Source: Clostridia bacterium (lineage in GTDB: Bacteria > Acidobacteriota > Terriglobia > Terriglobales > Acidobacteriaceae). From it: a stretch of 64,000 bases of DNA. Below the pieces are notes generated by a model. It was not told the DNA's origin, searched no databases, and saw nothing but the letters and a program-made list of their open reading frames with translations. This document shows, one piece after another, positions 1 through 64,000 of the stretch. Both the position numbers and the translations under genes were made by a program. Location: the NCBI GenBank assembly GCA_035561135.1, contig DATMYA010000051.1, forward strand, positions 62,001 through 126,000, read 5' to 3'. The first letter of the stretch is position 1. Every line of letters starts with the position of its first letter.

Positions 1-118
1 GATGTTCGGATTCTGGGAGATGTTGATCTACATCGGAATCGTCACGGTTGGGCTCTTCTACATATGGAAGAAGGGCGTTATCGACTGGAACAAGCCGACA
101 CGCGAAGAGGTCATGTAG
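1..118 (+). CDS. nuoA: NADH-quinone oxidoreductase subunit A, C-terminal end (cut by window edge)
   Basis: Only the last 38 or so codons are inside the window. They encode FGFWEMLIYIGIVTVGLFYIWKKG and stop at TAG 116-118. The last transmembrane helix and the KKGVIDW tail match the NuoA C-terminus and the second copy at 28.1-28.5 kb. NuoA is a small three-helix membrane subunit beside the quinone channel. The next gene is nuoC, starting 2 nt later, so nuoB is missing from its usual place between A and C. Confidence 0.85.
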   Translation, partial: MFGFWEMLIYIGIVTVGLFYIWKKGVIDWNKPTREEVM

Positions 119-120
119 CC

Positions 121-618
121 ATGCCCCTTGAGACGGCAATCGACAACATCGAACAACTTAAAGACCGTCCGGCGCTGGCGCAGCTTTTGGCTTGGCGGCC
201 GGAAGTTGTGCAGGCCGCGAAGTGGGACCGCAGCGAACTAACAATTTGGCTGAACCGAGGTGCGCTCTGCGAGGCTCTCGCTGTCCTGCGCGACGACCCG
301 GCAACACAGTTCGCCTTCCTTTGCGATGTTACGGCCGTGGACTGGTATCCTGCCGAGCCGCGCTTCGAAGTCGTTTATCACGTACTCTCGATGAAATTGA
401 AGCAGCGTGTGCGTATCAAAGTGAAGTTGAGTGGCGCGGATGCGAGCATCGACTCCGTCACCCCGATGTGGCCCGGCGCGAATCCTTTTGAGCGCGAAGT
501 CTTCGACCTCTTTGGAATCCGCTTCACTGGGCATCCCTACTTGCGGCGCATCATGATGCCGGCGGACTGGGAAGGCCACCCGCTACGCAAAGATTATCCA
601 GTTGAGGGCTACCGGTAA
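121..618 (+). CDS. nuoC: NADH-quinone oxidoreductase subunit C (copy 1)
   Basis: A 165-residue peripheral-arm subunit of complex I (30-kDa family). The signature is at the C-terminus: NPFEREVFDLFGI, then GHPYLRRIMMP and HPLRKDYP. I chose ATG 121, 2 nt after the nuoA stop; an in-frame ATG at 64 would run back through nuoA and is unlikely. The stop overlaps the nuoD start by one base (TAATG), so the two are translationally coupled. It lacks the long Ala/Pro-rich N-terminus of the second NuoC. Confidence 0.93.
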   Translation: MPLETAIDNIEQLKDRPALAQLLAWRPEVVQAAKWDRSELTIWLNRGALCEALAVLRDDPATQFAFLCDVTAVDWYPAEPRFEVVYHVLSMKLKQRVRIKVKLSGADASIDSVTPMWPGANPFEREVFDLFGIRFTGHPYLRRIMMPADWEGHPLRKDYPVEGYR

Positions 619-1826
619 TGGGCACCGTTGGACAGTACGTCGCGACACTTGAGCCTGGCGAAGATCGCACGATGATCCTGAACATGGGCCCGCAGCATCC
701 GTCCACCCACGGCGTGTTGCGCCTCGTCCTGGAGATCGATGGCGAAACCATTGTGCGGATTATGCCCGACATCGGCTTTCTGCACACCGGCATCGAAAAG
801 ACCACCGAAGCCAAGTTCTACCAGCAGGTCGTGCCTCTTACCGACCGCATCGACTATCTCTGCCCACTGACCAACAACCTCGCGTACTGCCTTGCGGTAG
901 AGAAATTGCTCGGACTAGAGATTCCCAAGCGCGCCGTATGGATGCGCGTGATGCTCAACGAACTGTCGCGCATCAGTTCTCACCTGGTCTGGCTGGGCAC
1001 GCACGCGATGGACATCGGCGCAATGACGGTGTTCCTGTACTGCATGCGCGAACGGGAAGACATTCTGCGGATTTTCGAGATGGTCAGCGGTCAGCGCATG
1101 ATGACTTCGTACTTTCGCATTGGCGGCCTTGCGATGGAAGCTCCGCTGGATTTGTTTGAGCGAGTGAAGCACTTTGCAGACAGGTTCCCCGAGCGCATCA
1201 ATGAGTACGAAAACCTGCTTACCGCAAATCCGATCTGGATGGACCGCACGAAGGGCGTTGGAAAACTCTCGGCCGAGGACGCGATTGCGCTGGGAGCGAC
1301 CGGGCCAACCGCACGCGGCAGCGGCGTTGACTGGGATCTGCGCCGTGACATGCCGTACTCTGGCTACGAAAACTTCAGTTTCAAAGTGCCTCTCGGCAAG
1401 AACGGCGACGTGTACGACCGTTACTTGTGTCGGGTCGAGGAACTGCGCGAATCCATCGGCATGGTGCAGCAGGCGCTACAAGGGATGCCGGAAGGTCCCA
1501 TCAAGGCCGATGCGCCGAAGGTCGTTCTGCCCGACCGCGAGAAGATGAAGACCCAGATGGAGTCGTTGATCTATCACTTCAAGATCGTGACCGAGGGCTT
1601 CACCGTTCCAGCGGGCGAGGTGTACCAGGGCGTAGAGTCTCCTCGAGGCGAGATGGGTTACTTCGTGGTTAGTGACGGAACAGCGAAGCCATACCGCGTC
1701 CACATGCGGAGTCCCTCGCTCGCGAACCTCAGCACCCTCTCCGTCATGTGCGAAGGCGGCTTAATAGCTGATGTAGTAGCAGCCGTGGGATCGATCGACA
1801 TTATTCTTGGAGACGTGGACAGATAA
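618..1826 (+). CDS. nuoD: NADH-quinone oxidoreductase subunit D (copy 1)
   Basis: A 402-residue 49-kDa subunit that forms the quinone-binding cavity with NuoB. The N-terminal [16 protein letters not shown] motif carries the loop His, and the C-terminus ends GDVDR as in most NuoD. Length is normal. It is coupled to nuoC by a one-base overlap. A 113-nt spacer of degenerate short repeats separates it from nuoE. NuoB, its obligate partner, is not encoded next to it. Confidence 0.96.
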   Translation: MGTVGQYVATLEPGEDRTMILNMGPQHPSTHGVLRLVLEIDGETIVRIMPDIGFLHTGIEKTTEAKFYQQVVPLTDRIDYLCPLTNNLAYCLAVEKLLGLEIPKRAVWMRVMLNELSRISSHLVWLGTHAMDIGAMTVFLYCMREREDILRIFEMVSGQRMMTSYFRIGGLAMEAPLDLFERVKHFADRFPERINEYENLLTANPIWMDRTKGVGKLSAEDAIALGATGPTARGSGVDWDLRRDMPYSGYENFSFKVPLGKNGDVYDRYLCRVEELRESIGMVQQALQGMPEGPIKADAPKVVLPDREKMKTQMESLIYHFKIVTEGFTVPAGEVYQGVESPRGEMGYFVVSDGTAKPYRVHMRSPSLANLSTLSVMCEGGLIADVVAAVGSIDIILGDVDR

Positions 1827-1828
1827 GT

Positions 1829-1935
1829 AGTCGCTAAGCTGCTAAGCGACTGAGCTACCGAACTGGATATTGAGATTGCTGGATAGAGCCGACGTGCTCC
1901 TGCTTAGGAGCTTTAAGGCTCAGCAGCTTAGAGAC
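1829..1935. repeat. Degenerate short repeats in the nuoD-nuoE spacer
   Basis: The spacer is built from slipped copies of CTAAGC/GCTTAG-like words: GCTAAGCTGCTAAGCGACTGAG near 1832-1853 (shown shortened), and CTGCTTAGGAGC and CTCAGCAGCTTAG near 1909-1932. Similar material recurs before nuoH. No hairpin with a T-run is visible, so I do not call it a terminator. Confidence 0.55.
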
Positions 1936-1939
1936 TTGA

Positions 1940-2425
1940 ATGCAATTTTCTAGCGAATTCGAAACCCGCTTCACCGAGATGCTGACGCATTATCCGACCA
2001 AGCGGTCGGTATTGGTGCCGACGCTGCTTTATGTCCAGGACGAGCTGGGCTATCTGAGTGACGATGCCGTCAATGAAATCGCACAACGGCTCGAGCTAAG
2101 CGATCTGGAAGTGCGCAACGTCATCAGTTATTACTCGATGCTCAGGACTAAGCCGGCCGGCAAGTACAACGTGCAGGTCTGCACGAACATAAGCTGCCTG
2201 GTTCGCGGCGGTGAAGAAATTCTGCGCCATTGCAAGGAGACGCTGGGCGTAACGCAGGACAAGGGCGTCACTCCAGACGGATTGTTCTCGGTCGAAGAAG
2301 TTGAGTGCATCGGCGCCTGCTGCTGGGCTCCGGCCATACAGGTCAACTACGACTATCACGAGAATTTGACAATGGAGAAAGTTGACGCCGTTCTCGAGTC
2401 GTACCGAAAACGCGAACAGCAATAG
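1940..2425 (+). CDS. nuoE: NADH-quinone oxidoreductase subunit E, [2Fe-2S]
   Basis: A 161-residue 24-kDa subunit with a thioredoxin-like fold. It binds the off-pathway 2Fe-2S cluster N1a in the NADH-oxidising tip. The four ligands are C81, C86 (VCTNISC) and C123, C127 (ECIGACC). The N-terminal helical part (YPTKRSVLVPTLLYVQDE) is typical. It occurs only in this cluster; the second cluster has no nuoE. Confidence 0.95.
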   Translation: MQFSSEFETRFTEMLTHYPTKRSVLVPTLLYVQDELGYLSDDAVNEIAQRLELSDLEVRNVISYYSMLRTKPAGKYNVQVCTNISCLVRGGEEILRHCKETLGVTQDKGVTPDGLFSVEEVECIGACCWAPAIQVNYDYHENLTMEKVDAVLESYRKREQQ

Positions 2426-2462
2426 GCGAAACACGCTGCTTGGAATCATGAGTTTCATCAAC

Positions 2463-2494
2463 CAGAACTGAGAACCGGGAACTGAGAACTGTTC
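2463..2494. repeat. Tandem ACTGAGAAC-type repeats before nuoF
   Basis: The nuoE-nuoF spacer ends in near-tandem units AGAACTGAGAACC, GGAACTGAGAACTG directly before the nuoF ATG at 2495. No canonical ribosome binding site separates them from the start. Confidence 0.5.
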
Positions 2495-3814
2495 ATGGCT
2501 GACTTGGTATCACATCCCGATGAGGTTAAGGCTATCTCGTGGCGCTGGGGTAAGGGCGCGGCGAACATAGACCGCTACCTTGAACTGGACGGCTACAAGG
2601 CCGTTCAGAAAGCGATTCAGATGGGTTCTGAGGGCATCATCAATGAGATGAAAGCCTCGAACCTGCGTGGGCGCGGTGGCGCTGGCTTCCCTGCGGGCAT
2701 GAAGTGGTCCTTCGTGCCGAAGGAGTCCGCCAAGCCGAAGTACATCCTCTGTAACGGCGACGAGAGCGAACCGGGCACCTGCAAAGATCGCATGATCTTC
2801 GAGCACGACCCGCATTCGGTCATAGAGGGTGTGATGATTGCCGGCCTCGCCGTCGGCGCTAAGACCGGCTATATCTACCTTCGGGGCGAGTACCGCTATC
2901 TTTCAGACATCATGATGAAAGCCATCAAGGACGCTTATGCGCGTGGCTTTCTCGGGAAGAACATCTTCGGCACGGGGCATGATTTCGACGTGCACTGGCA
3001 CGGTGGCGCCGGCGCCTATGAAGTTGGCGAAGAATCTGCATTGATGGAGTCCCTTGAGGGCAAGCGCGGAGTTCCGCGCATCCGTCCTCCATTCCCTGCT
3101 GTTGTTGGACTCTGGGGCGGGCCGACCGTCATCAACAATGCTGAAACGCTGGCAAGCGTTCCGCACATTTTCATGATGGGCGGCGAAAAGTACGCGGCCA
3201 TTGGCACGCCAAAAAACGGTGGCACGCGCTTGTTCGGCATCAGCGGATGCGTGGAACGCCCTGGCGTGTACGAACTGCCGATGGGCTACAGTCTTCGCAA
3301 GATGATCTACGAGGTTGCAGGCGGTGTTTGGAAGGGCCGCAAACTGAAGGCCGTTGTCCCCGGCGGTTCTTCCACTCCTGTTCTTTTGCCGGAAGAGATC
3401 GACATCGGCATGGACTTCGACCAGTGCATGAAAGCCGGTACGATGCTCGGCTCCGCCGGAGTCGTCGTACTCGACGACACGGTATGCATGGTGAAGTTCG
3501 CACTGCGCACGATGGCGTTTTACCGTCACGAGAGTTGCGGATGGTGCATTCCCTGCCGCGAAGGTACCGACTGGCTGAAGAAGACGCTGGTGCGCTTCCA
3601 CGCGGGGGGCGGCATCAAGAAGGACATCGACAACATTCAGTACCTGGCGGAAAACATGTTGGGACGCACGTTCTGTCCCCTGGGCGATGCCGCGGCTATG
3701 CCGACGATTGCTTTCGTGAAGAAATTCCGCAAAGAATTCGAAGATCATCTGGAAGGCCGTCCGTGTCCGTACGAACCGCAGGCGGCGCTGGAGCAACTGC
3801 CGGTCATCGCCTAG
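2495..3814 (+). CDS. nuoF: NADH-quinone oxidoreductase subunit F, FMN and NADH binding
   Basis: The 439-residue 51-kDa subunit oxidises NADH through FMN and passes electrons to 4Fe-4S cluster N3. The nucleotide/FMN loop LRGRGGAGFPAGMKW is near residues 57-71. Cluster ligands are the three Cys of ESCGWCIPC near residues 348-355 plus the Cys of RTFCPLGD near 395. Length and domain order are normal. Only this cluster encodes an NADH-input subunit. Confidence 0.97.
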   Translation: MADLVSHPDEVKAISWRWGKGAANIDRYLELDGYKAVQKAIQMGSEGIINEMKASNLRGRGGAGFPAGMKWSFVPKESAKPKYILCNGDESEPGTCKDRMIFEHDPHSVIEGVMIAGLAVGAKTGYIYLRGEYRYLSDIMMKAIKDAYARGFLGKNIFGTGHDFDVHWHGGAGAYEVGEESALMESLEGKRGVPRIRPPFPAVVGLWGGPTVINNAETLASVPHIFMMGGEKYAAIGTPKNGGTRLFGISGCVERPGVYELPMGYSLRKMIYEVAGGVWKGRKLKAVVPGGSSTPVLLPEEIDIGMDFDQCMKAGTMLGSAGVVVLDDTVCMVKFALRTMAFYRHESCGWCIPCREGTDWLKKTLVRFHAGGGIKKDIDNIQYLAENMLGRTFCPLGDAAAMPTIAFVKKFRKEFEDHLEGRPCPYEPQAALEQLPVIA

Positions 3815-3919
3815 AGCGATTCGAATCGGGATATTGGGTTAACTGGCTATCGGGCAATCGACTCGCGTTGCGATCGAATGCCCTACAAATTCAGGTCAGC
3901 GTGTTGCGCCGAATTGGCA

Positions 3920-3945
3920 ACCGACGACTAACGACTGGCGACTGG
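3920..3945. repeat. CGACTGG-type slipped repeats before nuoG
   Basis: The 136-nt nuoF-nuoG spacer ends in CCGACGACTAACGACTGGCG followed by ACTGG, just upstream of the nuoG ATG at 3951. It is a third repeat family in consecutive spacers of the same operon. Confidence 0.5.
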
Positions 3946-3950
3946 TTTTC

Positions 3951-6317
3951 ATGGCTGACGTCAACATCACCGTAAATGGGAACAAGATTGTCGTAGCGCA
4001 AGGCACATTGCTGATCGAAGCCTGCAAGAACGTGGGCATCGAAGTTCCGTCCTTCTGCTACTACCCGGGACTGTCGCTGCAGGGCGCCTGCCGCATGTGC
4101 CTGGTCGAAATCGAAAAAATGCCGAAGCTACAGACTGCGTGTACCACGCCCGTAGCGGAAGGCATGGTGGTCAACACCGAGAGCGAAAAGGTGGTACAGG
4201 CGCGCAAGAGCATGCTGGAGCTGGTGCTCGCCAACCATCCGCTCGATTGCCCGGTCTGTGATGCTGGCGGCGAATGCGAACTGCAGGACATGACGTACAA
4301 GTACGGCGCGGCCGAGTCGAAGTTCATCGACATCAAGTCGCACCGCGAGGAGCAGCAATGGTCTCCTGTTGTTTACTTTGACCGCCCGCGCTGCATCCTC
4401 TGTTACCGCTGCGTGCGAGTTTGCGGCGAAGGCATGGACGTCTGGGCGCTCGGCGTACAAAATCGCGGTCAGGGTTCGGTCATTGCTCCCAATAATCAGG
4501 ACCATCTTGAGTGCGAAGAGTGCGGCATGTGCATCGATATCTGCCCCGTCGGCGCACTCACCTCAGGCGCATACCGTTATAAGACCCGCCCGTGGGAGAT
4601 GAACCACGTCGGCACCGTCTGTACGCATTGCGGCGACGGCTGCATGACCACGCTCGGCGTTCGCCGCCATGAGAGTGGTATGGAAATCGTTCGCGGCGAC
4701 AATCGCGACAAGAGCGGAATCAACGGCGACTTCCTCTGCATCAAGGGCCGCTACGCGTTCGACTTTGCGAATAGTCCGGAACGCATTACGCAGCCGCTCA
4801 TCAGGAAAAATGGACAGCTCGAACAGGCGACCTGGAATCAGGCCTTCGACCTGATCGCGAGCAAGTTCAAGGAAGTACTCGAGGCCCATGGCGGCCAGGC
4901 AATCGGCGTCATCGGCTCCAACCGCACGACGAACGAAGAGAACTACCTGCTTCAGAAATATGCGCGACTGGTACTGGGGACTAATAATGTCGACCATCAC
5001 CGCACGGCCGACTACCCGTCCTTCGTCAAGGCCATCTCGACACAGAAGGCGAAGACTGCGTCAATGCGAGACGTATTTACCGCGCCTGCTCTGTTGCTCA
5101 TCGGCAACAATCCGACAGACCAGCATCCGCTGCTCGCATGGCAGATCCGTAACAACGTGCGCCTGCATCGCGCCAAGCTGCACTTGGTCAACTCCACCGA
5201 TATCAAGCTGAAGCGTCAGGCGGCTTCGCTGACGCAGCTTCCAGCAGGTTCAGAGGGCGCATTTGCGCGCTTCCTCGCCGGCGACGACTCCGCAGCCGAC
5301 GCCATTGTCAACGCATCGCTCACGCACGAAGCGCTCGCCAGGCTGCGTGGCACATTGAAGTCCGCGCAGAACCTGGTCGTGATCTTTGGGGCCGAAGTCA
5401 GGGGAGCCGACATCGATGCGCTGGTGCGCTTCGGGGCGGCGCATGGCGCACGTTTCATCTGTCTCGGCGACTACGCGAACTCACGCGGTGCCGCCGATAT
5501 GGGCCTCTATCCCGACTTGTTGCCCGGCTACCTGCCAGCGTCCGGAGGCTCCAGTGTTCCGGCAGAGTGGCACAGCAAAGTCCCGCAGATGCCCGGCATG
5601 GACATTCCGCAGATGATGGACGCAGCACGCGACGGTCGCCTGAAAGCGCTGCACATCGTCGGCTCGAATCCCATTGCGCGTTTCAACGTGGATCCATTTG
5701 TATTGCAGTCGCCCTTTGTCGTTCTCCAGGACATGTTCCTGACCGAGACGGCGATGGTGGCCGATGTCGTATTGCCTGCCCTGAGCGCCTATGAAAAATC
5801 GGGCACATTCACGAATACTTGCGGCGACGTTCAATTGCTCAAGAAAGCTGGCGAGCTTACGACCGCGAAGACTGACTTCGAAATGATCGTGCGCATAGCG
5901 GATCGCATGGGGTACGGCGTGCATAGCCTCGTCCCGCTCGGCGGTTCAACTCGCGCCGACATGGGGCAGTCCCGCGGCGCTGAATCCGGCGAAGCCGACC
6001 GCCACACAGTGTGGCTTCAGGCACACGGACTGGAGCCGAAGATGAGTCCGTTCGATCCGATTGCGATGCTCGATGAGATCCAACGGCTCGTGCCCTCATA
6101 CGATATTTCCCGCGTGAACCTGCTTGCCGGGGCCGACGAACACACCGACCTGGTGCAGATCGAGGGTGCCGCCATCGAAAGCCGTCCGCAACTGGTTCTG
6201 CCTTCGAATGACACGCTCTTCACTTCGGGTACGCTGGGTCGGTTCTCGACGACCTTGAACTCGGTTATGGAAGGCCGCGGGAAAACACCGGCGGATAAAG
6301 AAGTAGTAGCGGATTGA
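3951..6317 (+). CDS. nuoG: NADH-quinone oxidoreductase subunit G, iron-sulfur
   Basis: A 788-residue 75-kDa subunit carrying electrons from NuoF towards NuoI/NuoB. In order: a 2Fe-2S domain (C36, C47, C50, C64), a His-Cys 4Fe-4S segment (H96, C100, C103, C109), a ferredoxin-like pair (C148/151/154/158 and C188/191/194/198), then a motif C224-x2-C227-x3-C231-x31-C263. The last resembles the extra N7 ligand set of E. coli-type NuoG. The rest is a molybdopterin-oxidoreductase-like domain without an evident cofactor role. Not present in the second cluster. Confidence 0.96.
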   Translation: MADVNITVNGNKIVVAQGTLLIEACKNVGIEVPSFCYYPGLSLQGACRMCLVEIEKMPKLQTACTTPVAEGMVVNTESEKVVQARKSMLELVLANHPLDCPVCDAGGECELQDMTYKYGAAESKFIDIKSHREEQQWSPVVYFDRPRCILCYRCVRVCGEGMDVWALGVQNRGQGSVIAPNNQDHLECEECGMCIDICPVGALTSGAYRYKTRPWEMNHVGTVCTHCGDGCMTTLGVRRHESGMEIVRGDNRDKSGINGDFLCIKGRYAFDFANSPERITQPLIRKNGQLEQATWNQAFDLIASKFKEVLEAHGGQAIGVIGSNRTTNEENYLLQKYARLVLGTNNVDHHRTADYPSFVKAISTQKAKTASMRDVFTAPALLLIGNNPTDQHPLLAWQIRNNVRLHRAKLHLVNSTDIKLKRQAASLTQLPAGSEGAFARFLAGDDSAADAIVNASLTHEALARLRGTLKSAQNLVVIFGAEVRGADIDALVRFGAAHGARFICLGDYANSRGAADMGLYPDLLPGYLPASGGSSVPAEWHSKVPQMPGMDIPQMMDAARDGRLKALHIVGSNPIARFNVDPFVLQSPFVVLQDMFLTETAMVADVVLPALSAYEKSGTFTNTCGDVQLLKKAGELTTAKTDFEMIVRIADRMGYGVHSLVPLGGSTRADMGQSRGAESGEADRHTVWLQAHGLEPKMSPFDPIAMLDEIQRLVPSYDISRVNLLAGADEHTDLVQIEGAAIESRPQLVLPSNDTLFTSGTLGRFSTTLNSVMEGRGKTPADKEVVAD

Positions 6318-6371
6318 AGTGGCTATGCGATTAATCCGCCGACTTCGGCAGTTCAGCTTGTATGTACCTGT

Positions 6372-6464
6372 TTTGAGAAGCTGCTGAGCTACGCAGCTTC
6401 TGCTCTCCCGGGCTGAATGGCGTGTTCCGCCCTCGCTCGAAAGGTCAGCGACTTAGCAGCTTGT
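6372..6464. repeat. Degenerate GCTGAGCTACGC-type repeats before nuoH
   Basis: The 173-nt nuoG-nuoH spacer contains the imperfect inverted repeat GAAGCTGCTGAGCTACGCAG continuing into CTTC (about 6377-6400), plus a downstream GACTTAGCAGCTTG. The same words occur in the nuoD-nuoE spacer. There is no T-tract, so function is unclear. Confidence 0.5.
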
Positions 6465-6490
6465 GTTGGATTGAACAGAGCGCAATATCA

Positions 6491-7561
6491 ATGAATAACG
6501 TCCTTACATTTCTTCTCGTTGCCGTGATCAAAATCGTGGTTACAGTCGGTGTGCTGCTCACGATCGTGGCATACACGGTTTGGCTGGAGCGCAAAGTCGT
6601 AGGCCACATCCAGAACCGCTGGGGCCCTTCGCGCGTGGGTCCGTTTGGCCTTTTGCAGCCACTTGCCGACGGCGCAAAGTTCTTGCTAAAGGAAGATCTG
6701 ACGCCTCCATATGTGAGCCGGGGACTGTACTTGCTCGCTCCGGTGCTGGCACTCACGATGGCCATGACATCCATCGCGCTGGTGCCAATTGGTCCAAGCG
6801 TCACGATCTTTGGTATCACTACTCCGATACAGATCACCGGCATTACAGAAGCAAACGGTCAGGCCGGCGATATCGGTATTGGATTGTTGATTATTCTTGG
6901 CCTCACCTCCGTTGGTGTCTACGGCATCGCTCTCGCTGGCTGGTCTTCCAACAGCAAGTATTCCCTGCTGGGAGCGTTGCGTGCCTGCGCGCAGATGGTC
7001 AGTTATGAGGTTGCGCTCGGCCTGTCAGTTATCGGCGTGCTGATCATTTGCGAATCGTTCAGTTTGCGCGACATTGTGAATCAGCAGCAGGGTACGTGGC
7101 TCGGGTTTATCCCTAAGTGGAACATCTTCAAGGGACAGTTCATCGCGTTTTTCATCTACCTGATGGCTGCGTTCGCCGAAACTAACCGTATCCCTTTCGA
7201 TCTGCCTGAAGCGGAAACCGAGCTCGTGGCCGGATACCACACGGAGTACAGCGCGATGAAGTTCGCGATGTTCTTCATGGCCGAGTACGCCAACATGGTC
7301 ACCGTCGCGTGCCTGGCATCGGTTCTCTTCCTTGGCGGCTGGAGCGGCCCGGTTTTCGGTCCCCCGATTCTCCAGGGGCTACTGCCGGTGTTCTGGTTCC
7401 TGCTGCGAATTTTCGTTTTCCTGTTTATCTATATCTGGGTACGTGGCACGCTGCCGCGTTTCCGCTATGACCAACTGATGGCATTTGCGTGGAAGTTTCT
7501 TCTCCCGGTCGCCATCGCGAACATTGTGATAACAGCGCTGGTGGTAGCGCTGCGGTCGTAA
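6491..7561 (+). CDS. nuoH: NADH-quinone oxidoreductase subunit H (copy 1)
   Basis: A membrane subunit of about 356 residues at the junction of the arms, lining the quinone entry channel. Recognised from WLERKVVGHIQNRWGPSRVGP, GLLQPLADGAKFLLKED and NRIPFDLPEAETELVAGYHTEYS. I chose ATG 6491 (MNNVLTFLL); the upstream in-frame ATG at 6422 would add a non-conserved polar stretch. In most operons nuoI follows; here nuoJ does, after 109 nt with no ferredoxin gene. Confidence 0.95.
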   Translation: MNNVLTFLLVAVIKIVVTVGVLLTIVAYTVWLERKVVGHIQNRWGPSRVGPFGLLQPLADGAKFLLKEDLTPPYVSRGLYLLAPVLALTMAMTSIALVPIGPSVTIFGITTPIQITGITEANGQAGDIGIGLLIILGLTSVGVYGIALAGWSSNSKYSLLGALRACAQMVSYEVALGLSVIGVLIICESFSLRDIVNQQQGTWLGFIPKWNIFKGQFIAFFIYLMAAFAETNRIPFDLPEAETELVAGYHTEYSAMKFAMFFMAEYANMVTVACLASVLFLGGWSGPVFGPPILQGLLPVFWFLLRIFVFLFIYIWVRGTLPRFRYDQLMAFAWKFLLPVAIANIVITALVVALRS

Positions 7562-7670
7562 ACGTCAACGCGAGCGAGTAAGTTGCCTCAGCTCAAGTCA
7601 TCGGGCTGGTTAAGTTGAGAATCGAAATGAGCGGTATTCCGGCACGCCATAGACGCCGGCAAAAACAAAC

Positions 7671-8171
7671 ATGCTGCACTTAATCTTGTTCCTGATCTTT
7701 TCGGCGATCTGCGTTGGCGGGGCCATCAGCCTCCTCGCGCAGAAGCACCCGATCAACAGCGCTCTCTCGCTGATCGTGGTGATGGCATCGCTCGCGATGC
7801 TCTACCTCCTGCTCGGAGCCGAATTCGTGGCCGCCGTACAGGTCATCATCTACGCCGGCGCAATCATGGTGTTGTTCGTCTTCGTCATCATGTTGCTGAA
7901 TGCGGGCGCGGAAGAGCGTCACGGGACCAGCCGGGTCGCACTCATGTTCGGCGTTCCGGGCCTGCTGATCGGCCTTGTCGCTGTGGCGTGGGTACTCCTG
8001 CGCAGGAACGTCAGCGCCGGGCAAGTGATGATCGGAGCCCTGCATGGATCTGCCAAGGACATCGGACGCCTGCTCTTCCGCGATTTCCTGTTGCCGTTTG
8101 AAGTCACGTCCGTGTTGATCCTCATCGCGATCATGGGCGCCGTGGTCCTCGCCAGGAGGGGCGGAGAGTAA
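7671..8171 (+). CDS. nuoJ: NADH-quinone oxidoreductase subunit J (copy 1)
   Basis: A 166-residue membrane subunit with five predicted helices. The family motif is [26 protein letters not shown]. It takes part in the conformational link from quinone reduction to proton pumping. Its stop overlaps the nuoK start by one base (TAATG). Confidence 0.95.
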
Positions 8172-8473
8172 TGATTCCTCTTTGGTATTACCTGCTCCTG
8201 AGTGCGTTCCTCTTCGCCTGTGGCGTTGCTGGATTCCTCATCAAGCGAAACATCATTACCATTTTCATGTCGATCGAGCTTATGCTCAACGCTGTAAACC
8301 TCTCGTTCATAGCCTTTGCGACCCAATGGGACTCCTTGAATGGGCAGGTTTTCGTCTTCTTCGTCATGGTCGTGGCGGCCGCTGAAGCCGCCGTTGGACT
8401 GGCAATCATCATCTCCGTTTTCCGCACGCGCGAAACTCTGAACGTTGATCGCGTGAACTTGTTGAAACTATGA
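8171..8473 (+). CDS. nuoK: NADH-quinone oxidoreductase subunit K (copy 1)
   Basis: A 100-residue, three-helix proton-channel subunit. The two conserved membrane glutamates lie in [11 protein letters not shown] and in the third-helix [13 protein letters not shown]. It overlaps nuoJ upstream (TAATG) and nuoL downstream (ATGA), so J-K-L are translationally coupled. Confidence 0.96.
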
Positions 8474-10566
8474 GCTTGCATCTCTGGTTGATTCCGCTGT
8501 TGCCGGCGCTTGGCGCCGTGATCAACGGCCTCTTCGGACGGCGCTTCCCGAAGGCCGCTGTGAGCACGGTTGCCTTAACCTCGACCGCGCTTTCGTTCGG
8601 TTGGGCCGTGTTCGCCGCGCTCCAGTTCGTCGGTGGAGGCGCAGCCGCCGTTACCGAAAGTCACGGCGCATGGATTCGTGCCGGCAGTTTCAGTGTCGAA
8701 TACGGCTTCTACCTGGACCAGCTTTCGATGGTGATGATGCTGGTTGTGACCGGCGTCGGCTTTCTGATCCACGTTTACTCGGTCGGGTACATGGCGCATG
8801 AGGGCGGGTATTACCGCTTCTTCTCCTACCTGAACCTGTTCATGTTCTTCATGCTTACGCTGGTGCTCGCCGACAACTACCTGCTCATGTTCGTCGGATG
8901 GGAAGGCGTGGGCCTCGCGTCGTACTTGTTGATTGGCTTCTTTTTCCGTAGGGATTCGGCCGCTAACGCCGGCAAAAAGGCGTTCATCACGAATCGCGTC
9001 GGCGACTTCGGCTTCCTGATCGCGCTCTTTCTGCTGATCAAGCACTTCAACACGCTGCAGTACTCCGGCGTGTTCAAGGCCGTCAACGCCATGCCGGTTG
9101 AGACCGCCGGCGCCGGCTTGCTGACCGCCATTGGCCTGCTGATGCTCTTTGGCGCAACCGGCAAGTCTGCACAGATTCCGCTCTTCGTCTGGCTGCCCGA
9201 TGCCATGGAAGGCCCGACACCGGTATCCGCCCTCATCCACGCCGCCACCATGGTCACGGCCGGCGTTTACGTGATCGCGCGATCAAATGCCGTATTCAAC
9301 CACGCACCGATTGCCTTAATGGCCGTAGCCGTTGTCGGCTGCCTGACGGCGATCTTCGCCGCCACTATCGGCATGGCGCAGAACGACATAAAGCGAGTAC
9401 TCGCGTACTCGACCATCTCTCAGTTGGGTTACATGTTCCTGGCCTGCGGCGTTGCGGCTTACTCGGCGGGAATCTTCCACCTGATGACGCACGCCTTCTT
9501 CAAGGCGCTGCTCTTCCTTGGAGCCGGCTCTGTCATACACGCCCTCGGCGGTGAGCAGGATATGCGCCGCATGGGCGGCTTGCGCCATAAGATTCCGTAC
9601 ACGTACTGGACAATGACGGCGGCAACATTCACAATCGCCGGCTTCCCATTCCTGAGCGGATTCTTCTCGAAAGACGAGATCCTCTGGCAAACCTTCAGCA
9701 GCCCGCACGGACATTGGGTGCTCTGGCTTGTCGGCGTCACCACGGCCTTCCTTACATCCTTCTACATGTTCCGCATGTGGTTCATGACCTTCTGGGGCGA
9801 TTATCGCGGCGAAGCGCACGAAACTGGGGAGCACGCTGGTCACGCCCATGCCACTCCGATCGGTGGGCATGACACGATCGCACACGCGCCTGCGACGGGT
9901 TCGCACGGACAGGGTGCTGACGGCAATAGCGAACCGCACGAGTCGCCGTGGATCATGCTCGCTCCGCTCGTCATCCTGGCCGTCCTTTCGGTCGTCGGCG
10001 GATACGTCGGTGTGCCGCACGCCCTTGGCGGTAACAACACATTCCACAAATTCCTGGCTCCAGTGCTGCCGAGCACGGCCACCGTCGAAACCGGTACCCT
10101 TGCCGAGCACGTTGCCGGACCGGCGCAGGAATCTGCTTCGCATGGTGAATCCGCCTCGCATGAAGAGGTCGCGATGGAGCGCTTGCTCACGGGTGTTTCC
10201 GTGGCTGTGGCATTCGCCGGCTTCGGACTTGCCTGGTTGTTGTACGTGAAGCGCCGCGATTTGCCTGCCAAGATCACTGCGAGCTTGGGCACTGTTTACA
10301 AGACAGTTCTGAATAAGTACTACGTGGACGAGATCTACGGCGCCAGCGTCATCGGCCCAATCGTGGAAGGCTCAACGAAGCTCCTCTGGCGAGGGATCGA
10401 CGTGGGCGCGATCGACGCCACGGTTAACGAAGCCGCACGCGGCGCGCAAGACGTCTCCGATGGAGTTCGCCAACAACAGTCCGGCAACATTCGGTCTTAC
10501 GCCGGATGGGTTGCCGCCGGTGCCGCGCTGGTCATTGTCTATATGGTCTGGATGGGTACGAGATGA
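8470..10566 (+). CDS. nuoL: NADH-quinone oxidoreductase subunit L (copy 1)
   Basis: A 698-residue distal antiporter-like proton-pump subunit. Core motifs are [43 protein letters not shown] and the [19 protein letters not shown] stretch. A His-rich, probably solvent-exposed loop sits at about residues 447-493 ([19 protein letters not shown]). A second acidic/His segment precedes the C-terminal lateral helix. ATGA overlaps on both sides couple it to nuoK and nuoM. Confidence 0.96.
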
Positions 10567-12149
10567 ACGCCGCGAGTCTGAACGGCATTATCCTGACGCT
10601 GGTCACGTTTCTTCCTGCCGCAGGCGCTTTGCTGCTTGCATTCTTCCCGCGACGTGACCGCGACATACGCTGGTTCGCGCTGGCGATCTCCATCGCCACG
10701 CTGCTGGCTTCCCTGCACCTGCCCTGGCACTTCAGGAATGGAGACATGGGCTTCCAGTTTGAGCAGAACGTTGGCTGGATCCCGCTCGGCGCCGGTGAAG
10801 GCATTCGCTATCACCTCGGCATCGACGGTATCTCGCTGTGGCTGGTTATCCTGACCACGTTCCTGGTTCCGCTCAGTGTTCTCATCTCCTGGAAGTCGAT
10901 TCAAGACAGGGTGAAGGAGTTCTTCATCCTGCTGCTGCTGCTCGAGACGGCGATGATCGGCGTCTTCGTGTCTCTCGACCTCTTCCTCTTCTACTTCTTC
11001 TGGGAAGCCACGCTGATTCCGATGGCGCTGCTTATCGGCATGTATGGGCACGAGCGCCGAATCTACGCAGCTATCAAGTTCTTCCTGTTTACGATGATCG
11101 CTTCGGTCTTCATGCTCGGCGCAATCATCTGGCTCTATGTGCATACGGGAAGCTTCGACTTCGTAACCATCCAGGCGGCACTCGCGGGTGGGCAGGTTGA
11201 TGGTATTGCGACGGCGACGAAGTGGCTGTTCCTTGGCTTCTTTATAGCCTTTGCCGTCAAGGTACCTCTCTTTCCATTGCACACCTGGCTCCCCGACGCT
11301 CACGTGGAAGCGCCGACAGCGGGCTCTGTCCTTCTCGCCGGAGTGCTGCTGAAGATGGGCACCTACGGCCTACTCCGATTCAACCTTGGACTGTTCGCCG
11401 AAGAAGCTCGCCGCAATGCGCCGTGGATCATTGCGCTTGCGATTATCGGCATCATCTATGGCGCATTAGTCGCCATGGTGCAGCCGAATATGAAGAAGTT
11501 GATCGCCTATTCTTCGGTTAGCCACCTTGGGTTCGTTGTACTCGGCATCTTCAGCTTTACGCAAGCTGGCGTGAATGGCGCTGTTTACCAGATGCTGAAC
11601 CATGGCGTCTCGACCGGCGCACTGTTCATGCTGGCTGGCATTGTTTATGAGCGCCGCCACACCTATGAGATCAAGCAGTACGGCGGTCTGGCTACTCCCA
11701 TGCCGGTGTATGCCACCTTCTTCCTCATTATCACGCTATCCTCCATCGGTCTGCCGCTGATGAATGGCTTTGTCGGCGAGTTCCTCATCCTGACCGGCTC
11801 ATTCCAGGCTAAGGCAATCTACGGAATCCTGGCCGCAAGCGGCGTCATCTGGAGCGCGGCGTACATGCTCTGGATGTATCAACGCGTGTTCTACGGCACG
11901 GTCAAAAACGAGGCCAATGCTGCCCTGCCGGATATGAACGGCCGCGAGCGAGTCGCACTATTGCCGCTCGCAATCGCAGCGCTGGTCATGGGAGTCGCGC
12001 CTGTGCTCTGGCTGAACTCGATTGACCCGGCTGTGGCAAGGGCTATTTCCATGCGGCAGAACCAGCAAGCCGTATCCGGTGGCGTAACTACGCCGCTGCC
12101 CAACGTCGCTCCGGCGACACTGAACGTTCCTCAGGTGACCGGCCGATGA
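10563..12149 (+). CDS. nuoM: NADH-quinone oxidoreductase subunit M (copy 1)
   Basis: A 528-residue antiporter-like proton-pump subunit. Motifs: LFYFFWEATLIPMALLIGMYG with the key Glu, LPDAHVEAPTAGSVLLAGVLLKMGTYG, and QMLNHGVSTGALFMLAG. ATG 10563 overlaps the nuoL stop (ATGA). An in-frame ATG at 10506 would lie inside nuoL and is rejected. A short Pro/Gln-rich tail follows the last helix. Confidence 0.96.
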   Translation: MNAASLNGIILTLVTFLPAAGALLLAFFPRRDRDIRWFALAISIATLLASLHLPWHFRNGDMGFQFEQNVGWIPLGAGEGIRYHLGIDGISLWLVILTTFLVPLSVLISWKSIQDRVKEFFILLLLLETAMIGVFVSLDLFLFYFFWEATLIPMALLIGMYGHERRIYAAIKFFLFTMIASVFMLGAIIWLYVHTGSFDFVTIQAALAGGQVDGIATATKWLFLGFFIAFAVKVPLFPLHTWLPDAHVEAPTAGSVLLAGVLLKMGTYGLLRFNLGLFAEEARRNAPWIIALAIIGIIYGALVAMVQPNMKKLIAYSSVSHLGFVVLGIFSFTQAGVNGAVYQMLNHGVSTGALFMLAGIVYERRHTYEIKQYGGLATPMPVYATFFLIITLSSIGLPLMNGFVGEFLILTGSFQAKAIYGILAASGVIWSAAYMLWMYQRVFYGTVKNEANAALPDMNGRERVALLPLAIAALVMGVAPVLWLNSIDPAVARAISMRQNQQAVSGGVTTPLPNVAPATLNVPQVTGR

Positions 12150-13585
12150 TTCCCGCCGTCGATTACATTCGCATCCTGCCAGAGATCGTACTCACCGTCT
12201 TTGGCATCATCGTCATGATGGTGGACCCGCTCCTGAAGGATCAGGACGACCGCAAGTCGCTCGGCGCGGTTGCCGCAGTCGGCATCGTTGCCGCGATTAT
12301 CGCGACAGTTTACCAGTCCACCTATCCCGGGACGTCGTGGTGGGGCATGGTGCGGGTCGATAATTTCAGCATCTTCTTCCACATCGTCGTGCTTGTGGTC
12401 GCACTCGTTACGACCCTCATGTCGTTCGAGTACCTCAAGGTTCAGAACATTCGTCACGGCGAATATTACGGTCTTATCCTGTTCGGCACGGTTGGTATGG
12501 GCCTCATGTCGTCGGCCGTCGAACTGGTCCTGATCTTCATCGCCCTTGAGATTTCGTCCATCTCGACCTACGTTCTCGCTGGCTTCCGTCGGCGCGCAGC
12601 AGAAAGCACCGAATCGTCGCTGAAGTATTTCCTTCTCGGATCATTCGCTACGGCTTTCTTCCTCTATGGCATTGCCATGATGTTCGGCGCAACTGGGTCG
12701 ACAAACGTCGGGGAAATCGCCCGCGTCCTGCAAAACGACGCTCCAACGCTGGCCTATGTCGCTGTCGCGCTCATGTTCGTAGGACTGGGTTTCAAGGTTG
12801 CCGCGGCTCCCTTTCAGATTTGGACACCTGACGTGTACGAAGGCGCGCCGGCTCCCGTCGTAGGATTCATGTCGACCGCGCCGAAAGCTGCTGCGTTTGC
12901 CGTTCTGCTCCGGGTGCTCTTCGCCACATCGGCGCCGGGATGGTTCTGGCTGATCTGGATATCGGCGGCACTTTCAATGACGCTCGGCAATATGGGCGCG
13001 CTGGTACAACAGAACGTGAAACGCCTGTTGGCTTACTCCTCCATCGCGCACGCCGGCTACCTGCTAGTTGCATTCGCCGCCATCAAGGACACCAATGCCG
13101 GCATCTCAGCCGCCATGTTTTATTCAGCGTCGTATGCGGCGATGAACGTCGGTGCGTTCGCTGTCGTGAGCCATTTCGCAAGCACGGGCGAGAAGTACGT
13201 GTTGCTCGACGACTACGCTGGACTGGGACGACGTTCGCCCCTTCTGGCCGCGACGCTCACTATCTTCCTTTTATCCCTGATTGGAATTCCTATCACTGGG
13301 GGGTTCTTCGCGAAGTTTTACGTCTTCAGCGCGGCGCTCAAATCGAACCTCGTGGGATTGACCATCATCGGCCTGATCAACAGTGCCATCGGGGCGTTCT
13401 ACTATCTGCGAATCATCGTGTATATGTACATGCGCGATGAGCGCGTCAGCACTCCTGTCCCGCGCGTTCCCGTGGCATTGGGCTTCGCGCTCGTTGTCAG
13501 CGTTGTGGCTACTATTTATCTTGGCGTGTTTCCGGGTCGCGTGCTGAACTACGCACTCGAATCGGCAAGAATGTTGATGCAATAA
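12146..13585 (+). CDS. nuoN: NADH-quinone oxidoreductase subunit N (copy 1)
   Basis: The 479-residue third antiporter-like subunit. Motifs: ALEISSISTYVLAGF with the functional Glu, FKVAAAPFQIWTPDVYEGAPAP and KRLLAYSSIAHAGYLLVA. It starts in an ATGA overlap with nuoM and is the last gene of the operon. A terminator hairpin lies about 25 nt after the stop. Confidence 0.96.
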   Translation: MIPAVDYIRILPEIVLTVFGIIVMMVDPLLKDQDDRKSLGAVAAVGIVAAIIATVYQSTYPGTSWWGMVRVDNFSIFFHIVVLVVALVTTLMSFEYLKVQNIRHGEYYGLILFGTVGMGLMSSAVELVLIFIALEISSISTYVLAGFRRRAAESTESSLKYFLLGSFATAFFLYGIAMMFGATGSTNVGEIARVLQNDAPTLAYVAVALMFVGLGFKVAAAPFQIWTPDVYEGAPAPVVGFMSTAPKAAAFAVLLRVLFATSAPGWFWLIWISAALSMTLGNMGALVQQNVKRLLAYSSIAHAGYLLVAFAAIKDTNAGISAAMFYSASYAAMNVGAFAVVSHFASTGEKYVLLDDYAGLGRRSPLLAATLTIFLLSLIGIPITGGFFAKFYVFSAALKSNLVGLTIIGLINSAIGAFYYLRIIVYMYMRDERVSTPVPRVPVALGFALVVSVVATIYLGVFPGRVLNYALESARMLMQ

Positions 13586-13610
13586 CAGGTACTACATCGA
13601 GAGGAACAAG

Positions 13611-13645
13611 AACCGGCGGGGCTGAGTCCTCGCCGGTTTTTCATT
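13611..13645 (+). terminator. Bidirectional rho-independent terminator after nuoN1
   Basis: The stem AACCGGCG...CGCCGGTT with inner GGG/CC pairs is followed by TTTTTC on the + strand. It closes the first nuo operon. Read on the - strand the hairpin lies just past the stop of the convergent ABC permease, so it probably serves both. Confidence 0.85.
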
Positions 13646-14348
13646 CGATTGCGATGGCCACGTCGCGCCGGCTGAAGAGGACCGTCGCCAGCACGAAGAA
13701 GCACGCCCCGTAGATAGCGGCCAGCACAACTGCCGTCACCGTTCCCGCGAATGTAAACGTCGGAGAGAGCGCGATACCTGAAAGCAGGTAGTACGGCGGT
13801 GAGAGCCACAGCGCAGGATGGACTGCTGTGTGCACCCAGAGTGCCGGGAGCATGATGGCCGCGGCCGTAGCTGCGGTCGTGAAGAATGGATTGAGAAACG
13901 TCGAGAAGAAGAGTGCAACGCAAATCACTGCCAGCGATGCTATCCAGGCAATTGCAACTGCCGCAACAGCGGAAACAATTGTGAGCTGCGTTTGCCCGGC
14001 CAGCCACAGGCTGGATAGTGCCACCACCGCGCAATACGCTGCCATCACCGCAGCGAGTCCAAGGAACAGTCCCGCCAGGTACTCGCCCCTGTGAATCGCC
14101 TTGGAAAGCACGGCCAGTATTCGCCGCGAGCGCCTGTCATTGTGAACCGCTGCGGCTGCGAGGAAGGTGGCAAACAGGGCCGCGAAGAGGGCCTGCTGCC
14201 GAATGTAGAAGTAAACGTCTTCGATTGCAACCGGCCCACCCACTGCCCCGAACGCGAGCGCGTTTCCAATTCCATACGCAAAAAGTCCAATAGCGGGCCA
14301 GCGCTGCTCGCGAAGATAGTTGGCGGCGATAAGCAGTATTGGCGTCAA
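13641..14348 (-). CDS. ABC-2 type transporter permease
   Basis: A 235-residue integral membrane protein with about six hydrophobic helices. It starts in an ATGA overlap with the upstream ATPase, which marks it as the membrane partner of a simple ABC exporter. Substrate cannot be deduced. The HxxRRSRRILAVLSKAIHRGEY segment after helix 2 resembles the cytoplasmic coupling region of ABC-2 permeases. It is convergent with nuoN and shares its terminator. Confidence 0.8.
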   Translation of the reverse strand: MTPILLIAANYLREQRWPAIGLFAYGIGNALAFGAVGGPVAIEDVYFYIRQQALFAALFATFLAAAAVHNDRRSRRILAVLSKAIHRGEYLAGLFLGLAAVMAAYCAVVALSSLWLAGQTQLTIVSAVAAVAIAWIASLAVICVALFFSTFLNPFFTTAATAAAIMLPALWVHTAVHPALWLSPPYYLLSGIALSPTFTFAGTVTAVVLAAIYGACFFVLATVLFSRRDVAIAIE

Positions 14349-15268
14349 GCGTTCACTCTCGCCGCGGGTGATCCCGCCTCATCGGCCTCTGCAGCCAATT
14401 GCATGAACAGGTCTTCCAATGAACGACGCATCGGCGTCACGCTCACCACTTCTCCGCCTGCCATCCATATGCGCTCGATAATCTGCCTTTGCACTCTTCC
14501 CGAAGCCACAAAACTCAACAGCTCACCATCGAGCGTCGCGTCCGGGTAGCCGGCCGGATCAAGACCACGCGCGGTCACCGTCCAACTCTCGCTCTGTTGC
14601 AGCAGCTCAGGCATCCGTCCAAGGCGCACAACTCGCCCGTGCATAAGGATGGCGACACGATCACAAATTTGCTCAACTTCCGACAGCATATGTGAACTGA
14701 GGAAGATCGTCTTACCCTGCTCCCGCGCGCGCAGCAGTAATTCCCGCACGGCGACACGTCCGATAGGATCAAGCGCCGACGTAGGTTCGTCAAGGATCAG
14801 CAGTTCGGGATCATTCACCATCGCTTGCGCCAACCCAATGCGTTGCATCATGCCGCGAGAGAATCGTCCCACGTTGCGCCCGGCGTGTTCACGCATGTCC
14901 ACTAGGTCCAGAACGTCTCGTGTACGCTGTGCTAACGATGGGTCATGCATTCGGTTAAGCCCGCCGTAGAAGCGAACCAAGGAGGAAGCGCGCCGGTGAT
15001 AGAGCGCCACGTTCTCCGCAAGGAAACCCACACGCGCACGCGTCGCCGCATCTCCGAATGGCCGCCCCAACAACCGACCTCTGCCCGAGGTCGCTCGCAT
15101 GAAACCTAGCGCAAGGTGGATGGCCGTCGTTTTTCCGGCACCGTTTGGGCCAAGAAATCCGAAAATCTCACCCTGCTCCACCTCGAGCGAGAAGCCGTCG
15201 AGAGCTCGAATGCGGCACCGCGAAAACACTCTGCCGTATTCTTTTGTGACATGATCGAATTCGAGCAT
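14345..15268 (-). CDS. ABC transporter ATP-binding protein (ABC-2 exporter class)
   Basis: An ATPase of about 307 residues. Walker A is GPNGAGKTTA, the signature is FSRGMMQRIGLAQAM, Walker B is LLILDEPTSALDP and the switch His is in FLSSHMLSE. The C-terminal 80 residues are the accessory domain typical of multidrug, bacitracin or Na+ exporters of the CcmA/NatA type. ATG 15268 (MLEFDHVTKEYG) fits the family start; ATGs at 15277 and 15292 are alternatives. Couples to the permease by ATGA overlap. Confidence 0.88.
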   Translation of the reverse strand: MLEFDHVTKEYGRVFSRCRIRALDGFSLEVEQGEIFGFLGPNGAGKTTAIHLALGFMRATSGRGRLLGRPFGDAATRARVGFLAENVALYHRRASSLVRFYGGLNRMHDPSLAQRTRDVLDLVDMREHAGRNVGRFSRGMMQRIGLAQAMVNDPELLILDEPTSALDPIGRVAVRELLLRAREQGKTIFLSSHMLSEVEQICDRVAILMHGRVVRLGRMPELLQQSESWTVTARGLDPAGYPDATLDGELLSFVASGRVQRQIIERIWMAGGEVVSVTPMRRSLEDLFMQLAAEADEAGSPAARVNA

Positions 15269-15362
15269 GGCCGTCATGCCGATTAGTGTCACGGTTTATT
15301 GCGAGAGTTGCAACTGCTTCCGAGCGGCGCGCCGTAGCATGTATGACACCGGCCTCGCACAA

Positions 15363-15394
15363 ACAAAAAGCCTCCGCCCGAAGACGGAGGCCTT
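15363..15394 (-). terminator. Terminator after atpE
   Basis: On the - strand, GCCTCCG TCTTCGGG CGGAGGC is followed by TTTTTGTTTG, about 20 nt after the atpE stop. It ends the atpZ-I-B-E transcript before the divergent-looking ABC gene region. Confidence 0.88.
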
Positions 15395-15413
15395 GTCTCG
15401 ACGGAAGCGCCGG

Positions 15414-15731
15414 TTAAGCGACCTTCACGAAGATGATAACGAGCGTGAACAGCACGAGCGACTCGATGAATGCCAGACCAAGAATCAGCGCAAGCTGGAT
15501 TCCGGGACGCGCGGCGGGGTTGCGGGCCAGGCCTTCGCAGGCGGAAGCGGCAACGCGCGACTGGCCGAGTGCAGCCAGCGCAACGGCAATCGCCATGGCG
15601 AAGCCGGATGTGATGGCGACCCAGTTGGTCGGGTGGGCAGCGGCACCTGCTTCGGTGCCCTGCGCGAAGGCGGGCGTGACCATAAGCGACATGGCGACGA
15701 CGGCCAGCAGGACGAACATTACTTTACGCAT
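15414..15731 (-). CDS. atpE: ATP synthase F0 subunit c
   Basis: 105 residues: a cleavable-looking leader (residues 1-23, ending PAFAQG), then the two-helix hairpin of subunit c. The polar loop is ARNPAARP, and the ion-binding Glu of helix 2 lies in LAFIESLVLF. Most c subunits have no leader and are 70-90 residues long. Gln in ALGQSRVA and Ser after the Glu match two of the residues of Na+-binding c rings, but the Thr and Tyr positions are Leu and Phe, so H+ use is more likely. A 127-nt spacer with short hairpins precedes it. Confidence 0.93.
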   Translation of the reverse strand: MRKVMFVLLAVVAMSLMVTPAFAQGTEAGAAAHPTNWVAITSGFAMAIAVALAALGQSRVAASACEGLARNPAARPGIQLALILGLAFIESLVLFTLVIIFVKVA

Positions 15732-15858
15732 CGTGTTGCTCCTTCGTATGAACCGGACCCCAGAAGGTCCCGTACTGCCACCAGGTGGTGGTTGACGTCA
15801 TCCTCGTACAGACGCCCTCACGCTGATGGCAAACTTTCGCGCTCCATGCGCGTGGTGT

Positions 15859-16590
15859 TTAGTGCTCGTGGGCCGTGGCCTCAGACAAGTACACCGTCGC
15901 GAGCAGGACGAAAATGTAGGTCTGGATAAACGAGACGCCGATGTGCAAGCCAAGGAAGATGATCGGCACGCCGATCGGAATCAGCGAGAAGAATACCAGC
16001 GTCACCATGTCGCCCGCGAAAATGTTGGCAAACAAACGAATGGTGAGCGAGAGAATGCGCGCAAGATGGCTGAAAATTTCAATCGGTAACATCAAGGGCG
16101 CAAGCCACCAGACGGGCCCCATGAAGTGCTTAACGTAGCCCAGCCCATTCGCTCGAATCCCCTGCGTGTGATAGTAGAACCAGGTCACAACCGCACAACC
16201 GAGCGGAACAGAGGGAATACCGGTAGGCGACTCGAACGCCGGTATTAGCCCGATGAGATTGCAGCCGAGAATGAACATGCCCAGCGCAATCAGGTACGAG
16301 TCGTACCGCTTATGGTGATGGCCGATGATCTCTTCACCGAGTCCGCCAACGAAGCCGTGAATACCTTCCATCACGTGCTGCAACGCACCTGGCTTATCAA
16401 CCGACAGCCGCGAGCGCACTACGATGAAAAACAGCACCAACAGCAGGACGACAAGCACCTGCATCGCAACGTAATTCGGGATCGGTGCGGCTGGATTATG
16501 CGGATGGATACCGAGCGCGTGCAGCAGCGCGACAACTGGTCCTGCAAACAGCCGGTTCAGTAGCTCAGTGAATGGCAGTTGTGAATGCAT
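15859..16590 (-). CDS. atpB: ATP synthase F0 subunit a
   Basis: A 243-residue membrane stator subunit that conducts ions to the c ring. The essential Arg is in LSLTIRLFANIFAGDMV. GCNLIGLIPAFESPT and the His-rich C-terminal helix (GLHIGVSFIQTYIFVLLATVYL) are typical. It sits between an atpI-like gene and atpE. No atpF/H/A/G/D/C genes are in the window, so the F1 part must be encoded elsewhere. Confidence 0.95.
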   Translation of the reverse strand: MHSQLPFTELLNRLFAGPVVALLHALGIHPHNPAAPIPNYVAMQVLVVLLLVLFFIVVRSRLSVDKPGALQHVMEGIHGFVGGLGEEIIGHHHKRYDSYLIALGMFILGCNLIGLIPAFESPTGIPSVPLGCAVVTWFYYHTQGIRANGLGYVKHFMGPVWWLAPLMLPIEIFSHLARILSLTIRLFANIFAGDMVTLVFFSLIPIGVPIIFLGLHIGVSFIQTYIFVLLATVYLSEATAHEH

Positions 16591-16612
16591 TCCGATTGTT
16601 CAACCGAGAGAA

Positions 16613-17089
16613 TTAGAGTCCGCGCCGCGTTGCGGCAAAAAGCTCATATGCGGCCTCGCAAAACACGGCCGCGACAGGCAGAAACAGGCCCGCAAGAAGG
16701 CCATATAGCCCTACCTGTGTAATTCTGAATATAGCATATGCGGCTAAGGCTACCAAAAGCAGACGGATAGTGAAACGGACGACAATTCCAACGCCAGATT
16801 CCTGGCTGTTCGCGTTGACGATCCGATCCCCCAGACCATTCACCGCTTCCGCCAGCCAGCGAAAGTTCTGGTAAGAAATTGCGCAACCAAGCGCCAGACC
16901 CAGGCCGAAGCGCCAGTTCAGTGCGAGCGCGACGGCAATCGCCGGCAGCGCCAGCCAAGCCATCATCTTCAGAATTCGTGCCGTCGCCGCCGAATAGAAC
17001 GACTCGGCAACCGGATCGAGAGTAAAAGGTGCAGCCTCTAAATCCCTCGGTGACTCTTCGGAACCTGATGGTAGTTCAGCGTTTTGCAT
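16613..17089 (-). CDS. AtpI-like ATP synthase accessory membrane protein
   Basis: 158 residues with an acidic N-terminus and four hydrophobic helices (about 42-58, 62-80, 103-121, 127-150). Position directly upstream of atpB and downstream of an atpZ-like gene, plus size and topology, suggest the ATP synthase I chain family, which helps assemble the c ring. Sequence motifs alone are weak. The start overlaps the end of the upstream gene. Confidence 0.7.
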   Translation of the reverse strand: MQNAELPSGSEESPRDLEAAPFTLDPVAESFYSAATARILKMMAWLALPAIAVALALNWRFGLGLALGCAISYQNFRWLAEAVNGLGDRIVNANSQESGVGIVVRFTIRLLLVALAAYAIFRITQVGLYGLLAGLFLPVAAVFCEAAYELFAATRRGL

Positions 17090-17345
17090 CGTCAGAGGAG
17101 AGCGCCATGCGAATCATGGATACGAAGCCGGCGATGGCGCCAAAGACGACGCCCGCCAGGTAAAGCCAATGCGTGTGCAGCCAGTAGTCGAGCGCCTTAC
17201 CAACGAAAAATCCAAGCAGCACCGCTGCCGGAATCGTAAAGCCGATTTCGGAATACCGTGCGATCTGTACCCAGGGACTCTGCTTATCATCGCCCTGCGC
17301 AGGCTCAGACCGGCCTGTTGATCGTTGGTCGCGCTCGTCTGCCAT
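17076..17345 (-). CDS. atpZ: AtpZ/AtpI-type F0 accessory protein
   Basis: 89 residues with two transmembrane helices (IGFTIPAAVLLGFFVGKALD and LYLAGVVFGAIAGFVSMIRM), the Gly-rich pattern of the AtpZ family. Start chosen at MADERDQ (17345); a longer reading frame to 17414 would enter the upstream terminator. It is the first gene of the F0 cluster. Confidence 0.78.
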   Translation of the reverse strand: MADERDQRSTGRSEPAQGDDKQSPWVQIARYSEIGFTIPAAVLLGFFVGKALDYWLHTHWLYLAGVVFGAIAGFVSMIRMALSSDDAKR

Positions 17346-17410
17346 GCTGTAAAGGCTAGCACGGCGTTGCGGAACCGTCAGCATCAAGCGTTTCCGAACG
17401 TCGTACAAAA

Positions 17411-17447
17411 GCAAAAGCCCCCGCGTGTGTAGGCGAGGGCTTCGTGT
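17411..17447 (-). terminator. Terminator after the second nuo cluster
   Basis: On the - strand, GAAGCCCTCGC ... GCGGGGGC is followed by TTTTGCTTTTG, 15 nt past the nuoN2 stop. It separates the second nuo operon from the tandem atpZ-I-B-E operon. Confidence 0.85.
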
Positions 17448-17461
17448 TTCGTTTGGCCTGA

Positions 17462-19012
17462 CTACTTGACCAACTGCGCGACTGGCGTCGTTTGCACGAT
17501 GTTCAACGACCAGTTCACCGCCTGGATGAATAGGTTCGGGAAGATGCCGATACCGATTGTTCCAACACCGGTTATCGTCAAAGCGAGTGCCATGCCGGGG
17601 CTAACGCGTACCGGTTCAGCATCCACAGCCTCGCGCATGAACATCGCGTTGGCGATTCGCATGTAGTAGTAGAGGCTGACCACAGCGTAAAGCACCGCGA
17701 CGGCAGCCAGCGCATAATGGCCAGTCTCGACCAGGCTCAGAAAGATAAAGTACTTGCCCAAGAAGCCTGCCATGGGTGGAATTCCAGCTAGCGACAGCAG
17801 GAACACCAGCATCAGAAAAGCTTCGGTCGGAGCTTTATGGAAAAGCCCGGCGATGTCATCGATGTCGTCGCCGATGATGTTGCGGCGGCGCAGGGAAGTA
17901 ATGACGGCGAACGCGCCCAGGTTCATGAACGTGTACACCAGTAAGTACATCATGATGCCCTTGATGCCGGTCACGTTCGTGCGTCCGTCGCTTGCGACCA
18001 GGCCGAGCAGCATGTATCCAACGTGTGCGATCGAAGAATAGGCAAGCAGCCGCTTGAGGTTGTTCTGCGTGATTGCCGCCAGGTTGCCGCCCGTCAGCGT
18101 AGCGAGCGAGACGAAGACCAGCAACGGCACGTAGATGGGACGCAGCGGGTAGATGCCAAACAGGAAAATACGCAACAGTAAAGCCCATGCCGCAGACTTC
18201 ACGGCAACGGACATGAACCCGGTCACGCTGGTTGGCGCCCCTTCATACGCATCCGGCGCCCATTGATGGAATGGCACAGCAGCAATCTTGAATAGCAGGC
18301 CAGTCGCCGTCGTTATCAGGGCAAGGATGACGATAGGATCCTTCGGGTTTACGGCAAAGCGTTGTTCGAGTGCGAAGCCGATTTCGCCGAGATTCGTCGA
18401 ACCCGTCAGTCCATAGAACAATGACAGGCCGTAGGCGAAGATGCCGGACGAAAATGCTCCGAGCAGAAGATACTTCAACGATGCTTCGTTCGAGCGCTTG
18501 TCGCTGCGCAGGAACCCGACTAGAACGTAGGTAGACAGGGCCATCAGTTCCAGGCCGATGAAGAGCAGGATGAGGTCATAGCCGCAGGCCATGCACATCA
18601 TCCCGACAACTGCAAACAGCATGAGCGCGTAGAACTCGCCGTGATCTTCCCGCTCGATCTCGAGATAGCGGACGGACATCAGGATAGAAACCGCCGCGCC
18701 AAGCAGGAACAGGTAGAAGAAATAGATGGCGAAGCGATCTACCACCAGCGTCCCCATGAAGCCGCTGTAATGCGAGATTGTCAGGCCACGAAGTTCGGCC
18801 GCGCGAAACGCCGCGTGGATCTTGGCCACTCCTGCCGCCGAAAACGCGATCCCTGCCAGCGCGGTGATCGCATTGATGCGCTTCCACTCCGCTGGCAGGA
18901 TCAGATCGATCAGCAGAATCCCCAGCGCGAACAGTGCCAGCAGGATCATCGGCAGCGACAGCAGGTAGTCGGAGCTAGTGAAGAATTGTGAGATCGAGTT
19001 CGACACGATCAT
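17462..19012 (-). CDS. nuoN: NADH-quinone oxidoreductase subunit N (copy 2)
   Basis: 516 residues, starting at MIVSNSISQFF (19012). Motifs: LIGLELMALSTYVLVGF, FKIAAVPFHQWAPDAYEGAPTSV and KRLLAYSSIAHVGYMLLG. Clearly diverged from the first NuoN; it carries ELMALST where that has EISSIST. Last gene of the cluster. Confidence 0.95.
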   Translation of the reverse strand: MIVSNSISQFFTSSDYLLSLPMILLALFALGILLIDLILPAEWKRINAITALAGIAFSAAGVAKIHAAFRAAELRGLTISHYSGFMGTLVVDRFAIYFFYLFLLGAAVSILMSVRYLEIEREDHGEFYALMLFAVVGMMCMACGYDLILLFIGLELMALSTYVLVGFLRSDKRSNEASLKYLLLGAFSSGIFAYGLSLFYGLTGSTNLGEIGFALEQRFAVNPKDPIVILALITTATGLLFKIAAVPFHQWAPDAYEGAPTSVTGFMSVAVKSAAWALLLRIFLFGIYPLRPIYVPLLVFVSLATLTGGNLAAITQNNLKRLLAYSSIAHVGYMLLGLVASDGRTNVTGIKGIMMYLLVYTFMNLGAFAVITSLRRRNIIGDDIDDIAGLFHKAPTEAFLMLVFLLSLAGIPPMAGFLGKYFIFLSLVETGHYALAAVAVLYAVVSLYYYMRIANAMFMREAVDAEPVRVSPGMALALTITGVGTIGIGIFPNLFIQAVNWSLNIVQTTPVAQLVK

Positions 19013-19064
19013 TTCCCTTCGGAACGACCCGGTGCACACCCATGGCATGCACCGGAATGCTGAA

Positions 19065-20759
19065 TTACTTTGCCGCGCTGGGCGTGACCGAAACCACAGC
19101 AACGGGTACGTGGACGCCATGTGCCGGGCTCGGAGCAGCAACTTTCTGCTCGGGAGCTTGCGGTTGCTCTGCTTGTCCCTCTGTCTGCGATTGTGCTGGT
19201 TCCGCAGTCACTGCCGTCGCAGGCACAGTCGGCGCCTTCGCGTTGTACACGCCCTTCGTCTCGATCTTTTGCACGAGCTCAGTAACGGGCTGATCCAATA
19301 TCTGGAAGAACGGCTTCGGGTACAGACCGATCCAGAATGACAGGATCACGAGCGGAACGAAGGTCGCAAGCTCGCGGCCTGTAAGGTCCGTTAGTTTTTC
19401 GTTCTTCGGATTCGATACCGTCCCGAAGAAAACCCTTTGGTAAAGCCACAGCAGGTAGGCGGCGGCAAGTACGATTCCCGGGGCAGCCCAGGCAGCCCAG
19501 GCACGGTTCGCCATGAATGCGCCCTGCAGAATCGTGAATTCGCCAACGAAGCCGTTGAGCAGCGGCAAGCCCATCGACGACATGAACATGATCATCGTGA
19601 TAGTCGCGTACACCGGCATCACGCTAGAGATACCACCGTACTCTGAGATCTCGCGCGTGTGGCGGCGTTCGTACAGGATGCCGACAATCAAGAACAGCGC
19701 GCCGGTCGAGATGCCGTGGTTGATCTGCTGCAACACCGAACCGCTTATCCCGGAGTGGTTCAGCGCGAAAATGCCGAGGGTGCAGAAGCCAAGGTGACTC
19801 ACGGACGAGTACGCCACCAGCTTCTTCATATCCTTCTGCATCAGCGAAACCAGGGCACCGTAGGTGATGCCGATCAAAGAGAGGCCAATCATCCAAGCGC
19901 GAATTTTCGGATACTGCACTACCACTGGGAAGAGCGGAAGGGAGAAGCGGATCAGGCCGTATGTTCCCATCTTGAGCAGAACGCCTGCCAGGATCACTGA
20001 GCCGGCCGTCGGCGCTTCAACGTGCGCGTCTGGCAGCCAGGTGTGGAACGGGAACATCGGCACCTTGATCGCGAATCCGATAAAGAACGCCAGGAACAGG
20101 ACGATGCCCGCCGTGCCTGTAATCATCGGGGCGGTCTCGTACAGCGCCGGAACGCTGAACGTGTATACGCCCGTTACCGAGTGGTGGTGGAAGTACAGAT
20201 ATAGGATGCCGAGCAGCATCAGCACCGAACCGGCAAGGGTATACATGAAGAACTTGATCGCCGCATAGAGCTTGCGCGGACCACCCCAGATGCCGATAAG
20301 CAAGTACATTGGCACCAGCATAGCTTCCCAGAAGACGAAGAACAGAAAGAAGTCCATCGCCATGAAGACGCCGAGCATGCCCGTCTGGAGCACCAGGAAC
20401 CAGATGTAGTATTCCTTGACGCGGACCTGGATCGCTTCCCATGAGGACAGGATCGACACCGCACCGAGCATCGTCGTCAGCATAATCAGCAGGAACGAGA
20501 TGCCGTCAATTCCGATGAAGTAGCCGGCACCGATGGTTGGAATCCAATTATTCGGAGCGCCCTCCACGAACTTGAAGCCGGGCTGCGCCTTCACTGCCCA
20601 GAACCATGGGACCAATGGCAGCGACACCGCGAATCCGGCCATAGCGAAGATGTTCGCCATCCAGCGAATCGCGTTCTTGTTCTCCCTGGGTACGAACAGG
20701 AGAATGAGGGCCCCCACCAGGGGAGTGAACAGCACGATCGAGAGAATGTGGTTATACAT
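19065..20759 (-). CDS. nuoM: NADH-quinone oxidoreductase subunit M (copy 2)
   Basis: 564 residues. Motifs: LFFVFWEAMLVPMYLLIGIWGG, LPDAHVEAPTAGSVILAGVLLKMGTYG and QINHGISTGALFLIVGILYERRH. After the last helix there is a hydrophilic Ala/Pro/Gln-rich tail of about 65 residues (roughly 500-564), absent from copy 1. A similar Ala/Pro-rich extension occurs on NuoC2 of this cluster. Confidence 0.95.
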   Translation of the reverse strand: MYNHILSIVLFTPLVGALILLFVPRENKNAIRWMANIFAMAGFAVSLPLVPWFWAVKAQPGFKFVEGAPNNWIPTIGAGYFIGIDGISFLLIMLTTMLGAVSILSSWEAIQVRVKEYYIWFLVLQTGMLGVFMAMDFFLFFVFWEAMLVPMYLLIGIWGGPRKLYAAIKFFMYTLAGSVLMLLGILYLYFHHHSVTGVYTFSVPALYETAPMITGTAGIVLFLAFFIGFAIKVPMFPFHTWLPDAHVEAPTAGSVILAGVLLKMGTYGLIRFSLPLFPVVVQYPKIRAWMIGLSLIGITYGALVSLMQKDMKKLVAYSSVSHLGFCTLGIFALNHSGISGSVLQQINHGISTGALFLIVGILYERRHTREISEYGGISSVMPVYATITMIMFMSSMGLPLLNGFVGEFTILQGAFMANRAWAAWAAPGIVLAAAYLLWLYQRVFFGTVSNPKNEKLTDLTGRELATFVPLVILSFWIGLYPKPFFQILDQPVTELVQKIETKGVYNAKAPTVPATAVTAEPAQSQTEGQAEQPQAPEQKVAAPSPAHGVHVPVAVVSVTPSAAK

Positions 20760-20810
20760 TTTTAATTCCGTCCGTGAAGCGAGCCTGAATTCTCAGGGCG
20801 CTCAATCCGT

Positions 20811-23063
20811 TTACCTGATCACGTAGTACCAAATGAACCCGACCAAGCCGCAAACCATGACCAGCGCATACCACTGCACCAGTCCCCATTGCACCAGGCG
20901 CACCGGGTAGGAAAGCACACGTGCGACAACCGCGGGGCCGTTAACGAGAAGCCCGTCAATGATCCACTTATCCCACCAGTTCAGCACCCAACCGAAGAAC
21001 TTGGTCATCCAGCCCGCACCGTTCACGCCGCCATCGATGACATTGGCATCAAACTTCCATAAAGCGATTCCCAAGCCCTGCACGCCGAGACGTACCGTGC
21101 CCAGCTTGCGGCGTCCGGTGAAGAGTATGTCGTATAGCTCATCCACGTAATACTTATTAAAGAGTGTGCGATAAACCGCGGGAGCCGCTTCATTGATCGG
21201 CTCCGTATAACCTTTGTCGGCATTACGGTACGCGCGATATGCGAGGAACATCCCAAGTAACGCTGCCGCAACTGATGCAACCATCAGGATGTACTCCAGC
21301 GGCTCGAACTCATGTGCAGCATGAGCCGGCACAACGTTCGACGGAGGTTCAATTCCCTCTTTCGCCGCTTCGTTCACGTGCGTAGCTTCGGTCGCAGCCT
21401 GCTCGCCTTCCGTCTGCTTCGCGGAATTCTCGCCCGCTACCAGCGTTCCGTGTTCGCCAGCTCCCAAGGCCGAGTGTGTCGTTGTGGCGCCATGCGCCTC
21501 GCGAGCGAAGACCGGCTCAAGGAACTTTTCGAAATGGTTCGACCCGCCGAGGCTGGCAGGCACGCCAAGGTAGCCGACGAAGATCGACCCGAGTGCCAGC
21601 ACCATGAGCGGAATCGTCATCGACTTTGGAGATTCGTGGATATGGTGCTCGACCTCGTGGCTCATGCGCGGCTTGCTGAAGAACGTCAGCCAGATCAGCC
21701 TGAACATGTAGAACGCGGTCATCAGAGCGGTAATGAACGCGACCACCCAGAGAATCCTGAATTGTCCGTTATTGCTCGACCAGGTTTGCCAAAGGATCTC
21801 GTCCTTCGAGAAGAAGCCAGCCAGACCGGGGATTCCGGCGATGGCGAGCGTGCCGATCAACATTGTCCGGAAGGTTACCGGAATCTTCTTTGAGAGGCCG
21901 CCCATAAAGCGCATGTCCTGCTCGCCGCTCATGGCGTGGATCACCGATCCGGAACCGAGGAACAGCAGCGCCTTAAAGAACGCGTGCGTGAAGACGTGGA
22001 AGACGCCGGCGGCGAATGCGCCAACGCCGAGCGCCAGGAACATGTACCCAAGCTGCGATACTGTCGAATACGCCAGGACACGCTTGATGTCGTTCTGCAC
22101 CAGGCCAATCGATGCTGCGAAGATTGCCGTCAAACCGCCGACCACGGCCACTACTTCCATTGACGTAGGCGCGAGTTGGAACAAGGCATTGCTGCGCGCC
22201 ACCATGTAAACGCCCGCCGTTACCATCGTTGCCGCGTGGATCAGTGCGGAAACAGGCGTGGGACCCTCCATCGCGTCCGGAAGCCAGACATACAGAGGAA
22301 GCTGTGCGGATTTGCCGCAAGCGCCCAGGAAGAGCAACAGCGTCGCCGCCGTGAGGACCAAATCCCCTGTCTGAAAGTTGCCGCTCCGCAGCGTTTCGTT
22401 GATGGCCGTGAACTTCACCGTGCCCAGGTACCACATGATCGTCATCGACCCGAGCAGCACGCCGGCATCGCCGACACGGTTGACAATGAATGCTTTGTTC
22501 GCCGCCGTCGAGGCCGAGTGCTTATGGAAGTAGAAACCAATCAACAGGTACGAACACAGACCCACACCCTCCCACCCGACGAACATCATCATGTAATTGT
22601 TGCCGAGGATGAGTGTCAGCATGGAGAACATGAACAGGTTCAGGTACCCGAAGAATCGGTAGTACCCGCCTTCATGCGCCATATACCCGGTGGAGTAGAT
22701 GTGGATGAGCATGCCGATGCCGGTCACGAATAGTAACCAGATGCACGACAGCGGATCCAGCAGGAATCCCGCTTCGGCCTTGAACTGACCGAGTTGACCA
22801 TCCCTCATGGGGAAGGTGAACTTGCCAGTATCACTGCCAAGCCACGTGTACATCACCTTCTCGAATGGCTTGCCTTCAGGCCCCGCGTAGGTGTGCACGT
22901 ACTGGTACACGGCCATGCACGACAGCAGGAAGGCCAGGGCCACCATGCCAACGCAGATGGCGTTCACCGCCGGCTTGCTCAGACGCTTGCCGAAAAAGAA
23001 CATCGCGGCCGCGCCGAATGCCGGCAGGAGTGGAATGATCCAAATGTGTTCCAAGAAGAACAT
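20811..23063 (-). CDS. nuoL: NADH-quinone oxidoreductase subunit L (copy 2)
   Basis: 750 residues, about 50 more than copy 1. Core motifs are [39 protein letters not shown] and [19 protein letters not shown]. The extra length is a hydrophilic Ala/Glu/His-rich insertion at about residues 520-590, before the last helices and the lateral arm. A 241-nt spacer without recognisable genes separates it from nuoK2. Confidence 0.95.
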   Translation of the reverse strand: MFFLEHIWIIPLLPAFGAAAMFFFGKRLSKPAVNAICVGMVALAFLLSCMAVYQYVHTYAGPEGKPFEKVMYTWLGSDTGKFTFPMRDGQLGQFKAEAGFLLDPLSCIWLLFVTGIGMLIHIYSTGYMAHEGGYYRFFGYLNLFMFSMLTLILGNNYMMMFVGWEGVGLCSYLLIGFYFHKHSASTAANKAFIVNRVGDAGVLLGSMTIMWYLGTVKFTAINETLRSGNFQTGDLVLTAATLLLFLGACGKSAQLPLYVWLPDAMEGPTPVSALIHAATMVTAGVYMVARSNALFQLAPTSMEVVAVVGGLTAIFAASIGLVQNDIKRVLAYSTVSQLGYMFLALGVGAFAAGVFHVFTHAFFKALLFLGSGSVIHAMSGEQDMRFMGGLSKKIPVTFRTMLIGTLAIAGIPGLAGFFSKDEILWQTWSSNNGQFRILWVVAFITALMTAFYMFRLIWLTFFSKPRMSHEVEHHIHESPKSMTIPLMVLALGSIFVGYLGVPASLGGSNHFEKFLEPVFAREAHGATTTHSALGAGEHGTLVAGENSAKQTEGEQAATEATHVNEAAKEGIEPPSNVVPAHAAHEFEPLEYILMVASVAAALLGMFLAYRAYRNADKGYTEPINEAAPAVYRTLFNKYYVDELYDILFTGRRKLGTVRLGVQGLGIALWKFDANVIDGGVNGAGWMTKFFGWVLNWWDKWIIDGLLVNGPAVVARVLSYPVRLVQWGLVQWYALVMVCGLVGFIWYYVIR

Positions 23064-23304
23064 GGTTTGTTCTCAGTCCCGATGCCAATCGCTTGCACCG
23101 GTGTTGGGGCCGTCTCCGTCCCGATCTCTACTTTCAACCGCCCGGCTCAAAATCGCCGGCCAGCCAGGTACGTCCGCTTCGTCGCCTTTTGCAGCCTGGA
23201 ATTCCTGGCCTGATCTTCGTATCGCAAAAAGCGCTTCGGCCAATTCGCTCTATGTCTCAGGGCTCAACTGCTTCTCACTACTACTCTTGACTTCGGGCCG
23301 TTTC

Positions 23305-23610
23305 TTACCATTTCAGCAGGTCTACCTCATCCATGTTCACCGTTTCCTTATTGCGGAAGAAAGCGATGATGATCCCGAGGCCGATAGCAGCTTCTGCCGC
23401 TGCGTCTGCCACGATGAAGATGGAGAATATCTGCCCATGCATTCCGTGCAATCGCGAGAACGCAACCAGGTTGAGGTTGACCGCATTGAGGATCAGCTCG
23501 ATTGACATGAGAATGATGACTACGTTGCGACGCGTGAGCACGCCAATCGTGCCGATGATGAACAGCGCCGCCGCGACGACCAGGTAATGAAGTGTAGTGA
23601 TCTCAGACAT
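23305..23610 (-). CDS. nuoK: NADH-quinone oxidoreductase subunit K (copy 2)
   Basis: A 101-residue, three-helix proton-channel subunit with conserved Glu in [15 protein letters not shown] and in [13 protein letters not shown]. It starts 2 nt after the nuoJ2 stop. Confidence 0.95.
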
Positions 23611-23612
23611 CG

Positions 23613-24122
23613 TCAGACCCTCTTCTTCGCCATGACCACCGCACCGATGATCGCAACCAGCAGCAACAACGATGCGATCTCGAACGGCATCATGTAATTG
23701 CGGTAAAGCCAGATTCCGATCTGCTGCGTGTTGTTCTCTTCGGGCAGCATCTGAAAAGTGACGGGAAAGACCGAAGCTCCGCGCTTATAGATGAACAGCA
23801 GCAAGCCGCCCAGAGTGAGCGTCGCAAGCACTCCAACCAGCCAGTGCTTGTTAAATTGCTCTTCCAGTTGAGCCTTTTCCAGATTCACCAGCATGATCAC
23901 GAACAAGAACAGCACCATGATGCCGCCCGCGTACACAATGATCTGAACGCCGGCAACGAAAGGTGCATAGAGCATCAAGTACAGCCCGGCCAGCGCAAGC
24001 AGCGTGGAAATCAACGACAGCGCCGAGTGCACCGGATTCCGGCGGGTGATCGTCAGGATCGCTCCCCCGATCGCTACCGCCGAGAGGAAATAGAAGAAGA
24101 ATGTTGTAGCTACCGGCATCAT
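23613..24122 (-). CDS. nuoJ: NADH-quinone oxidoreductase subunit J (copy 2)
   Basis: 169 residues and five helices, with the motif [26 protein letters not shown]. The loop [21 protein letters not shown] differs from copy 1. It overlaps the nuoI stop by ATGA. Confidence 0.95.
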
Positions 24123-24580
24123 CGTGCGTACACCGTCGGTTCAGCGCCTTTCTCCAGCCGGGCGCGGTCCAGGACCATGCCGTCGCGGCTGTAAAGCGCA
24201 ACTTCGTAGTCTTGCGTTAGTTCCAGGCAATCACTCGGGCAGGCGTCCTCGCACAGACCGCAATACATGCAACGGCTCGTGTCATAACTGAAGGAGCCCA
24301 GCTCCTTCTTCCCTGTCGCGGGATTGCGCTCGCTCTTGACCGTGAGGAGCCGCTCAGGACACGCGAGCGCACACAGACCGCAGGCGATGCACAATGTCTC
24401 ACCCGTTTCCGGATTCACGTTCATGCGCGGCTGTCCACGGAAGCGCTCGGCAATAATCGGGCGCTCAAGCGGATACTGCTCGGTACAGAGCTCTTTTGGG
24501 GCCTGGTATCGAAATGTGACACTTAAACCCTTCAGTAGATCAACCAGGAAAACTTTACGGAGCAATGGAGCGATACTCAC
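24119..24580 (-). CDS. nuoI: NADH-quinone oxidoreductase subunit I, two [4Fe-4S] ferredoxin
   Basis: 153 residues from a GTG at 24580 that overlaps the nuoH2 stop (GTGA). An upstream ATG in frame would overlap nuoH2 by 144 nt and is unlikely. Ligands of clusters N6a/N6b are C64/67/70/74 and C104/107/110/114. It links NuoG-type electron input to NuoB. This is the only nuoI in the window, so the first cluster would need it, or another copy elsewhere, to be complete. Confidence 0.94.
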   Translation of the reverse strand: MSIAPLLRKVFLVDLLKGLSVTFRYQAPKELCTEQYPLERPIIAERFRGQPRMNVNPETGETLCIACGLCALACPERLLTVKSERNPATGKKELGSFSYDTSRCMYCGLCEDACPSDCLELTQDYEVALYSRDGMVLDRARLEKGAEPTVYAR

Positions 24581-25821
24581 TGGAACACCCCCCAGAGGGC
24601 TGTCGCCATCAATGCGCCCAGCGCAGTCGGCAACAAAACCTTCCAGCCCACTCTCATCAACTGATCGAAGCGGTAGCGCGGGAAGGTAGCGCGATACCAG
24701 ATATACAAGTACATGAACAGGCAAACCTTAAGCGAAAACCAGTAAATGTCCTGCACACGCTCACGAACACCGGGCAGCAGCATGATCGCTCCAAGGAACG
24801 CGAGCAGGGCACCGAACCCGGCAAACCCGACTGCCTGGATCTTCATCTGCGGGATTTTTGGCATCTTCGCGGCGAGGACTAGGCACCACAGCCCAAGGCC
24901 GATGAACGTCACACCGGGCGCCAGCGAAAACGCAAGTTCCCAGGTATTTCCGCTCAGGACATTCGGGAAGGGCCGCATCCATCCGCCTAGCCACAGCGTT
25001 ACGGCGACGGACGATACGGCAATCATCGCGGCATATTCAGCCAGGAAGAACAACGACCAGCGGAAGCCCGAATACTCTGTGTGAAAACCAGCGACCAGTT
25101 CCGATTCCGCTTCCGGTAAATCGAATGGTGCGCGATTAGTTTCCGCGACCATCGCGACCGCGAAGACCATAAAGGCGACAAAGCCGAGTCCCCAGCCGTT
25201 GAAGATGAACCAAGTTCGCTGATCGAACTGCGATTGCACGATGCCGATCATGCTCAGGGTTCCCGTACCGGTCTTCAGACTGGTCATCAGGATCACGCAA
25301 ACGATCGACAATCCCATCGCGATCTCGTATGACACCATCTGCGCACTGGACCGCAACGAGCCCATCAGCGGGTAGTGCGAGTTCGACGACCAGCCGGCCA
25401 TGATGATGCCCAGCACGCTCAGTGACGACACGCCAAGCATGAACAGTATGCCGATGTTCATGTCGGTAACAGCGTGGGTGCGTCCGAACGGAATCACCAG
25501 GTAGGTAGTGAACGCGACCATCATTACCGAGACTGGCGCAAACCAGAAGACAAGCTTGTCGGCCTTGTCCGGCATGATGTCTTCCTTCAGCATCAGCTTG
25601 AGTGCGTCGGCAATTGGCTGCAACAAGCCATGCGGACCAACGCGCATTGGACCCAGGCGAACCTGCATATGCGCCAGGATCTTGCGCTCCAGCCACGTCA
25701 TGAGCATTACGGCGATGGAGGCAAACAGGAAGATCAGGAGGATATAAATCGTGGCCCAGAGGTAATCTCCTGCTTCGCCGGGCGTCACGTTCGTGTGCAG
25801 GTAATTGGTCAGGAAGCCCAT
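24577..25821 (-). CDS. nuoH: NADH-quinone oxidoreductase subunit H (copy 2)
   Basis: 414 residues. Motifs: WLERKILAHMQVRLGPMRVGPHGLLQP, NRAPFDLPEAESELVAGFHTEYSGF and RATFPRYRFDQLM. About 58 residues longer than copy 1, mostly from a longer stretch in the last third and at the N-terminus. Its ATG overlaps the nuoD2 stop by one base. Confidence 0.95.
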   Translation of the reverse strand: MGFLTNYLHTNVTPGEAGDYLWATIYILLIFLFASIAVMLMTWLERKILAHMQVRLGPMRVGPHGLLQPIADALKLMLKEDIMPDKADKLVFWFAPVSVMMVAFTTYLVIPFGRTHAVTDMNIGILFMLGVSSLSVLGIIMAGWSSNSHYPLMGSLRSSAQMVSYEIAMGLSIVCVILMTSLKTGTGTLSMIGIVQSQFDQRTWFIFNGWGLGFVAFMVFAVAMVAETNRAPFDLPEAESELVAGFHTEYSGFRWSLFFLAEYAAMIAVSSVAVTLWLGGWMRPFPNVLSGNTWELAFSLAPGVTFIGLGLWCLVLAAKMPKIPQMKIQAVGFAGFGALLAFLGAIMLLPGVRERVQDIYWFSLKVCLFMYLYIWYRATFPRYRFDQLMRVGWKVLLPTALGALMATALWGVFQ

Positions 25822-26975
25822 TACCGGTCCACCTCTCCGAGGACGATGTCGAGCGTTCCGATCACTGCGACCACGTCAGCCACCAGGCGGCCGCGGACCA
25901 TCGTGTCGAGCGCTTGCAGATTGACGAACGACGGCGGACGGACGCGCACACGGTACGGCTGCGTCGAACCGTCGCTCACAATGAAGTAACCGAGTTCGCC
26001 CTTGGGGGCCTCGATGGAATGATAAATTTCACCCACCGGCGGCTTGAGCACCTTGGGAATCTTGGCCATGATCGGCCCTTGCGACAATCCGGCGACGGCC
26101 TGCCGCACGATCCGCACCGCCTGCCGCATCTCTTCGATACGCACCAGGTACCGATCGTAGGTGTCGCAATTCGTGCCGATAGGAATGTCGAACTCGAAGT
26201 CTTTGTAAGCCGCGTACGGCTTGGCTTTCCGCAGATCCCAGCGAACACCGCTGGCGCGCAACACTGGCCCGGTCACGCCGAGCGCAATGCACTCTTCCGC
26301 GGTGATAATTCCAATACCCTTCGTGCGTTCCACCCAGATCCGATTTGTGGTCAGGAGCTCTTCATACTCATCGATCTTCGGCAGTACGTGATCGCAGAAG
26401 TTCAGGCAGTCCTGCTCAAAACCTTCGTAGGTCTCGTACTGGCAGCCGCCAATGCGGAAAGCGTGCGTCGTCAATCTCGCTCCGCAGTACTTCTCGAAAA
26501 TCTTCAGAACCTCTTCGCGATCGCGGAAGGTGTAGAACAGCGGGGTCAATGCGCCTATGTCGAGCGCGTGTGTGCCGAGCCATACCTGGTGGCTGGCAAT
26601 ACGGTTCAACTCCGTCAGAATCACGCGGATGTACTGCGCCCGCGGCGGAGCTTCCACATTCATCAGCTTCTCGACAGCCTCGCAATAGCCAAGGCCATTC
26701 GATACGGCAGCAACATAGTCCATTCGATCGACGTAGGGATTGAACTGCGCATACGTGCGGTTTTCGGCAATCTTTTCAACGCCACGGTGCAGGTAACCAA
26801 TGACGCACTCGGTTCCAAGCACCTTCTCGCCATCCAGCTTCAGGATGACGCGCAACACGCCGTGCGTAGACGGGTGTTGCGGCCCCATGTTGAGGATGAG
26901 CTCGCTGGAGTCGAGAAACGTACCCTCGTTGCTCGATATCTGCTCAAGTCTTGCGTAGAGATTTTCGTCGCTCAT
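25821..26975 (-). CDS. nuoD: NADH-quinone oxidoreductase subunit D (copy 2)
   Basis: 384 residues from [10 protein letters not shown] (26975), which overlaps the nuoC2 stop (ATGA). Motifs: [45 protein letters not shown] and the C-terminal LGEVDR. Close in size to copy 1 but clearly diverged. Confidence 0.95.
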
Positions 26976-27676
26976 TGGCCGCTCTCGATGCCGATGTTGA
27001 TCTGCACCCATTCCTGATCCTGCTGAAGGATGCCGTATTCCTTGCGAAGCGGGTACCCCTTCCATCCCTCCGGCAGCAGAATACGCCGCAGGTCCGGGTG
27101 TCCGGAAAAGTTAAGTCCGAACATGTCAAACGCTTCACGTTCCAGCCAGTTTGCAGTTGGCCATAATTCGACCACGCTGGGTACGTCCTCCCCATCCTTC
27201 ACCGGCGACTTCACCCGAATGCGCTCATTGCGCGCGAAGGAATACAGAATCCAGACGACCTCGAACTGCTCCTCCCGCTTCGGATAGTGAACAGCCGTCA
27301 CATCCACGCAGTAATCAAACTGTTCAGCCTCGCGAAGCATCTTCAGGACGTCGTACACCACCGAGCGATCCACTATCAAGTAGTTCTGCCCGAGGTAGGT
27401 GGACGCTTCCCGCAGACCAGAGCCATAGCGCTGCTTCAAGTCTTTGGTGAATTCGGTCTCCCACGGCTGCGGAGTTGGCCCTGCCGGTTTTGGCGGCACA
27501 GCCGGCTTCGCAGGAGTGACGGCAGGTTTGGCTGCGGCCGGTGCAGCGGGAGCAGTAACCTTCTCTGGCGCTGCTGGCGTTGACACCGGTTGCTCCATCG
27601 CAGACTTCTCCGCTGGCGGTTGCGAAGCGCTTTCTGCGGGAGTTGGCCGGCTATTTCCTTTTGTTTCTTCGGACAT
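26972..27676 (-). CDS. nuoC: NADH-quinone oxidoreductase subunit C (copy 2), Ala/Pro-rich N-terminal extension
   Basis: 234 residues from [11 protein letters not shown] (27676). Residues 1 to about 70 are a low-complexity Ala/Pro/Lys linker; the 30-kDa domain follows, with [27 protein letters not shown] and PLRKEYG. An earlier in-frame start at 27709 is possible. First gene of the C-to-N transcript, with a candidate promoter and a Crp-type palindrome upstream. Confidence 0.93.
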
Positions 27677-27792
27677 TTTGCCTGTTCCTTCCCGGCGAGC
27701 CAAGCTCACTCGGGTCTTTTACCGGAATACCCGCAAGACGAAAATCGCGGAGACACTTACCGGCGCCACTGGCTGAGTATCTGGAACCCCTT

Positions 27793-27798
27793 TTTATA
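27793..27798 (-). promoter_or_regulatory. Candidate -10 box of the nuoC2-N2 operon
   Basis: TATAAA on the - strand, in the context GTTATAAAAAGG. No good -35 lies 16-18 nt upstream, as is usual for activator-dependent promoters. The Crp-type palindrome centred at 27849.5 would be at about -62 from the predicted start. Confidence 0.45.
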
Positions 27799-27841
27799 AC
27801 ACCGCCCAGCACGCCAACTGCTGATTCAGGTCACAGGAAGA

Positions 27842-27857
27842 AGTGATGTGGATCACA
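27842..27857 (-). promoter_or_regulatory. CRP/FNR-family binding site upstream of nuoC2
   Basis: The - strand reads TGTGA-TCCACA-TCACT, matching the CRP consensus TGTGA-N6-TCACA at 9 of 10 positions. The core GTGAT-CCAC-ATCAC is a perfect inverted repeat. Its spacing to the candidate TATAAA box fits a class I activator position. The regulator itself is not in the window. Confidence 0.6.
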
Positions 27858-27928
27858 AACTCCCATATGAGACCCGCTTATCCGCGCGAGACAAATCGTG
27901 TGTGTGCCGATGCAGTAATCCTCGCTAA

Positions 27929-27970
27929 AAAATAAAACCCCTACCCTGCTGCGTCGCAGGTTCGGGGTTC
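27929..27970 (-). terminator. Strong terminator between nuoA2 and nuoC2
   Basis: On the - strand a hairpin of about 12 pairs (AACCCC/GGGGTT outer, CTGC-type inner stem, two mismatches) runs directly into TTTTATTTTTTAG. It lies about 170 nt past the nuoA2 stop and about 250 nt before nuoC2. Hence nuoA2 is probably transcribed separately. Confidence 0.85.
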
Positions 27971-28136
27971 TTCGAAACCAGGATTGTGGCTGTACAAATC
28001 CCCAAACTCATTACTGAACAGCGACGAGCAAACGAAAGTCCGCGCAGTCGTTCCATCGTATTGTTCCGCGCCACGGTGTCATCTTTTCGGTTGGCACGGG
28101 GCGAGGAGCCCCCCACGTCTGCGGCGGGACTAAGAC
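27971..28136 (-). other. Non-coding interval at the usual nuoB position; possible structured RNA
   Basis: The 460 bp between nuoC2 and nuoA2 contain no NuoB motifs in any frame. The part before the terminator can form hairpins on the - strand: GGGG...CCCC near 28105, and GGATT-GT...AC-AATCC near 27982-28002. It may be a 3' UTR, a processed sRNA, or a stand-alone RNA. I could not match it to 6S, SRP, tmRNA or RNase P. Confidence 0.35.
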
Positions 28137-28493
28137 TTACACCCACTCCAGGGCGCCCTTCTTCCAGATCCAGATATATCCAACGATCAGGATTCCGAGG
28201 AAGATCAGCATCTCGACGAAACCGAATATGCCGAGCAGTTTGAACTGTACCGCCCAAGGGAAGAGGAAGATGGTCTCCACGTCGAATACTACAAACAGGA
28301 TCGCGACGATGTAGAAACGGATCGTGTAACGTTTTCGAGCATCATCGACCGGATCGATGCCGCACTCATACGGCATCAGTTTAATCTTGCTCGGATTGCT
28401 CGGGCGAATGATGGTGGCGACGACCAGAGTCCCCGCCGCAATTAGAAATGCGACGAGCATAAAAATGAAAATCGGTACGTAGTTCTGCGGCAT
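28137..28493 (-). CDS. nuoA: NADH-quinone oxidoreductase subunit A (copy 2)
   Basis: 118 residues from MPQNYVPIFIFM (28493). Three helices; the conserved YECGIDP and the acidic pair in FDVETIFLFPWA are present. Separated from the rest of its cluster by a terminator and not followed by nuoB. A longer start at 28532 is possible but poorly supported. Confidence 0.95.
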   Translation of the reverse strand: MPQNYVPIFIFMLVAFLIAAGTLVVATIIRPSNPSKIKLMPYECGIDPVDDARKRYTIRFYIVAILFVVFDVETIFLFPWAVQFKLLGIFGFVEMLIFLGILIVGYIWIWKKGALEWV

Positions 28494-28519
28494 ACGGCCT
28501 CGTATGGGGTTGAGCGGGG

Positions 28520-28548
28520 AGTTTACTCCCAATCAGCACCTGCTTCAA
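28520..28548 (-). promoter_or_regulatory. Sigma70-type promoter of nuoA2
   Basis: -35 TTGAAG (28543-28548), 17-nt spacer, -10 TAAACT (28520-28525) on the - strand. The expected start is about 20 nt before the nuoA2 ATG. Confidence 0.5.
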
Positions 28549-28575
28549 CCCTACGAGAGCACCTAACCTCCGGTC

Positions 28576-28591
28576 AGTGACAGAAATCACA
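28576..28591 (-). promoter_or_regulatory. CRP/FNR-family binding site upstream of nuoA2
   Basis: The - strand reads TGTGA-TTTCTG-TCACT, with the same ten defined bases as the site before nuoC2. Centred about 70 nt upstream of the predicted nuoA2 start, close to a class I activator position. It also lies between nuoA2 and the divergent lysS. Confidence 0.58.
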
Positions 28592-28736
28592 ATACGGGTT
28601 CTCTGCTCCAATCGCCTGATCTGCCGTCCGTCATCTGCCGTCCGCGGTCCCAATGTTTATAATCAGTGTTTCGCCGCGATCGCACTCTGCATTCCACATA
28701 GGCCGCCTGCGGCAGGCGCACGAAGGTATCCATCAA

Positions 28737-30296
<1,560 letters not shown>

Positions 30297-30302
30297 AATC
30301 GA

Positions 30303-30337
30303 GGGCTCAGGAAGCCACTGACTTCCCGAGCCCTTTC
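30303..30337 (+). terminator. Terminator after lysS
   Basis: GGGCTCAGGAAG / CTTCCCGAGCCC stem with a 7-nt loop, followed by TTTCG. It begins 6 nt after the lysS stop. Confidence 0.75.
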
Positions 30338-30492
30338 GCGCGCTGGGCGCATCTGTTTTAAGTACAACTCGCGGCCACCCCCACGGGGGCTGACGAGAGA
30401 TTTCGAAAGCTGTACCGGAGAACTGATGACTGGCATTGACTTAGCCACTAACCAGTATCCGCATAGAATTGCTGTAAGAAGCGAGTACCCAT

Positions 30493-31992
30493 ATGGGATT
30501 TGACTTCGATCGCGAAACACGCCGCAAGCTTGGCTACCGGCTCATCGATCACATCAACGACTATTTCTCTTCCCTGCCGCACCGTCCGGTCCAGCTTCCC
30601 CTGGAAAAACGTACTTTTGGTCAGCTGGGTGACCGCCTGCCCGAGTTTGGTGAAGATGCCGAACTCGTCCTTGATGAACTCTGCTTCGAGATGACGAACA
30701 AGGGTTTCCACGTCCCCAGCGCCAACTACTTCGGGCTGATGAATCCCACGCCGACGTACATGGCCGTGCTTGCCGAAGCCCTTGTCGCCGCACTGAATCC
30801 GCAACTCGCGACGCTTGCGCGCTCGCAACTCGCCTCCAAGATAGAAAGCGAGACCGTACGCTGGATTGCCGAGCGCGTCGGCTGGCGCAACGTAAGCGGC
30901 AGCGAAAAGTCATGCGGAAGCGAGCGGAAATCTTGCGACGGTACCTTTACCAGCGGGGGCAACGAAGCCAACTTCACTGCGCTCGCGCTGGCCATCGCTT
31001 CTCGGTTTCCGAGAGCCGTCGATGAGGGCGTCGCGACGATTGGCGCGCGCGCCATAGCCTACGCCTCTTGGGAATCGCATCACTCGCTGGACAAATCCAT
31101 GGGCCTTCTCGGCCTCGGTCGCAAATCGCTCCGCCGCATCGCCGTCGATCAACGCATACAGATGGACGTCGCGAAACTCGAAGCTGCCATTCGCGAAGAC
31201 CTGGCTGCCGGGCACAAGCCGTTTTGCGTCATCGCCACTGCCGGAACCACCAACTCCGGTGCGATCGACGAAATCCACGCCCTCGCCGACATCTGCCAAC
31301 GATATGGGCTTTGGCTGCACGTCGATGGCGCGTATGGCGCGGCTGCCATTTTCAGCGATGCGCACCGCGATCTCGTCAGCGGTATCGAGCGGGCAGACTC
31401 CATCACAATTGATCCCCACAAGTGGCTGGCCATGCCCTTCGCCGCCGGAGTCGTCCTCACTTCGCACCCCGAGTTGCTGCAGCAGGCCTTCGCTATCGCC
31501 ACACCCTACATGCCCACGCTCGCGAGGTCCTCAAGCGCGACGCCCTCGCCTAACCTGGTGGACAACTTCAAAATCAGTGCGCAATGGTCGCGCCGCATGA
31601 ATTCTCTCAAGCTGTGGCTCACGCTCCGCGTGCACGGACGCCACGCTTACGAGGAGCTCATCGACCGGCAACTCAAGCTCGCTCGCAACTTCGCGGATTG
31701 GATCGCCCAGTCAGACGAATTCGAGCTCATTGCTACACCGCAACTGCCCATCGTAAATTTTCGTGTGAAAGTTGGCGAAGACGAAGCAGAGACGGCAACA
31801 GCAAACGCCGCGCTGGTCGATGCCGTCACTCGCGACGGACGCCAGTGGATTTCGCAAACCGTTGTCAACGGGCGCAGCGTCGTTCGCATGATGGTAATCA
31901 GCTATCTCAGTGACGAGTACAACCTCGAGCAGTTGAAGCAGGCCCTGACAACGGCCGTTCGAGCCATTGCGCCAGCAAAGACCAGTGCGTAA
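30493..31992 (+). CDS. Pyridoxal-phosphate-dependent decarboxylase (group II, aromatic amino acid/glutamate decarboxylase family)
   Basis: 499 residues. The Schiff-base Lys is in TIDPHKWLAMP (about residue 310). The cofactor-binding Asp is in WLHVDGAYGAAA, and TAGTTNSGAIDEI is also typical of the DDC fold. Substrate cannot be told: tryptophan, DOPA, tyrosine and glutamate decarboxylases share these motifs. ATG 30493 has a weak upstream site. Stand-alone gene after the lysS terminator. Confidence 0.88.
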   Translation: MGFDFDRETRRKLGYRLIDHINDYFSSLPHRPVQLPLEKRTFGQLGDRLPEFGEDAELVLDELCFEMTNKGFHVPSANYFGLMNPTPTYMAVLAEALVAALNPQLATLARSQLASKIESETVRWIAERVGWRNVSGSEKSCGSERKSCDGTFTSGGNEANFTALALAIASRFPRAVDEGVATIGARAIAYASWESHHSLDKSMGLLGLGRKSLRRIAVDQRIQMDVAKLEAAIREDLAAGHKPFCVIATAGTTNSGAIDEIHALADICQRYGLWLHVDGAYGAAAIFSDAHRDLVSGIERADSITIDPHKWLAMPFAAGVVLTSHPELLQQAFAIATPYMPTLARSSSATPSPNLVDNFKISAQWSRRMNSLKLWLTLRVHGRHAYEELIDRQLKLARNFADWIAQSDEFELIATPQLPIVNFRVKVGEDEAETATANAALVDAVTRDGRQWISQTVVNGRSVVRMMVISYLSDEYNLEQLKQALTTAVRAIAPAKTSA

Positions 31993-32174
31993 AGGCAGAC
32001 GGCAGACGCTAGAGCGTAGTCGGATGATATATGGCAGATGAAAGGCGGCTTTACAGGCTGCTCTTATTCTATTGCCGCTCAGGGTCAATATCCCGCGCTT
32101 AAAATTGTTGCATCTTTCAGTCTGGCTTGCGCGTATCCTCTGCTGGAGTTGGAACAGATGTTCAGGAGGAATTC

Positions 32175-32540
32175 GTGGCGACAAACCCGCTTCCCGCTGC
32201 TGGCGTCCATCCGCACTTCGTCACTACTGCATTTGAGATCGATGGATACGAAATCGTACGCAATTTCGGGATAGTGCGCGGCATCACCGTCCGTTCACGT
32301 TCGATCTTCGGAACCATTGGAGCCGGACTTCAGACGATCGTCGGCGGCAACATCACGCTGCTTAGTGAACTCTGCGAGAAGACGCGGTTGGAAGCTTTCA
32401 ACCTGATGATCCGTCACGCTTCGGAAGTCGGCGCAAACGCCATCATCGGCGCCCGTTACGACGCCACCGAAATTATGAACGGCGTCACTGAAGTCCTCGC
32501 CTACGGCACAGCAGTCGTAATTCGTCAAAAACAGGGCTGA
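32175..32540 (+). CDS. YbjQ/UPF0145 family protein
   Basis: 121 residues starting at GTG 32175, chosen because AGGAGGA lies 5 nt upstream; a start at 32127 would precede this site. Family pattern: TTAFEIDGYEIVRNFGIVRGITVRSRS, GGNITLLSELCEKTRLEAFNLMIRHASEVGANAIIGARYD. YbjQ proteins form pentameric rings of unknown function, sometimes labelled heavy-metal binding. Last clear host protein gene before the prophage. Confidence 0.88.
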   Translation: MATNPLPAAGVHPHFVTTAFEIDGYEIVRNFGIVRGITVRSRSIFGTIGAGLQTIVGGNITLLSELCEKTRLEAFNLMIRHASEVGANAIIGARYDATEIMNGVTEVLAYGTAVVIRQKQG

Positions 32541-32599
32541 TCTGGGCGGGCGCGTATACGCTGCGCGGAACTCTCAGGAAAGCAAAATTAGGCGGGGAA

Positions 32600-32675
32600 T
32601 GGTGAGCGCGCTGGGACTCGAACCCAGGACCCACGCCTTAAAAGGGCGTTGCTCTACCAACTGAGCTACGCGCCC
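32600..32675 (-). tRNA. tRNA-Lys (anticodon UUU)
   Basis: A 76-nt cloverleaf on the - strand. Acceptor stem GGGCGCG/CGCGCTC with one G-U pair; D arm GCTCAGTTGGTAGAGC; anticodon stem ACGCC/GGCGT around loop CTTTTAA, anticodon TTT; T arm GGGTTCGAGTCCC; discriminator A and an encoded CCA. It borders the prophage on its 5' side. Confidence 0.96.
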
Positions 32676-32679
32676 ACGT

Positions 32680-32868
32680 CTAATGTGGGCGTGTCTCTTT
32701 CGGACAAACAGGGCCGGCACTGTTTTTTGTGTTACGGCGACTATGGTCCTTCTGGTCCCAGTACGGGTTCTTGCACCTCGCACACCGATTGGGCCGCCCT
32801 GGCTTGCGCGGTATCCAGCGGTGCGTGCACTTGTAGCACTCGAGGACCGGAAGTTCAATTGTCGCCAT
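32680..32868 (-). CDS. Small zinc-ribbon protein
   Basis: 62 residues with CYKC and CARC pairs 14 residues apart, flanked by W/P-rich basic residues (HRWIPRKPGRPNRC, NPYWDQ). The same ribbon forms the C-terminus of the HIRAN protein at 34.4-35.1 kb. Its stop is only 4 nt from the tRNA 5' end, and it lies between the tRNA and the integrase. Function unknown. Confidence 0.7.
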   Translation of the reverse strand: MATIELPVLECYKCTHRWIPRKPGRPNRCARCKNPYWDQKDHSRRNTKNSAGPVCPKETRPH

Positions 32869-32940
32869 ATGACGGAACCTTTGTACCTTGCCGATTGCGA
32901 GCAGTCAAGAATTATTTACTTATAAGTATCATTCTTAAAA

Positions 32941-34074
32941 CTAGACCTTGGCGTCGGCATCCAACTCGTCGGCAATGTTGCGCTCGCTCGCGACCGGCTT
33001 CTTCGGGGGTAGCTGCAGCGGGGGTAGCTGCAGTTCGAGCTTAGCCGCAGCGGCTGCCTTCGGCTTCAGCCGAATATGCGAGTAGCGTTTCTTCATCCGT
33101 GAGCTGAGCGCGTGCCCTGCCATCTCCTCGACCGTCTGCTCGGATATTTCTGGATCCTCCATCAGCTTTGTGATCGCGTGATGTCGAAGATCGTACATGC
33201 GCAGAGTCGGAAGGCCGGCCTTTGCTCGCAACTGACCCCATGCTTTTTTCCAACTGCCGATCGGCCGCGAGAAATCATACGAGCTCGCACGCGCGCGTCC
33301 AGGCAAAATGTAATGTTCTCCGCAGGCCTCGACCGAGTACTTCGCGCAGAGCTTGTAGTAGCGCCTTAACATCTGCGCCGCTGCCCATCGGGATGATTCG
33401 TTAAGCGGAACGACTCGCTCACGATGGCCATTTTTGAGGCCGTCGCGAATGCGAAGCGTTCCCCAGGGAGCGCCGGGGCGCTCGCCGAGTTCGACGTCGT
33501 TTACGTGCAGATGAGATATCTCGCAGGGTGCGGCCGTCGTCGTCGCCGTAAGGATCGAGCTCCAGTACGCGATGCGCCAACGAGGATTCCCTTCCGCGAT
33601 CGCAAACAGGCGCTTCTCGTCTTCTGGCTCCATCGCTTGCCCGACATCGCATTGCGGAATGCGGAGCGGCCGATAGAACTTCGCAATTTCCAGCCACAGT
33701 CCCGCCAGCGACAGTATCTGCTTTAGCGTGTTGATCTCGTGATTGATGGACGCCGCGTTGGCCGTCGCCGATCTCTCCTGGACGTACGAGTTGACGTGTC
33801 CGATGTGGATGTAGCTCAGCGGCAACTCGCTAAAGAAACGATCAAGAGTGCGGATGTAATACAGGTAGTCAGAATGGGTCCGTTGTGAGATCGACGATTT
33901 GTGGTCGTCGAGCCAAATCGGGGCAGCATCAGAAAATCGCAGACGCCCGAAGGCTTGCGGCTCTATTATGCGAAGCCGGTAAAGGTCACATGCAGGACAG
34001 GCCAAATGCCCAGGCGTGTGAACAGGGTGAGTTTCTGGGTTCGTGTTAGCGATCAAACTTTCTGCGTTCCGCAT
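32941..34074 (-). CDS. int: Phage integrase, tyrosine recombinase
   Basis: 377 residues: an N-terminal CPAC segment (26-29), a SAM-like core-binding domain (about 48-140) and a catalytic domain (about 150-335). Seen: Lys in DGLKNGHRERVVPL, the second Arg in YDLRHH (R297), His H321 in MAGHAL and the nucleophile Y331 in KRYSHI. The usual first catalytic Arg (around residue 181, normally T-x-R-x-x-E) reads TTTAAPCEIS, with no Arg. The Lys/Pro/Leu-rich tail has two copies of LQLPP. Divergent from the small gene at 34142. Confidence 0.9.
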   Translation of the reverse strand: MRNAESLIANTNPETHPVHTPGHLACPACDLYRLRIIEPQAFGRLRFSDAAPIWLDDHKSSISQRTHSDYLYYIRTLDRFFSELPLSYIHIGHVNSYVQERSATANAASINHEINTLKQILSLAGLWLEIAKFYRPLRIPQCDVGQAMEPEDEKRLFAIAEGNPRWRIAYWSSILTATTTAAPCEISHLHVNDVELGERPGAPWGTLRIRDGLKNGHRERVVPLNESSRWAAAQMLRRYYKLCAKYSVEACGEHYILPGRARASSYDFSRPIGSWKKAWGQLRAKAGLPTLRMYDLRHHAITKLMEDPEISEQTVEEMAGHALSSRMKKRYSHIRLKPKAAAAAKLELQLPPLQLPPKKPVASERNIADELDADAKV

Positions 34075-34082
34075 AGCGGGGG

Positions 34083-34109
34083 TATACTAAAAGCCAGCTG
34101 CTGGCTTTT
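34083..34109 (+). promoter_or_regulatory. Promoter -10 and perfect palindrome between int and a divergent gene
   Basis: TATACT (34083-34088) abuts a perfect inverted repeat of AAAAGCCAGC around a single central T (34089-34109). The position over the start region of the + gene, next to the int ATG (34074), suits a repressor operator. No T-tract follows, so a terminator is less likely. Confidence 0.5.
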
Positions 34110-34141
34110 GTCAACAGAAAATTGAAAGGAGGTGTGTCCTG

Positions 34142-34336
34142 ATGTCGGGAGGGAAATCGAGTGGACGGGCTTCGATCACGACGACGAATGCGCCGACGTG
34201 CGTGAAGCATCCTGAGACAAAGCTCGTTTGTCCCAGGTGTATTGCCGCCGAAGGTGGCAAGGCGACGGCAAAGACTCACGGCAAGAAACAACTGAGCGAG
34301 TGGGGAAAATTGGGTGGGAGACCGCGGAAGAGTTGA
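34142..34336 (+). CDS. Small zinc-binding-type protein ending in GGRPRK
   Basis: 64 residues with an excellent ribosome binding site (AAAGGAGG, about 9 nt before ATG). Contains CVKHPETKLVCPRC, a possible metal site, then AAEGGKATAKTHGKKQLSEW and the tail KLGGRPRKS. The tail resembles another small prophage protein at 61.7-61.9 kb. Divergent from int; role unknown. Confidence 0.7.
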   Translation: MSGGKSSGRASITTTNAPTCVKHPETKLVCPRCIAAEGGKATAKTHGKKQLSEWGKLGGRPRKS

Positions 34337-34345
34337 AAACAACAA

Positions 34346-34374
34346 CCGGGGACTTCACTTGGTGAGGTCCCCGG
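34346..34374 (-). terminator. Long hairpin between convergent genes
   Basis: CCGGGGACTTCAC / GTGAGGTCCCCGG, 13 pairs with a 3-nt loop. On the - strand it is followed by TTGTTGTTTTC, so it most likely terminates the HIRAN gene and may also stop the convergent small gene. Confidence 0.7.
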
Positions 34375-34415
34375 AGTTCACGCGATCAGATTGTGGGAGA
34401 CAATCTAGCGGAAGA

Positions 34416-35057
34416 TTAACACGCTTTTACAGGTGAGGTCACCGTTGTCGGAGCGCACTTTGCACGCGCACGCTTCGGCCCCTTATCCCATCCCGGGTTG
34501 TTACACCTCGGACAGACCTTCGGACGCTTCAAGCTTCGCGGCAGCCAACTCTTCTCACATTTCAGACAGTGCAGCCAGCCGACATGCGGTCCGTCATCTA
34601 CCCTGGGCGGCGGTACCGGATTCGCCAGGCGGAACAGCATTAGCGAAACGCCGCGACTGATTTTCCCTCCGACTCGGGTTGCGATCGCCTTCCACTTCTC
34701 GCCGGCGTCCAGGCGCGGAGCCATGTCGGCCGCGAGCTCGGCGTCAAGGTGCCCGATCTGGATGCGCTGTGCCGGGCCGGGCTGTCCACAACGCGTCGGC
34801 GGCGCCGGGATTGTCGCGATGACTTCGATCGCGTCCGCGCTGTAAGCGTCATGGGGATCGCGGACCAGGTCCACGAAGTCGAACTGCGTCATTCGCCAGA
34901 TGGCGTCCTGGCGCGACGTGCCATCCTCATTGTTGTGTGTGACGCCGACGACCTTCGTGTGGCGTCGAAGATCGTGCGGCGGCAGCAGTTTCCCGAGTAG
35001 CGCGCGTTCTACGAGTTCCTCGTCGCGTGTGCGTTCCGCAGGAGTACGAGTCGACAT
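34416..35057 (-). CDS. HIRAN-domain protein with C-terminal zinc ribbon
   Basis: 213 residues. Residues 33-143 fit a HIRAN domain: KVVGVTHNNEDGTSRQ, a DLVRDPHDAYSADAIEV segment, then IQIGHLDAELAADMAPRLDAG and a C-terminal strand SLMLFRL. HIRAN domains bind DNA ends in HLTF/Rad5-type proteins and occur alone in phage proteins. A zinc ribbon follows (C164/C167/C182/C185), paralogous to the 62-residue protein by the tRNA. RBS AGAAGGA upstream of ATG 35057. A DNA-binding or repair-related role is inference. Confidence 0.72.
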   Translation of the reverse strand: MSTRTPAERTRDEELVERALLGKLLPPHDLRRHTKVVGVTHNNEDGTSRQDAIWRMTQFDFVDLVRDPHDAYSADAIEVIATIPAPPTRCGQPGPAQRIQIGHLDAELAADMAPRLDAGEKWKAIATRVGGKISRGVSLMLFRLANPVPPPRVDDGPHVGWLHCLKCEKSWLPRSLKRPKVCPRCNNPGWDKGPKRARAKCAPTTVTSPVKAC

Positions 35058-35083
35058 AATTCCTTCTCCCTATCGCATGCAAT

Positions 35084-35108
35084 AAAAAGAGCGCCCCCGA
35101 AGAGACGC
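35084..35108 (-). terminator. Terminator after the M50-type protease gene
   Basis: On the - strand a 7-pair stem (with G-U pairs) capped by TTCG is followed by TCTTTTTATT, about 20 nt past the stop at 35130. Confidence 0.65.
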
Positions 35109-35129
35109 CCTCGTTTACGCCGAATACTT

Positions 35130-35552
35130 CTAAGCCGTGAATGCCTTGAACGCGCGCCAACCATCCGTGCCTGGCACAGGCAAAAGGTTCCCGACAAAGA
35201 GCAACAGATTGATGGCGGCGAACGTACCCTGCTGCGCAAATCCGAACGCGATGAACAGCACTAGGCTCACCGCCGGACCAGCGAGCGAGATCGCCGCGTT
35301 GTGCCACGGCGACACAGATCTCTCGCGACTGATGAATCCTCCCCAAGCGCAGATTCCGATCGCTTCCACGCCGACGCCGAACGCGCGCGCAGCCAACCAG
35401 TGTCCCAACTCGTGCAGCAACAGGCAGCCGACCACAGCCCACGCGTTTAGTGGGGAGAAGTTCGTCAAGGCCAGCAGAATGGGAAAAAGGATTAAGGCAC
35501 CGGGCTTCACTTCCAGCCGCAGCGCATGGGTGGTAATGTGTGTGGCAGCCAT
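35130..35552 (-). CDS. Putative M50 (site-2-protease-like) membrane metalloprotease
   Basis: 140 residues from ATG 35552, preceded by AAGGAGG. Three to four hydrophobic helices. The zinc motif HELGH (residues 47-51) is in helix 2, and NLLPVPGTDGW (121-131) supplies the third ligand Asp, as in NxxPxxxxDG of site-2 proteases. Compact, with no PDZ domain. S2P enzymes cut membrane-bound anti-sigma factors or signal-peptide remnants; a phage role is unknown. Divergent from the PAP2-like gene. Confidence 0.75.
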   Translation of the reverse strand: MAATHITTHALRLEVKPGALILFPILLALTNFSPLNAWAVVGCLLLHELGHWLAARAFGVGVEAIGICAWGGFISRERSVSPWHNAAISLAGPAVSLVLFIAFGFAQQGTFAAINLLLFVGNLLPVPGTDGWRAFKAFTA

Positions 35553-35675
35553 TGTGTCCTCCTTATCAGGACGCATCGGTCAGGGCTGAGTCAGTGTTGG
35601 TAGCACTGGCTTGGCCCGTTTGATTTGGGCCGCCACAATACGTCTCTTTCTCCCTTTATGCAAGAAGAATGTTGC

Positions 35676-35681
35676 TATACT
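35676..35681 (+). promoter_or_regulatory. Candidate -10 of the PAP2-like gene
   Basis: TATACT in TTGCTATACTGCAG, 28 nt before ATG 35709. A recognisable -35 is weak (TTTATG about 18 nt upstream). Confidence 0.4.
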
Positions 35682-35708
35682 GCAGTCCCCCAGAAAGAAC
35701 CCCCACAC

Positions 35709-36527
35709 ATGGCATGTGCTCCGCAACCACGCATACTGCACCTCGACGCCGCCATGCGGGGCGGTGCGTGGGGAGAAATATCGCGCTACGTTGCAACAAT
35801 CGTTAGTTCCGTATCGTTCCTTGTCGTAGTGGCTCTCTTGCTCGGATGGCAGACTGCCTACTTGGCGGCTGGAGTCTTAATTCTGTATCTCGGCAAGCAC
35901 GGAAAGCTGGGGATATGGTTGGTTGTCGCGACGCAGTTGTCATCCCGAGCGGTGAATTTCACTCCGCGCCTGCTCCCCATCACATACGACTCCGTTTTCT
36001 GGCAAATCGATCGCGCTATAGGGTTCAGTCCCACTGCGGCGATGGATCTGGTTGCATTCTCTCCGAACTTGCGCACCGTAGTTTTTTCCACTTATTTTGG
36101 ATTCCCGGTGGCCATTGCTTTAGCTAGCGTCATAAGCGCGAACGCGAATCGCTTCTGCTCCAAACTAGCAGTCGCCTCCGCTTTGGGCTATCTTCTCTAC
36201 TTCGTGTTTCCCGCCTGCGGTCCGTTCTACTTCCTCACATCGACCGTAAATGCACCGCGAAATGCCATGCCGTCGCTGCATACGACGTGGGCACTGATGA
36301 TCTGGTATGAGTTGCGCCTGCAGTCACTACCGGTTCGTTTAGGGAGCGACTTGTTTCTGCTGTTCACGGTCATTGCGACACTCGGGTTCGGCGAACACTA
36401 CTTTATTGATTTGCTGGTTGCCGTTCCCTTTGTCGCAATTATCGAATCCGTCATGAGCGATCCCCTTAGTAAGCGAAACTTACAGGAGCGCTACCGCCTG
36501 ACGGCGCGGGCGCAATCACAATACTGA
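35709..36527 (+). CDS. PAP2-like membrane phosphatase or phosphotransferase
   Basis: About 272 residues from ATG 35709 (MACAPQPR); ATG 35754 is possible, and earlier ATGs precede the likely promoter. About six transmembrane helices. Active-site-type motifs are MPSLHTTWALM and GFGEHYFIDLLVAVPF, the C2 and C3 motifs of the PAP2/inositol-phosphorylceramide-synthase-like group. Such enzymes act on lipid phosphates at the membrane. On the strand opposite the late operon, its 3' end overlaps the convergent Ig-like gene by 62 nt. Probably a lysogen-expressed accessory gene. Confidence 0.75.
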   Translation: MACAPQPRILHLDAAMRGGAWGEISRYVATIVSSVSFLVVVALLLGWQTAYLAAGVLILYLGKHGKLGIWLVVATQLSSRAVNFTPRLLPITYDSVFWQIDRAIGFSPTAAMDLVAFSPNLRTVVFSTYFGFPVAIALASVISANANRFCSKLAVASALGYLLYFVFPACGPFYFLTSTVNAPRNAMPSLHTTWALMIWYELRLQSLPVRLGSDLFLLFTVIATLGFGEHYFIDLLVAVPFVAIIESVMSDPLSKRNLQERYRLTARAQSQY

Positions 36528-36942
36528 ATACCTTATCGGTTGCTCCCAAAGAGTTTGTCGCGCGAAGCGTGAACGTGAACGTCCCAGCTGCGGTAGGCGT
36601 GCCGTGGATCCTTCCCTGATTTCCTGTGACCGATTGCAGCGCCAATCCATTCGGCAAAGCTCCAGCGATCAGCGTGTACGTTGTCGGAGAGGCCAACCCC
36701 TCCAGATCCCACTCGTGTCCGTAAGCCACGCCCACTATGCCAGCGCAGAAATCCCAGACTCCCCACGTAATTGTGGTTGGATCTGGCGCCATGGTGTCGG
36801 AGATGTACTCCCCAAATAGCGGACGACCAAACGAGCCATCATCGAACTCAGCGCTCCCATACAGCGTGCCCGTGATCGCGGAGCGCACGAAAGTAGTCGC
36901 CGAGACAATCTCAATAGATGGGCGTATTTCCGCGCGGCTCAT
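36466..36942 (-). CDS. Putative Ig-fold (He_PIG-type) phage protein
   Basis: 158 residues. The C-terminal 80 residues fit the putative-Ig pattern: TYTLIAGALPNGLALQSVTG, GRIHGTPTAAGTFTFTLRAT and NSLGATDKVFSIVI. Ig-like domains decorate phage tails and capsids and bind carbohydrates weakly. Last gene of the tail-fibre group; its stop overlaps the convergent PAP2-like gene. Confidence 0.7.
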   Translation of the reverse strand: MSRAEIRPSIEIVSATTFVRSAITGTLYGSAEFDDGSFGRPLFGEYISDTMAPDPTTITWGVWDFCAGIVGVAYGHEWDLEGLASPTTYTLIAGALPNGLALQSVTGNQGRIHGTPTAAGTFTFTLRATNSLGATDKVFSIVIAPAPSGGSAPVSFAY

Positions 36943-36943
36943 C

Positions 36944-37819
36944 TCAGCTCACCATCACATAAAGAGTTGCCAGCGATGCACTTTGGTCTGTAATCGGCAT
37001 CCATGTGTGACCGTCGAACGTAATGAGGTCGGACTCGCCATTCATCATGGAGCCTAAAACAAAAGCATCGGAGAGAAACCCTTTATATCTAAACGTCCCG
37101 TTTATGCTGGCCGTGGCCGACCATCCAATTCGAGCATCGATCTGTACGACTGTCCCATCATCCCAATTAGGGCAGAAAGTTCCGTTTGCATACCAGACGA
37201 GCATTGGAAATTGCGGGAATGAGTTAGCGTAATTGCTGTAGTTAAGCAAAAACGATTTCCAAATACTCGCCGAATACGTCGAGTTGCTCGTGCCACCCCA
37301 CGAAGAAAGCCTGTCTCTAAATGTAAAGTTGAAAGCCACCGAGGTATCGGTATCGCCACTCCAATTGAACCAGCCGACGTCCAGGTCAGCCCCAAGAGAC
37401 GCGAGGATGTTGGCCGGAACTCCTGAAATAGTCCCACCGAGCATGATGTTCCTCGGCGAGCTGCGATAGACCGCGCCGCTTGCGAACATCGCAAACCAAT
37501 ACTGATTGGCCCATATGCGAAACGTTCTTCCGGCCGTTGGCAGCATGTATGCAATGGCCGATGTCAGCGTTCCAGCGTTGTTTTTCATGGTGAACTGAGC
37601 GCAGTTTCCCGCGCCGGAGTCATACAGGCGGAAGCGAACCGACAACCCTTGCGGCGTGACCGCAGTTTTCATCAGCACGTCAGCCGTGCCACTGCCCGAA
37701 ACATAGCTCCAACCTGCCGTTGCCAGCGCCGCCGCTAATTGGTCAACTAGCTGTCTCCGTGTGCCATCGCTCACGAACGTTGTGTTTACTATCGTGCCGC
37801 CACTGTACTGGATCGCCAT
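36944..37819 (-). CDS. Hypothetical phage tail-tip/receptor-region protein
   Basis: 291 residues, rich in Ser, Thr, Trp and Tyr, beta-strand-like, with no recognised domain. The N-terminus (residues 1-75) looks like a small alpha/beta attachment domain. Location between the large fibre gene and the Ig-like gene suggests a tail-fibre or base component. Confidence 0.6.
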   Translation of the reverse strand: MAIQYSGGTIVNTTFVSDGTRRQLVDQLAAALATAGWSYVSGSGTADVLMKTAVTPQGLSVRFRLYDSGAGNCAQFTMKNNAGTLTSAIAYMLPTAGRTFRIWANQYWFAMFASGAVYRSSPRNIMLGGTISGVPANILASLGADLDVGWFNWSGDTDTSVAFNFTFRDRLSSWGGTSNSTYSASIWKSFLLNYSNYANSFPQFPMLVWYANGTFCPNWDDGTVVQIDARIGWSATASINGTFRYKGFLSDAFVLGSMMNGESDLITFDGHTWMPITDQSASLATLYVMVS

Positions 37820-37825
37820 TTTCTT

Positions 37826-38260
37826 TTAGCTCCAACTCAAAACGATCGTCACGCCCTGAGCGTGACCGGATTTCAGATCTAGCCTCAGTAGGTCATCGAC
37901 GGCGACGGAGTTCGCGGAGGCGTTGAACGACGTCACCTGGACCTTACTGGTCGAGCCTGAAGGAATCACCAGATTTCCGGTGAGTATTGAAGTCCAGGTT
38001 GCCCCCGAATCGCGCGAACGCAGGATGTCGAAGTGCAATTCCTCTGCTATTGCTGCTTTTGCGTAGGCGACTAGCTCAATGAATGTGCCAGCTTTGCGCA
38101 CTGGATAATGGTTCGTGATGTCGTCGGCCGGACTGACGCTTCCACCAAGGCCGATCACGAACGTTGCCCGATCGCGGAACTTAACGCTGATAACCTGCGG
38201 ATCGCCGCCGTTCGACGTGAACGAGTCGCCGTTGAAAACGAAATGCGCCTGGCTCGCCAT
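37826..38260 (-). CDS. Hypothetical tail-associated protein
   Basis: 144 residues, beta-rich, with no recognised domain. Its start overlaps the stop of the fibre gene by one base, so it is coupled to it. Confidence 0.6.
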   Translation of the reverse strand: MASQAHFVFNGDSFTSNGGDPQVISVKFRDRATFVIGLGGSVSPADDITNHYPVRKAGTFIELVAYAKAAIAEELHFDILRSRDSGATWTSILTGNLVIPSGSTSKVQVTSFNASANSVAVDDLLRLDLKSGHAQGVTIVLSWS

Positions 38261-40449
38261 TAGCCCACCACCACGAGTAAAGCGTCAATTCCAGGAGTCC
38301 CGCCCGGGCCGCCGTTGTTTCCGCCGGCATGGGTCGCAATGATCTTCCCTGCGAATATGTACCCAGCCGTCTTCGCCCTGGTTGACGTGGTTTCGCAGTA
38401 CGCCGTCAGCGCTCCCGCAGAGTCGCCAACCTGCGTCGGGTCGTAGATGGTCACGTAATACACAACCGGAGTCGCGCCGGGATCTGGAATGGTGAATGCC
38501 CTTGCGTCATAACTTGATGTAATGCCGGTTGTCCAAAGTACATCGAACGCATCCATGCGAAGCGTTGTGGCTTCGCCGGCCGCCTGGCGCACCACGATCG
38601 ACGGAGACATTGACGAAAACGTACCGCCTGACCCTGTGTAGTCGGGCGGCTGCGTTTCAATCGGCGCGAGAGCTGGAGCCTGCGACTTGCGAAAAGCTGC
38701 GACCAGGACGCGCAGGCTGCCATCGTGCGTCTGCCTCGGGCTATGCCCAACCGGCTGGCGCCACATGTCGGTGCTCACGTAGCCAGTCGCCTGATTCACG
38801 TTCCCACTGAGCGTGACAAAGCGCACATAGGTCTCCGGCGCCGTCGTTGCCCAGTCGTAGATGTAGATGAGTTCATCGCGCGAGTACTGATAGTCATCAA
38901 TCGGCGACTTTGGCAGCGGAACCGTCGCGCCGTTGCTGTAGGTTGCTGGCCCGAAAAACTCAGGGCGGCACACCGCTTCCTTGATGTTGGAATTTATCTG
39001 CGCCATCACCGACGCCGGCAGTTCCTCGCCGGGGAAGAAAAACACCGGATCGATCTCGGCGAAGTCGGCCCCAGATAGCACAATCTCCGGACCCACGCCG
39101 CCAAGACTGACATCAACGGTGAATGGACCGCCGCGGTTATCGTTAGGCTCGTCATCGTTAATTCCGAGTTGTAGCTGCGTTGCGCCCGCCGGCGCTGTGA
39201 AGGTATTTCCGAGGCCGACGCTGAGAGGTTCGATTACATGCCCAGCTGCGTCCGTCCACGCGCCGCAGAGGCCGCCAAGCCCAAGCGTTGACCCAGGCAT
39301 GTAGTAAGTCGGATAGCGCTTGCCGTGACCGTTCAGGCTAGTCCCTGTCACGCTTCCAGGATCGCCCGCCGCGTTGTAGGCAGAGCGCGAATCTGAGACC
39401 GCTACAGATCCTCCAGTGGCTTCGATCAGTACCGTCTGCCCTGCGACCAGCGGAAGAGGCACGATCACCGGCGCTTGACCGGTATGTTCGCCGTAGTCGT
39501 AAGCCGCATTGATTGCCCACTCCCACGGCTTAACATGACTTCCAACCGAAACCGTGGCAGCGCCGGTGTTGCTCGCTGGAGACGCGGCCCGAGTGCAAAA
39601 TGCGAATACGGCGATACGGCCCCACCCGGCGGTGGAGAGCAGGTGATCGAACGCCATGATGATGTTTGTCGTCACCGCACCGGTTAGTCCGACCGACGCC
39701 TCCATGCGGTTGAGTTGTCCGAAGGCCAAGTCCGGCTGCTGAAACGATGTGCCTTGTGTGGTCCATCGCCAGGAGTGCATAAAGCGAACTTCGTTGTACT
39801 CGTAAATGTATCCGTCGGCCGGCGAGACGGGTCGCGGTACTGTTTGGCCGTTGTAGAACTCTCCGCAGTAGATAATTTCCGAGCCTACGACTGAGAACTT
39901 GGCATTGCGGTTCAGCGCCTTCAGTACTCCAGTGTGCACCGCGTGATCTGTCTGTAAATCCGCGTTGGTCTGATCGACATAGGCGGGCGGCACCGAAAGT
40001 ACCAGCGCGTCCTTCTGTCTCTGCGCTATCGTGAATACCACCAAGACGCCATCTTTCGTTTGCGCGGTGTTGGCGGAAACGTCGCCCTCACTCGATCGGT
40101 AGTACTCGACGGACGATACTTTTCCTGTTGCTTGCTCGACCTTCCAGGCAGCGAACCACAGATCCCCATTTCCGCTCTTCCAACCACTGCCAGCATCGAC
40201 GCTGCTGTAGAGTCCCCACGCATACAGCAGCTCGTTTCGCGAGTAGGCGTATCCGTCGATTGGCGATATGGGTAGATTGACCTCTTCGCCGTCTTTGTAG
40301 AGACCAACAAATATCTCAGGCCGGACCATCCCAAACGCAGCATTGCCGGAGATGCGCGCAACGTTCATTCCGAGCGCAAACTTCTCCGCATCGAGCAACA
40401 CGTCTGGAAGGTCGGCAAATCCCGGAACATTAGTAAGCGTGAATGCCAT
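38260..40449 (-). CDS. Large receptor-binding/tail-fibre protein with three repeat modules and a lectin-like insert
   Basis: 729 residues. A module pattern (E-x-F-x-G...NG-x-x-VPxPxSPxDGYxYSxNE) recurs near residues 43, 190 and 494: SPIDGYAYSRNELLY, SPADGYIYEYNEVRF, SPIDDYQYSRDELIY. Between copies two and three, residues about 305-450 resemble a PA-IL/LecA-like galactose-binding domain (GNTFTAPAGATQLQLGINDD and DNRGGPFTVDV). The repeats probably shape a trimeric or multidomain host-recognition fibre. Inference from position and composition. Confidence 0.68.
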   Translation of the reverse strand: MAFTLTNVPGFADLPDVLLDAEKFALGMNVARISGNAAFGMVRPEIFVGLYKDGEEVNLPISPIDGYAYSRNELLYAWGLYSSVDAGSGWKSGNGDLWFAAWKVEQATGKVSSVEYYRSSEGDVSANTAQTKDGVLVVFTIAQRQKDALVLSVPPAYVDQTNADLQTDHAVHTGVLKALNRNAKFSVVGSEIIYCGEFYNGQTVPRPVSPADGYIYEYNEVRFMHSWRWTTQGTSFQQPDLAFGQLNRMEASVGLTGAVTTNIIMAFDHLLSTAGWGRIAVFAFCTRAASPASNTGAATVSVGSHVKPWEWAINAAYDYGEHTGQAPVIVPLPLVAGQTVLIEATGGSVAVSDSRSAYNAAGDPGSVTGTSLNGHGKRYPTYYMPGSTLGLGGLCGAWTDAAGHVIEPLSVGLGNTFTAPAGATQLQLGINDDEPNDNRGGPFTVDVSLGGVGPEIVLSGADFAEIDPVFFFPGEELPASVMAQINSNIKEAVCRPEFFGPATYSNGATVPLPKSPIDDYQYSRDELIYIYDWATTAPETYVRFVTLSGNVNQATGYVSTDMWRQPVGHSPRQTHDGSLRVLVAAFRKSQAPALAPIETQPPDYTGSGGTFSSMSPSIVVRQAAGEATTLRMDAFDVLWTTGITSSYDARAFTIPDPGATPVVYYVTIYDPTQVGDSAGALTAYCETTSTRAKTAGYIFAGKIIATHAGGNNGGPGGTPGIDALLVVVG

Positions 40450-40451
40450 AG

Positions 40452-42419
40452 TTATCCAAGGGTATTCGCCGGCGAGCCATCGCTTTGTAGACCGCCGTTG
40501 TCAGACAGGAACAAGTAACGCGAGCGCTCGGCCGGTGTGGCATCCGGCCAATCAACTTGAGTGTCCGGAGCGATGCGAAACCGACCAAATCCCGTGATTG
40601 CGCTTACGTCAATCAGCTTCAGGCTTACCTTTGCCTCGCGGAAGTTGTACGTCTTGTCCAGTACTTGAAGTTGCCAGTTAGCGATGCCGAAGGTTCCATG
40701 CACTCGGTCAGGAATCAGGGGATGAGTCACCCTCGCAATATCGCCAGCGGAGAGAGGGCACGCATTCCAGAGTGCTTCATTTTCAAGCTGCAGGTTCTTC
40801 ATCCCAAAGCGCAGGAAGATCATGCGCGCGGTCAGAGCGGCGATGAAGTATCCCTGAAAGCCGGAGCGCATCCCGTCTGACTCGATCACCTTCACGTCTC
40901 CGGCCTGCCCGTAAACGTCGCGACTGCGGCCGTAGACTTCGATGACCTCGGCCCGGTACTTCTCCTCGTTCTTGTCGAAGCGGAAACAGACGGTGTTAAC
41001 CATGTCAGCCTGCATCGGAGCCGGGATCCCGACGAGTAACTTGTTGTCGAGATCCATTGACGGTTCAAGTTCCTCTGGGAGTGGATAGAGGAAATTGACG
41101 GTGATGCGGCCGAGATAGTCGTCTAACAAATATCCGCCAAGCGGCTTCAGGAGTTGCGACTGGATGAACTCGCGCGCTTCTGGAGCAGAGTCCAGGGTGA
41201 ACGCGAACTGCACCCCCGCAAAGAGTTGATCGCGGTACGCCTCGATGCGGGCGGCGTGAATGCGCTGCTCGGGAAGCCCTAGCTCAACGCGCAGGATGGA
41301 TAGCATGATGTCGAGCGGGTTGCCGTTGAGGGTGCGTGGGTGATCGCTGTCGGTAGGCTGACCATCGTCTCCTTCGGTATAGACAACATCGTGGAGAGCA
41401 TCGATTCCACCGGAACAGACGAAGGTGTAAGCGGTGTTATTGCTGCTCGAATTTACAGAATCGACCTTACCCGTAAAGAGCAGAGCGTAATCGACTCGCT
41501 TCATGCCCAGAAATCCAGTTCGCAGCCGAACGCGCTTGCCTTCGAATACGAATCCTGGAAAGTCTGCTGTCAGCAGGTGCATGTAATCGGCTACTTCAAA
41601 GGTCAACTCCCCCAGCGAACTTGAGCCATCGAGCGGGTTGATGGAGATAGTGAGATCATCTGGCGCATTCATCCACGGCCGCAGACTTCGCGCCGGATAG
41701 GCGCTTTCCGGATAAGTGCCGCCTGGATGTCCGGAGCCCGCTCCGGAGTAGTAGATTGCCAGTCCGACAAAGTCGACAAACATCTCATCGAGAATCGAGG
41801 CCTGTGAAAGACTTGCATTCAGTGATACGCCGATCTTTAGTCCAGCGACCGTCGCCACAGAGCTTCCCTGATTTCCGCTGTGATACGTGCCATCGTAGTT
41901 ACCGCTCGTAGGCTCCGGAAGGAAGTCGTTGCTCGCCGAAAACGACCACAGATTCAGTGCAGGACTGGATGCGCCGGTGTGAAAAGCTCCATCTCTAATG
42001 CCTTGGGCTTTTAGCACCGCGTACACACCCTCAATCACGGCGCCAACTGGCAGCGTCGGCATCACAAAGCCGGACCACTGCGCCGCCCAGAACAAATTGC
42101 CGAGAGGGTGCGACGACGTCATTCTGAGATGAGCGGAGCTGAGTGTCGCCGTAGCCAAGCCATTCGCCGCACCTTCATCTCCGGGCCTAACTTCGACCGC
42201 GGTCGGAAACGCCCAAGCGACGGATTGCCCAGCGGGAATTGCAAATGGGAGCGGGTACGGGTCCGCGACGTAGTCAGGATCGATCGCAATATCGTTGTCG
42301 TCGAACTGCACGTTCTGATTAACAAAGGCGTGCGGATAGTCCTCTATCTCGACCAGATAGACTGGCGTTTTGGCCAGCTTCGCATTCGCTGTTGTGAAGT
42401 TTGCCGGGACGGGAATCAT
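40452..42419 (-). CDS. Phage tail tip/hub protein
   Basis: 655 residues. The N-terminal 230 residues are variable, with a fibronectin/jelly-roll-like composition; residues about 240-650 read as a hub-type protein (LTISINPLDGSSSLGELTFEVADY, VRLRTGFLGMKRVDYALLFTGKV). It is located after the distal-tail candidate, where the tail-associated hub normally lies. Overlaps it by ATGA. Confidence 0.65.
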   Translation of the reverse strand: MIPVPANFTTANAKLAKTPVYLVEIEDYPHAFVNQNVQFDDNDIAIDPDYVADPYPLPFAIPAGQSVAWAFPTAVEVRPGDEGAANGLATATLSSAHLRMTSSHPLGNLFWAAQWSGFVMPTLPVGAVIEGVYAVLKAQGIRDGAFHTGASSPALNLWSFSASNDFLPEPTSGNYDGTYHSGNQGSSVATVAGLKIGVSLNASLSQASILDEMFVDFVGLAIYYSGAGSGHPGGTYPESAYPARSLRPWMNAPDDLTISINPLDGSSSLGELTFEVADYMHLLTADFPGFVFEGKRVRLRTGFLGMKRVDYALLFTGKVDSVNSSSNNTAYTFVCSGGIDALHDVVYTEGDDGQPTDSDHPRTLNGNPLDIMLSILRVELGLPEQRIHAARIEAYRDQLFAGVQFAFTLDSAPEAREFIQSQLLKPLGGYLLDDYLGRITVNFLYPLPEELEPSMDLDNKLLVGIPAPMQADMVNTVCFRFDKNEEKYRAEVIEVYGRSRDVYGQAGDVKVIESDGMRSGFQGYFIAALTARMIFLRFGMKNLQLENEALWNACPLSAGDIARVTHPLIPDRVHGTFGIANWQLQVLDKTYNFREAKVSLKLIDVSAITGFGRFRIAPDTQVDWPDATPAERSRYLFLSDNGGLQSDGSPANTLG

Positions 42420-42808
42420 GCGCTCACAAACTTCCTTAGCTTCAATGTGAATTTGTAGAACCCCCCGCCGCCGCGGTACGCAAACTTAGGGTCCCAGCCT
42501 GTGTCTTCGAGCGTGTAATCGGTGTACTCAGCGCTCGTAGAGTCTGGGTAATACCTGAAGACATTCCCGAGAATCGCGAAGTCTATGAACCGCTCCCATG
42601 CTGGAATATCCGCGGCTGGGACGAAGTCGATTTGCAGGGAGCGAAAGCGATCGACGCGCTCGGTGATGTGCTGGCCAACGCCGGCAGTTGCGTACGTGTC
42701 ATGCCTAAGCGCCTCTCGCGCTTCGGCGCCAGGCTTCTGCACCGGCGGATAGGTAAACGTCAGCGTCTGAGGAGCGCCGTCGTTGTAAGTGATCTTGGGG
42801 ACTTTCAC
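42416..42808 (-). CDS. Putative distal tail or minor tail protein
   Basis: 130 residues, immediately downstream of the tape measure, the position of Dit-like or gpM-like minor tail proteins. The motif WERFIDFAILGNVFRYYPDST resembles minor tail proteins that contact the tube. No diagnostic catalytic motif. Confidence 0.62.
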   Translation of the reverse strand: MKVPKITYNDGAPQTLTFTYPPVQKPGAEAREALRHDTYATAGVGQHITERVDRFRSLQIDFVPAADIPAWERFIDFAILGNVFRYYPDSTSAEYTDYTLEDTGWDPKFAYRGGGGFYKFTLKLRKFVSA

Positions 42809-42810
42809 CG

Positions 42811-45800
42811 TTAGCCTCTCCTCGTAACCCGGCGCGCGTTGCTCGACGTAAGTGGAACTCCGCCCTTGTTGACCTTGCGATCGATTTTCTTGATTACTTT
42901 GTGCAGGTTGTCGTCAGAGATGACGCCGGCGATATGGTAGTGATTCGTCGTACCTCCGCCGCCTCCGAGCGCCTGCACTATCTTCGCGACAGCCCGTGGA
43001 TCATCGAGCGGAATTGCCGCTTCAGTGGCGTTCCCTCCCCCAACCGAATCGCCGAGCACCGCGAGAGTTCTCCTCGAGACGAGTCCGCCTGTAGCGAAGT
43101 GCTGGATGTTCTGAGTCTGTATGGGACTGGCTTCAGCCTTCGCCGCGTCGCCGGCGGTCTCAATCGGCTGCGCGCTATCGGGAGCGCCGCGCTCTCCGCG
43201 TTGGGACTCCGGCTTGATCGCGTAGGCGAACGATCCCGCGAGCGCAGCGACAGCGAAGAATTGAGCAGCCGCGGCAAAGTCCGCACCCGCCCTCGCCGGG
43301 TTCCAGAATAGATCTGCAATGCCCCAGGCTGTGTAGTATGCGCCCCACATCGCAGCTTTGCCGGCGATGGTAGCCGCTTCTGCTGCCATCCCCTTTCGCA
43401 ATGCAATCCCGAGTGACTCTTCGCCTAGCACCCACTGACTGACAGCGTTCCCCAGCGCTCCTGTAGCACCAAGAAGAATCGAGTCAAAGGCCTGCTCGGT
43501 CTTCGTTAGCTCACCGCGATCGGCGCGCAACTTCTGCGCGAATTTATCGAGTTGGCTACCGACATCGTTGTATGTGTGGCCGAACCGTTCAGTCTTTTTC
43601 GTGGTCTGGTCGGTGGTGATTCCGAGCTTTTCCAGTTCCTTGCGGATGTCCTCGATCTCGTCCTTGTATCTCTTCGCTTCTGAGGTCTGGCCGAACGCCA
43701 GCGCCTGTCCGAGCTTGGCCTGCAATAGCTTCATTTGGGCCTGCCGCAAGTCGGCGTAGGTCGATAGTCCGGACTCCTTGATCTTGTCGAACGCTTCCTG
43801 CGCAGCCTGTACTTGACCGGCCCACACTGCCGAGCCCTGGATTCCTAGCGCCTTCAACCCTTCGGATAGCTGTTCGAGCGCCTTGGCCTCTGGTGAGAGA
43901 TCAATCGTGTTGTCGATCTTGGACGGAGTTACTTGCGGTCCGCCGCGCTGCTGAACAGCGAGATCGTGCAACCGCTCGAGCTCATTACGCGTTTCAGTAA
44001 CCGCCTTGCGATACTCTCCGACGGCCTTGCTCATGTTGATCCAAGCGGTATTCTGCTCGGACATCGGAGCCTTCTGCCTTACAAGTAGTTCGTAAAAGGC
44101 AGTAGCGGCTTCGGCAGACTTCTTCAGCTCGCCAACGAGGTGGATGCCATGCGCAGAGGCGTAGTCTCGCATTGCCTTTGCAGCCTCAGCAGCCTTTAGC
44201 TTTTTGTCTTGCTCCGCTCTCGCGTGCTCCGCTGCTGCCTCAGCCGCCGCGCGGTCGGCTGCCGACTTATCGTTGGTTGCGGAGGTGTTGTCCTTTGTCG
44301 CGGCCGTTGATTCTCTCGTTCCAGTTACGAGAGTCTTAACTGCGTTATTGATGTTGACGATCGCGACCGCTGCGTTTGTTGCGCCTTCCTTGTAGTCGTT
44401 AGCGGACGCCTGGAACAGTTTGAACGAGTCCGTGCTTTCGTTTACGTACTTGCGAAGAATCGGGATGTGCCCGGCGGCGCTGATAAGGGACGCCACCAGG
44501 CCATTTACTGCCCACCCGATGCCATTGAACACGAGCACAAACGACTGGAAAACAGTAGCGAGCGCAGCAGCCGTAATGCCGAGAGCGCCCAGAACCACTT
44601 TCAGGGCGCCTGAGTCCAACGCCATCATGCGGAACGCTTGAACGGCTGTATCGATGACCGGCTTGCCGTCTTCCCACGCCTTGATGAATTCAGTCTTAAA
44701 CGTGCGCCCTAGGACCTCTAGTTGCGAACCTTGTGACGCCAGCATCTTATTGGCGGCGTCGTGCGCAGCGGTCCCCTCACGCTCCGCTTCCGTGACTCGC
44801 TTCAATATTTCTTGATATTGATGGGCTTGTGGGCCGGTGAGAGTCAACACACCATTCAGTGCGCGAACGTTTCCAAAAAGAGCTGCCGTGGCCTCGGTGG
44901 CTCCATTGGTTTTCTGTGCCATTTCGCCCATCACGGCAGCGAGACCTTTATCCTTCAACTCCTCGCGCATCTGGCGTAGATCGATCCCCAACTCCTTCGC
45001 CATCTTCTCGGCTTCGCCGGTGGGCGAGAGCAAGGCTGTCATGGATCCGCGCAAAGCCGTCATCGCCTCATCGGTACTGAGGCCGGCCAGGGTGAGCGTC
45101 GCCACGGCTGCGAGTACTTCAGAAAGCGAGACCTTCAGCGATGCTGCGATCGGAACGACGCGGCCGAGTGAACCTGCCAGTTCGGGGCCGCGAGTCTTGC
45201 CGAGGTTGATGGTTTCAAATAGCGCCGCTGAGATATTCCCCGCGTCTTTAGCTTCGCGTCCGTATGCGGCCAGCACGGTCGTCATAACGTCGACCGCGGT
45301 ACGCGTGTCAGTGAGGGAGGCACGAGCAAACAGTGCGGACTCTCCTACGAAACGAACGGCATTCGCCGGTGCAACGCCAGATGACAAGGCCTCGTAGAGA
45401 CCATGAGTCAGGTCTGTGGCATCGCCCAGCATTGGCGGGAGATCGAGAATCTCACGCTTCAACTGCGCCAATTGCGCGACGCCTTGCGGAGTTCTCGTAG
45501 CCACAATCGTCGAGACTTCTGCAAACGCGTTTTCAAACTCCAGGGCAGCGCCAGCAGCTTCCCTCAAGATCTGGGCTGCTTTGAAAAGAGCGAATCCCTG
45601 GACTAGCGTCGATACACGAACGGCGACCCCTCCGAGCGCCGCTCCGAAGCGATTGCTTTCTCCGGCAGCTTCTGCAGAACCAGTTCGCGTCTGCTGGTGC
45701 AAGAGCGCGGTTTCCTCGCGCATACGTCGCACGACGGCAGAGACTTCGGCTTGCGCCCGCGCGTTGCGCTCAAGCTGTTGCTGCTGCAAGAGCGCCGCGG

Positions 45801-46269
45801 CGGCCGCTTCGCGCTCAGCCAGTGCAAGGCGTGCGGTCTCTCCAGAAGCAAGCTTCTTTACCCGAGTCAGCTCCTCTGTAGCATCGGCAACCGCTCTTGC
45901 GGATCTATTCTCGTTCCATTGGGCTGCCGCCAGACGTGCCGTTGCCGTCTCACTCTCGCCGGCGGTGGCTCTATTGGCGAACAGCGCCGACCTTAGTTCT
46001 TTCTGGGCCCTGTCATGTTCGTTTGTTGCCTGGGCTACCTTTAGCTGCGCAGCGTAAAGCTGTTCACCGTACTCGCTGGAGGCTCGCATAGCGGCGCCAG
46101 CCTGTCCGCTGCTGGCAGCCACGTGATCGAGTGCGGCGCCAACAGCGTCAACCTTGGCTTGCGCTGGGCCGAGCTTTCCCGCTGACGCTGCAGCCTCATC
46201 AAATGCGACATTCATTTGCGTCAGGTCGGCTCGGAAATTAAGGATCGCGTCGCCTAGGTTGATTGCCAT
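42811..46269 (-). CDS. Phage tail tape measure protein
   Basis: 1152 residues, setting tail length at roughly 150-180 nm by the usual 1.5 Angstrom per residue rule. Layout: Ala-rich coiled coils (about 70-230), a TP901-type tape measure core (about 240-520; AFAEVSTIVATRTPQGVAQL), hydrophobic helices (about 555-600), more coiled coil, and a Gly-rich C-terminus (NHYHIAGVISDDNLHK). Preceded by a terminator-like hairpin next to its own ribosome binding site (GGAG). Confidence 0.92.
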   Translation of the reverse strand: MAINLGDAILNFRADLTQMNVAFDEAAASAGKLGPAQAKVDAVGAALDHVAASSGQAGAAMRASSEYGEQLYAAQLKVAQATNEHDRAQKELRSALFANRATAGESETATARLAAAQWNENRSARAVADATEELTRVKKLASGETARLALAEREAAAAALLQQQQLERNARAQAEVSAVVRRMREETALLHQQTRTGSAEAAGESNRFGAALGGVAVRVSTLVQGFALFKAAQILREAAGAALEFENAFAEVSTIVATRTPQGVAQLAQLKREILDLPPMLGDATDLTHGLYEALSSGVAPANAVRFVGESALFARASLTDTRTAVDVMTTVLAAYGREAKDAGNISAALFETINLGKTRGPELAGSLGRVVPIAASLKVSLSEVLAAVATLTLAGLSTDEAMTALRGSMTALLSPTGEAEKMAKELGIDLRQMREELKDKGLAAVMGEMAQKTNGATEATAALFGNVRALNGVLTLTGPQAHQYQEILKRVTEAEREGTAAHDAANKMLASQGSQLEVLGRTFKTEFIKAWEDGKPVIDTAVQAFRMMALDSGALKVVLGALGITAAALATVFQSFVLVFNGIGWAVNGLVASLISAAGHIPILRKYVNESTDSFKLFQASANDYKEGATNAAVAIVNINNAVKTLVTGTRESTAATKDNTSATNDKSAADRAAAEAAAEHARAEQDKKLKAAEAAKAMRDYASAHGIHLVGELKKSAEAATAFYELLVRQKAPMSEQNTAWINMSKAVGEYRKAVTETRNELERLHDLAVQQRGGPQVTPSKIDNTIDLSPEAKALEQLSEGLKALGIQGSAVWAGQVQAAQEAFDKIKESGLSTYADLRQAQMKLLQAKLGQALAFGQTSEAKRYKDEIEDIRKELEKLGITTDQTTKKTERFGHTYNDVGSQLDKFAQKLRADRGELTKTEQAFDSILLGATGALGNAVSQWVLGEESLGIALRKGMAAEAATIAGKAAMWGAYYTAWGIADLFWNPARAGADFAAAAQFFAVAALAGSFAYAIKPESQRGERGAPDSAQPIETAGDAAKAEASPIQTQNIQHFATGGLVSRRTLAVLGDSVGGGNATEAAIPLDDPRAVAKIVQALGGGGGTTNHYHIAGVISDDNLHKVIKKIDRKVNKGGVPLTSSNARRVTRRG

Positions 46270-46282
46270 TGTTGCTCCAAAT

Positions 46283-46304
46283 AAAAAAGCAGCCCGAAGG
46301 CTGC
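46283..46304 (-). terminator. Terminator-like hairpin just upstream of the tape measure gene
   Basis: On the - strand GCAGCC TTCG GGCTGC is followed by TTTTTTATTT, 14 nt before the tape measure start. It would lower read-through from the tail chaperone genes into the tape measure. Confidence 0.7.
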
Positions 46305-46388
46305 AGCGTTTGTTTTCTAAAGTTTTGTTGGATTAGCCGCCCATGGCTTGCTATCGTGTGTTGCCTAATAGGGACGGGAGACAATCCA

Positions 46389-46958
46389 ATGAAGACGTTA
46401 CTGGTTGCTGTTCTGTTTGCGGCCCTTTCAACGCCGGTATCCGCCGGAGACGGGCAAGCGCAACATCCTCAAAAACCCGCGAGCCCATCCAACAGCTTCA
46501 TGCGTAATCAGCTTGGCCAGTCCATAAAAGACAGTAAGCGCGTCCTCAAGGGCGGAAATTTTTTCGCCATCGTCATGTGCGATGGAAGGGGAAACGGCCC
46601 CGGAGTTGTTGTGTGCATCAATTCGTCTTCGGGCGGTGAACTGCCTAAAACCATGCTCTGGCATGTAGACAACAAGCTCGCGAAGATCACTTACATTTTT
46701 TTTGAGGACGACTACGCCGGAATGGTACGCGCTCTCACTGCAAAATATGGAGCATCTTCGGACGCCACTACTCAAGAAGTTCAGAACAGAATGGGAGCAA
46801 AATTCGTTGGAACGAACCACACCTGGAAAAGTGGCGACACGGAGATATTGAGCTTCCAATACTTCGGCACAGTGGACCAGTCGGTTGTCATACTGAAAGA
46901 CCATGCTCTGAACGAGGAGTTGGACAAACGTATGCCAAGTTCAGACCCTAAGATTTAG
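46389..46958 (+). CDS. Secreted accessory protein inserted antisense in the tail module (moron)
   Basis: 189 residues from ATG 46389, with GGGAG about 9 nt upstream. Residues 1-20 form a Sec-type signal peptide (MKTLLVAVLFAALSTPVSAG). The mature part is a small mixed alpha/beta domain (VRALTAKYGASSDATTQEVQN, GTNHTWKSGDTEILSFQYFG) of unknown function. It lies between the tail chaperone and tape measure genes on the opposite strand, and its stop overlaps the chaperone stop tail-to-tail. Typical of a lysogenic conversion gene; possibly superinfection exclusion, which is inference. Confidence 0.7.
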   Translation: MKTLLVAVLFAALSTPVSAGDGQAQHPQKPASPSNSFMRNQLGQSIKDSKRVLKGGNFFAIVMCDGRGNGPGVVVCINSSSGGELPKTMLWHVDNKLAKITYIFFEDDYAGMVRALTAKYGASSDATTQEVQNRMGAKFVGTNHTWKSGDTEILSFQYFGTVDQSVVILKDHALNEELDKRMPSSDPKI

Positions 46959-47193
46959 TTCACCTCTTCCGGGGTGTAGCCCATTTTTGCGAAGAGCTGG
47001 GAATCCGACACTTTACGAGGGCGATCGCCGCGCGCCTCAGCCATGCGTTCGAAGCGCCGCTTACGCTTAAGAAACATCAGCGTAAGGATTTCCTCATTCC
47101 AGTTGTCGAATATGTATTCGGGAGTGACGTGCCACTCCCTCAGGGCAATCTCGAAAATCTCGCCTATTGTGTAAGGGTCGACGCTATCCCCAT
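46955..47193 (-). CDS. Tail assembly chaperone GT extension (-1 frameshift product)
   Basis: The downstream frame encodes GDSVDPYTIGEIFEIALREW through KMGYTPEEVN, a T-type domain reached by a -1 shift from gene G. Two G-runs lie in the overlap with G in the correct phase: ATGGGGA near 47187-47193 and CTGGGGA near 47208-47214. The fusion product GT normally binds the tape measure and tail tube protein during tail assembly. Start coordinate marks the more downstream slip site. Confidence 0.72.
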
Positions 47194-47574
47194 CACACGC
47201 GAGATCATCCCCAGCTCTTTCGTAAAAGGAAATGCGATGCTCATAATCTGGCCGAACGCCAGAGCAATTTGCTCGTCTGTCGCTTCTTTTTTGACGGTGT
47301 CGCTCGGAATGTCTGTGGCGTACGAGAGGACGAGGTCGAGCATCTTGCCGGGAAACTGCAGAAAGAAGAATGCCAGGCCTTGTGTGAATATGTCGTTCGA
47401 GCCGCAATCGCTCTTGTAGACGGAGACGATCGAAGAGACGGCCTTGACGGCTTCCGCGCGCCATTCTTCTGCTTTCGTAAATCCGAGCACCTTCACCTCG
47501 TAATCGGTGTCACCGAGTCGCAAGGTCAACGGCGCATGAGCCAGTATTTGAGCTTCGGTTCGTTCGTTTGCCAT
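47164..47574 (-). CDS. Tail assembly chaperone G
   Basis: 136 residues, located between major tail protein and tape measure, where lambda G lies. Motif region: LTLRLGDTDYEVKVLGFTKAEEW, then a helical C-terminus ending ISRVMGIASTLTQ. Its last codons contain the slip sites that give the longer GT product. Confidence 0.75.
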   Translation of the reverse strand: MANERTEAQILAHAPLTLRLGDTDYEVKVLGFTKAEEWRAEAVKAVSSIVSVYKSDCGSNDIFTQGLAFFFLQFPGKMLDLVLSYATDIPSDTVKKEATDEQIALAFGQIMSIAFPFTKELGMISRVMGIASTLTQ

Positions 47575-47586
47575 GGAGCTCCTGGA

Positions 47587-47613
47587 AAAGAAAGGGCCGC
47601 CCGCAGGCAGCCC
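47587..47613 (-). terminator. Terminator-like hairpin after the major tail protein
   Basis: On the - strand GGGCTGCC TGCG GGCGGCCC is followed by TTTCTTTTCC. It lies between the major tail gene and the chaperone gene and would reduce chaperone expression relative to the tube protein. Confidence 0.7.
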
Positions 47614-47650
47614 ATTTCTCTAAGTTGAAGTGATGATGATGAAGCGGCGA

Positions 47651-48247
47651 TTACGCCGTCTTCGGAGCCTTCTTTTGCACGATCTTGAACACGTTCTCTC
47701 CGGCGGGCTTGGTGGAGTCAGCCAGCAGCGAGAACTCGACGGGGATGATCTGCTTGCCGTTGCGCTTGAACGACATCTGGAGATTGGCTTTCGCCTTTGC
47801 GCGGTAGCCGATGAAGACGCGCCAGAACCCCAGCTCGTTTTTGCCTTGGAAGCCGACCATGACTTCATCGAGAGTTCCGCCGCCTACTGAGAGCGTTTCC
47901 GTACCAACCTCAGTGGCGGACGCTGGCGAAGCGGTAAGCTTTGATGCGGAGATAGCGAGCTTCATGTTCGCGAACGTGTTCTGCGCCAGCTTCACCGAGA
48001 GAGTCGACTTCTCCTTGTCGAGAATCTCGTCCACCGGGTTTGGTTCTTCGTCGACCGTGATCTCTACAATCGTCGGGGTATACGACATCTGTAGACCATC
48101 CTCTGTGTATCCTGGGTTTTCCCATGCCTCAGGCCACGTGACGGTGTCATCGGTGGTAGTGGGGAGTTCCGTCCCCTTCGGTGCAACGTAGAATTTCACC
48201 GGGCCAACGAGCACCTCGGCGACGGTGCCTGCATTCAGATTGTCCAT
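47651..48247 (-). CDS. Major tail tube protein
   Basis: 198 residues, a siphovirus tube protein by position and composition (VKFYVAPKGTELP, PVDEILDKEKSTLSVKLAQ, FWRVFIGYRAKAKANLQMSFKRNGKQIIPVEF with beta-sandwich spacing). Followed by a terminator hairpin. Confidence 0.82.
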   Translation of the reverse strand: MDNLNAGTVAEVLVGPVKFYVAPKGTELPTTTDDTVTWPEAWENPGYTEDGLQMSYTPTIVEITVDEEPNPVDEILDKEKSTLSVKLAQNTFANMKLAISASKLTASPASATEVGTETLSVGGGTLDEVMVGFQGKNELGFWRVFIGYRAKAKANLQMSFKRNGKQIIPVEFSLLADSTKPAGENVFKIVQKKAPKTA

Positions 48248-48260
48248 TTCGTTTCCTTTG

Positions 48261-48671
48261 TTAATTGGCTCGCATCATCAGCCGATAAAAGCTGAGGACC
48301 GTGGCCCATTTTGTTTCCGGGTCAATTGAGTCCTGACCTTGGACTTCCTCCAGGCAAGACAGCACATAGCCATTAGCGCCTAGATCTATTCCGCACGCCC
48401 CGTGCAACAGGTCGTAGATGGCGCGGTAGACCTCACGCGCGCGAACATGCTCGCCGGCCGGAGCCCACGTCTCGATCTGCACGCTGGGATTGATAATTGG
48501 CATCTCGGCGTCAGAACGGCCACCTCGCGTGCTGACCGTTATGGCGAGGCCATCCCGCTCTGGGAGGTGGTCTTGTGGCAGCGTCGGCCAATACACACGG
48601 CCACCAACAAGTGCGACGATCGCTGGATCACTCAATAGCCAAGCGCGGAGTGCTGCATTCGAATCGATCAC
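48261..48671 (-). CDS. Putative tail completion/terminator protein
   Basis: 136 residues with a start overlapping the HK97 gp10-type gene by ATGA. Motif LRAWLLSDPAIVALVGGRVYWPTLPQD and TWAPAGEHVRAREVYRAIYDLL resemble DUF3168-like tail terminators that cap the tail tube. Confidence 0.7.
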   Translation of the reverse strand: MIDSNAALRAWLLSDPAIVALVGGRVYWPTLPQDHLPERDGLAITVSTRGGRSDAEMPIINPSVQIETWAPAGEHVRAREVYRAIYDLLHGACGIDLGANGYVLSCLEEVQGQDSIDPETKWATVLSFYRLMMRAN

Positions 48672-49174
48672 AGGAGACCCCGTTTCCGCTGATTCTTCCT
48701 GAATCGCTTCAATTCTGACTTTTGCTTCGCTTCCTTGGCACCGACAATGCCGACTCCCTTGTCGCGCTTTGTCTTCAGCTTGTTTATTGCATTCGAGATC
48801 AGCTCGTCAGGAACGTCCTCGTACTTATTTGCAAACTTCTCCAGGCGCGCCCGAACCAGATCGCCGAGATTGGCGAGGCCCCTCTCGACCGCGGGCAGAA
48901 TGTATGGGCGCGGGCCCATCTTCCTCGTTCCCTTCTCGATATAGCCGCCGTGCCCGGACTCCGTGAAAATGCGCGCGTGAACTCTTCCTGGATAACTGCG
49001 AACTCGTATCCCGATCGAATCGGCGTTCTCCCCGGTGTCCCTCGGCGATCCTTCGCGAGCTGCCGGCAGGATCTCGTCCTCGAAGCAGTCGCGCACTGCC
49101 GCCTTTGCGGCGTTCTGCACCTTGCGCAGAAAGTTTGGATCCAAGTTGATCTTGATTCTTGTCTTAGCGGCCAC
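48668..49174 (-). CDS. HK97 gp10-family head-tail joining protein
   Basis: 168 residues from GTG 49174. Motifs RDTGENADSIGIRVRSYPG and HGGYIEKGTRKMGPRPYILPAVE are those of the gp10 family. Starts 2 nt after a 56-residue coupled gene. Confidence 0.8.
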   Translation of the reverse strand: MAAKTRIKINLDPNFLRKVQNAAKAAVRDCFEDEILPAAREGSPRDTGENADSIGIRVRSYPGRVHARIFTESGHGGYIEKGTRKMGPRPYILPAVERGLANLGDLVRARLEKFANKYEDVPDELISNAINKLKTKRDKGVGIVGAKEAKQKSELKRFRKNQRKRGLL

Positions 49175-49176
49175 AG

Positions 49177-49347
49177 CTAGTCGCCCCTCTTACACTCATG
49201 CAGTTCAACAAAGGACCTGGGCATCACTTTTTCGCATTTCGTGCACGCGACCCATTCTTCCTTTCGGGGCTTCACTACAGACACCTTGCCGCGAACCATC
49301 CCGCCGTGAGCGAACAGCATGCCGTAAGCCTCAAGAGGCTGTCTCAT
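49177..49347 (-). CDS. Small Cys/His protein between head-closure and gp10 genes
   Basis: 56 residues (MRQPLEAYGMLFAHGGMVRG onward). The start ATG overlaps the upstream stop as ATGA and its stop lies 2 nt before the next start, so it fills the gap exactly. A CTKCEKVMPRSFVELHEC segment could bind zinc. Shorter than a usual gene-calling limit. Function unknown. Confidence 0.62.
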   Translation of the reverse strand: MRQPLEAYGMLFAHGGMVRGKVSVVKPRKEEWVACTKCEKVMPRSFVELHECKRGD

Positions 49348-49679
49348 CCGACAATCTCCATCGTTAGCAGTTGCAGCTCACGGTTGCGTCCATCCGGATT
49401 GGTTACGGAACGCACGTCGAAGATGCGCTCGCCGGAGACGACGCGCATGTCGGGCTTGATTTGCGATCGCCAACCTTCGAAGCCGCGCAAGAAGATGGCA
49501 CCGGTCACTTCGGCATGAATCTCCTGGGCAGATACGAGTTCTCGGCCGGCCAGGTCGCGGACCTCCGCGGGAAGGTCGATAAACACGTCTTCCCAGGGAC
49601 CGGTGCGCTGCCCGGCGGAATCCTTCGTCAGCGGACGCCGCTGGATGGTGATCCGGTGTCTCAGCTTGCCTGCTTGCAT
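49344..49679 (-). CDS. Putative head closure/head-tail adaptor protein
   Basis: 111 residues. MQAGKLRHRITIQRR is a hallmark of the SPP1 gp16-like head-tail adaptor family; the C-terminus (VRSVTNPDGRNRELQLLTMEIVG) agrees. Its start lies 19 nt inside the glycosyltransferase gene. Confidence 0.82.
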   Translation of the reverse strand: MQAGKLRHRITIQRRPLTKDSAGQRTGPWEDVFIDLPAEVRDLAGRELVSAQEIHAEVTGAIFLRGFEGWRSQIKPDMRVVSGERIFDVRSVTNPDGRNRELQLLTMEIVG

Positions 49680-50335
49680 GCAACTCCCTCAAAGTAGCCA
49701 TTAGGAATGCGCGCCTTCGGGACCGAGGGCCACTGGTACGGAGATCTCGCCGAAGTGTTCCCATGGTGGATGGTCGCGATGACCACGGGGCGAACCTCGC
49801 TGTCCTCACGTACATCCAGTTTTCCAAGGCGCGCGGCGCGGCCTACAAAGTTCGAATCCTCTCCACACTCAACGCCGAGAAATCGGTTTTGTTCCCAAAA
49901 GTCTTTGCGGTACATCAGCGTCGATCCGCAGGCGTAATCCTTGCCTCCGGCATAGATTGAGGCGTCGTTCGTCCGGACGTCCCAGAACAGCAGGGAGCCG
50001 TCTCCGGACAGCGGCTTCTTCGTCCCCAACAGCCGATCGGCCTGGACAACCAGGCGGTCCGGAGTGCTCCAGTCGTCATCGTCCCAGTGCGCGATGACGT
50101 CGCCGGCCGAGTGCTCGCACGCGATATTGCGTTTCCGCCCGACGTTCATGCGCGGCGGGTACCGCAGATAGACGATGCCGGGGACGTGCTGGACTAGATC
50201 CCACATAGGCGCGGCGCCGTCGTCTACGACGACCAGTTCCTTTTCCTGCCAGGTCTGGGCCAGATAGCACGCAACGGCGCGAGGAATGAACTGCCTCCGT
50301 CTGTCGGTGGTCGGCATGATGCAGGAGATGAACAT
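49661..50335 (-). CDS. GT-A fold glycosyltransferase (family 2-like)
   Basis: 224 residues. FISCIMPTTDRRRQFIPRAV and ELVVVDDG are the nucleotide-sugar binding start; GDVIAHWDDDDWSTPDRL carries the metal-binding DxD-type cluster. A later YRKDFWEQN and CGEDSNFVGRAARLG follow the same family. Embedded in the head-tail connector region, so it may glycosylate a virion protein or host surface sugar. Coupled at its start by TGATG to a 42-residue gene. Confidence 0.8.
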   Translation of the reverse strand: MFISCIMPTTDRRRQFIPRAVACYLAQTWQEKELVVVDDGAAPMWDLVQHVPGIVYLRYPPRMNVGRKRNIACEHSAGDVIAHWDDDDWSTPDRLVVQADRLLGTKKPLSGDGSLLFWDVRTNDASIYAGGKDYACGSTLMYRKDFWEQNRFLGVECGEDSNFVGRAARLGKLDVREDSEVRPVVIATIHHGNTSARSPYQWPSVPKARIPNGYFEGVACKQAS

Positions 50336-50463
50336 CAGGCAACCCTAACCGCACGACGAAAAAGCCACTTGACGTCGCGATTGAAGCAGATTTTCAGAAA
50401 CGCCCACACGTATACCCATGGACGAGACACGTTAACCGTAATGCTCACGACTTGTTGCGCCAT
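50335..50463 (-). CDS. 42-residue gene coupled between connector and glycosyltransferase
   Basis: Reads MAQQVVSITVNVSRPW, then VYVWAFLKICFN and a basic tail ending AVRVA. The start overlaps the connector stop as TAATG and its stop overlaps the next start as TGATG. It is thus tightly coupled on both sides. It contains a short hydrophobic stretch; function unknown. Confidence 0.6.
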   Translation of the reverse strand: MAQQVVSITVNVSRPWVYVWAFLKICFNRDVKWLFRRAVRVA

Positions 50464-51086
50464 TACCGGAACTCCTCAAAAGCGTATGGCTTGCACAGCC
50501 ACTTCACCGACATTGGCAACTCGAAAGGCTGAGCCTGCGTTCCGCTCCCGACCGGCTCGCGGTTCTCATACAGGTGCGACAGGACCATCAACATGGCCTG
50601 CTTCAATGGCTGCTCGAGCACGGCGATTCCACAGGTAAAACGAATCCGTATGGGGTACCCGGGCTCCAGCTCGTCGGCCGGCCAGGACTCAGTCCCTCGC
50701 AGCCACAACTCGCCGGGATCTCCCGAGGCGTCAACCTTGAAGACCGACGAATTGATCGCCGGCGAGGCGATCGTGTCGTACAGCGTCTTCTTCTCGCCGC
50801 CAAAGAGTTCGTACTTGATGCTTAGGACATTGATCAGCGGTGGACGCGGGAACCGCAGCATCGTCGGCCAGTAGCGGAGCCCCAGCTCGTACGTCTGCGT
50901 ACCGATCGGGCGATTGATCTCATTCTCAATCGCTACACGCGCAGCGGTGATCAGCGCGGTGACGTATTCGTCTTCTTCGGCGTTGGACGGTGACTGGACG
51001 GGAAGGCGTAGATGAGTCTGGGCCTCGAACAGTGTTATCGGCTCGTCTTCCGCGTCCGCGATTTTCACCAACGAGTAGTTGTCCAC
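50463..51086 (-). CDS. Head-tail connector (phiE125 gp8 / HK97 gp6-like)
   Basis: 207 residues with the family start EPITLFEAQTHLRLP, TALITAARVAIENEINRPIG and a C-terminal MLMVLSHLYENREPV. These connector subunits form the ring below the portal. Confidence 0.82.
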   Translation of the reverse strand: MDNYSLVKIADAEDEPITLFEAQTHLRLPVQSPSNAEEDEYVTALITAARVAIENEINRPIGTQTYELGLRYWPTMLRFPRPPLINVLSIKYELFGGEKKTLYDTIASPAINSSVFKVDASGDPGELWLRGTESWPADELEPGYPIRIRFTCGIAVLEQPLKQAMLMVLSHLYENREPVGSGTQAQPFELPMSVKWLCKPYAFEEFR

Positions 51087-51119
51087 CGGTCGCTTCCTTT
51101 GCTGTTCGTTGTAGGTCGT

Positions 51120-51434
51120 CTACTTCTGCTCGAGCGCGGCGATCAACTCAGCTTTCGTCTTGTTGCTGTCGAGCTCGACGCCGAGCGTCTTTGCGTGCTC
51201 GACAATCTGCGCTTTCGTCATCGACGCCAGCGTTTTGTTCTCGGTGGATCCAGCTTCGGGCTGGCTAGCGCGAACAAGCATCTTGTTGTCTTTCGGGACG
51301 GCAGCCTTCACGCTCTCAGCGTCTCCGGTTGCGATCAGTTTCTGAGCTAACGACTCCGGCAGGTTGTACGCGCGATCGGCCTTTAGGCTGTCGATCGAGC
51401 GCAACATCCGGACGCGAACACGTTGGTCTGACAT
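51120..51434 (-). CDS. Hypothetical protein with SAP/Rho-N-like C-terminus
   Basis: 104 residues from MSDQRVRV (51434). The C-terminal 35 residues, SMTKAQIVEHAKTLGVELDS followed by KTKAELIAALE, resemble a SAP/Rho N-terminal helix-extension-helix. Position between capsid and connector suggests a virion accessory protein. Separated from the capsid gene by a strong terminator. Confidence 0.65.
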   Translation of the reverse strand: MSDQRVRVRMLRSIDSLKADRAYNLPESLAQKLIATGDAESVKAAVPKDNKMLVRASQPEAGSTENKTLASMTKAQIVEHAKTLGVELDSNKTKAELIAALEQK

Positions 51435-51443
51435 GTTGTCTCC

Positions 51444-51471
51444 AAAAAATCGGGGCTGGTTTCCCAGCCCC
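51444..51471 (-). terminator. Strong terminator after the major capsid gene
   Basis: On the - strand GGGGCTGG GAAA CCAGCCCC G is followed by ATTTTTT. It lies just after the capsid stop (51496) and before the next gene's ribosome binding site. It is probably partial, so capsid mRNA exceeds downstream mRNA. Confidence 0.88.
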
Positions 51472-51495
51472 GGCAGTGAGTCCCAGGAGGATGTT

Positions 51496-52908
51496 CTAGA
51501 ACGACCCGTACACCAGAGCGTCGGGGCGATAGACGACCAGGGCAAGGCGCTCTTCGCAAAGGATGGCAACCATGTTTTTGATAAAGAAGTCGCTATGCTC
51601 GCGCGAAATTTCGATGCTTGCCTGTTGACGGTCGTACAGGTCGCACGCCATCTGGGTATCTCCGGCGAGGAACTTTCCGTTAACCATCGAAGGCGTCGGA
51701 ATCACGTTGCGGCCCCAGATGATCGGAGTCGTAACCGCGTGCGGGTTGCCGAAGATGTACTGGCCGGAGCTCGCGGTACCGGTCGTCTTGAGCAGTTCGA
51801 TGTCGTGCCACTGAGTCGGGTTGAGTACAACGACATTGGTAAAGCCGTTCGCCAACTCAATCTGCAGCAGGACGTGACGGAGTTTGTCGATGATGGTGTC
51901 CCCACTTACGGTGAGGTCGGTGTCGTAGTCGGTCGCCTGCGTGACGAGGCCGTTCAGGTCGCCGCTCGTTCCGGTACCGTTCAGCAACTGGTCTTCGACC
52001 TTCAGCGCCTGCATGTAGCGCATGCGGCCGTCGATGTATCCGCCGAGCGACGGAGCATCGTCGAGCACCTGGCGCGACGCCGGGATCCAGTGCGCGACGG
52101 TCTGCACGGGTTCGTTCGTAAGTGCAAAGGACAGCGCCGATTCGGCCTTCGACACGTTCTCATAGACCTGGGGCGAGCTGCCTTTGCCCTGAGGAGCCGC
52201 GGCGTTGGTCGAGGAGTTTTCCCTTACGAACTCAATCGAGTTCGAGGTAGCAGGAACCGTGTTCAGCAGGTCGCGAAGGAAGAGCCGCTGAACCATCGGC
52301 GCAACGATTCCGGGCACGCGCTGTGCCGGAACCAGCGGCTGATTCTGACCGGTGGCGTTTACGATCGCAGTCTTGCGGTTGAAGCCGCCAACGACCATGA
52401 TGCGACCCGAAGACTTGGAGCCTTTCGAAGCGAAATCCTTGAACTCGGCCGACTCGATGACCTGAGCGCCGAGCGTCTTCGATTCAGGACCATCACCGAG
52501 CGACGTCGACTTGGAGAGCTTGTCCTCGATGCCCTTGATGCGATCGCGCGTCTCGGCGATCTCAGTCAACGTCTTGTCGAGCTTGGTCTTGGTCTCTTCG
52601 GCCATCGTCCCATTGGCTTTGATTTGCTTTTGAGCGTCCTCGGTGAAGGTACCGAGCTGCTCGCGCAGGCCCTTCAGCTCCTTGTCCAGGAATTCCTTGG
52701 TTTCGACAGGCAGCATAATGGGAGCGGTGCTCGCCATCAGAATGCCGGCAGTGTTGTGCTCGCCCGCGGCGAAGGCGTACACGCCGAATGCAACGAGCAT
52801 GACGGCCAGGACCGGGAACGTACGGGTGAGAAGGTTCAACCCGAGGAAGGACAGGATCCTCGAGCCACGGAACTCCTGTTGGAAGCGAGCGATGTGTTTA
52901 CGTTTCAT
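51496..52908 (-). CDS. Major capsid protein, HK97 family, with N-terminal membrane-like segment
   Basis: 470 residues. Coiled-coil delta domain (about 65-135), then the HK97 fold (APQGKGSSPQVYENVSKAES, HWIPASRQVLDDAPSLGGYI, GLVTQATDYDTDL). Unusual: residues 31-48 (FPVLAVMLVAFGVYAFAAG) form a hydrophobic helix ahead of the delta domain. GGAG at about 8 nt supports the long start at 52908; an internal Met at 52737 lacks an RBS but would remove the segment. Confidence 0.88.
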   Translation of the reverse strand: MKRKHIARFQQEFRGSRILSFLGLNLLTRTFPVLAVMLVAFGVYAFAAGEHNTAGILMASTAPIMLPVETKEFLDKELKGLREQLGTFTEDAQKQIKANGTMAEETKTKLDKTLTEIAETRDRIKGIEDKLSKSTSLGDGPESKTLGAQVIESAEFKDFASKGSKSSGRIMVVGGFNRKTAIVNATGQNQPLVPAQRVPGIVAPMVQRLFLRDLLNTVPATSNSIEFVRENSSTNAAAPQGKGSSPQVYENVSKAESALSFALTNEPVQTVAHWIPASRQVLDDAPSLGGYIDGRMRYMQALKVEDQLLNGTGTSGDLNGLVTQATDYDTDLTVSGDTIIDKLRHVLLQIELANGFTNVVVLNPTQWHDIELLKTTGTASSGQYIFGNPHAVTTPIIWGRNVIPTPSMVNGKFLAGDTQMACDLYDRQQASIEISREHSDFFIKNMVAILCEERLALVVYRPDALVYGSF

Positions 52909-52911
52909 TGC

Positions 52912-53607
52912 TTATGCTCCGTGAAACTTCAAGTTTTTGAACTGATCGAACAGCGAGTGGAGTTCCGAGTCGCTGCAGTTGTGCTTGGCGAGTGATTTTC
53001 CGGCGGAGTCGGTGTCGGAGTCCGCGGTCATCAGTGCCGAGATTTCATCCATGGCGCGCTTCAGGGCGTCGCGAGTGGCGACGTTCATTCGCCGGCCAGA
53101 CTTCACTTCGTCCATCTCCTGCTTCAGAAACGCGGCGAGCTCGTCGATCGAGCCCTTCACGCCGGTGACCTGCGCCTTCGGATTCATCGGGAAGGTGACA
53201 AGCGACACTTCCCAGAGCTTCAATTCCTTGAGCTTGCGGATATCATTGGCCTTGTCGTATTCGCTGACGATCGTGTCGTAGCCGATCGACAATCCCTTGA
53301 GCACCTTGGCCTTCATCAGGCCGTGCGCCTTTTTCGCGACGTCAGACTCCATGACCAGGTCGCCGTGAATCAGCAGGCCTTCCTTGGAGTCTTCGAGCCT
53401 TCCCATGCCGATCGGCTCATGCGAGTCGTGCTGCCAGAGGATGGGGACTTCGCCGCCGTTGTTCTTGATCGTCCGGGTGAACGCGCCCGACTCGATGACG
53501 TCGCCGCCCAGGTCTACGTTGCCGTACACAGCAGCGACGCCTTCGAAAGTACCTCTATCGTCTACGGCCTTCATGTAGAACTTGAAATCCTTAGTTGACC
53601 GGGACAT
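52912..53607 (-). CDS. HK97-family prohead protease
   Basis: 231 residues. Motifs FEGVAAVYGNVDLGGDVIESGAF, VPILWQHDSHEPIGMG (catalytic His region) and LKLWEVSLVTFPMNPKAQV (Ser region) define the U35-type protease. It trims the capsid delta domain. Overlaps the portal stop by 17 nt. Confidence 0.88.
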   Translation of the reverse strand: MSRSTKDFKFYMKAVDDRGTFEGVAAVYGNVDLGGDVIESGAFTRTIKNNGGEVPILWQHDSHEPIGMGRLEDSKEGLLIHGDLVMESDVAKKAHGLMKAKVLKGLSIGYDTIVSEYDKANDIRKLKELKLWEVSLVTFPMNPKAQVTGVKGSIDELAAFLKQEMDEVKSGRRMNVATRDALKRAMDEISALMTADSDTDSAGKSLAKHNCSDSELHSLFDQFKNLKFHGA

Positions 53608-54853
53608 TTCGACCTCCAGCAGATAGTTGGGGTTTCGCTGCCGCGGCGGAGGCGAGATCCTCGAGCGCGCTCAGCAGCGTGTTGTTCGATTGCACGATCA
53701 GGTCGTCGCCGCCTGGCTTCGGAGGAAGGTTGAGCTTGGCGCGCCCCTCGTTCGGAGTCATCACGCCGGCGAACACAGCGGTGCGGATGTAGTTAATGCG
53801 ACTAATCGAATCGCCTTGCATGAGCGCATCGAGATTGAACTTGATGCTCACGCCTTGGTCACTCGCTAACAACGAATGCTTGACCGCGTCCTGGATGCGG
53901 ACGCACAGTGGCCCCTCGCCGTAGTCCACAAAGTTCCGGTTGAACTGCTCGGCACTGGCAAATGTTGGAACGTTTTGGGAGTCATTCAGGAAATACATTG
54001 GAACTCCATACATCGAACCGATCTCTGCTGATCCTGCCCGCATCTGCTCGAGGATCTGCGCGTCGGCCGGCGAGACGGAGAATGGCTTCGGTTCCATGCC
54101 GTCAAACATGAACAGAATTCGACCGGCGTTCTCCTCTCCCGTATAAAGCTTCTCGGCGCTTTCACGTAACCGGTCCTTTGCCTCAGGGCTGTACTTCACG
54201 TCTTTCGGAGCAACGAATGCGACTGAAGGCCGCGCTCCGTTCCTTAGAAACGCCGTCTGAAACTTCGAGGCTGACATCGTGCGCGCAATTACCTGGCTGG
54301 CCGATATCGGCGACATGCCGTTGATGCCATCGATCGAGAAGTTGCGGATGTGCAGAATGTCTTTGGGCGCGAACCGCGCTATCGTTCCATCCGGAATGGA
54401 GACGTCGTACAGAAGATTGCGGTTCTTGAAGTGCACGCGCGTGCGTTCGAATGGTAAGGGCCACAGCGCCGTGATTCTCTTCCCTATCCTCACGATCTCC
54501 GCGTAGGCGTTGCCGTGCAGGTTTAGGCTTAGGAGCATGGCTTCCCAGAAAGGAACCTTGCTCATGTATTCGTTCGGGCGCTCGAGTACTTCGCTAATGT
54601 AGTGATCGATCGGCCGACTCACGCCGCCGTCGCTTTTGACGACGTCGATCGGCAGCGTGCTCGTCACGCGGCCCAGCAGATTGCAGCAGGTCCACACGGC
54701 AGACAACTGCAGCGCTGAGAGTCCGGTGACGGCGCCGTCCGTAATTCCAAAGAACTGACGAAACGCCCCCGGCATCTGCTGACTAACCGGCCACACCGGA
54801 AATCCAACGGCCTTCTCGAACATCCAGCTAGCCATCTTCTGCAGTCGGTTCAT
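53591..54853 (-). CDS. Phage portal protein, HK97 family
   Basis: 420 residues. Motifs SAVWTCCNLLGRVTSTLPIDV, GNAYAEIVRIG, DILHIRNFSIDGINGMSPIS and the C-terminal NFVDYGEGPLCVRIQDAVKHSLL. Forms the dodecameric DNA channel at the capsid vertex. ATGA overlap with terL. Confidence 0.9.
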   Translation of the reverse strand: MNRLQKMASWMFEKAVGFPVWPVSQQMPGAFRQFFGITDGAVTGLSALQLSAVWTCCNLLGRVTSTLPIDVVKSDGGVSRPIDHYISEVLERPNEYMSKVPFWEAMLLSLNLHGNAYAEIVRIGKRITALWPLPFERTRVHFKNRNLLYDVSIPDGTIARFAPKDILHIRNFSIDGINGMSPISASQVIARTMSASKFQTAFLRNGARPSVAFVAPKDVKYSPEAKDRLRESAEKLYTGEENAGRILFMFDGMEPKPFSVSPADAQILEQMRAGSAEIGSMYGVPMYFLNDSQNVPTFASAEQFNRNFVDYGEGPLCVRIQDAVKHSLLASDQGVSIKFNLDALMQGDSISRINYIRTAVFAGVMTPNEGRAKLNLPPKPGGDDLIVQSNNTLLSALEDLASAAAAKPQLSAGGRNVPVN

Positions 54854-56700
54854 ACGATCATCAATCCTTCGCTTTCGTGCGTGGGTTGCGGTTGCAGCAC
54901 GATCGTGCGGCGCCGCGCCATGAACAGCGCGACCGGGCCGTCGATCTTGTTCTCCGGCTGTTCCTTCTCCGGCATAATGTCTTCGCGCTGGTTGGTGCGG
55001 CAGACGACGTTCGACATCATCCAGTCGAATACCGCGTCGCCGTCGTAGTGGAGGCAGCCGTCAAATACGTCGGCTTCAACTTCCTTCATTGCCGGCGAAA
55101 ATGTTTTGGAGTTCTGCGCAGTCTCGACGAACTCTATTGATTCGTCCCACTCCGGCTCTTCCTGGATGAGGGTGATGAGCGCGATTGCCTGAGTCATGTC
55201 GAGCGGAATTTCACGAATGACAAACCGCTTCCGGTCCTCGATCAGGTCCCTTTTGATATGCCCGAAAGACGTGATATTTCCGGGCGTAACGGTGAGTAAC
55301 CCTTGCTCGGCCCAGATTTTGTAGTTCTCGTTCGTGCTCTCTTGGACGGCCAGTTCGCTGACGTAGTGCTTCGCAAACATGTAGGTGTGCCGCTTCTCAT
55401 CGATGAGGCGCTGGAACAGATACACCTTGGAAGCAATGTCCTTGCGGCTCGCCAGGTCGAGGCCGATGATGCATTCTTCGCTTTCGAAATCCTCAATTCG
55501 GAGAGTGGGATCCGCGCACGCCTTCCACTTCTCCATGTTCATCCAGCCGGCGCTCGCACCGTCCCAGATGTTCAAGTACTTGCGCTTGTACGCGTTCTGT
55601 TTATGTGCCGATGCGACGGCCGAGTCGCGCTGGTTTAATAGAAACGACGGCTCGACCGAGATTCCGTAATTCGGACAGGCCATTCGGAGAGCGTCTTCGC
55701 TCTTCCAGTCCATTCCCTTGTTGATGGTGTAGATAATTCCGAATACACGTTCGTTTACGACTTTGCCTGCCAGGATTCGCTCGAGGTCGCGCTGAATCAG
55801 ATAACACGGACCGCTTGTGTTGCTACCGGCGCTAGAAATGATCACGCTCAACGGATTCTCGCGCGCCGCCATGCCTTGTTCCATCGTGTCGATCAGTTCG
55901 AAAGTGAGGTACTCATGGACCTCATCACCGATGAAACATGATGGTGAGTCGCCGTCCCCAGGCTTGGCGATGACAGCCTTTAATATCGAGCCGTCTTCTT
56001 CCTTCACCAGGTTGTGTGTGTTGACCTTGACGCCGAACGCACGGCAGAACTCCGGCGATCGCAATGCCATGGCGCGAGCGAATTTGAACCCCAGGCGCTT
56101 GGCCTGCTCTTCGCTCGTCGCTCCGAAGTACACCTCCGCCGCATATTCGCCGTCGGCAAATCCTTTCCCAAGGCCGATGCCGGCACTGAGGAAGGTCTTC
56201 CCCTGCTTGCGGGGAATGATCAAAATAACTTTGTGAAACCGGTAACGTGTCGGTTCTGCCTTCTCAACCCAACCGAAGGCGTTGACAACGAAGAAACATT
56301 GCCAGGGCTCGAGGACCAGGCGCTCTTTGCGCTTCGCCCATTTTCCTTTCACATGAGTGAAGGCCTCGAGCAGGCGGCACCAGTACTCAGCCGATTCGTC
56401 GCTTAGGACGAACTCAAATTTTTTTCCCTTCGAACGCCGAAGGTCGTTCTCGAATCGTTGGCAGGCCTGTATCGCCTGCTTACATGCCGGAATCCTGCCT
56501 TTGATCACATCTGACGCATACTGCTTTGCGATCGCAACGTAGTCGCGGCCTATTTTGTGCTCGCCCTCGTGCTCGGCCGGACGGCCGCATTCGGGAAACG
56601 GACAGAGTTCGTTAGTTGACTTCTGTTCGCTTGCCCCGCGCGGCGGCTGCGAGCTTTTGGAACTCGGATTCTGTTTCCTGCTTTTGCTTGGTCGGGGCAT
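54850..56700 (-). CDS. Terminase large subunit
   Basis: 616 residues: N-terminal basic and Cys-rich segment (LCPFPECGRPAEHEGEH, about 30-47), then the ATPase with Walker A IIPRKQGKT (about 161-169) and the C-terminal RNase H-like nuclease starting CIIGLDLASRKDIAS. Overlaps the small subunit gene by 89 nt; no alternative start after that stop was found. Packages DNA through the portal. Confidence 0.9.
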   Translation of the reverse strand: MPRPSKSRKQNPSSKSSQPPRGASEQKSTNELCPFPECGRPAEHEGEHKIGRDYVAIAKQYASDVIKGRIPACKQAIQACQRFENDLRRSKGKKFEFVLSDESAEYWCRLLEAFTHVKGKWAKRKERLVLEPWQCFFVVNAFGWVEKAEPTRYRFHKVILIIPRKQGKTFLSAGIGLGKGFADGEYAAEVYFGATSEEQAKRLGFKFARAMALRSPEFCRAFGVKVNTHNLVKEEDGSILKAVIAKPGDGDSPSCFIGDEVHEYLTFELIDTMEQGMAARENPLSVIISSAGSNTSGPCYLIQRDLERILAGKVVNERVFGIIYTINKGMDWKSEDALRMACPNYGISVEPSFLLNQRDSAVASAHKQNAYKRKYLNIWDGASAGWMNMEKWKACADPTLRIEDFESEECIIGLDLASRKDIASKVYLFQRLIDEKRHTYMFAKHYVSELAVQESTNENYKIWAEQGLLTVTPGNITSFGHIKRDLIEDRKRFVIREIPLDMTQAIALITLIQEEPEWDESIEFVETAQNSKTFSPAMKEVEADVFDGCLHYDGDAVFDWMMSNVVCRTNQREDIMPEKEQPENKIDGPVALFMARRRTIVLQPQPTHESEGLMIV

Positions 56701-57040
56701 TGATTTTGCTTCGATCCGCGGGCGTCATCCCCATCTTCCCAAGACAGGAAATGATCAGGTTGTACTCGGCAGCCTTCAGAAGTTCACCGGCGCGATGACG
56801 GGCCATCAGGCCGCAAGTGATCTCCAGGTACATCCGGTCACAGACGGTGAGCACTCCTTCCGCTGCCTGGCCTGAGAGTTCGTTCCATATCTCGACTTGC
56901 AACTCTTTCAGGTTCTCCGGCGGATCTCCGAGCGGTCCCGACGGCACGGGCTCGTTCTCGCGCTCTCGCGCTCGCTGCGGATCGTGCTTGAAAGCGCCCG
57001 ATCTCTCGAGTTGTGCCGTTGGTTTTCTCGGTCGCGCCAT
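56612..57040 (-). CDS. Terminase small subunit, P27 family
   Basis: 142 residues from MARPRKPTAQLERSGAF (57040). The acidic/Pro linker GPLGDPPENLKELQVEIWNEL is the P27 family hallmark. Binds the packaging site. A longer reading to 57115 is not supported. Confidence 0.85.
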   Translation of the reverse strand: MARPRKPTAQLERSGAFKHDPQRARERENEPVPSGPLGDPPENLKELQVEIWNELSGQAAEGVLTVCDRMYLEITCGLMARHRAGELLKAAEYNLIISCLGKMGMTPADRSKINAPTKQKQETESEFQKLAAAARGKRTEVN

Positions 57041-57255
57041 AGCATTCGGCCTCGTCCCGCCCCGGGCAGCGTCATCGCGCTTCTTTCGTTGCAACGAATT
57101 AGCGGCCCGGGACAAGCTTTAAAAAAACACGAATTTTGCGGAAGCGTGAAAAGCACTGGCGGGACGGTCTCCGCAAGGCGCGCGTAGAGATCCGACCCAC
57201 CCCCGGTCTATGAAAATCGGGAGATTTATACAAATCTGGACTGTTTGGATCGGTT

Positions 57256-57579
57256 CTACGCCAGTCCGCCGCGTCCGCCGAGCGAGTTGTGACACGGATC
57301 GCAGAGCGGCTGCAGGTTCTGCTCGTCGTACTTGGCCCCGCCGTCTACCAGGCGGACGATGTGATGTGGTTCAGTGGCCGCCCTGGAGCATCCCTTCGTG
57401 GCCTCACACTTCGGATGCCTCCGCAGGTACCCAATCTTGAAGTTGCGCCACTGTCGATCGTAGCCACGCCGCGCGGCCGACAGTCTGGGCGGACCGCCGC
57501 GATGCTTACTGCAACGCCCATCCGTCGTGAGAGCCCTGCATCCTGGATGAGTGCACGGACGCCTTGGAGCTATGGGCAC
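57256..57579 (-). CDS. HNH endonuclease, packaging-type
   Basis: 107 residues from GTG 57579. Zinc Cys pairs (CTHPGC and the later CDPCH) surround the HNH motif EPHHIVRLVDGGAKYDEQNL. Adjacent to terS, as in HK97-like phages where an HNH protein assists DNA cleavage by the terminase. Confidence 0.85.
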   Translation of the reverse strand: MPIAPRRPCTHPGCRALTTDGRCSKHRGGPPRLSAARRGYDRQWRNFKIGYLRRHPKCEATKGCSRAATEPHHIVRLVDGGAKYDEQNLQPLCDPCHNSLGGRGGLA

Positions 57580-57583
57580 AACT

Positions 57584-58201
57584 TCACCACTTAGGTTCAG
57601 TACGCAAGGCCTCGAGGTTGTCTTTGGTCACGACTTCCTCTCTGGCTTTGCTCAGCGACGACACGGCCTGCTCGATACTGGCAACGACGCCTACGAACTT
57701 TGGATTGGATCCGAGCGAGACCAGTAGGCCGGACAGAATGGCAAGCGCCATATCCAACAGCGTCAGGAACCCAACACCTGCGTTCAGCACAATCGGATCA
57801 TCGGGACCTGGTCGAACGCCCGCGGTAAGGGTCTTGATTTGCTTCACCACGTCGTTCAGTAGCTGCAGTGACTCACGCAATTGTGTCTCGGCGTTAGGAT
57901 GCGGTACGCATGGCTTCGTACCAGTCGCGAACTCTGGTGATGCACAGTAGACTTCGATCGCGTCGATAACGAGGTTTTGTGATGCGATCGCTTTATTAAT
58001 GGCTATGCACACCGGTTTCGTCGGCGCCGCCTGGCATTCCTCGAGGTGCTGCTTCTGTTCGCTTTCGATGAAGCCCTTCGCCGCGGCGACGCCATCGCGC
58101 GCGATGACCTCGATCGGCTTCGTTTGGTCAGGACAACCGGTGAATGCGCACGCCACCAACAGGATCGTGAGCACCGCAAGTACTGAGAACACCTTCTTCA
58201 T
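57584..58201 (-). CDS. Hypothetical lipoprotein
   Basis: 205 residues with a lipoprotein-type signal (MKKVFSVLAVLTILLVACAF, then TGC). Downstream a mostly helical domain (LRESLQLLNDVVKQIKTLTAG) without recognised family. Position next to lysis-type genes raises an outer-spanin-like or envelope role, but this is speculative. Confidence 0.6.
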   Translation of the reverse strand: MKKVFSVLAVLTILLVACAFTGCPDQTKPIEVIARDGVAAAKGFIESEQKQHLEECQAAPTKPVCIAINKAIASQNLVIDAIEVYCASPEFATGTKPCVPHPNAETQLRESLQLLNDVVKQIKTLTAGVRPGPDDPIVLNAGVGFLTLLDMALAILSGLLVSLGSNPKFVGVVASIEQAVSSLSKAREEVVTKDNLEALRTEPKW

Positions 58202-58231
58202 TGCATCCTCCTTGATGCTTGGTGATTCGAG

Positions 58232-58447
58232 TTATTGGGCCGATTGCAACAGACGTTGAGCCCTTCGCTGGTCTAGGATCTTCGTCACAATTACCCAGAG
58301 TGCAGTGAGAACATCGATTAGCCCCGCGACGAGATCTTCCTGCGTTTCGTCTGGGACGATGACTCCGTGTTGCGCAAGCACACGCAACAGCAGTCCGACC
58401 GCGACGCCGACCACGCGCTTTGAGAGAATCAGATCCTTGAGGTTCAT
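58232..58447 (-). CDS. Small membrane-associated phage protein
   Basis: 71 residues with a hydrophobic stretch (VVGVAVGLLLRVLAQHG) and a second amphipathic helix (VAGLIDVLTALWVIVTKIL). A holin-like or membrane role is possible but not shown. Confidence 0.5.
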   Translation of the reverse strand: MNLKDLILSKRVVGVAVGLLLRVLAQHGVIVPDETQEDLVAGLIDVLTALWVIVTKILDQRRAQRLLQSAQ

Positions 58448-58473
58448 TCGACCACCTCGTTAGAAGTGCAGCA

Positions 58474-58710
58474 TCATTCAATGATTCCGCGCCGCAGCGC
58501 CATCGCGACGGCGTGTGCGATTCCGCCAGCGCCTAGCTTTTGCGCCGCCATACTGCCTAGCGCCTTCACGTACCCGAGAGTGATAAACAGCTCTTCTGCG
58601 ATGTCGGAGTAGTGCTTGCCGTATGCCACGAGCTGGAGGACAGTGAGCTCCCGGTCACTTAGTGGCGCCACACGCCGGGCGCGCATATCAGCAGGCGATT
58701 GTGTGCGCAA
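58474..58710 (-). CDS. LuxR-type HTH protein
   Basis: 78 residues from a TTG at 58710, preceded by AAGGACGG. HTH core: LSDRELTVLQLVAYGKHYSD, then EELFITLGYVKALGSMAAQKLGAGGIAHAV, the GerE/LuxR DNA-binding domain without a sensor. It lies within the lysis-type group, downstream of the endolysin. Possibly a phage transcription regulator. Confidence 0.72.
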   Translation of the reverse strand: MRTQSPADMRARRVAPLSDRELTVLQLVAYGKHYSDIAEELFITLGYVKALGSMAAQKLGAGGIAHAVAMALRRGIIE

Positions 58711-58728
58711 GCGATCCGTCCTTGAGGT

Positions 58729-59253
58729 TCATCCAATCACTTCGGTTATGTAGTAGTGCCTCACTTCGGCGATGTACTCATGCGGCACGATCCGGTCGCG
58801 GAAGTTACCGGTGTTCCAGGCATCGCAGATCTCTTCGATCGTGTCCGCCTTCTGCCGGCCGATGACCCACATGCGAAGCCGATCCACCGAGGCCTTCATC
58901 GCTTTCTCCGGCTCGGACGCCAATTCGTCCAGCGTGACATCGAGCGCGTTGCACGCCATGATTTGCAGCGGTCCGTAAGAGCACGCGTAGGCGGATCCAC
59001 AACGTTTCAGTGCCTTAGTATCCGCATACTTCCCGCCGATGTCATAAGCAGGCTCATGCCTCGGCTTCAGGTTCTTTCCGAAGCTCGATTCCCTGCCGGC
59101 CATCGCCCATAGCAACAGCGGAGCGTCGATGGGTTTCCCGAATCCATCGTCGGACTTTATGAGTGCAGTCTGCAGCTCGGCACCGTGCACCAGGCAAAAG
59201 CGCGCGAGATCGTGCTTCGGCATCGACAGCACCACTGCTGCGACTGCGCTCAT
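58729..59253 (-). CDS. Lytic transglycosylase-type endolysin
   Basis: 174 residues, SLT/lysozyme-like: catalytic Glu E55 in WAMAGRESSFGKN, structural SYGPLQIMACNALD and a later CDAWNTGNF loop. It would cleave cell-wall glycan at lysis. ATGA overlap with the preceding membrane/coiled-coil gene. Confidence 0.78.
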   Translation of the reverse strand: MSAVAAVVLSMPKHDLARFCLVHGAELQTALIKSDDGFGKPIDAPLLLWAMAGRESSFGKNLKPRHEPAYDIGGKYADTKALKRCGSAYACSYGPLQIMACNALDVTLDELASEPEKAMKASVDRLRMWVIGRQKADTIEEICDAWNTGNFRDRIVPHEYIAEVRHYYITEVIG

Positions 59254-59456
59254 CGCCCGGCTCTCGCAGGCATGGCGATCGAGAGCTTCCCTTCGACGTT
59301 AGAGATCCGACCCTCGTGATTCATCACGTCGCCCTCCACATTTTCCAAGCGCCGGTCAGTCTCGGTCTGCGCGCGCTTCGAGATTCCGACGTGTATCGCT
59401 GCACTGATGATCTGGACCGCGACTGTCACTGCGACCATCGTCTGTCCGTCTGTCAT
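59250..59456 (-). CDS. Small membrane protein with coiled coil (holin candidate)
   Basis: 68 residues from MTDGQTMV (59456). One transmembrane helix (MVAVTVAVQIISAAIHVGI) followed by a short heptad-like segment (RRLENVEGDVMNHEGRISNV). Overlaps the endolysin by ATGA, the usual place of a holin or spanin-like protein. An in-frame start at 59549 would be longer but is basic and less likely. Confidence 0.58.
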   Translation of the reverse strand: MTDGQTMVAVTVAVQIISAAIHVGISKRAQTETDRRLENVEGDVMNHEGRISNVEGKLSIAMPARAGR

Positions 59457-59581
59457 GTTCGTTCCTCGGCGCGAACGGTCGCGCGTGCCGCCTGCGCAGC
59501 GATGCAGCGCGCACGACCGTGCACTCGCGGGCCGTTTAGCCCGCGACACTTTCGATATGGGAATTTGTTTTGGTTTGTCGA

Positions 59582-59824
59582 TTAAGACTGATGGTCGACG
59601 TTCAACACACTACGACAGCTCCGGCAGATGATTGCGCCGGCGTAGAACTTAGGATCTTCCGCTTTCCACGCCCACTCGAGCTGATCACCCGAACAGACTG
59701 GACATTCGAGCGGCGGCAATAGCCTTTCGGTCGACGATCTTTCTCGAAGGCCGACGCAGGTCCGCGGTTTTGCGCGCTCTGCATTTGTGACTTCCTGGCC
59801 GACAGTGAGCGCAGTATCTTTCAT
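59582..59824 (-). CDS. Putative zinc-ribbon protein
   Basis: 80 residues; CPVC and CRSC pairs surround WAWKAEDPKFYAGAI. Overlaps the next frame by 140 nt, so one of the two starts must be wrong or one is not expressed. Confidence 0.45.
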   Translation of the reverse strand: MKDTALTVGQEVTNAERAKPRTCVGLRERSSTERLLPPLECPVCSGDQLEWAWKAEDPKFYAGAIICRSCRSVLNVDHQS

Positions 59825-59975
59825 CGGTACCTATCGCCCGCACAAATATGCGCGGGCACCATTCGCAAAGCTTGAGCTCGAGCCGGCTTTCGTCGACCGC
59901 CGGCGACTTGCTTCCAGGGATCCACTTACCGCTGAGCACGGCATCCGCAACATCACGCGCAGAGTTACTTCGCAT
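59685..59975 (-). CDS. Putative zinc-ribbon protein (overlapping frame)
   Basis: 96 residues; CEWC and CAHC pairs (residues 37-58) with a basic C-terminus (CRARKTADLRRPSRKIVDRK). Its C-terminus overlaps the preceding gene's N-terminal part. Composition looks protein-like; function unknown. Confidence 0.5.
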   Translation of the reverse strand: MRSNSARDVADAVLSGKWIPGSKSPAVDESRLELKLCEWCPRIFVRAIGTDERYCAHCRPGSHKCRARKTADLRRPSRKIVDRKAIAAARMSSLFG

Positions 59976-60014
59976 CCTCGACCGCCGCGGTGCCCAATGC
60001 CGTAACCATGTTCG

Positions 60015-60401
60015 TCATCTCGGTTTGCATGCTGCAGCCCTTGCTGCAGCGGCCGTCTCGCTCGGGATCCACACACGGCCGGCGACGATCGTCACCGCAA
60101 AGGTGTCATGGATCTCAGGCCAGCTCTCCACTTTGTCTCGCGAAAAGCACCTGCGATTTTCTTCGTGCGCCTCGGCGTTGTTGACCATGTCGCGTTTCGT
60201 CAGCGTCGCCACTACTCGGCAACTCTTTCGACGAATTTTCATCATGATCACCAGGCGCTTGCCCTTCGCCAGTTCGCGCGATGTCGTCAGGCGCGTTGCC
60301 TGGCCGCTCTCAACCAGTGCATAAGCTTCGCGTTCACTGATGGATTTGAGTCGGTCGCCGTTTGCGGAAACTACTACCGCACGATGAACGTGTCTTGCCA
60401 T
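60015..60401 (-). CDS. Hypothetical phage protein
   Basis: 128 residues with AGGACG just upstream of ATG 60401. An N-terminal RAVVVSANGDRLKSISEREA stretch and a basic middle. No known motif; it is the first gene after the candidate promoter at 60.55 kb. Confidence 0.55.
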   Translation of the reverse strand: MARHVHRAVVVSANGDRLKSISEREAYALVESGQATRLTTSRELAKGKRLVIMMKIRRKSCRVVATLTKRDMVNNAEAHEENRRCFSRDKVESWPEIHDTFAVTIVAGRVWIPSETAAAARAAACKPR

Positions 60402-60551
60402 ATCGTCCTGTAGTGGGGGCCGAACGCAAATGCGGGGGAGTGTACAAACACTTGTGACGTTGAGTACTGCGGCCGGATTCGCTCAGCGGAGGCTTGTTAA
60501 GGCCAGCGTTCGGGAAGGACCCGAAGAAGAGATGTAAGTAGCAGGTGCCAA

Positions 60552-60581
60552 ATCGTACCTACAACTCTGCGTGCGATGCAA
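60552..60581 (-). promoter_or_regulatory. Candidate sigma70 promoter of the leftward operon
   Basis: -35 TTGCAT (60576-60581), 18-nt spacer, -10 TACGAT (60552-60557) on the - strand. An imperfect inverted repeat (TTCTCTTTG ... CAAAGAA, about 60587-60606) lies immediately upstream and may be an operator. It would drive genes from 60401 leftwards. Confidence 0.45.
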
Positions 60582-60643
60582 CAGGATTCTCTTTGCGAAC
60601 AAAGAAATCGGATCGGTATAACGATGTTCTGCCAGCCTGTCAC

Positions 60644-60970
60644 CTAAAGAGTAACGGGGTTTTCCTGTAATGAATTTGTCTCTTCAGGTTCTGCCGGCGC
60701 CGGTTTGAACGGAAGAGATTTGCGATCGCGAGTGCCGACTGAGCCTGGTGTGAACTCTCCGTGGATCCACCGCACGAAGTTATCGGCGTGGCCAATGTAC
60801 ATGGCCTTGGAGTGCGTGCTGAGGTCGCTCTTGTCCACGTCATCGGCGTAGCCGTTCAGCAGCTCGCGGATCTGCTTCAGGAAGTCAGGACTGGTGGTCC
60901 GTCTCGATCGCCGGCGTGGTGTGCGTGCAATCACATCTTTCAGCCTGGTCTTTTTCGTTCGGAGCGCCAT
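60644..60970 (-). CDS. Hypothetical protein with integrase core-binding (SAM)-like region
   Basis: 108 residues; AAGGA upstream of ATG 60970. LSTHSKAMYIGHADNFVRWI looks like the helical core-binding domain of tyrosine recombinases, but no catalytic domain follows. It could be a DNA-binding directionality-type protein. Inference. Confidence 0.5.
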   Translation of the reverse strand: MALRTKKTRLKDVIARTPRRRSRRTTSPDFLKQIRELLNGYADDVDKSDLSTHSKAMYIGHADNFVRWIHGEFTPGSVGTRDRKSLPFKPAPAEPEETNSLQENPVTL

Positions 60971-60979
60971 TGCAGTTCC

Positions 60980-61162
60980 TTACACTTTCCTGCCACTGCT
61001 CGCACTATTCAGGCAGCTATCGGCGATGCCGACGATGTAATCGATTTGACGTTCCATGCTGAATCGCGCTTGGGGGCTCTTCTCATCTGCCTTCATGAGC
61101 TGGATGCGAATCGCCTTAAGTTCGTGGGCGATCGCCAGCAGTGCCTCTAGGTGTCTGTCCAT
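60980..61162 (-). CDS. Short hypothetical protein
   Basis: 60 residues, helical (LLAIAHELKAIRIQLMKAD), ending 9 nt before the next gene. Operonic with it; no recognised family. Confidence 0.5.
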   Translation of the reverse strand: MDRHLEALLAIAHELKAIRIQLMKADEKSPQARFSMERQIDYIVGIADSCLNSASSGRKV

Positions 61163-61287
61163 TTCAGTCCATCCTTTTCAGCGCACAAATCTACAGCATG
61201 GACCGAGAGCGTGAACACTTGAATTCTTAAACACAAATAACAGAAACCTGCTAACAAACCCAATCAAAGCAAATATGATGTAGTCCG

Positions 61288-61749
61288 ATGGCCAAAAAAG
61301 ACTACATCTGGCACGTCACCCTCACGACTGGACACGGTCGCCGATCTCCTAGAAGTGAGGTCAGCGACCAGGTCGTCGCAGAGCTTGAGAACGTAATCGA
61401 TTGGGCATTGCACGCGCGCGAATCCGTAATTCCGGGGCGACCAGGTTACACGATCAACATCACCGACGAGGGCCGGTGCATGATCGCGACAATCTACACT
61501 CCTGACGGAATGCCACTCGTCACGATTGGTGTTGCCGCGCACTCACTGCGTGGCGCCGCGGTATGGCGGATGCTGCACGAAACGGGGAGTATGGAATACG
61601 CTACATCTCCGAACGAAGTGCCTGGCGAGCCGTGGTGCGCTGTGCGGCTGGACGTCGGGCTGCCCTTCTATCCAGAGGCTGCAGCGTGGCTCGGTGATTT
61701 CGAGCGATGCTTGGCGTGGGCGTGGATGAGTAGATATGAAGAAACCTAG
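61288..61749 (+). CDS. Hypothetical phage protein
   Basis: 153 residues. Start WHVTLTTGHGRRSPRSEV, later GRCMIATIYTPDGMPLVTIGVAAHSLRGAAVWRMLHE. A compact conserved-looking alpha/beta protein of unknown role. TATGAT about 10 nt before ATG suggests a short leader. Overlaps the next + gene by 14 nt. Confidence 0.6.
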   Translation: MAKKDYIWHVTLTTGHGRRSPRSEVSDQVVAELENVIDWALHARESVIPGRPGYTINITDEGRCMIATIYTPDGMPLVTIGVAAHSLRGAAVWRMLHETGSMEYATSPNEVPGEPWCAVRLDVGLPFYPEAAAWLGDFERCLAWAWMSRYEET

Positions 61750-61927
61750 CTCATTATCGGAGATTCGAGCTGCAGCCGGACGAAAAGGCGGCAGCGTTTC
61801 GTCCGCCGCGAAGACTATAGCTGCTCGCCTCAACGGCGCGATCGGCGGCTCCGCCACATCCGACGCCAAGGCCGAGGCTGCTCGGATCAACGGACGCGAG
61901 GGCGGACGTCCTCGAAGAACACAGTAG
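61736..61927 (+). CDS. Small repetitive KGG-like protein ending GGRPR
   Basis: 63 residues built from three imperfect copies of an AA-x-x-NG-x-x-GG unit: AAAGRKGG, AARLNGAIGG, AARINGREGGRPR. The tail matches the tail of the gene at 34142, at the other side of the prophage. Coupled to the preceding gene by overlap. Confidence 0.6.
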   Translation: MKKPSSLSEIRAAAGRKGGSVSSAAKTIAARLNGAIGGSATSDAKAEAARINGREGGRPRRTQ

Positions 61928-62494
61928 GGAACCTCTGCGCGATCCTGGGGATCATCCAGGACGAACTTCGACCGACGCCCGATCGGACTCAGTCTCTGCC
62001 CTACAGCTTGTCGTTTGGAGTGTTGATTCGCCTACGCTCGCGTGATTTTGGTTTTGCCTTTGCCGTTGTCTTTGCCATCTCGATATCTTTTCCATGTTCG
62101 TGTTCTGCTGTGCACTTTGGTTCAAGACTTGCTTTTCCCTTCTTGGAGAGAGCGGGGTTGGTTTGGAGGGGGCGCAGCCCCCTATCCAACACAAATGATC
62201 GAGGCCTTTGATTCGATCGCGTTCTTTGCGATCGCACCTCAATGCCTTTCAAGAAGAAGGCCGAAGGCCCGACGCGCGCGTGCGCGCCTCCTCAACAATC
62301 CACAGCGTCCACAAAGTAAATCTACGGCGGCGACGTGTATGTATGGGGAACCGCAATGCGAGGCCGGAATCGGGTCCCAAATACTAATTGCTGCTTCCAG
62401 GTATCCACCTTGTTGCTTTCAATCATGGGGGAAAAGTTCTTGGTGCTGCTTCCAATCATGACGAGAGCAACGTTTTTGCACCTGTGAATCGCCT
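61928..62494. other. Mostly non-coding interval before the direct repeats
   Basis: No convincing gene. It contains a GGGGGC-GCA-GCCCCC hairpin near 62167-62183. Two 13-of-14 copies of TGCTTYCAATCATG (62414-62427, 62447-62460) and a partial third copy near 62391 also occur. Short basic reading frames on the - strand (62001-62252) lack good starts. Confidence 0.5.
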
Positions 62495-62599
62495 CGTGAC
62501 AACTAGAGTGTGCATGTTGGATGCTCGCAGACGCCGTGACAACTAGAGTGTGCACGAGTCCTGCTCCCGAAGATCTGACCGTGACAACTAGAGTGTGCA
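62495..62599. repeat. Three 20-bp direct repeats (iteron- or operator-like)
   Basis: Identical CGTGACAACTAGAGTGTGCA at 62495, 62535 and 62580 (starts 40 and 45 nt apart). Each is an imperfect palindrome around CTAG with GTG/CAC ends. Position beside a replication-type gene suggests iterons or a multi-site operator. Confidence 0.7.
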
Positions 62600-62655
62600 C
62601 GCAAAAAGAGCCATCCTCCTAAGTGGGCGTGTTTCTTACCTCAGAAACGAAAAGA

Positions 62656-62679
62656 GGCCAGGCACACTTCGGCCTGGCC
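62656..62679 (-). terminator. Terminator after the replication-type gene
   Basis: GGCCAGGC CGAAGTGT GCCTGGCC on the - strand followed by TCTTTTCGTTT, about 37 nt past the stop at 62716. A small GTTTCT/AGAAAC hairpin lies 10 nt further. Confidence 0.7.
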
Positions 62680-62715
62680 CTTGAATCCGCTTTTGCATGT
62701 TGTGGAAAGTGTTCC

Positions 62716-63813
62716 CTAGGTAGGTGGTCGCGGGATCGCGACGTCGATCAGGCTGCTATTAACCCCTCTTGCCAGCATCCTGCTTCTGCACTCTTTGTAA
62801 AATGACTGCACCTGCCCGTTCTTTGCTAACCACTCGTCGCGCGTGTCGCCGTAGATCTGGTCCATCAGTTCCGCCGCGGCCTGCCGAGTCGCCCGTACCG
62901 ACACCATGCAGCGATCGTAGCGTTCCTTGTCGCTCTCGATGAAGTCAGCAACCCCTATGTACTCGTTCGACTCTTGCTGCTTCCACACGGCCCCAGGACA
63001 CTTGTGCTTGACCGGCTGCCCATCCTTGAACCACTGACCAGGCTTACCGATAAACTTCAGGAGTCCCAGGCCCTTGTGCGTCACGCCATCGCGTCCGGTC
63101 CACTCCACAGCCATCCTGCGGAGAGCCCAGCGCACGGTGTCTCGATGCAGCCCCGTCTTGGCTCCGATCGACTCCTGCGACTGCTGCACCTTTCCAGCCT
63201 TCCACAACCCCGAGGCGCGATCGCGAACGAGAAGTCCATGCGCATACAAGTGGAGCAGGACAATGCGCTCGGTGCTCGTCAGCGGGATGTTGGGATGGTT
63301 TATGACTGCCGCGAAGTGCCGGAAGAAAGTATTGGACAAATCGTCCTGCGAAAAATGCCTGGCTAATGTTTCGATCCTGGCGAGTTCGGCGGAGCTGGGG
63401 TCGTGATGCTCGGAATCTTTGTACCGTCTCTTGGAGGACTCTGGAACTCCCCATGTGTACTTATTCGAGCTGTACGTCGGCGTGGTCTTAATCAGATCCG
63501 GAGAGACCTGGCTGATCTTTCTGGACGCGGTGGCCGCGTGCTTATAGCCCATCGCCGGCGCAATATCGCTGAGCGACTTCTGCTTTACGTGGAGCTTTCT
63601 GCCGCCATCGTGGGGCAGTACATCAAGGACAATGGCCGCGCTGCCCAGTAGGAGCGTCGCCTGCTTATCCTTAGCAGCTCGTCGCGTCTCAGCTTTGGCC
63701 TTATGCGCCGTCACCTTTTCACCGAGAGCATGGAACAGCCATGCGGGAAGCGGCAACTGTCGCGTCTGCGCGGGAACGCCAGCGACGTAGAGACCGCTCT
63801 GCGTCGGGACCAT
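62716..63813 (-). CDS. Winged-helix replication/regulatory protein
   Basis: About 365 residues from ATG 63813. A GTG directly upstream also works. Residues about 178-250 form a wHTH: TERIVLLHLYAHGLLV, SQESIGAKTGLHRDTVRWALRRMAV, then GVTHKGLGLLKFIG. This pattern occurs in phage replication initiators and plasmid Rep-like proteins. N-terminal half and C-terminus are unrecognised. Direct repeats lie past its terminator. Confidence 0.65.
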   Translation of the reverse strand: MVPTQSGLYVAGVPAQTRQLPLPAWLFHALGEKVTAHKAKAETRRAAKDKQATLLLGSAAIVLDVLPHDGGRKLHVKQKSLSDIAPAMGYKHAATASRKISQVSPDLIKTTPTYSSNKYTWGVPESSKRRYKDSEHHDPSSAELARIETLARHFSQDDLSNTFFRHFAAVINHPNIPLTSTERIVLLHLYAHGLLVRDRASGLWKAGKVQQSQESIGAKTGLHRDTVRWALRRMAVEWTGRDGVTHKGLGLLKFIGKPGQWFKDGQPVKHKCPGAVWKQQESNEYIGVADFIESDKERYDRCMVSVRATRQAAAELMDQIYGDTRDEWLAKNGQVQSFYKECRSRMLARGVNSSLIDVAIPRPPT

Positions 63814-63851
63814 CACGGCTTGATACTTGGATCCGGGTTTGGACCTGGAGG

Positions 63852-63965
63852 CTATGACTGGCCCTCCGCTACCGGCATCAGATCCCCTTCACTTGCGAGG
63901 TTCATCTGTTGTACTAACGCTCTGGGTGTGCCGCTCATCTTACCTGTTAACCTCGATTTGTTCAT
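63852..63965 (-). CDS. Possible small gene upstream of the replication-type gene
   Basis: 37 codons starting MNKSRLTGKMSG, with AGGA about 8 nt upstream, ending 35 nt before the next gene. Otherwise only the window edge follows. Could be a leader peptide or spurious. Confidence 0.3.
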   Translation of the reverse strand: MNKSRLTGKMSGTPRALVQQMNLASEGDLMPVAEGQS

Positions 63966-64000
63966 CTCGATTCCTGCCGAGAACTGACTCGTTTTCGAAA

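Follow-up and report, generated by a model that had tools for sequence, protein, structure and literature searches.

Two matching palindromes upstream of complex I genes

The locus described here raises the question of whether two short, nearly identical sequences, placed before two genes of a second complex I (complex I-2), are operators of one regulator, and to which regulator and signal they answer. The organism is a soil acidobacterium with a genome of 4.19 Mb in 95 contigs, and the window is the 64-kb stretch that was analysed as a whole. It holds nuoA2 (28137..28493, - strand; PF00507, E 1.7e-39), nuoC2 (26972..27676, - strand; PF00329, E 8.1e-43), which is the first gene of nuoCDHIJKLMN-2, and nuoD, H, I, J, K, L, M and N of complex I-2 (17462..27065, - strand). 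The initial annotation had placed a CRP/FNR-type site before each of the first two genes, and both sites are exactly where it put them on the - strand: TGTGATCCACATCACT at 27842..27857, upstream of nuoC2, and TGTGATTTCTGTCACT at 28576..28591, upstream of nuoA2, each conserved in relatives.

The pattern TGTGAN6TCACT matches at these two places only in the window, where 0.06 matches were expected, and two or more were obtained in 0 of 100 shuffles. When two mismatches were allowed the frequency in the window was not above chance, so that the case for the sites rests on the strict form. One-mismatch palindromes are also present in the window at 57288-57303 and 60920-60935 (TGTGACACGGATCGCA and TGTGCGTGCAATCACA).

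Genome-wide, TGTGAN6TCACW matches at 24 distinct places and its reversed control at 3. With the spacer of TGTGA-N-TCACA varied from 1 to 16, there were 13 places at spacing 6 versus 12 summed over the other 15 spacings. The proposal that a genome scan with the site model would find it more often than chance is thus upheld. Sites outside the window pair gave the motif TGTGA(C/T)N4(G/A)TCACA. Position 6, which was not part of the search pattern, prefers C/T, A being found there in 0/26 palindrome half-sites of this genome and in 2/54 of its relative G015; a preference for T before TGTGA was looked for and none was seen. In a matrix built without them, both window sites score 19.0, the top two values of the window.

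Genes near the sites

Gene calls outside the window were made with a simple codon-bias caller, which left 21 of the 24 places intergenic; a twenty-second, the nuoB2 site discussed below, is upstream of the real ATG. The neighbouring genes include those for cytochrome bd, NrfA, HypF and two ferredoxin-reducing enzymes, pyruvate:ferredoxin oxidoreductase and a second 2-oxoacid:ferredoxin oxidoreductase; others are hemB, hemE and genes for NapC-type and multihaem cytochromes, for cytochrome c assembly and for an NfnA/DHODB-type Fe-S subunit. In G015, 23 of the 27 palindromes are intergenic; among their neighbours cydA, hemE, glyS and the genes for cytochrome c assembly and a TPR protein recur, as does an fnr gene. 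Sites are also found at fnr genes. The regulon is a low-oxygen programme and not a catabolite programme. A search of the literature, weak evidence because restricted to open-access papers, found no acidobacterial FNR/CRP or oxygen regulon.

Some further genes stand beside sites. TIGR04053, a radical SAM/SPASM family with ties to the haem b synthase AhbD, has a member (L116:7526-8674, G000:C84) beside a site that also belongs to the nrfA neighbourhood. A protein of 866 aa in a multihaem cytochrome cluster is flanked by sites (L110:11239-13839, G000:C20), and Pfam and NCBIfam searches returned no match for it. In the window, lysS (28653-30296, + strand) is divergent from nuoA2 and has its ATG about 70 bp from the nuoA2 site, through which it may be co-regulated. 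A site at glyS was found in two genomes (loci L104 and L261).

Three units of complex I-2

Subunits A, C, D and H-N of complex I-2 are encoded in the window, where B, E, F and G were not found; E, F and G were not found in the homologous complex I-2 loci of relatives either. A search for NuoB located an orphan nuoB2 outside the window, on contig C23, with a perfect palindrome centred 65.5 bp before its ATG. Orthologues of NuoB2 in relatives are 84-90% identical within the family, versus about 66% for NuoB1. With A, B, C, D and H-N present and E, F and G absent, the gene set is that of an 11-subunit complex I without NuoEFG. The genome has four NuoF-like genes, one of them in nuo1, and complex I-2 might borrow NuoEFG from complex I-1.

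Complex I-2 is therefore encoded in three units, nuoA2, nuoB2 and nuoCDHIJKLMN-2, each preceded by a site. The earlier reading of a second complex I split into two co-regulated transcripts is supported for the co-regulation and for the separation of nuoA2 from nuoC2, which have a predicted intrinsic terminator between them (27926..27971, - strand; hairpin of -23.2 kcal/mol, z -4.9, followed by TTTTATTTTTT). The count has to be corrected to three, given the orphan nuoB2 with its own site. The terminator was not listed by a consensus scan. The promoter of nuo1, the complete complex I-1, has no site (best score -3.2). As a separate observation, the nuoB of complex I-1 also lies outside its own operon, on contig C70 (G000:C70:21093-21722), and operon 1 (window 1-13585) showed no nuoI in the interval from nuoH to nuoJ.

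Among the family genomes with complex I-2, a nuoB2 site is present in this genome, in G015 and in G021 (apparently the same species as locus L024), 63.5-67.5 bp from the ATG, and the same three have nuoA2 and nuoC2 sites. G004 has the nuoC2 site only, and the other family relatives with complex I-2 have none. In 29 further genomes, a set that overlaps slightly with the former since G048 and G061 appear to be the same as G004 and G010, the nuoB2 site accompanies nuoA2 or nuoC2 sites in 10 of the 12 genomes that have them and is missing from all 17 that do not (Fisher 3e-6, a value that ignores phylogeny and overstates independence). The genomes are not independent, because about four changes on the nuoH tree are enough to account for the site states. 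Sites at three separate promoters were kept together through deep divergence and are missing together. G010 and G003 have Fnr and many palindromes, yet no site at any nuo unit, and the nuo wiring is therefore lineage-specific.

Promoter geometry and the tandem operator

A scan with the sigma-70 consensus gave no convincing promoter at either window site, and offsets compared across relatives did better. In the nuoC2 promoters of 15 genomes a TGnTAYAAA-like element stands 52-53 bp from the strong-site centre (z 4.1); in the window it corresponds to a predicted extended -10, TG-T-TATAAA, at 27793..27801 (- strand). This distance would place the strong site at about -63.5 and a weak tandem site 22 bp downstream of it, TGTGACCTGAATCAGC (27820..27835, - strand), at about -41.5. 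The nuoA2 and nuoB2 promoters of relatives have in common a -10-like element some 30-34 bp from the strong-site centre, which would bring the strong site near -42, and both look like class II promoters. For nuoA2 the element is a predicted weak -10, TAGGGT (28548..28553, - strand), whose position is conserved in relatives (z 3.2 at k=30). A competing -10, TAAACT (28525-28520, - strand), belongs to a promoter TTGAAG-N17-TAAACT that would set the site near -70; it was rejected, as relatives gave it no support. For the pooled regulon the peak of -10 offsets is modest.

Both sites had initially been assigned to class I positions, 62 and 70 nt from candidate starts which were themselves predicted. 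If class I means a centre near -61.5 or further upstream only, the strong nuoC2 site would fit at its predicted -63.5, but a pure class I reading is doubtful, given the weak second site predicted at -41.5; for nuoA2 the assignment is probably wrong, since comparative footprinting puts the site at about -42.

The spacing of 22 bp is not confined to nuoC2. GTGA recurs at +22 bp in 10 of 24 sites, while every other shift between -90 and +90 gives 2 or fewer (mean 0.26). On new data it was present at 10/27 sites of G015, 3/5 of G011, 1/7 of G002, 15/29 nuo promoters of relatives and 9/17 fnr loci, with +21 and +23 near zero. Two of the fnr loci had already been counted as sites of G011 and G002; with duplicates taken out, the weak +22 site was present at 43 of 92 sites. 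About half of the operators thus carry a second, weak site 22 bp off, a feature new here. In the nuoC2 cases the weak site is the one nearer the promoter; elsewhere this does not always hold. Its half-site avoids A at position 6 (0/43), and its partner half matches TCAC at three or more of four positions in 16/43 cases, against 1.8 expected, for which reasons the same kind of protein probably binds this degenerate site as well, at a distance of two helical turns. The flanks of the tandem sites show no conservation, contrary to what a repeat family would give. Such a tandem is an unusual architecture for a whole regulon; the open-access literature, again weak evidence, yielded no 22-bp tandem FNR operators.

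Candidate regulators

Five proteins with a Crp-type HTH are encoded in the genome. Two of them, Fnr1 (G000:C8:164523-165236) and Fnr2 (G000:C20:44198-44899), match PF00027, PF13545 and PF00325 above the cut-off, which places them in the CRP/FNR superfamily (cNMP-binding fold plus Crp-type HTH). They have a common N-terminal CxxCx8C, in which the first two cysteines correspond in the alignment to C20 and C23 of E. coli FNR. All homologues in the family keep these three cysteines, and a fourth, in the region of C122, is retained in about half of them only. In the alignment the recognition helix RETVTR (RETVxR) keeps R180, E181 and R185 of CRP, whereas the cAMP ligands of CRP (E72, R82, S83, T127 and S128) are not kept. 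Arg180 reportedly distinguishes CRP-like signals from FNR-like ones (PMC545781). The NCBIfam Fnr model NF008365 scores 47 and 49 bits, far below its cut-off of 228; the half-site is TGTGA(C/T) and not the TTGAT of FNR proper, and CxxCx8C stands in place of the FNR ligand set C20/C23/C29/C122 with its CxxCx5C. By the features tested, the predicted proteins are not FNR proper and combine an FNR-like sensor with a CRP-like reading head.

The density of palindromes follows the presence and closeness of an Fnr homologue (Spearman 0.74 in 41 genomes and 0.60 within the family, phylogeny not being removed). The original attribution of the two sites to a Crp/Fnr-family protein is supported. As for the signal, of which oxygen or cAMP had been suggested, oxygen or redox is likely and cAMP is not, because CxxCx8C is present and the cAMP ligands are missing; the low-oxygen targets agree with the prediction for oxygen.

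Directly downstream of Fnr2 is an HTH-less FNR paralogue of 171 aa (G000:C20:43358-43831; L110:15347-15862, - strand), made up of sensor and dimer helix only, with three N-terminal cysteines and a site of its own at C20:43887. It stands beside Fnr2 in at least six relatives (G003, G004, G010, G013, G015 and G021), and could possibly be a heterodimer partner or an anti-activator.

Alternative explanations

Chance matches might be suspected at both window sites, as each deviates by one base from the perfect palindrome and TGTGAN6TCACT alone has 11 places in the genome. Yet orthologous promoters retain the sites, -10 elements stand at a fixed distance from them and nuoB2 bears a site in the same genomes; together with the shuffles, the spacer-specific peak and the conservation across genomes, this makes chance so extremely unlikely that we reject it. 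Rex, a repressor that senses NADH/NAD+, could be thought to bind the sites, having the same core TGTGA-N6-TCACA and an overlapping set of targets (cyd, nuo); in Staphylococcus aureus it binds TTGTGAAW4TTCACAA before anaerobic genes (PMC2883068). Its operator TTGTGAA-N4-TTCACAA needs the A at position 6 that is lacking from all half-sites of this genome and nearly all of G015, and that the weak tandem halves avoid as well, and no T is preferred before TGTGA. In addition, the number of palindromes tracks the Fnr homologue and the fnr genes themselves carry sites. The flank bases disfavour Rex, which we consider quite improbable.

A catabolite regulator of the cAMP-CRP type would agree with the palindrome, which is identical to that bound by CRP in E. 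coli, and with the CRP-like recognition helices. Against this, the targets are respiratory and low-oxygen rather than catabolic, and the two paralogues on contig C14 have other recognition helices (TTRSRVSFF); we reject cAMP control, a very improbable reading, on the missing ligand residues of Fnr1 and Fnr2. A sensor of nitrosative stress or nitrogen oxides like HcpR or DNR, in place of an oxygen sensor, would agree with nrfA and NapC-type cytochrome genes among the targets, and HcpR uses TTGTGAN6TCACAA (PMC545781). The flanking T/A preference of that motif is absent here; the candidate, a regulator at C20:32443 without N-terminal cysteines, has a helix TVRELVSR that differs from the RETVTR type, and oxygen is the better match for the hem, cyd, PFOR and nuo targets, so that such a sensor is unlikely.

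Proposed mechanism and implications

We consider it probable that the sites are operators of the FNR-like regulator family of Fnr1 and Fnr2, which would bind TGTGAY-N4-RTCACA and activate the three complex I-2 units at low oxygen. Computation gave the sites with their joint distribution and geometry, and we infer the oxygen signal, the iron-sulphur cluster and the activation. At low O2 an N-terminal iron-sulphur cluster on CxxCx8C would stay intact and keep the dimer active. Dimers of Fnr1 and/or Fnr2 would then bind and activate all three units, recruiting RNA polymerase from about -42 on nuoA2 and nuoB2 and, on nuoC2, with one dimer at -63.5 and its neighbour at -41.5. The 11-subunit NuoEFG-less complex I would be made along with pyruvate:ferredoxin oxidoreductase. 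Ferredoxin is its likely electron donor, because complex I-2 is without the NADH module and is wired with ferredoxin-reducing enzymes.

More tentatively, acidobacterial FNR-like regulators could use a regulon-wide tandem operator in which two dimers bind cooperatively on one DNA face, the HTH-less paralogue tunes the response and the -63.5/-41.5 arrangement of nuoC2 is a double-activator promoter for a ferredoxin-driven complex I; we see this as possible but doubtful. Tuning may involve heterodimers with one DNA-reading head only.

Acidobacteria are abundant in soil, and the analysis provides for them a testable site model together with candidate regulators and a list of targets. The presence of two complex I sets in many bacteria is a long-standing puzzle that can be addressed directly here, where a duplicated NuoEFG-less complex I appears tied to low oxygen.

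Comparison with known systems

Rex has the core palindrome of the system proposed here and targets of partly coinciding types (PMC2883068), but it requires TTGTGAA and is a repressor of a different fold. HcpR of Desulfovibrio and clostridia likewise has a CRP-like palindrome, TTGTGAN6TCACAA, and anaerobic energy genes as targets (PMC545781), but its regulon is centred on hcp, and the preference for flanking T/A is absent here. E. coli CRP has the TGTGAN6TCACA site and R180, E181 and R185 in its recognition helix; here the cAMP ligands are missing, the regulon is another one and a cysteine cluster is added. Bacillus subtilis Fnr recognises a CRP-like TGTGA site. It is a three-cysteine regulator too, and senses oxygen with three cysteine ligands plus Asp141 (PMC3520743), but its cysteines are C-terminal, whereas those of Fnr1 and Fnr2 are N-terminal. 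E. coli FNR differs in its half-site TTGAT and its CxxCx5C, against the TGTGA and CxxCx8C, the fourth cysteine that is not universal and the tandem 22-bp operators found here. Like Fnr1 and Fnr2, it has a Crp fold and an N-terminal cysteine cluster, the first two cysteines of which, C20 and C23, are those aligned here; the control of cyd, nrf, nap and other anaerobic genes and the class II positions near -41.5 would be further features in common.

Follow-up and report, generated by a model that had tools for sequence, protein, structure and literature searches.

The 140-aa membrane protein P0001, which is encoded in a prophage of a member of the Acidobacteriaceae, is best explained as a minimal zinc intramembrane protease that is catalytically competent, belongs to a compact, host-type M50 branch, and was taken up as cargo by a temperate phage, and we consider this reading, taken as a whole, somewhat probable. 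The gene for this compact M50/site-2 protease (S2P)-like protein is located on the minus strand at positions 35130–35552 of the window, by which we mean the whole stretch of 64,000 nucleotides that was analyzed. A preliminary description of this DNA had already placed a gene for a 140-residue membrane protein here, with exact coordinates and length and without naming a strand. The reading frame is intact (ATG at 35552, stop at 35130), and an AAGGAGG ribosome-binding site lies 5 nt upstream of the ATG (35558–35564, minus strand). An alternative in-frame ATG at 35576, which would give a protein of 148 aa, has no ribosome-binding motif before it. P0001 matches Pfam Peptidase_M50 with E = 1.4e-12 and 47.9 bits (cut-off 27.2 bits), and phmmer aligns its residues 23–137 to mjS2P with E = 1.9e-4, so that a random membrane ORF is ruled out by these two matches. 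The Pfam scan gave M50, M50B, and DUF3267 only and thus no family of ImmA-like soluble proteases. Over the 140 aa it detected no PDZ domain, the feature of S2P group I (RseP type), and no CBS domain, the feature of group III (SpoIVFB/mjS2P type) that is also named in the accessible part of a review (PMC10202637). P0001 has no PHROG match up to E 10, and without a PADLOC match it does not qualify as a known defence gene either. A close orthologue of P0001 was not found.

Predicted zinc site and fold of P0001

As far as the accessible part of the same review goes, S2Ps are defined by a three-segment core with the motifs HExxH and LDG, and the Glu residue is suggested to activate a zinc-bound water (PMC10202637). 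In P0001, HELGH at residues 47–51 (35400–35414, minus strand) lies on a predicted helix (34–57) and is expected to provide two zinc-binding His residues as well as the catalytic Glu. NLLPVPGTDG at residues 122–131 (35160–35189, minus strand) contains D130, which by comparison with LDG-type motifs is expected to be the third zinc ligand. The D130 region aligns to the MDG of mjS2P in phmmer, and P0001 has TDG, the Leu being replaced by Thr. Residues 62–76 (35325–35369, minus strand) are predicted to form a β-hairpin in place of the membrane-reentrant β-loop, which in RseP binds the substrate, is proposed to present it in an extended form, and has a conserved PxGG motif, according to the part of PMC4597795 that could be consulted. 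Where PxGG is expected, the hairpin of P0001 reads AWGG and the Pro is absent. The protein ends 9 residues past the DG motif. A pseudoprotease is disfavoured, as the zinc-ligand residues are retained in the sequence. Eleven residues are invariant in an alignment of 24 compact proteins that includes P0001, namely H47, E48, H51, G66, G71, R76, G92, N122, P125, D130, and G131. HExxH together with N[LI]xP..DG is kept in 33/33 compact rows read, P0001 and the two identical rows L100 and L156 included, which is partly built in because the rows were found by profile.

The structure model of P0001, calculated from a 60-row alignment (A4, with 59 of the 81 loci L043–L123), has a pLDDT of 88.5 and a pTM of 0.79. 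It contains helices at residues 19–29, 34–57, 82–105, 109–123, and 130–139 and strands at 12–15, 62–68, and 71–76, the last two of which make up the hairpin. The predicted three-transmembrane-segment core would consist of the helices 34–57, 82–105, and 109–123, to which the N-terminal helix 19–29 is added. In a Foldseek search against the PDB the model matched mjS2P (3b4r; E = 6.4e-8, TM 0.77 and 0.82 for two chains) and SpoIVFB (TM 0.67 and 0.70), and nothing else was found below E 1. VIA yielded a Z of 13.8 over 139 residues for mjS2P, 12.4 for SpoIVFB, and 11.9 over 111 residues at 2.1 Å for RseP, with FtsH as the next family at 6.8. Since the predictor was given an alignment of M50 proteins, the resemblance of the model to S2Ps cannot count as evidence separate from homology. 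The preliminary description had read P0001 as an S2P core without accessory domains and had proposed to check it by structure prediction. The Peptidase_M50 match, the kept zinc-ligand residues, and a confident model that resembles solved S2Ps, with HELGH predicted on a core helix and D130 retained, agree with that reading.

The prophage and its probable cargo genes

The location of the gene in a prophage, claimed earlier from the sequence, is confirmed by PHROG matches and by an attachment repeat. The window encodes an integrase (32941–34074, minus strand; phrog_1, E = 9.3e-28), TerL (phrog_9, 1.4e-135), the major head (capsid) protein (phrog_10, 1.5e-68), a head protease (phrog_80, 1.7e-50), and a tape measure protein (phrog_991, 4.7e-35). 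A perfect 78-bp repeat with tRNA-Lys(ttt) bounds the element, the left copy at 32600–32677 (minus strand) and the identical second copy outside the window at C51:134888–134965. Therefore, the prophage comprises ~40.3 kb and extends beyond the right end of the window. Since the repeat covers the whole tRNA-Lys gene, the lysogen has two complete copies of it. Seen from the attachment site, the integrase is followed by a small ORF of 64 aa with CxxH and CxxC but no Pfam match (34142–34336, plus strand), a HIRAN-domain protein (34416–35057, minus strand), the M50 gene, a divergent gene for a PAP2_3-superfamily membrane phosphatase-like protein (35754–36527, plus strand; PF14378, E = 1.9e-14), and then by genes toward the tail module. 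The PAP2 gene is likely a second cargo gene of the prophage. It has no second match in its own genome, and PAP2 matches at E ≤ 0.001 were obtained in 3 of the 61 genomes searched, the own one included. As a neighbour of P0001, it suggests a role in the envelope.

Downstream of P0001, starting 18 nt past the stop, a terminator-like hairpin of 11 pairs (6 GC) with a T run is present (35087–35112, minus strand); it is weak by count, because the 3-kb region contains 3 hairpins of this kind against an expectation of 2.6, and suggestive by its position alone. Sigma-70-like promoters were found 0 times in this 3-kb region, with 1.2 expected. The GC content is 60.5% for the P0001 gene, 59.7 and 59.3% for two chromosomal paralogues, 57.4% for the prophage part, and 57.6% for the host part of the window, and base composition thus gives no firm lead. 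A prophage-encoded membrane anti-sigma factor had been proposed to be sought beyond the window. Among the 44 prophage genes, called with a simple gene caller and inspected by hydropathy scan and by eye, neither an anti-sigma factor nor a membrane-bound repressor was recognised.

Several other genes were observed. The prophage encodes a secreted-looking protein of 189 aa (46389–46958, plus strand) that lies opposite to the tail genes and is possible cargo, with no Pfam or PADLOC match, and, amid the head-tail genes, an ORF that is glycosyltransferase-like by eye (49661–50335, minus strand) and has a 41% identical relative in the phage contig L187. Furthermore, it carries a stand-alone LuxR-type HTH of 70 aa (58474–58686, minus strand; GerE, E = 1.8e-10) and, in its right part (L038 1524–4411, minus strand), a HerA/DUF87-like ATPase, ~49% identical to one in L187, that adjoins a DUF5131 protein. 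The host part of the window contains two nuo-type respiratory complex I gene sets in opposite orientation (618–13585, plus strand; 17462–28532, minus strand); judged by eye, ORFs resembling nuoD, H, L, M, and N are duplicated across them.

A related element is present in G443, a genome of another genus of the same family. Its tail genes are related to those of the P0001 prophage (best segments 35–43% identical), its integrase is 64% identical over residues 18–364 and 67% in another compared part, and a HIRAN protein (55%) stands near the integrase here, too. With the A3 profile no compact M50 was found on the contig of this element (C268), and elsewhere in G443 the profile matched only long frames, of 388 and 460 aa, which lie on two different contigs. 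Two related phage contigs, L187 (TerL, 58%) and L219 (integrase, 66%), gave no M50 match with PF02163 and the A3 profile, respectively, both being virus contigs that are possibly incomplete. Since a compact M50 is absent from 3/3 related elements examined (G443:C268, L187, and L219), the M50 gene behaves as an accessory gene, and its absence from related phages, as expected of a moron (cargo) gene, was found on these three elements. This count covers the three relatives only, out of 18 related loci from the terminase search and related integrases in 65/300 genomes.

Compact M50 proteins of bacteria and phages

Compact M50 proteins are not a phage invention, as the branch is present among host-type genes of the bacterial family. 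The preliminary description has to be corrected to the effect that the compact form is no peculiarity of the phage and that the branch occurs twice more in the own genome (C30:85220 and C52:226180). These two paralogues show 44% and 40% identity to P0001 over local matches, and their surroundings look chromosomal by eye, with pilus-secretion-type genes near one and Mfd-, hemL-, panB-, and panC-like genes near the other. A search with P0001 alone in 41 genomes (the own one and 40 relatives) gave, among the matches listed outside the own genome, frames of 226–504 aa. A profile that included compact members, applied to 398 genomes of the family, gave at least 42 matches at E ≤ 2.7e-21 in at least 33 genomes, own included, a lower bound because at most nine candidates per genome were scored. 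The open frames were ≤240 aa in 41/42 of these matches. These matches point to a compact S2P branch that extends across the Acidobacteriaceae, a single genome holding as many as three copies. Genome G530 holds three compact matches (C13, C15, and C16), and many compact matches belong to genus g9. In a profile scan of genome contigs, L100 (177 aa), the protein of which is identical to that of G655, was the sole compact one among the matches listed (80 loci). The compact rows have a length of 112–187 aa in 31/33 cases read, P0001 included, the start codons not being proven. P0001 is 26–39% identical to the aligned compact proteins.

At 28 of the 30 compact loci that were fetched, no phage structural gene was seen by eye among the neighbours (~1.5 kb on each side). 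No partner gene common to these 28 loci was recognised in the same ranges, and some neighbours recur inside sub-branches. At locus L158 the compact M50 gene adjoins a transposase-like gene, by eye. Among 72,556 plasmid records 108 matched, all with <60% identity and none spanning 80% of the query. Both paralogues in the own genome weakly match NF041824, an M50 family of RiPP maturation (daptide type), with E = 1.3e-3 and 7.5e-5 and scores of 17.9 and 22.0 bits, which are below the NCBIfam equivalog cut-off of 300 bits; P0001 has no match to NF041824 up to E 1. To our knowledge, no function has been described for the compact S2P branch.

The relationship of P0001 to these proteins was analyzed in trees built from sequences trimmed around the motifs. 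In a tree of 50 rows, which omits L100 (= L156), 32 compact proteins, including the three own copies, are split with 100/100 support from 18 chosen long S2Ps, of which 14 are motif-bearing proteins of the 81 loci L043–L123 and four come from searched genomes. P0001 is found on the compact side with the longest end branch (1.83), the three own copies do not form one clade, and the phage-borne L043 is outside the compact branch. When four phage M50s (L039, L040, L041, and L042) were added, the bootstrap of the resulting 54-row tree had not settled; the compact branch was recovered with 100/99 and all four were outside, the end branch of P0001 was 1.53, and its pairing with L162 was weak (91/64). 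Because the root of the tree is not fixed, a "compact clade" is a reading and not a result. Moreover, the highest identity of P0001 in both tree alignments is to a long M50, L045 (38% and 40%), and this nearest row counts against too firm a placement. Judged by sequence, P0001 probably is a captured host-type gene of the compact branch: it resembles compact proteases of related bacteria, and therefore the phage probably picked the gene up.

Intramembrane proteases of phages had been called rarely described in the preliminary description. M50 proteins of phages were uncommon in our searches, but precedents exist. A tblastn search of 50,697 phage records yielded 4 weak matches (E up to 1) with P0001 as query and no match with the compact homologue L173. 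The Pfam M50 cut-off was passed by the huge-phage records LR745206 and LR756511, by L043 from IMG/VR, and by L042, a record marked UNVERIFIED. The IMG/VR scans gave the doubtful L005 (143 aa, under the Pfam cut-off) besides the longer M50 L043, and in BFVD two M50 proteins from Caudovirales, A0A6J5RHB6 and A0A6J5SMS1, with 268 and 184 aa, matched at E ≤ 0.001. L041, a 4.3-kb UNVERIFIED faecal record of a "Bacteriophage sp.," encodes a 161-aa M50-like protein (777–1262, plus strand) with HECGH and NLLPIHGLDG that is under the Pfam cut-off. It was rejected as a second compact phage case, as it lies outside the compact branch with other phage and long rows (100/99), a place that is unsure because of its end branch of 5.54 and a bootstrap that was not yet stable. 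In LR756511 (L040 4893–7086) a ClpX-like ORF comes after the M50 gene, and in LR745206 (L039 2412–5558) the M50 gene has LemA- and TPM-domain-like ORFs upstream, all by eye. A river virome study counts "peptidase M50" among viral auxiliary genes, as stated in the accessible part of PMC12993620. A literature search by title, with most subscription papers beyond its scope, yielded no report of a prophage-borne S2P. Phages are unmentioned in the accessible part of the S2P review (PMC10202637), as are protease, peptidase, and M50 in that of a paper on Acidobacteriota viruses (PMC11924767). A phage-borne M50 as such is thus not new; however, P0001 is the only compact-branch member that was found in a phage in the searches named, and as prophage cargo such a protein was found nowhere else in them.

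Possible functions of P0001 and comparison with known S2Ps

P0001 would be made in the lysogen, where H47, H51, and D130 would hold the zinc and E48 would activate the water. A transmembrane segment of a host membrane protein with a single pass would unwind, be joined by a strand from the hairpin, and then be cut, and access of the substrate would be set by core and hairpin alone. Lacking a PDZ or CBS gate and terminating shortly beyond the DG motif, P0001 likely trims short or already shortened membrane segments. This may lead to a lysogenic conversion that affects the host envelope or its signalling, possibly jointly with the PAP2 phosphatase. That the ungated S2P core and the divergent PAP2 protein constitute an envelope-remodelling module, with which a prophage would have hijacked regulated intramembrane proteolysis to redirect the membrane signalling of its host or to keep competing phages out, is a speculative extension to which we give a small chance.

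It is also conceivable, though unlikely, that P0001 serves the phage in lysogeny control or superinfection exclusion, for example by cleavage of a membrane protein, of phage or host, on which DNA entry depends, or by an ImmA-like destruction of a repressor. A small membrane protein, encoded proximal to the integrase and close to the attachment site in what seems to be a unit of its own, would suit such a task. However, the compact homologues read by eye adjoin non-phage-like genes, and therefore the function of the family is probably not phage-specific. The lack of a PADLOC match and of a recognisable membrane-bound repressor or anti-sigma factor among the 44 prophage genes likewise speaks against it, as does the restriction of the Pfam matches to M50, M50B, and DUF3267, since ImmA-type proteases are soluble and belong to a different family. 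With the long branch of P0001, the absence of the gene from the related prophage and the two related phage contigs, and the single phage-borne copy of the compact branch in mind, one might regard P0001 as a passenger, i.e., a host gene that was captured by chance and is drifting neutrally. We hold this to be quite improbable, because the frame is intact, the ribosome-binding site is strong, and 11/11 invariant residues are kept at 26–39% identity, P0001 itself being one of the 24 rows; this conservation suggests constraint through most of its divergence. Finally, very little probability remains for a peptidase that matures a small secreted or ribosomal peptide or clears signal-peptide remnants, as some S2Ps, e.g., Eep, do process signal peptides (PMC10202637, accessible part) and the two paralogues weakly match NF041824, but their scores are far from 300 bits, P0001 does not match at all, and inspection by eye around the copies read, by which short precursors are easily missed, revealed neither a precursor gene nor one for a radical enzyme.

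If it is active, P0001 would represent a functional S2P that is exceptionally small, with which it can be tested what the core recognises without PDZ or CBS gating, and at the same time a case of a prophage that carries machinery of regulated intramembrane proteolysis. Among the S2Ps of known structure, mjS2P (MJ0392, 3b4r) and Bacillus SpoIVFB (8vjl/8vjm) of group III are the best fold matches and share the three-helix core, HELGH, the DG motif, and the reentrant hairpin with P0001. Both are longer and have further helices, whereas P0001 stops shortly after DG and has AWGG instead of PxGG. The core of RseP (7w6x, 9j82) of group I superposes on the P0001 model at 1.8–2.1 Å over 110–111 residues; however, the RseP chains comprise 429–447 residues with PDZ domains, in contrast to 140 residues without PDZ in P0001. 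S2P groups II and IV have no extra domains and are little studied, according to the accessible part of PMC10202637, and P0001 is similar to them in domain content, on which alone they were compared. The M50 proteins of other phages (LR745206, LR756511, L043, A0A6J5RHB6, A0A6J5SMS1, and L041) are M50 or M50-like as is P0001, but they have 161–270 aa, are 31–35% identical to P0001 where compared (tblastn), and, unlike P0001, were not observed as cargo of a prophage. The compact M50s of the bacterial family (C30:85220, C52:226180, G253, G343, G530, G655, and others) are in the same size class as P0001 and have, like it, HExxH, a hairpin with G..G....R, NLxPxx.DG, and no apparent accessory domain. 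They differ from it in sitting among non-phage-like genes, whereas P0001 is the divergent copy in a prophage.
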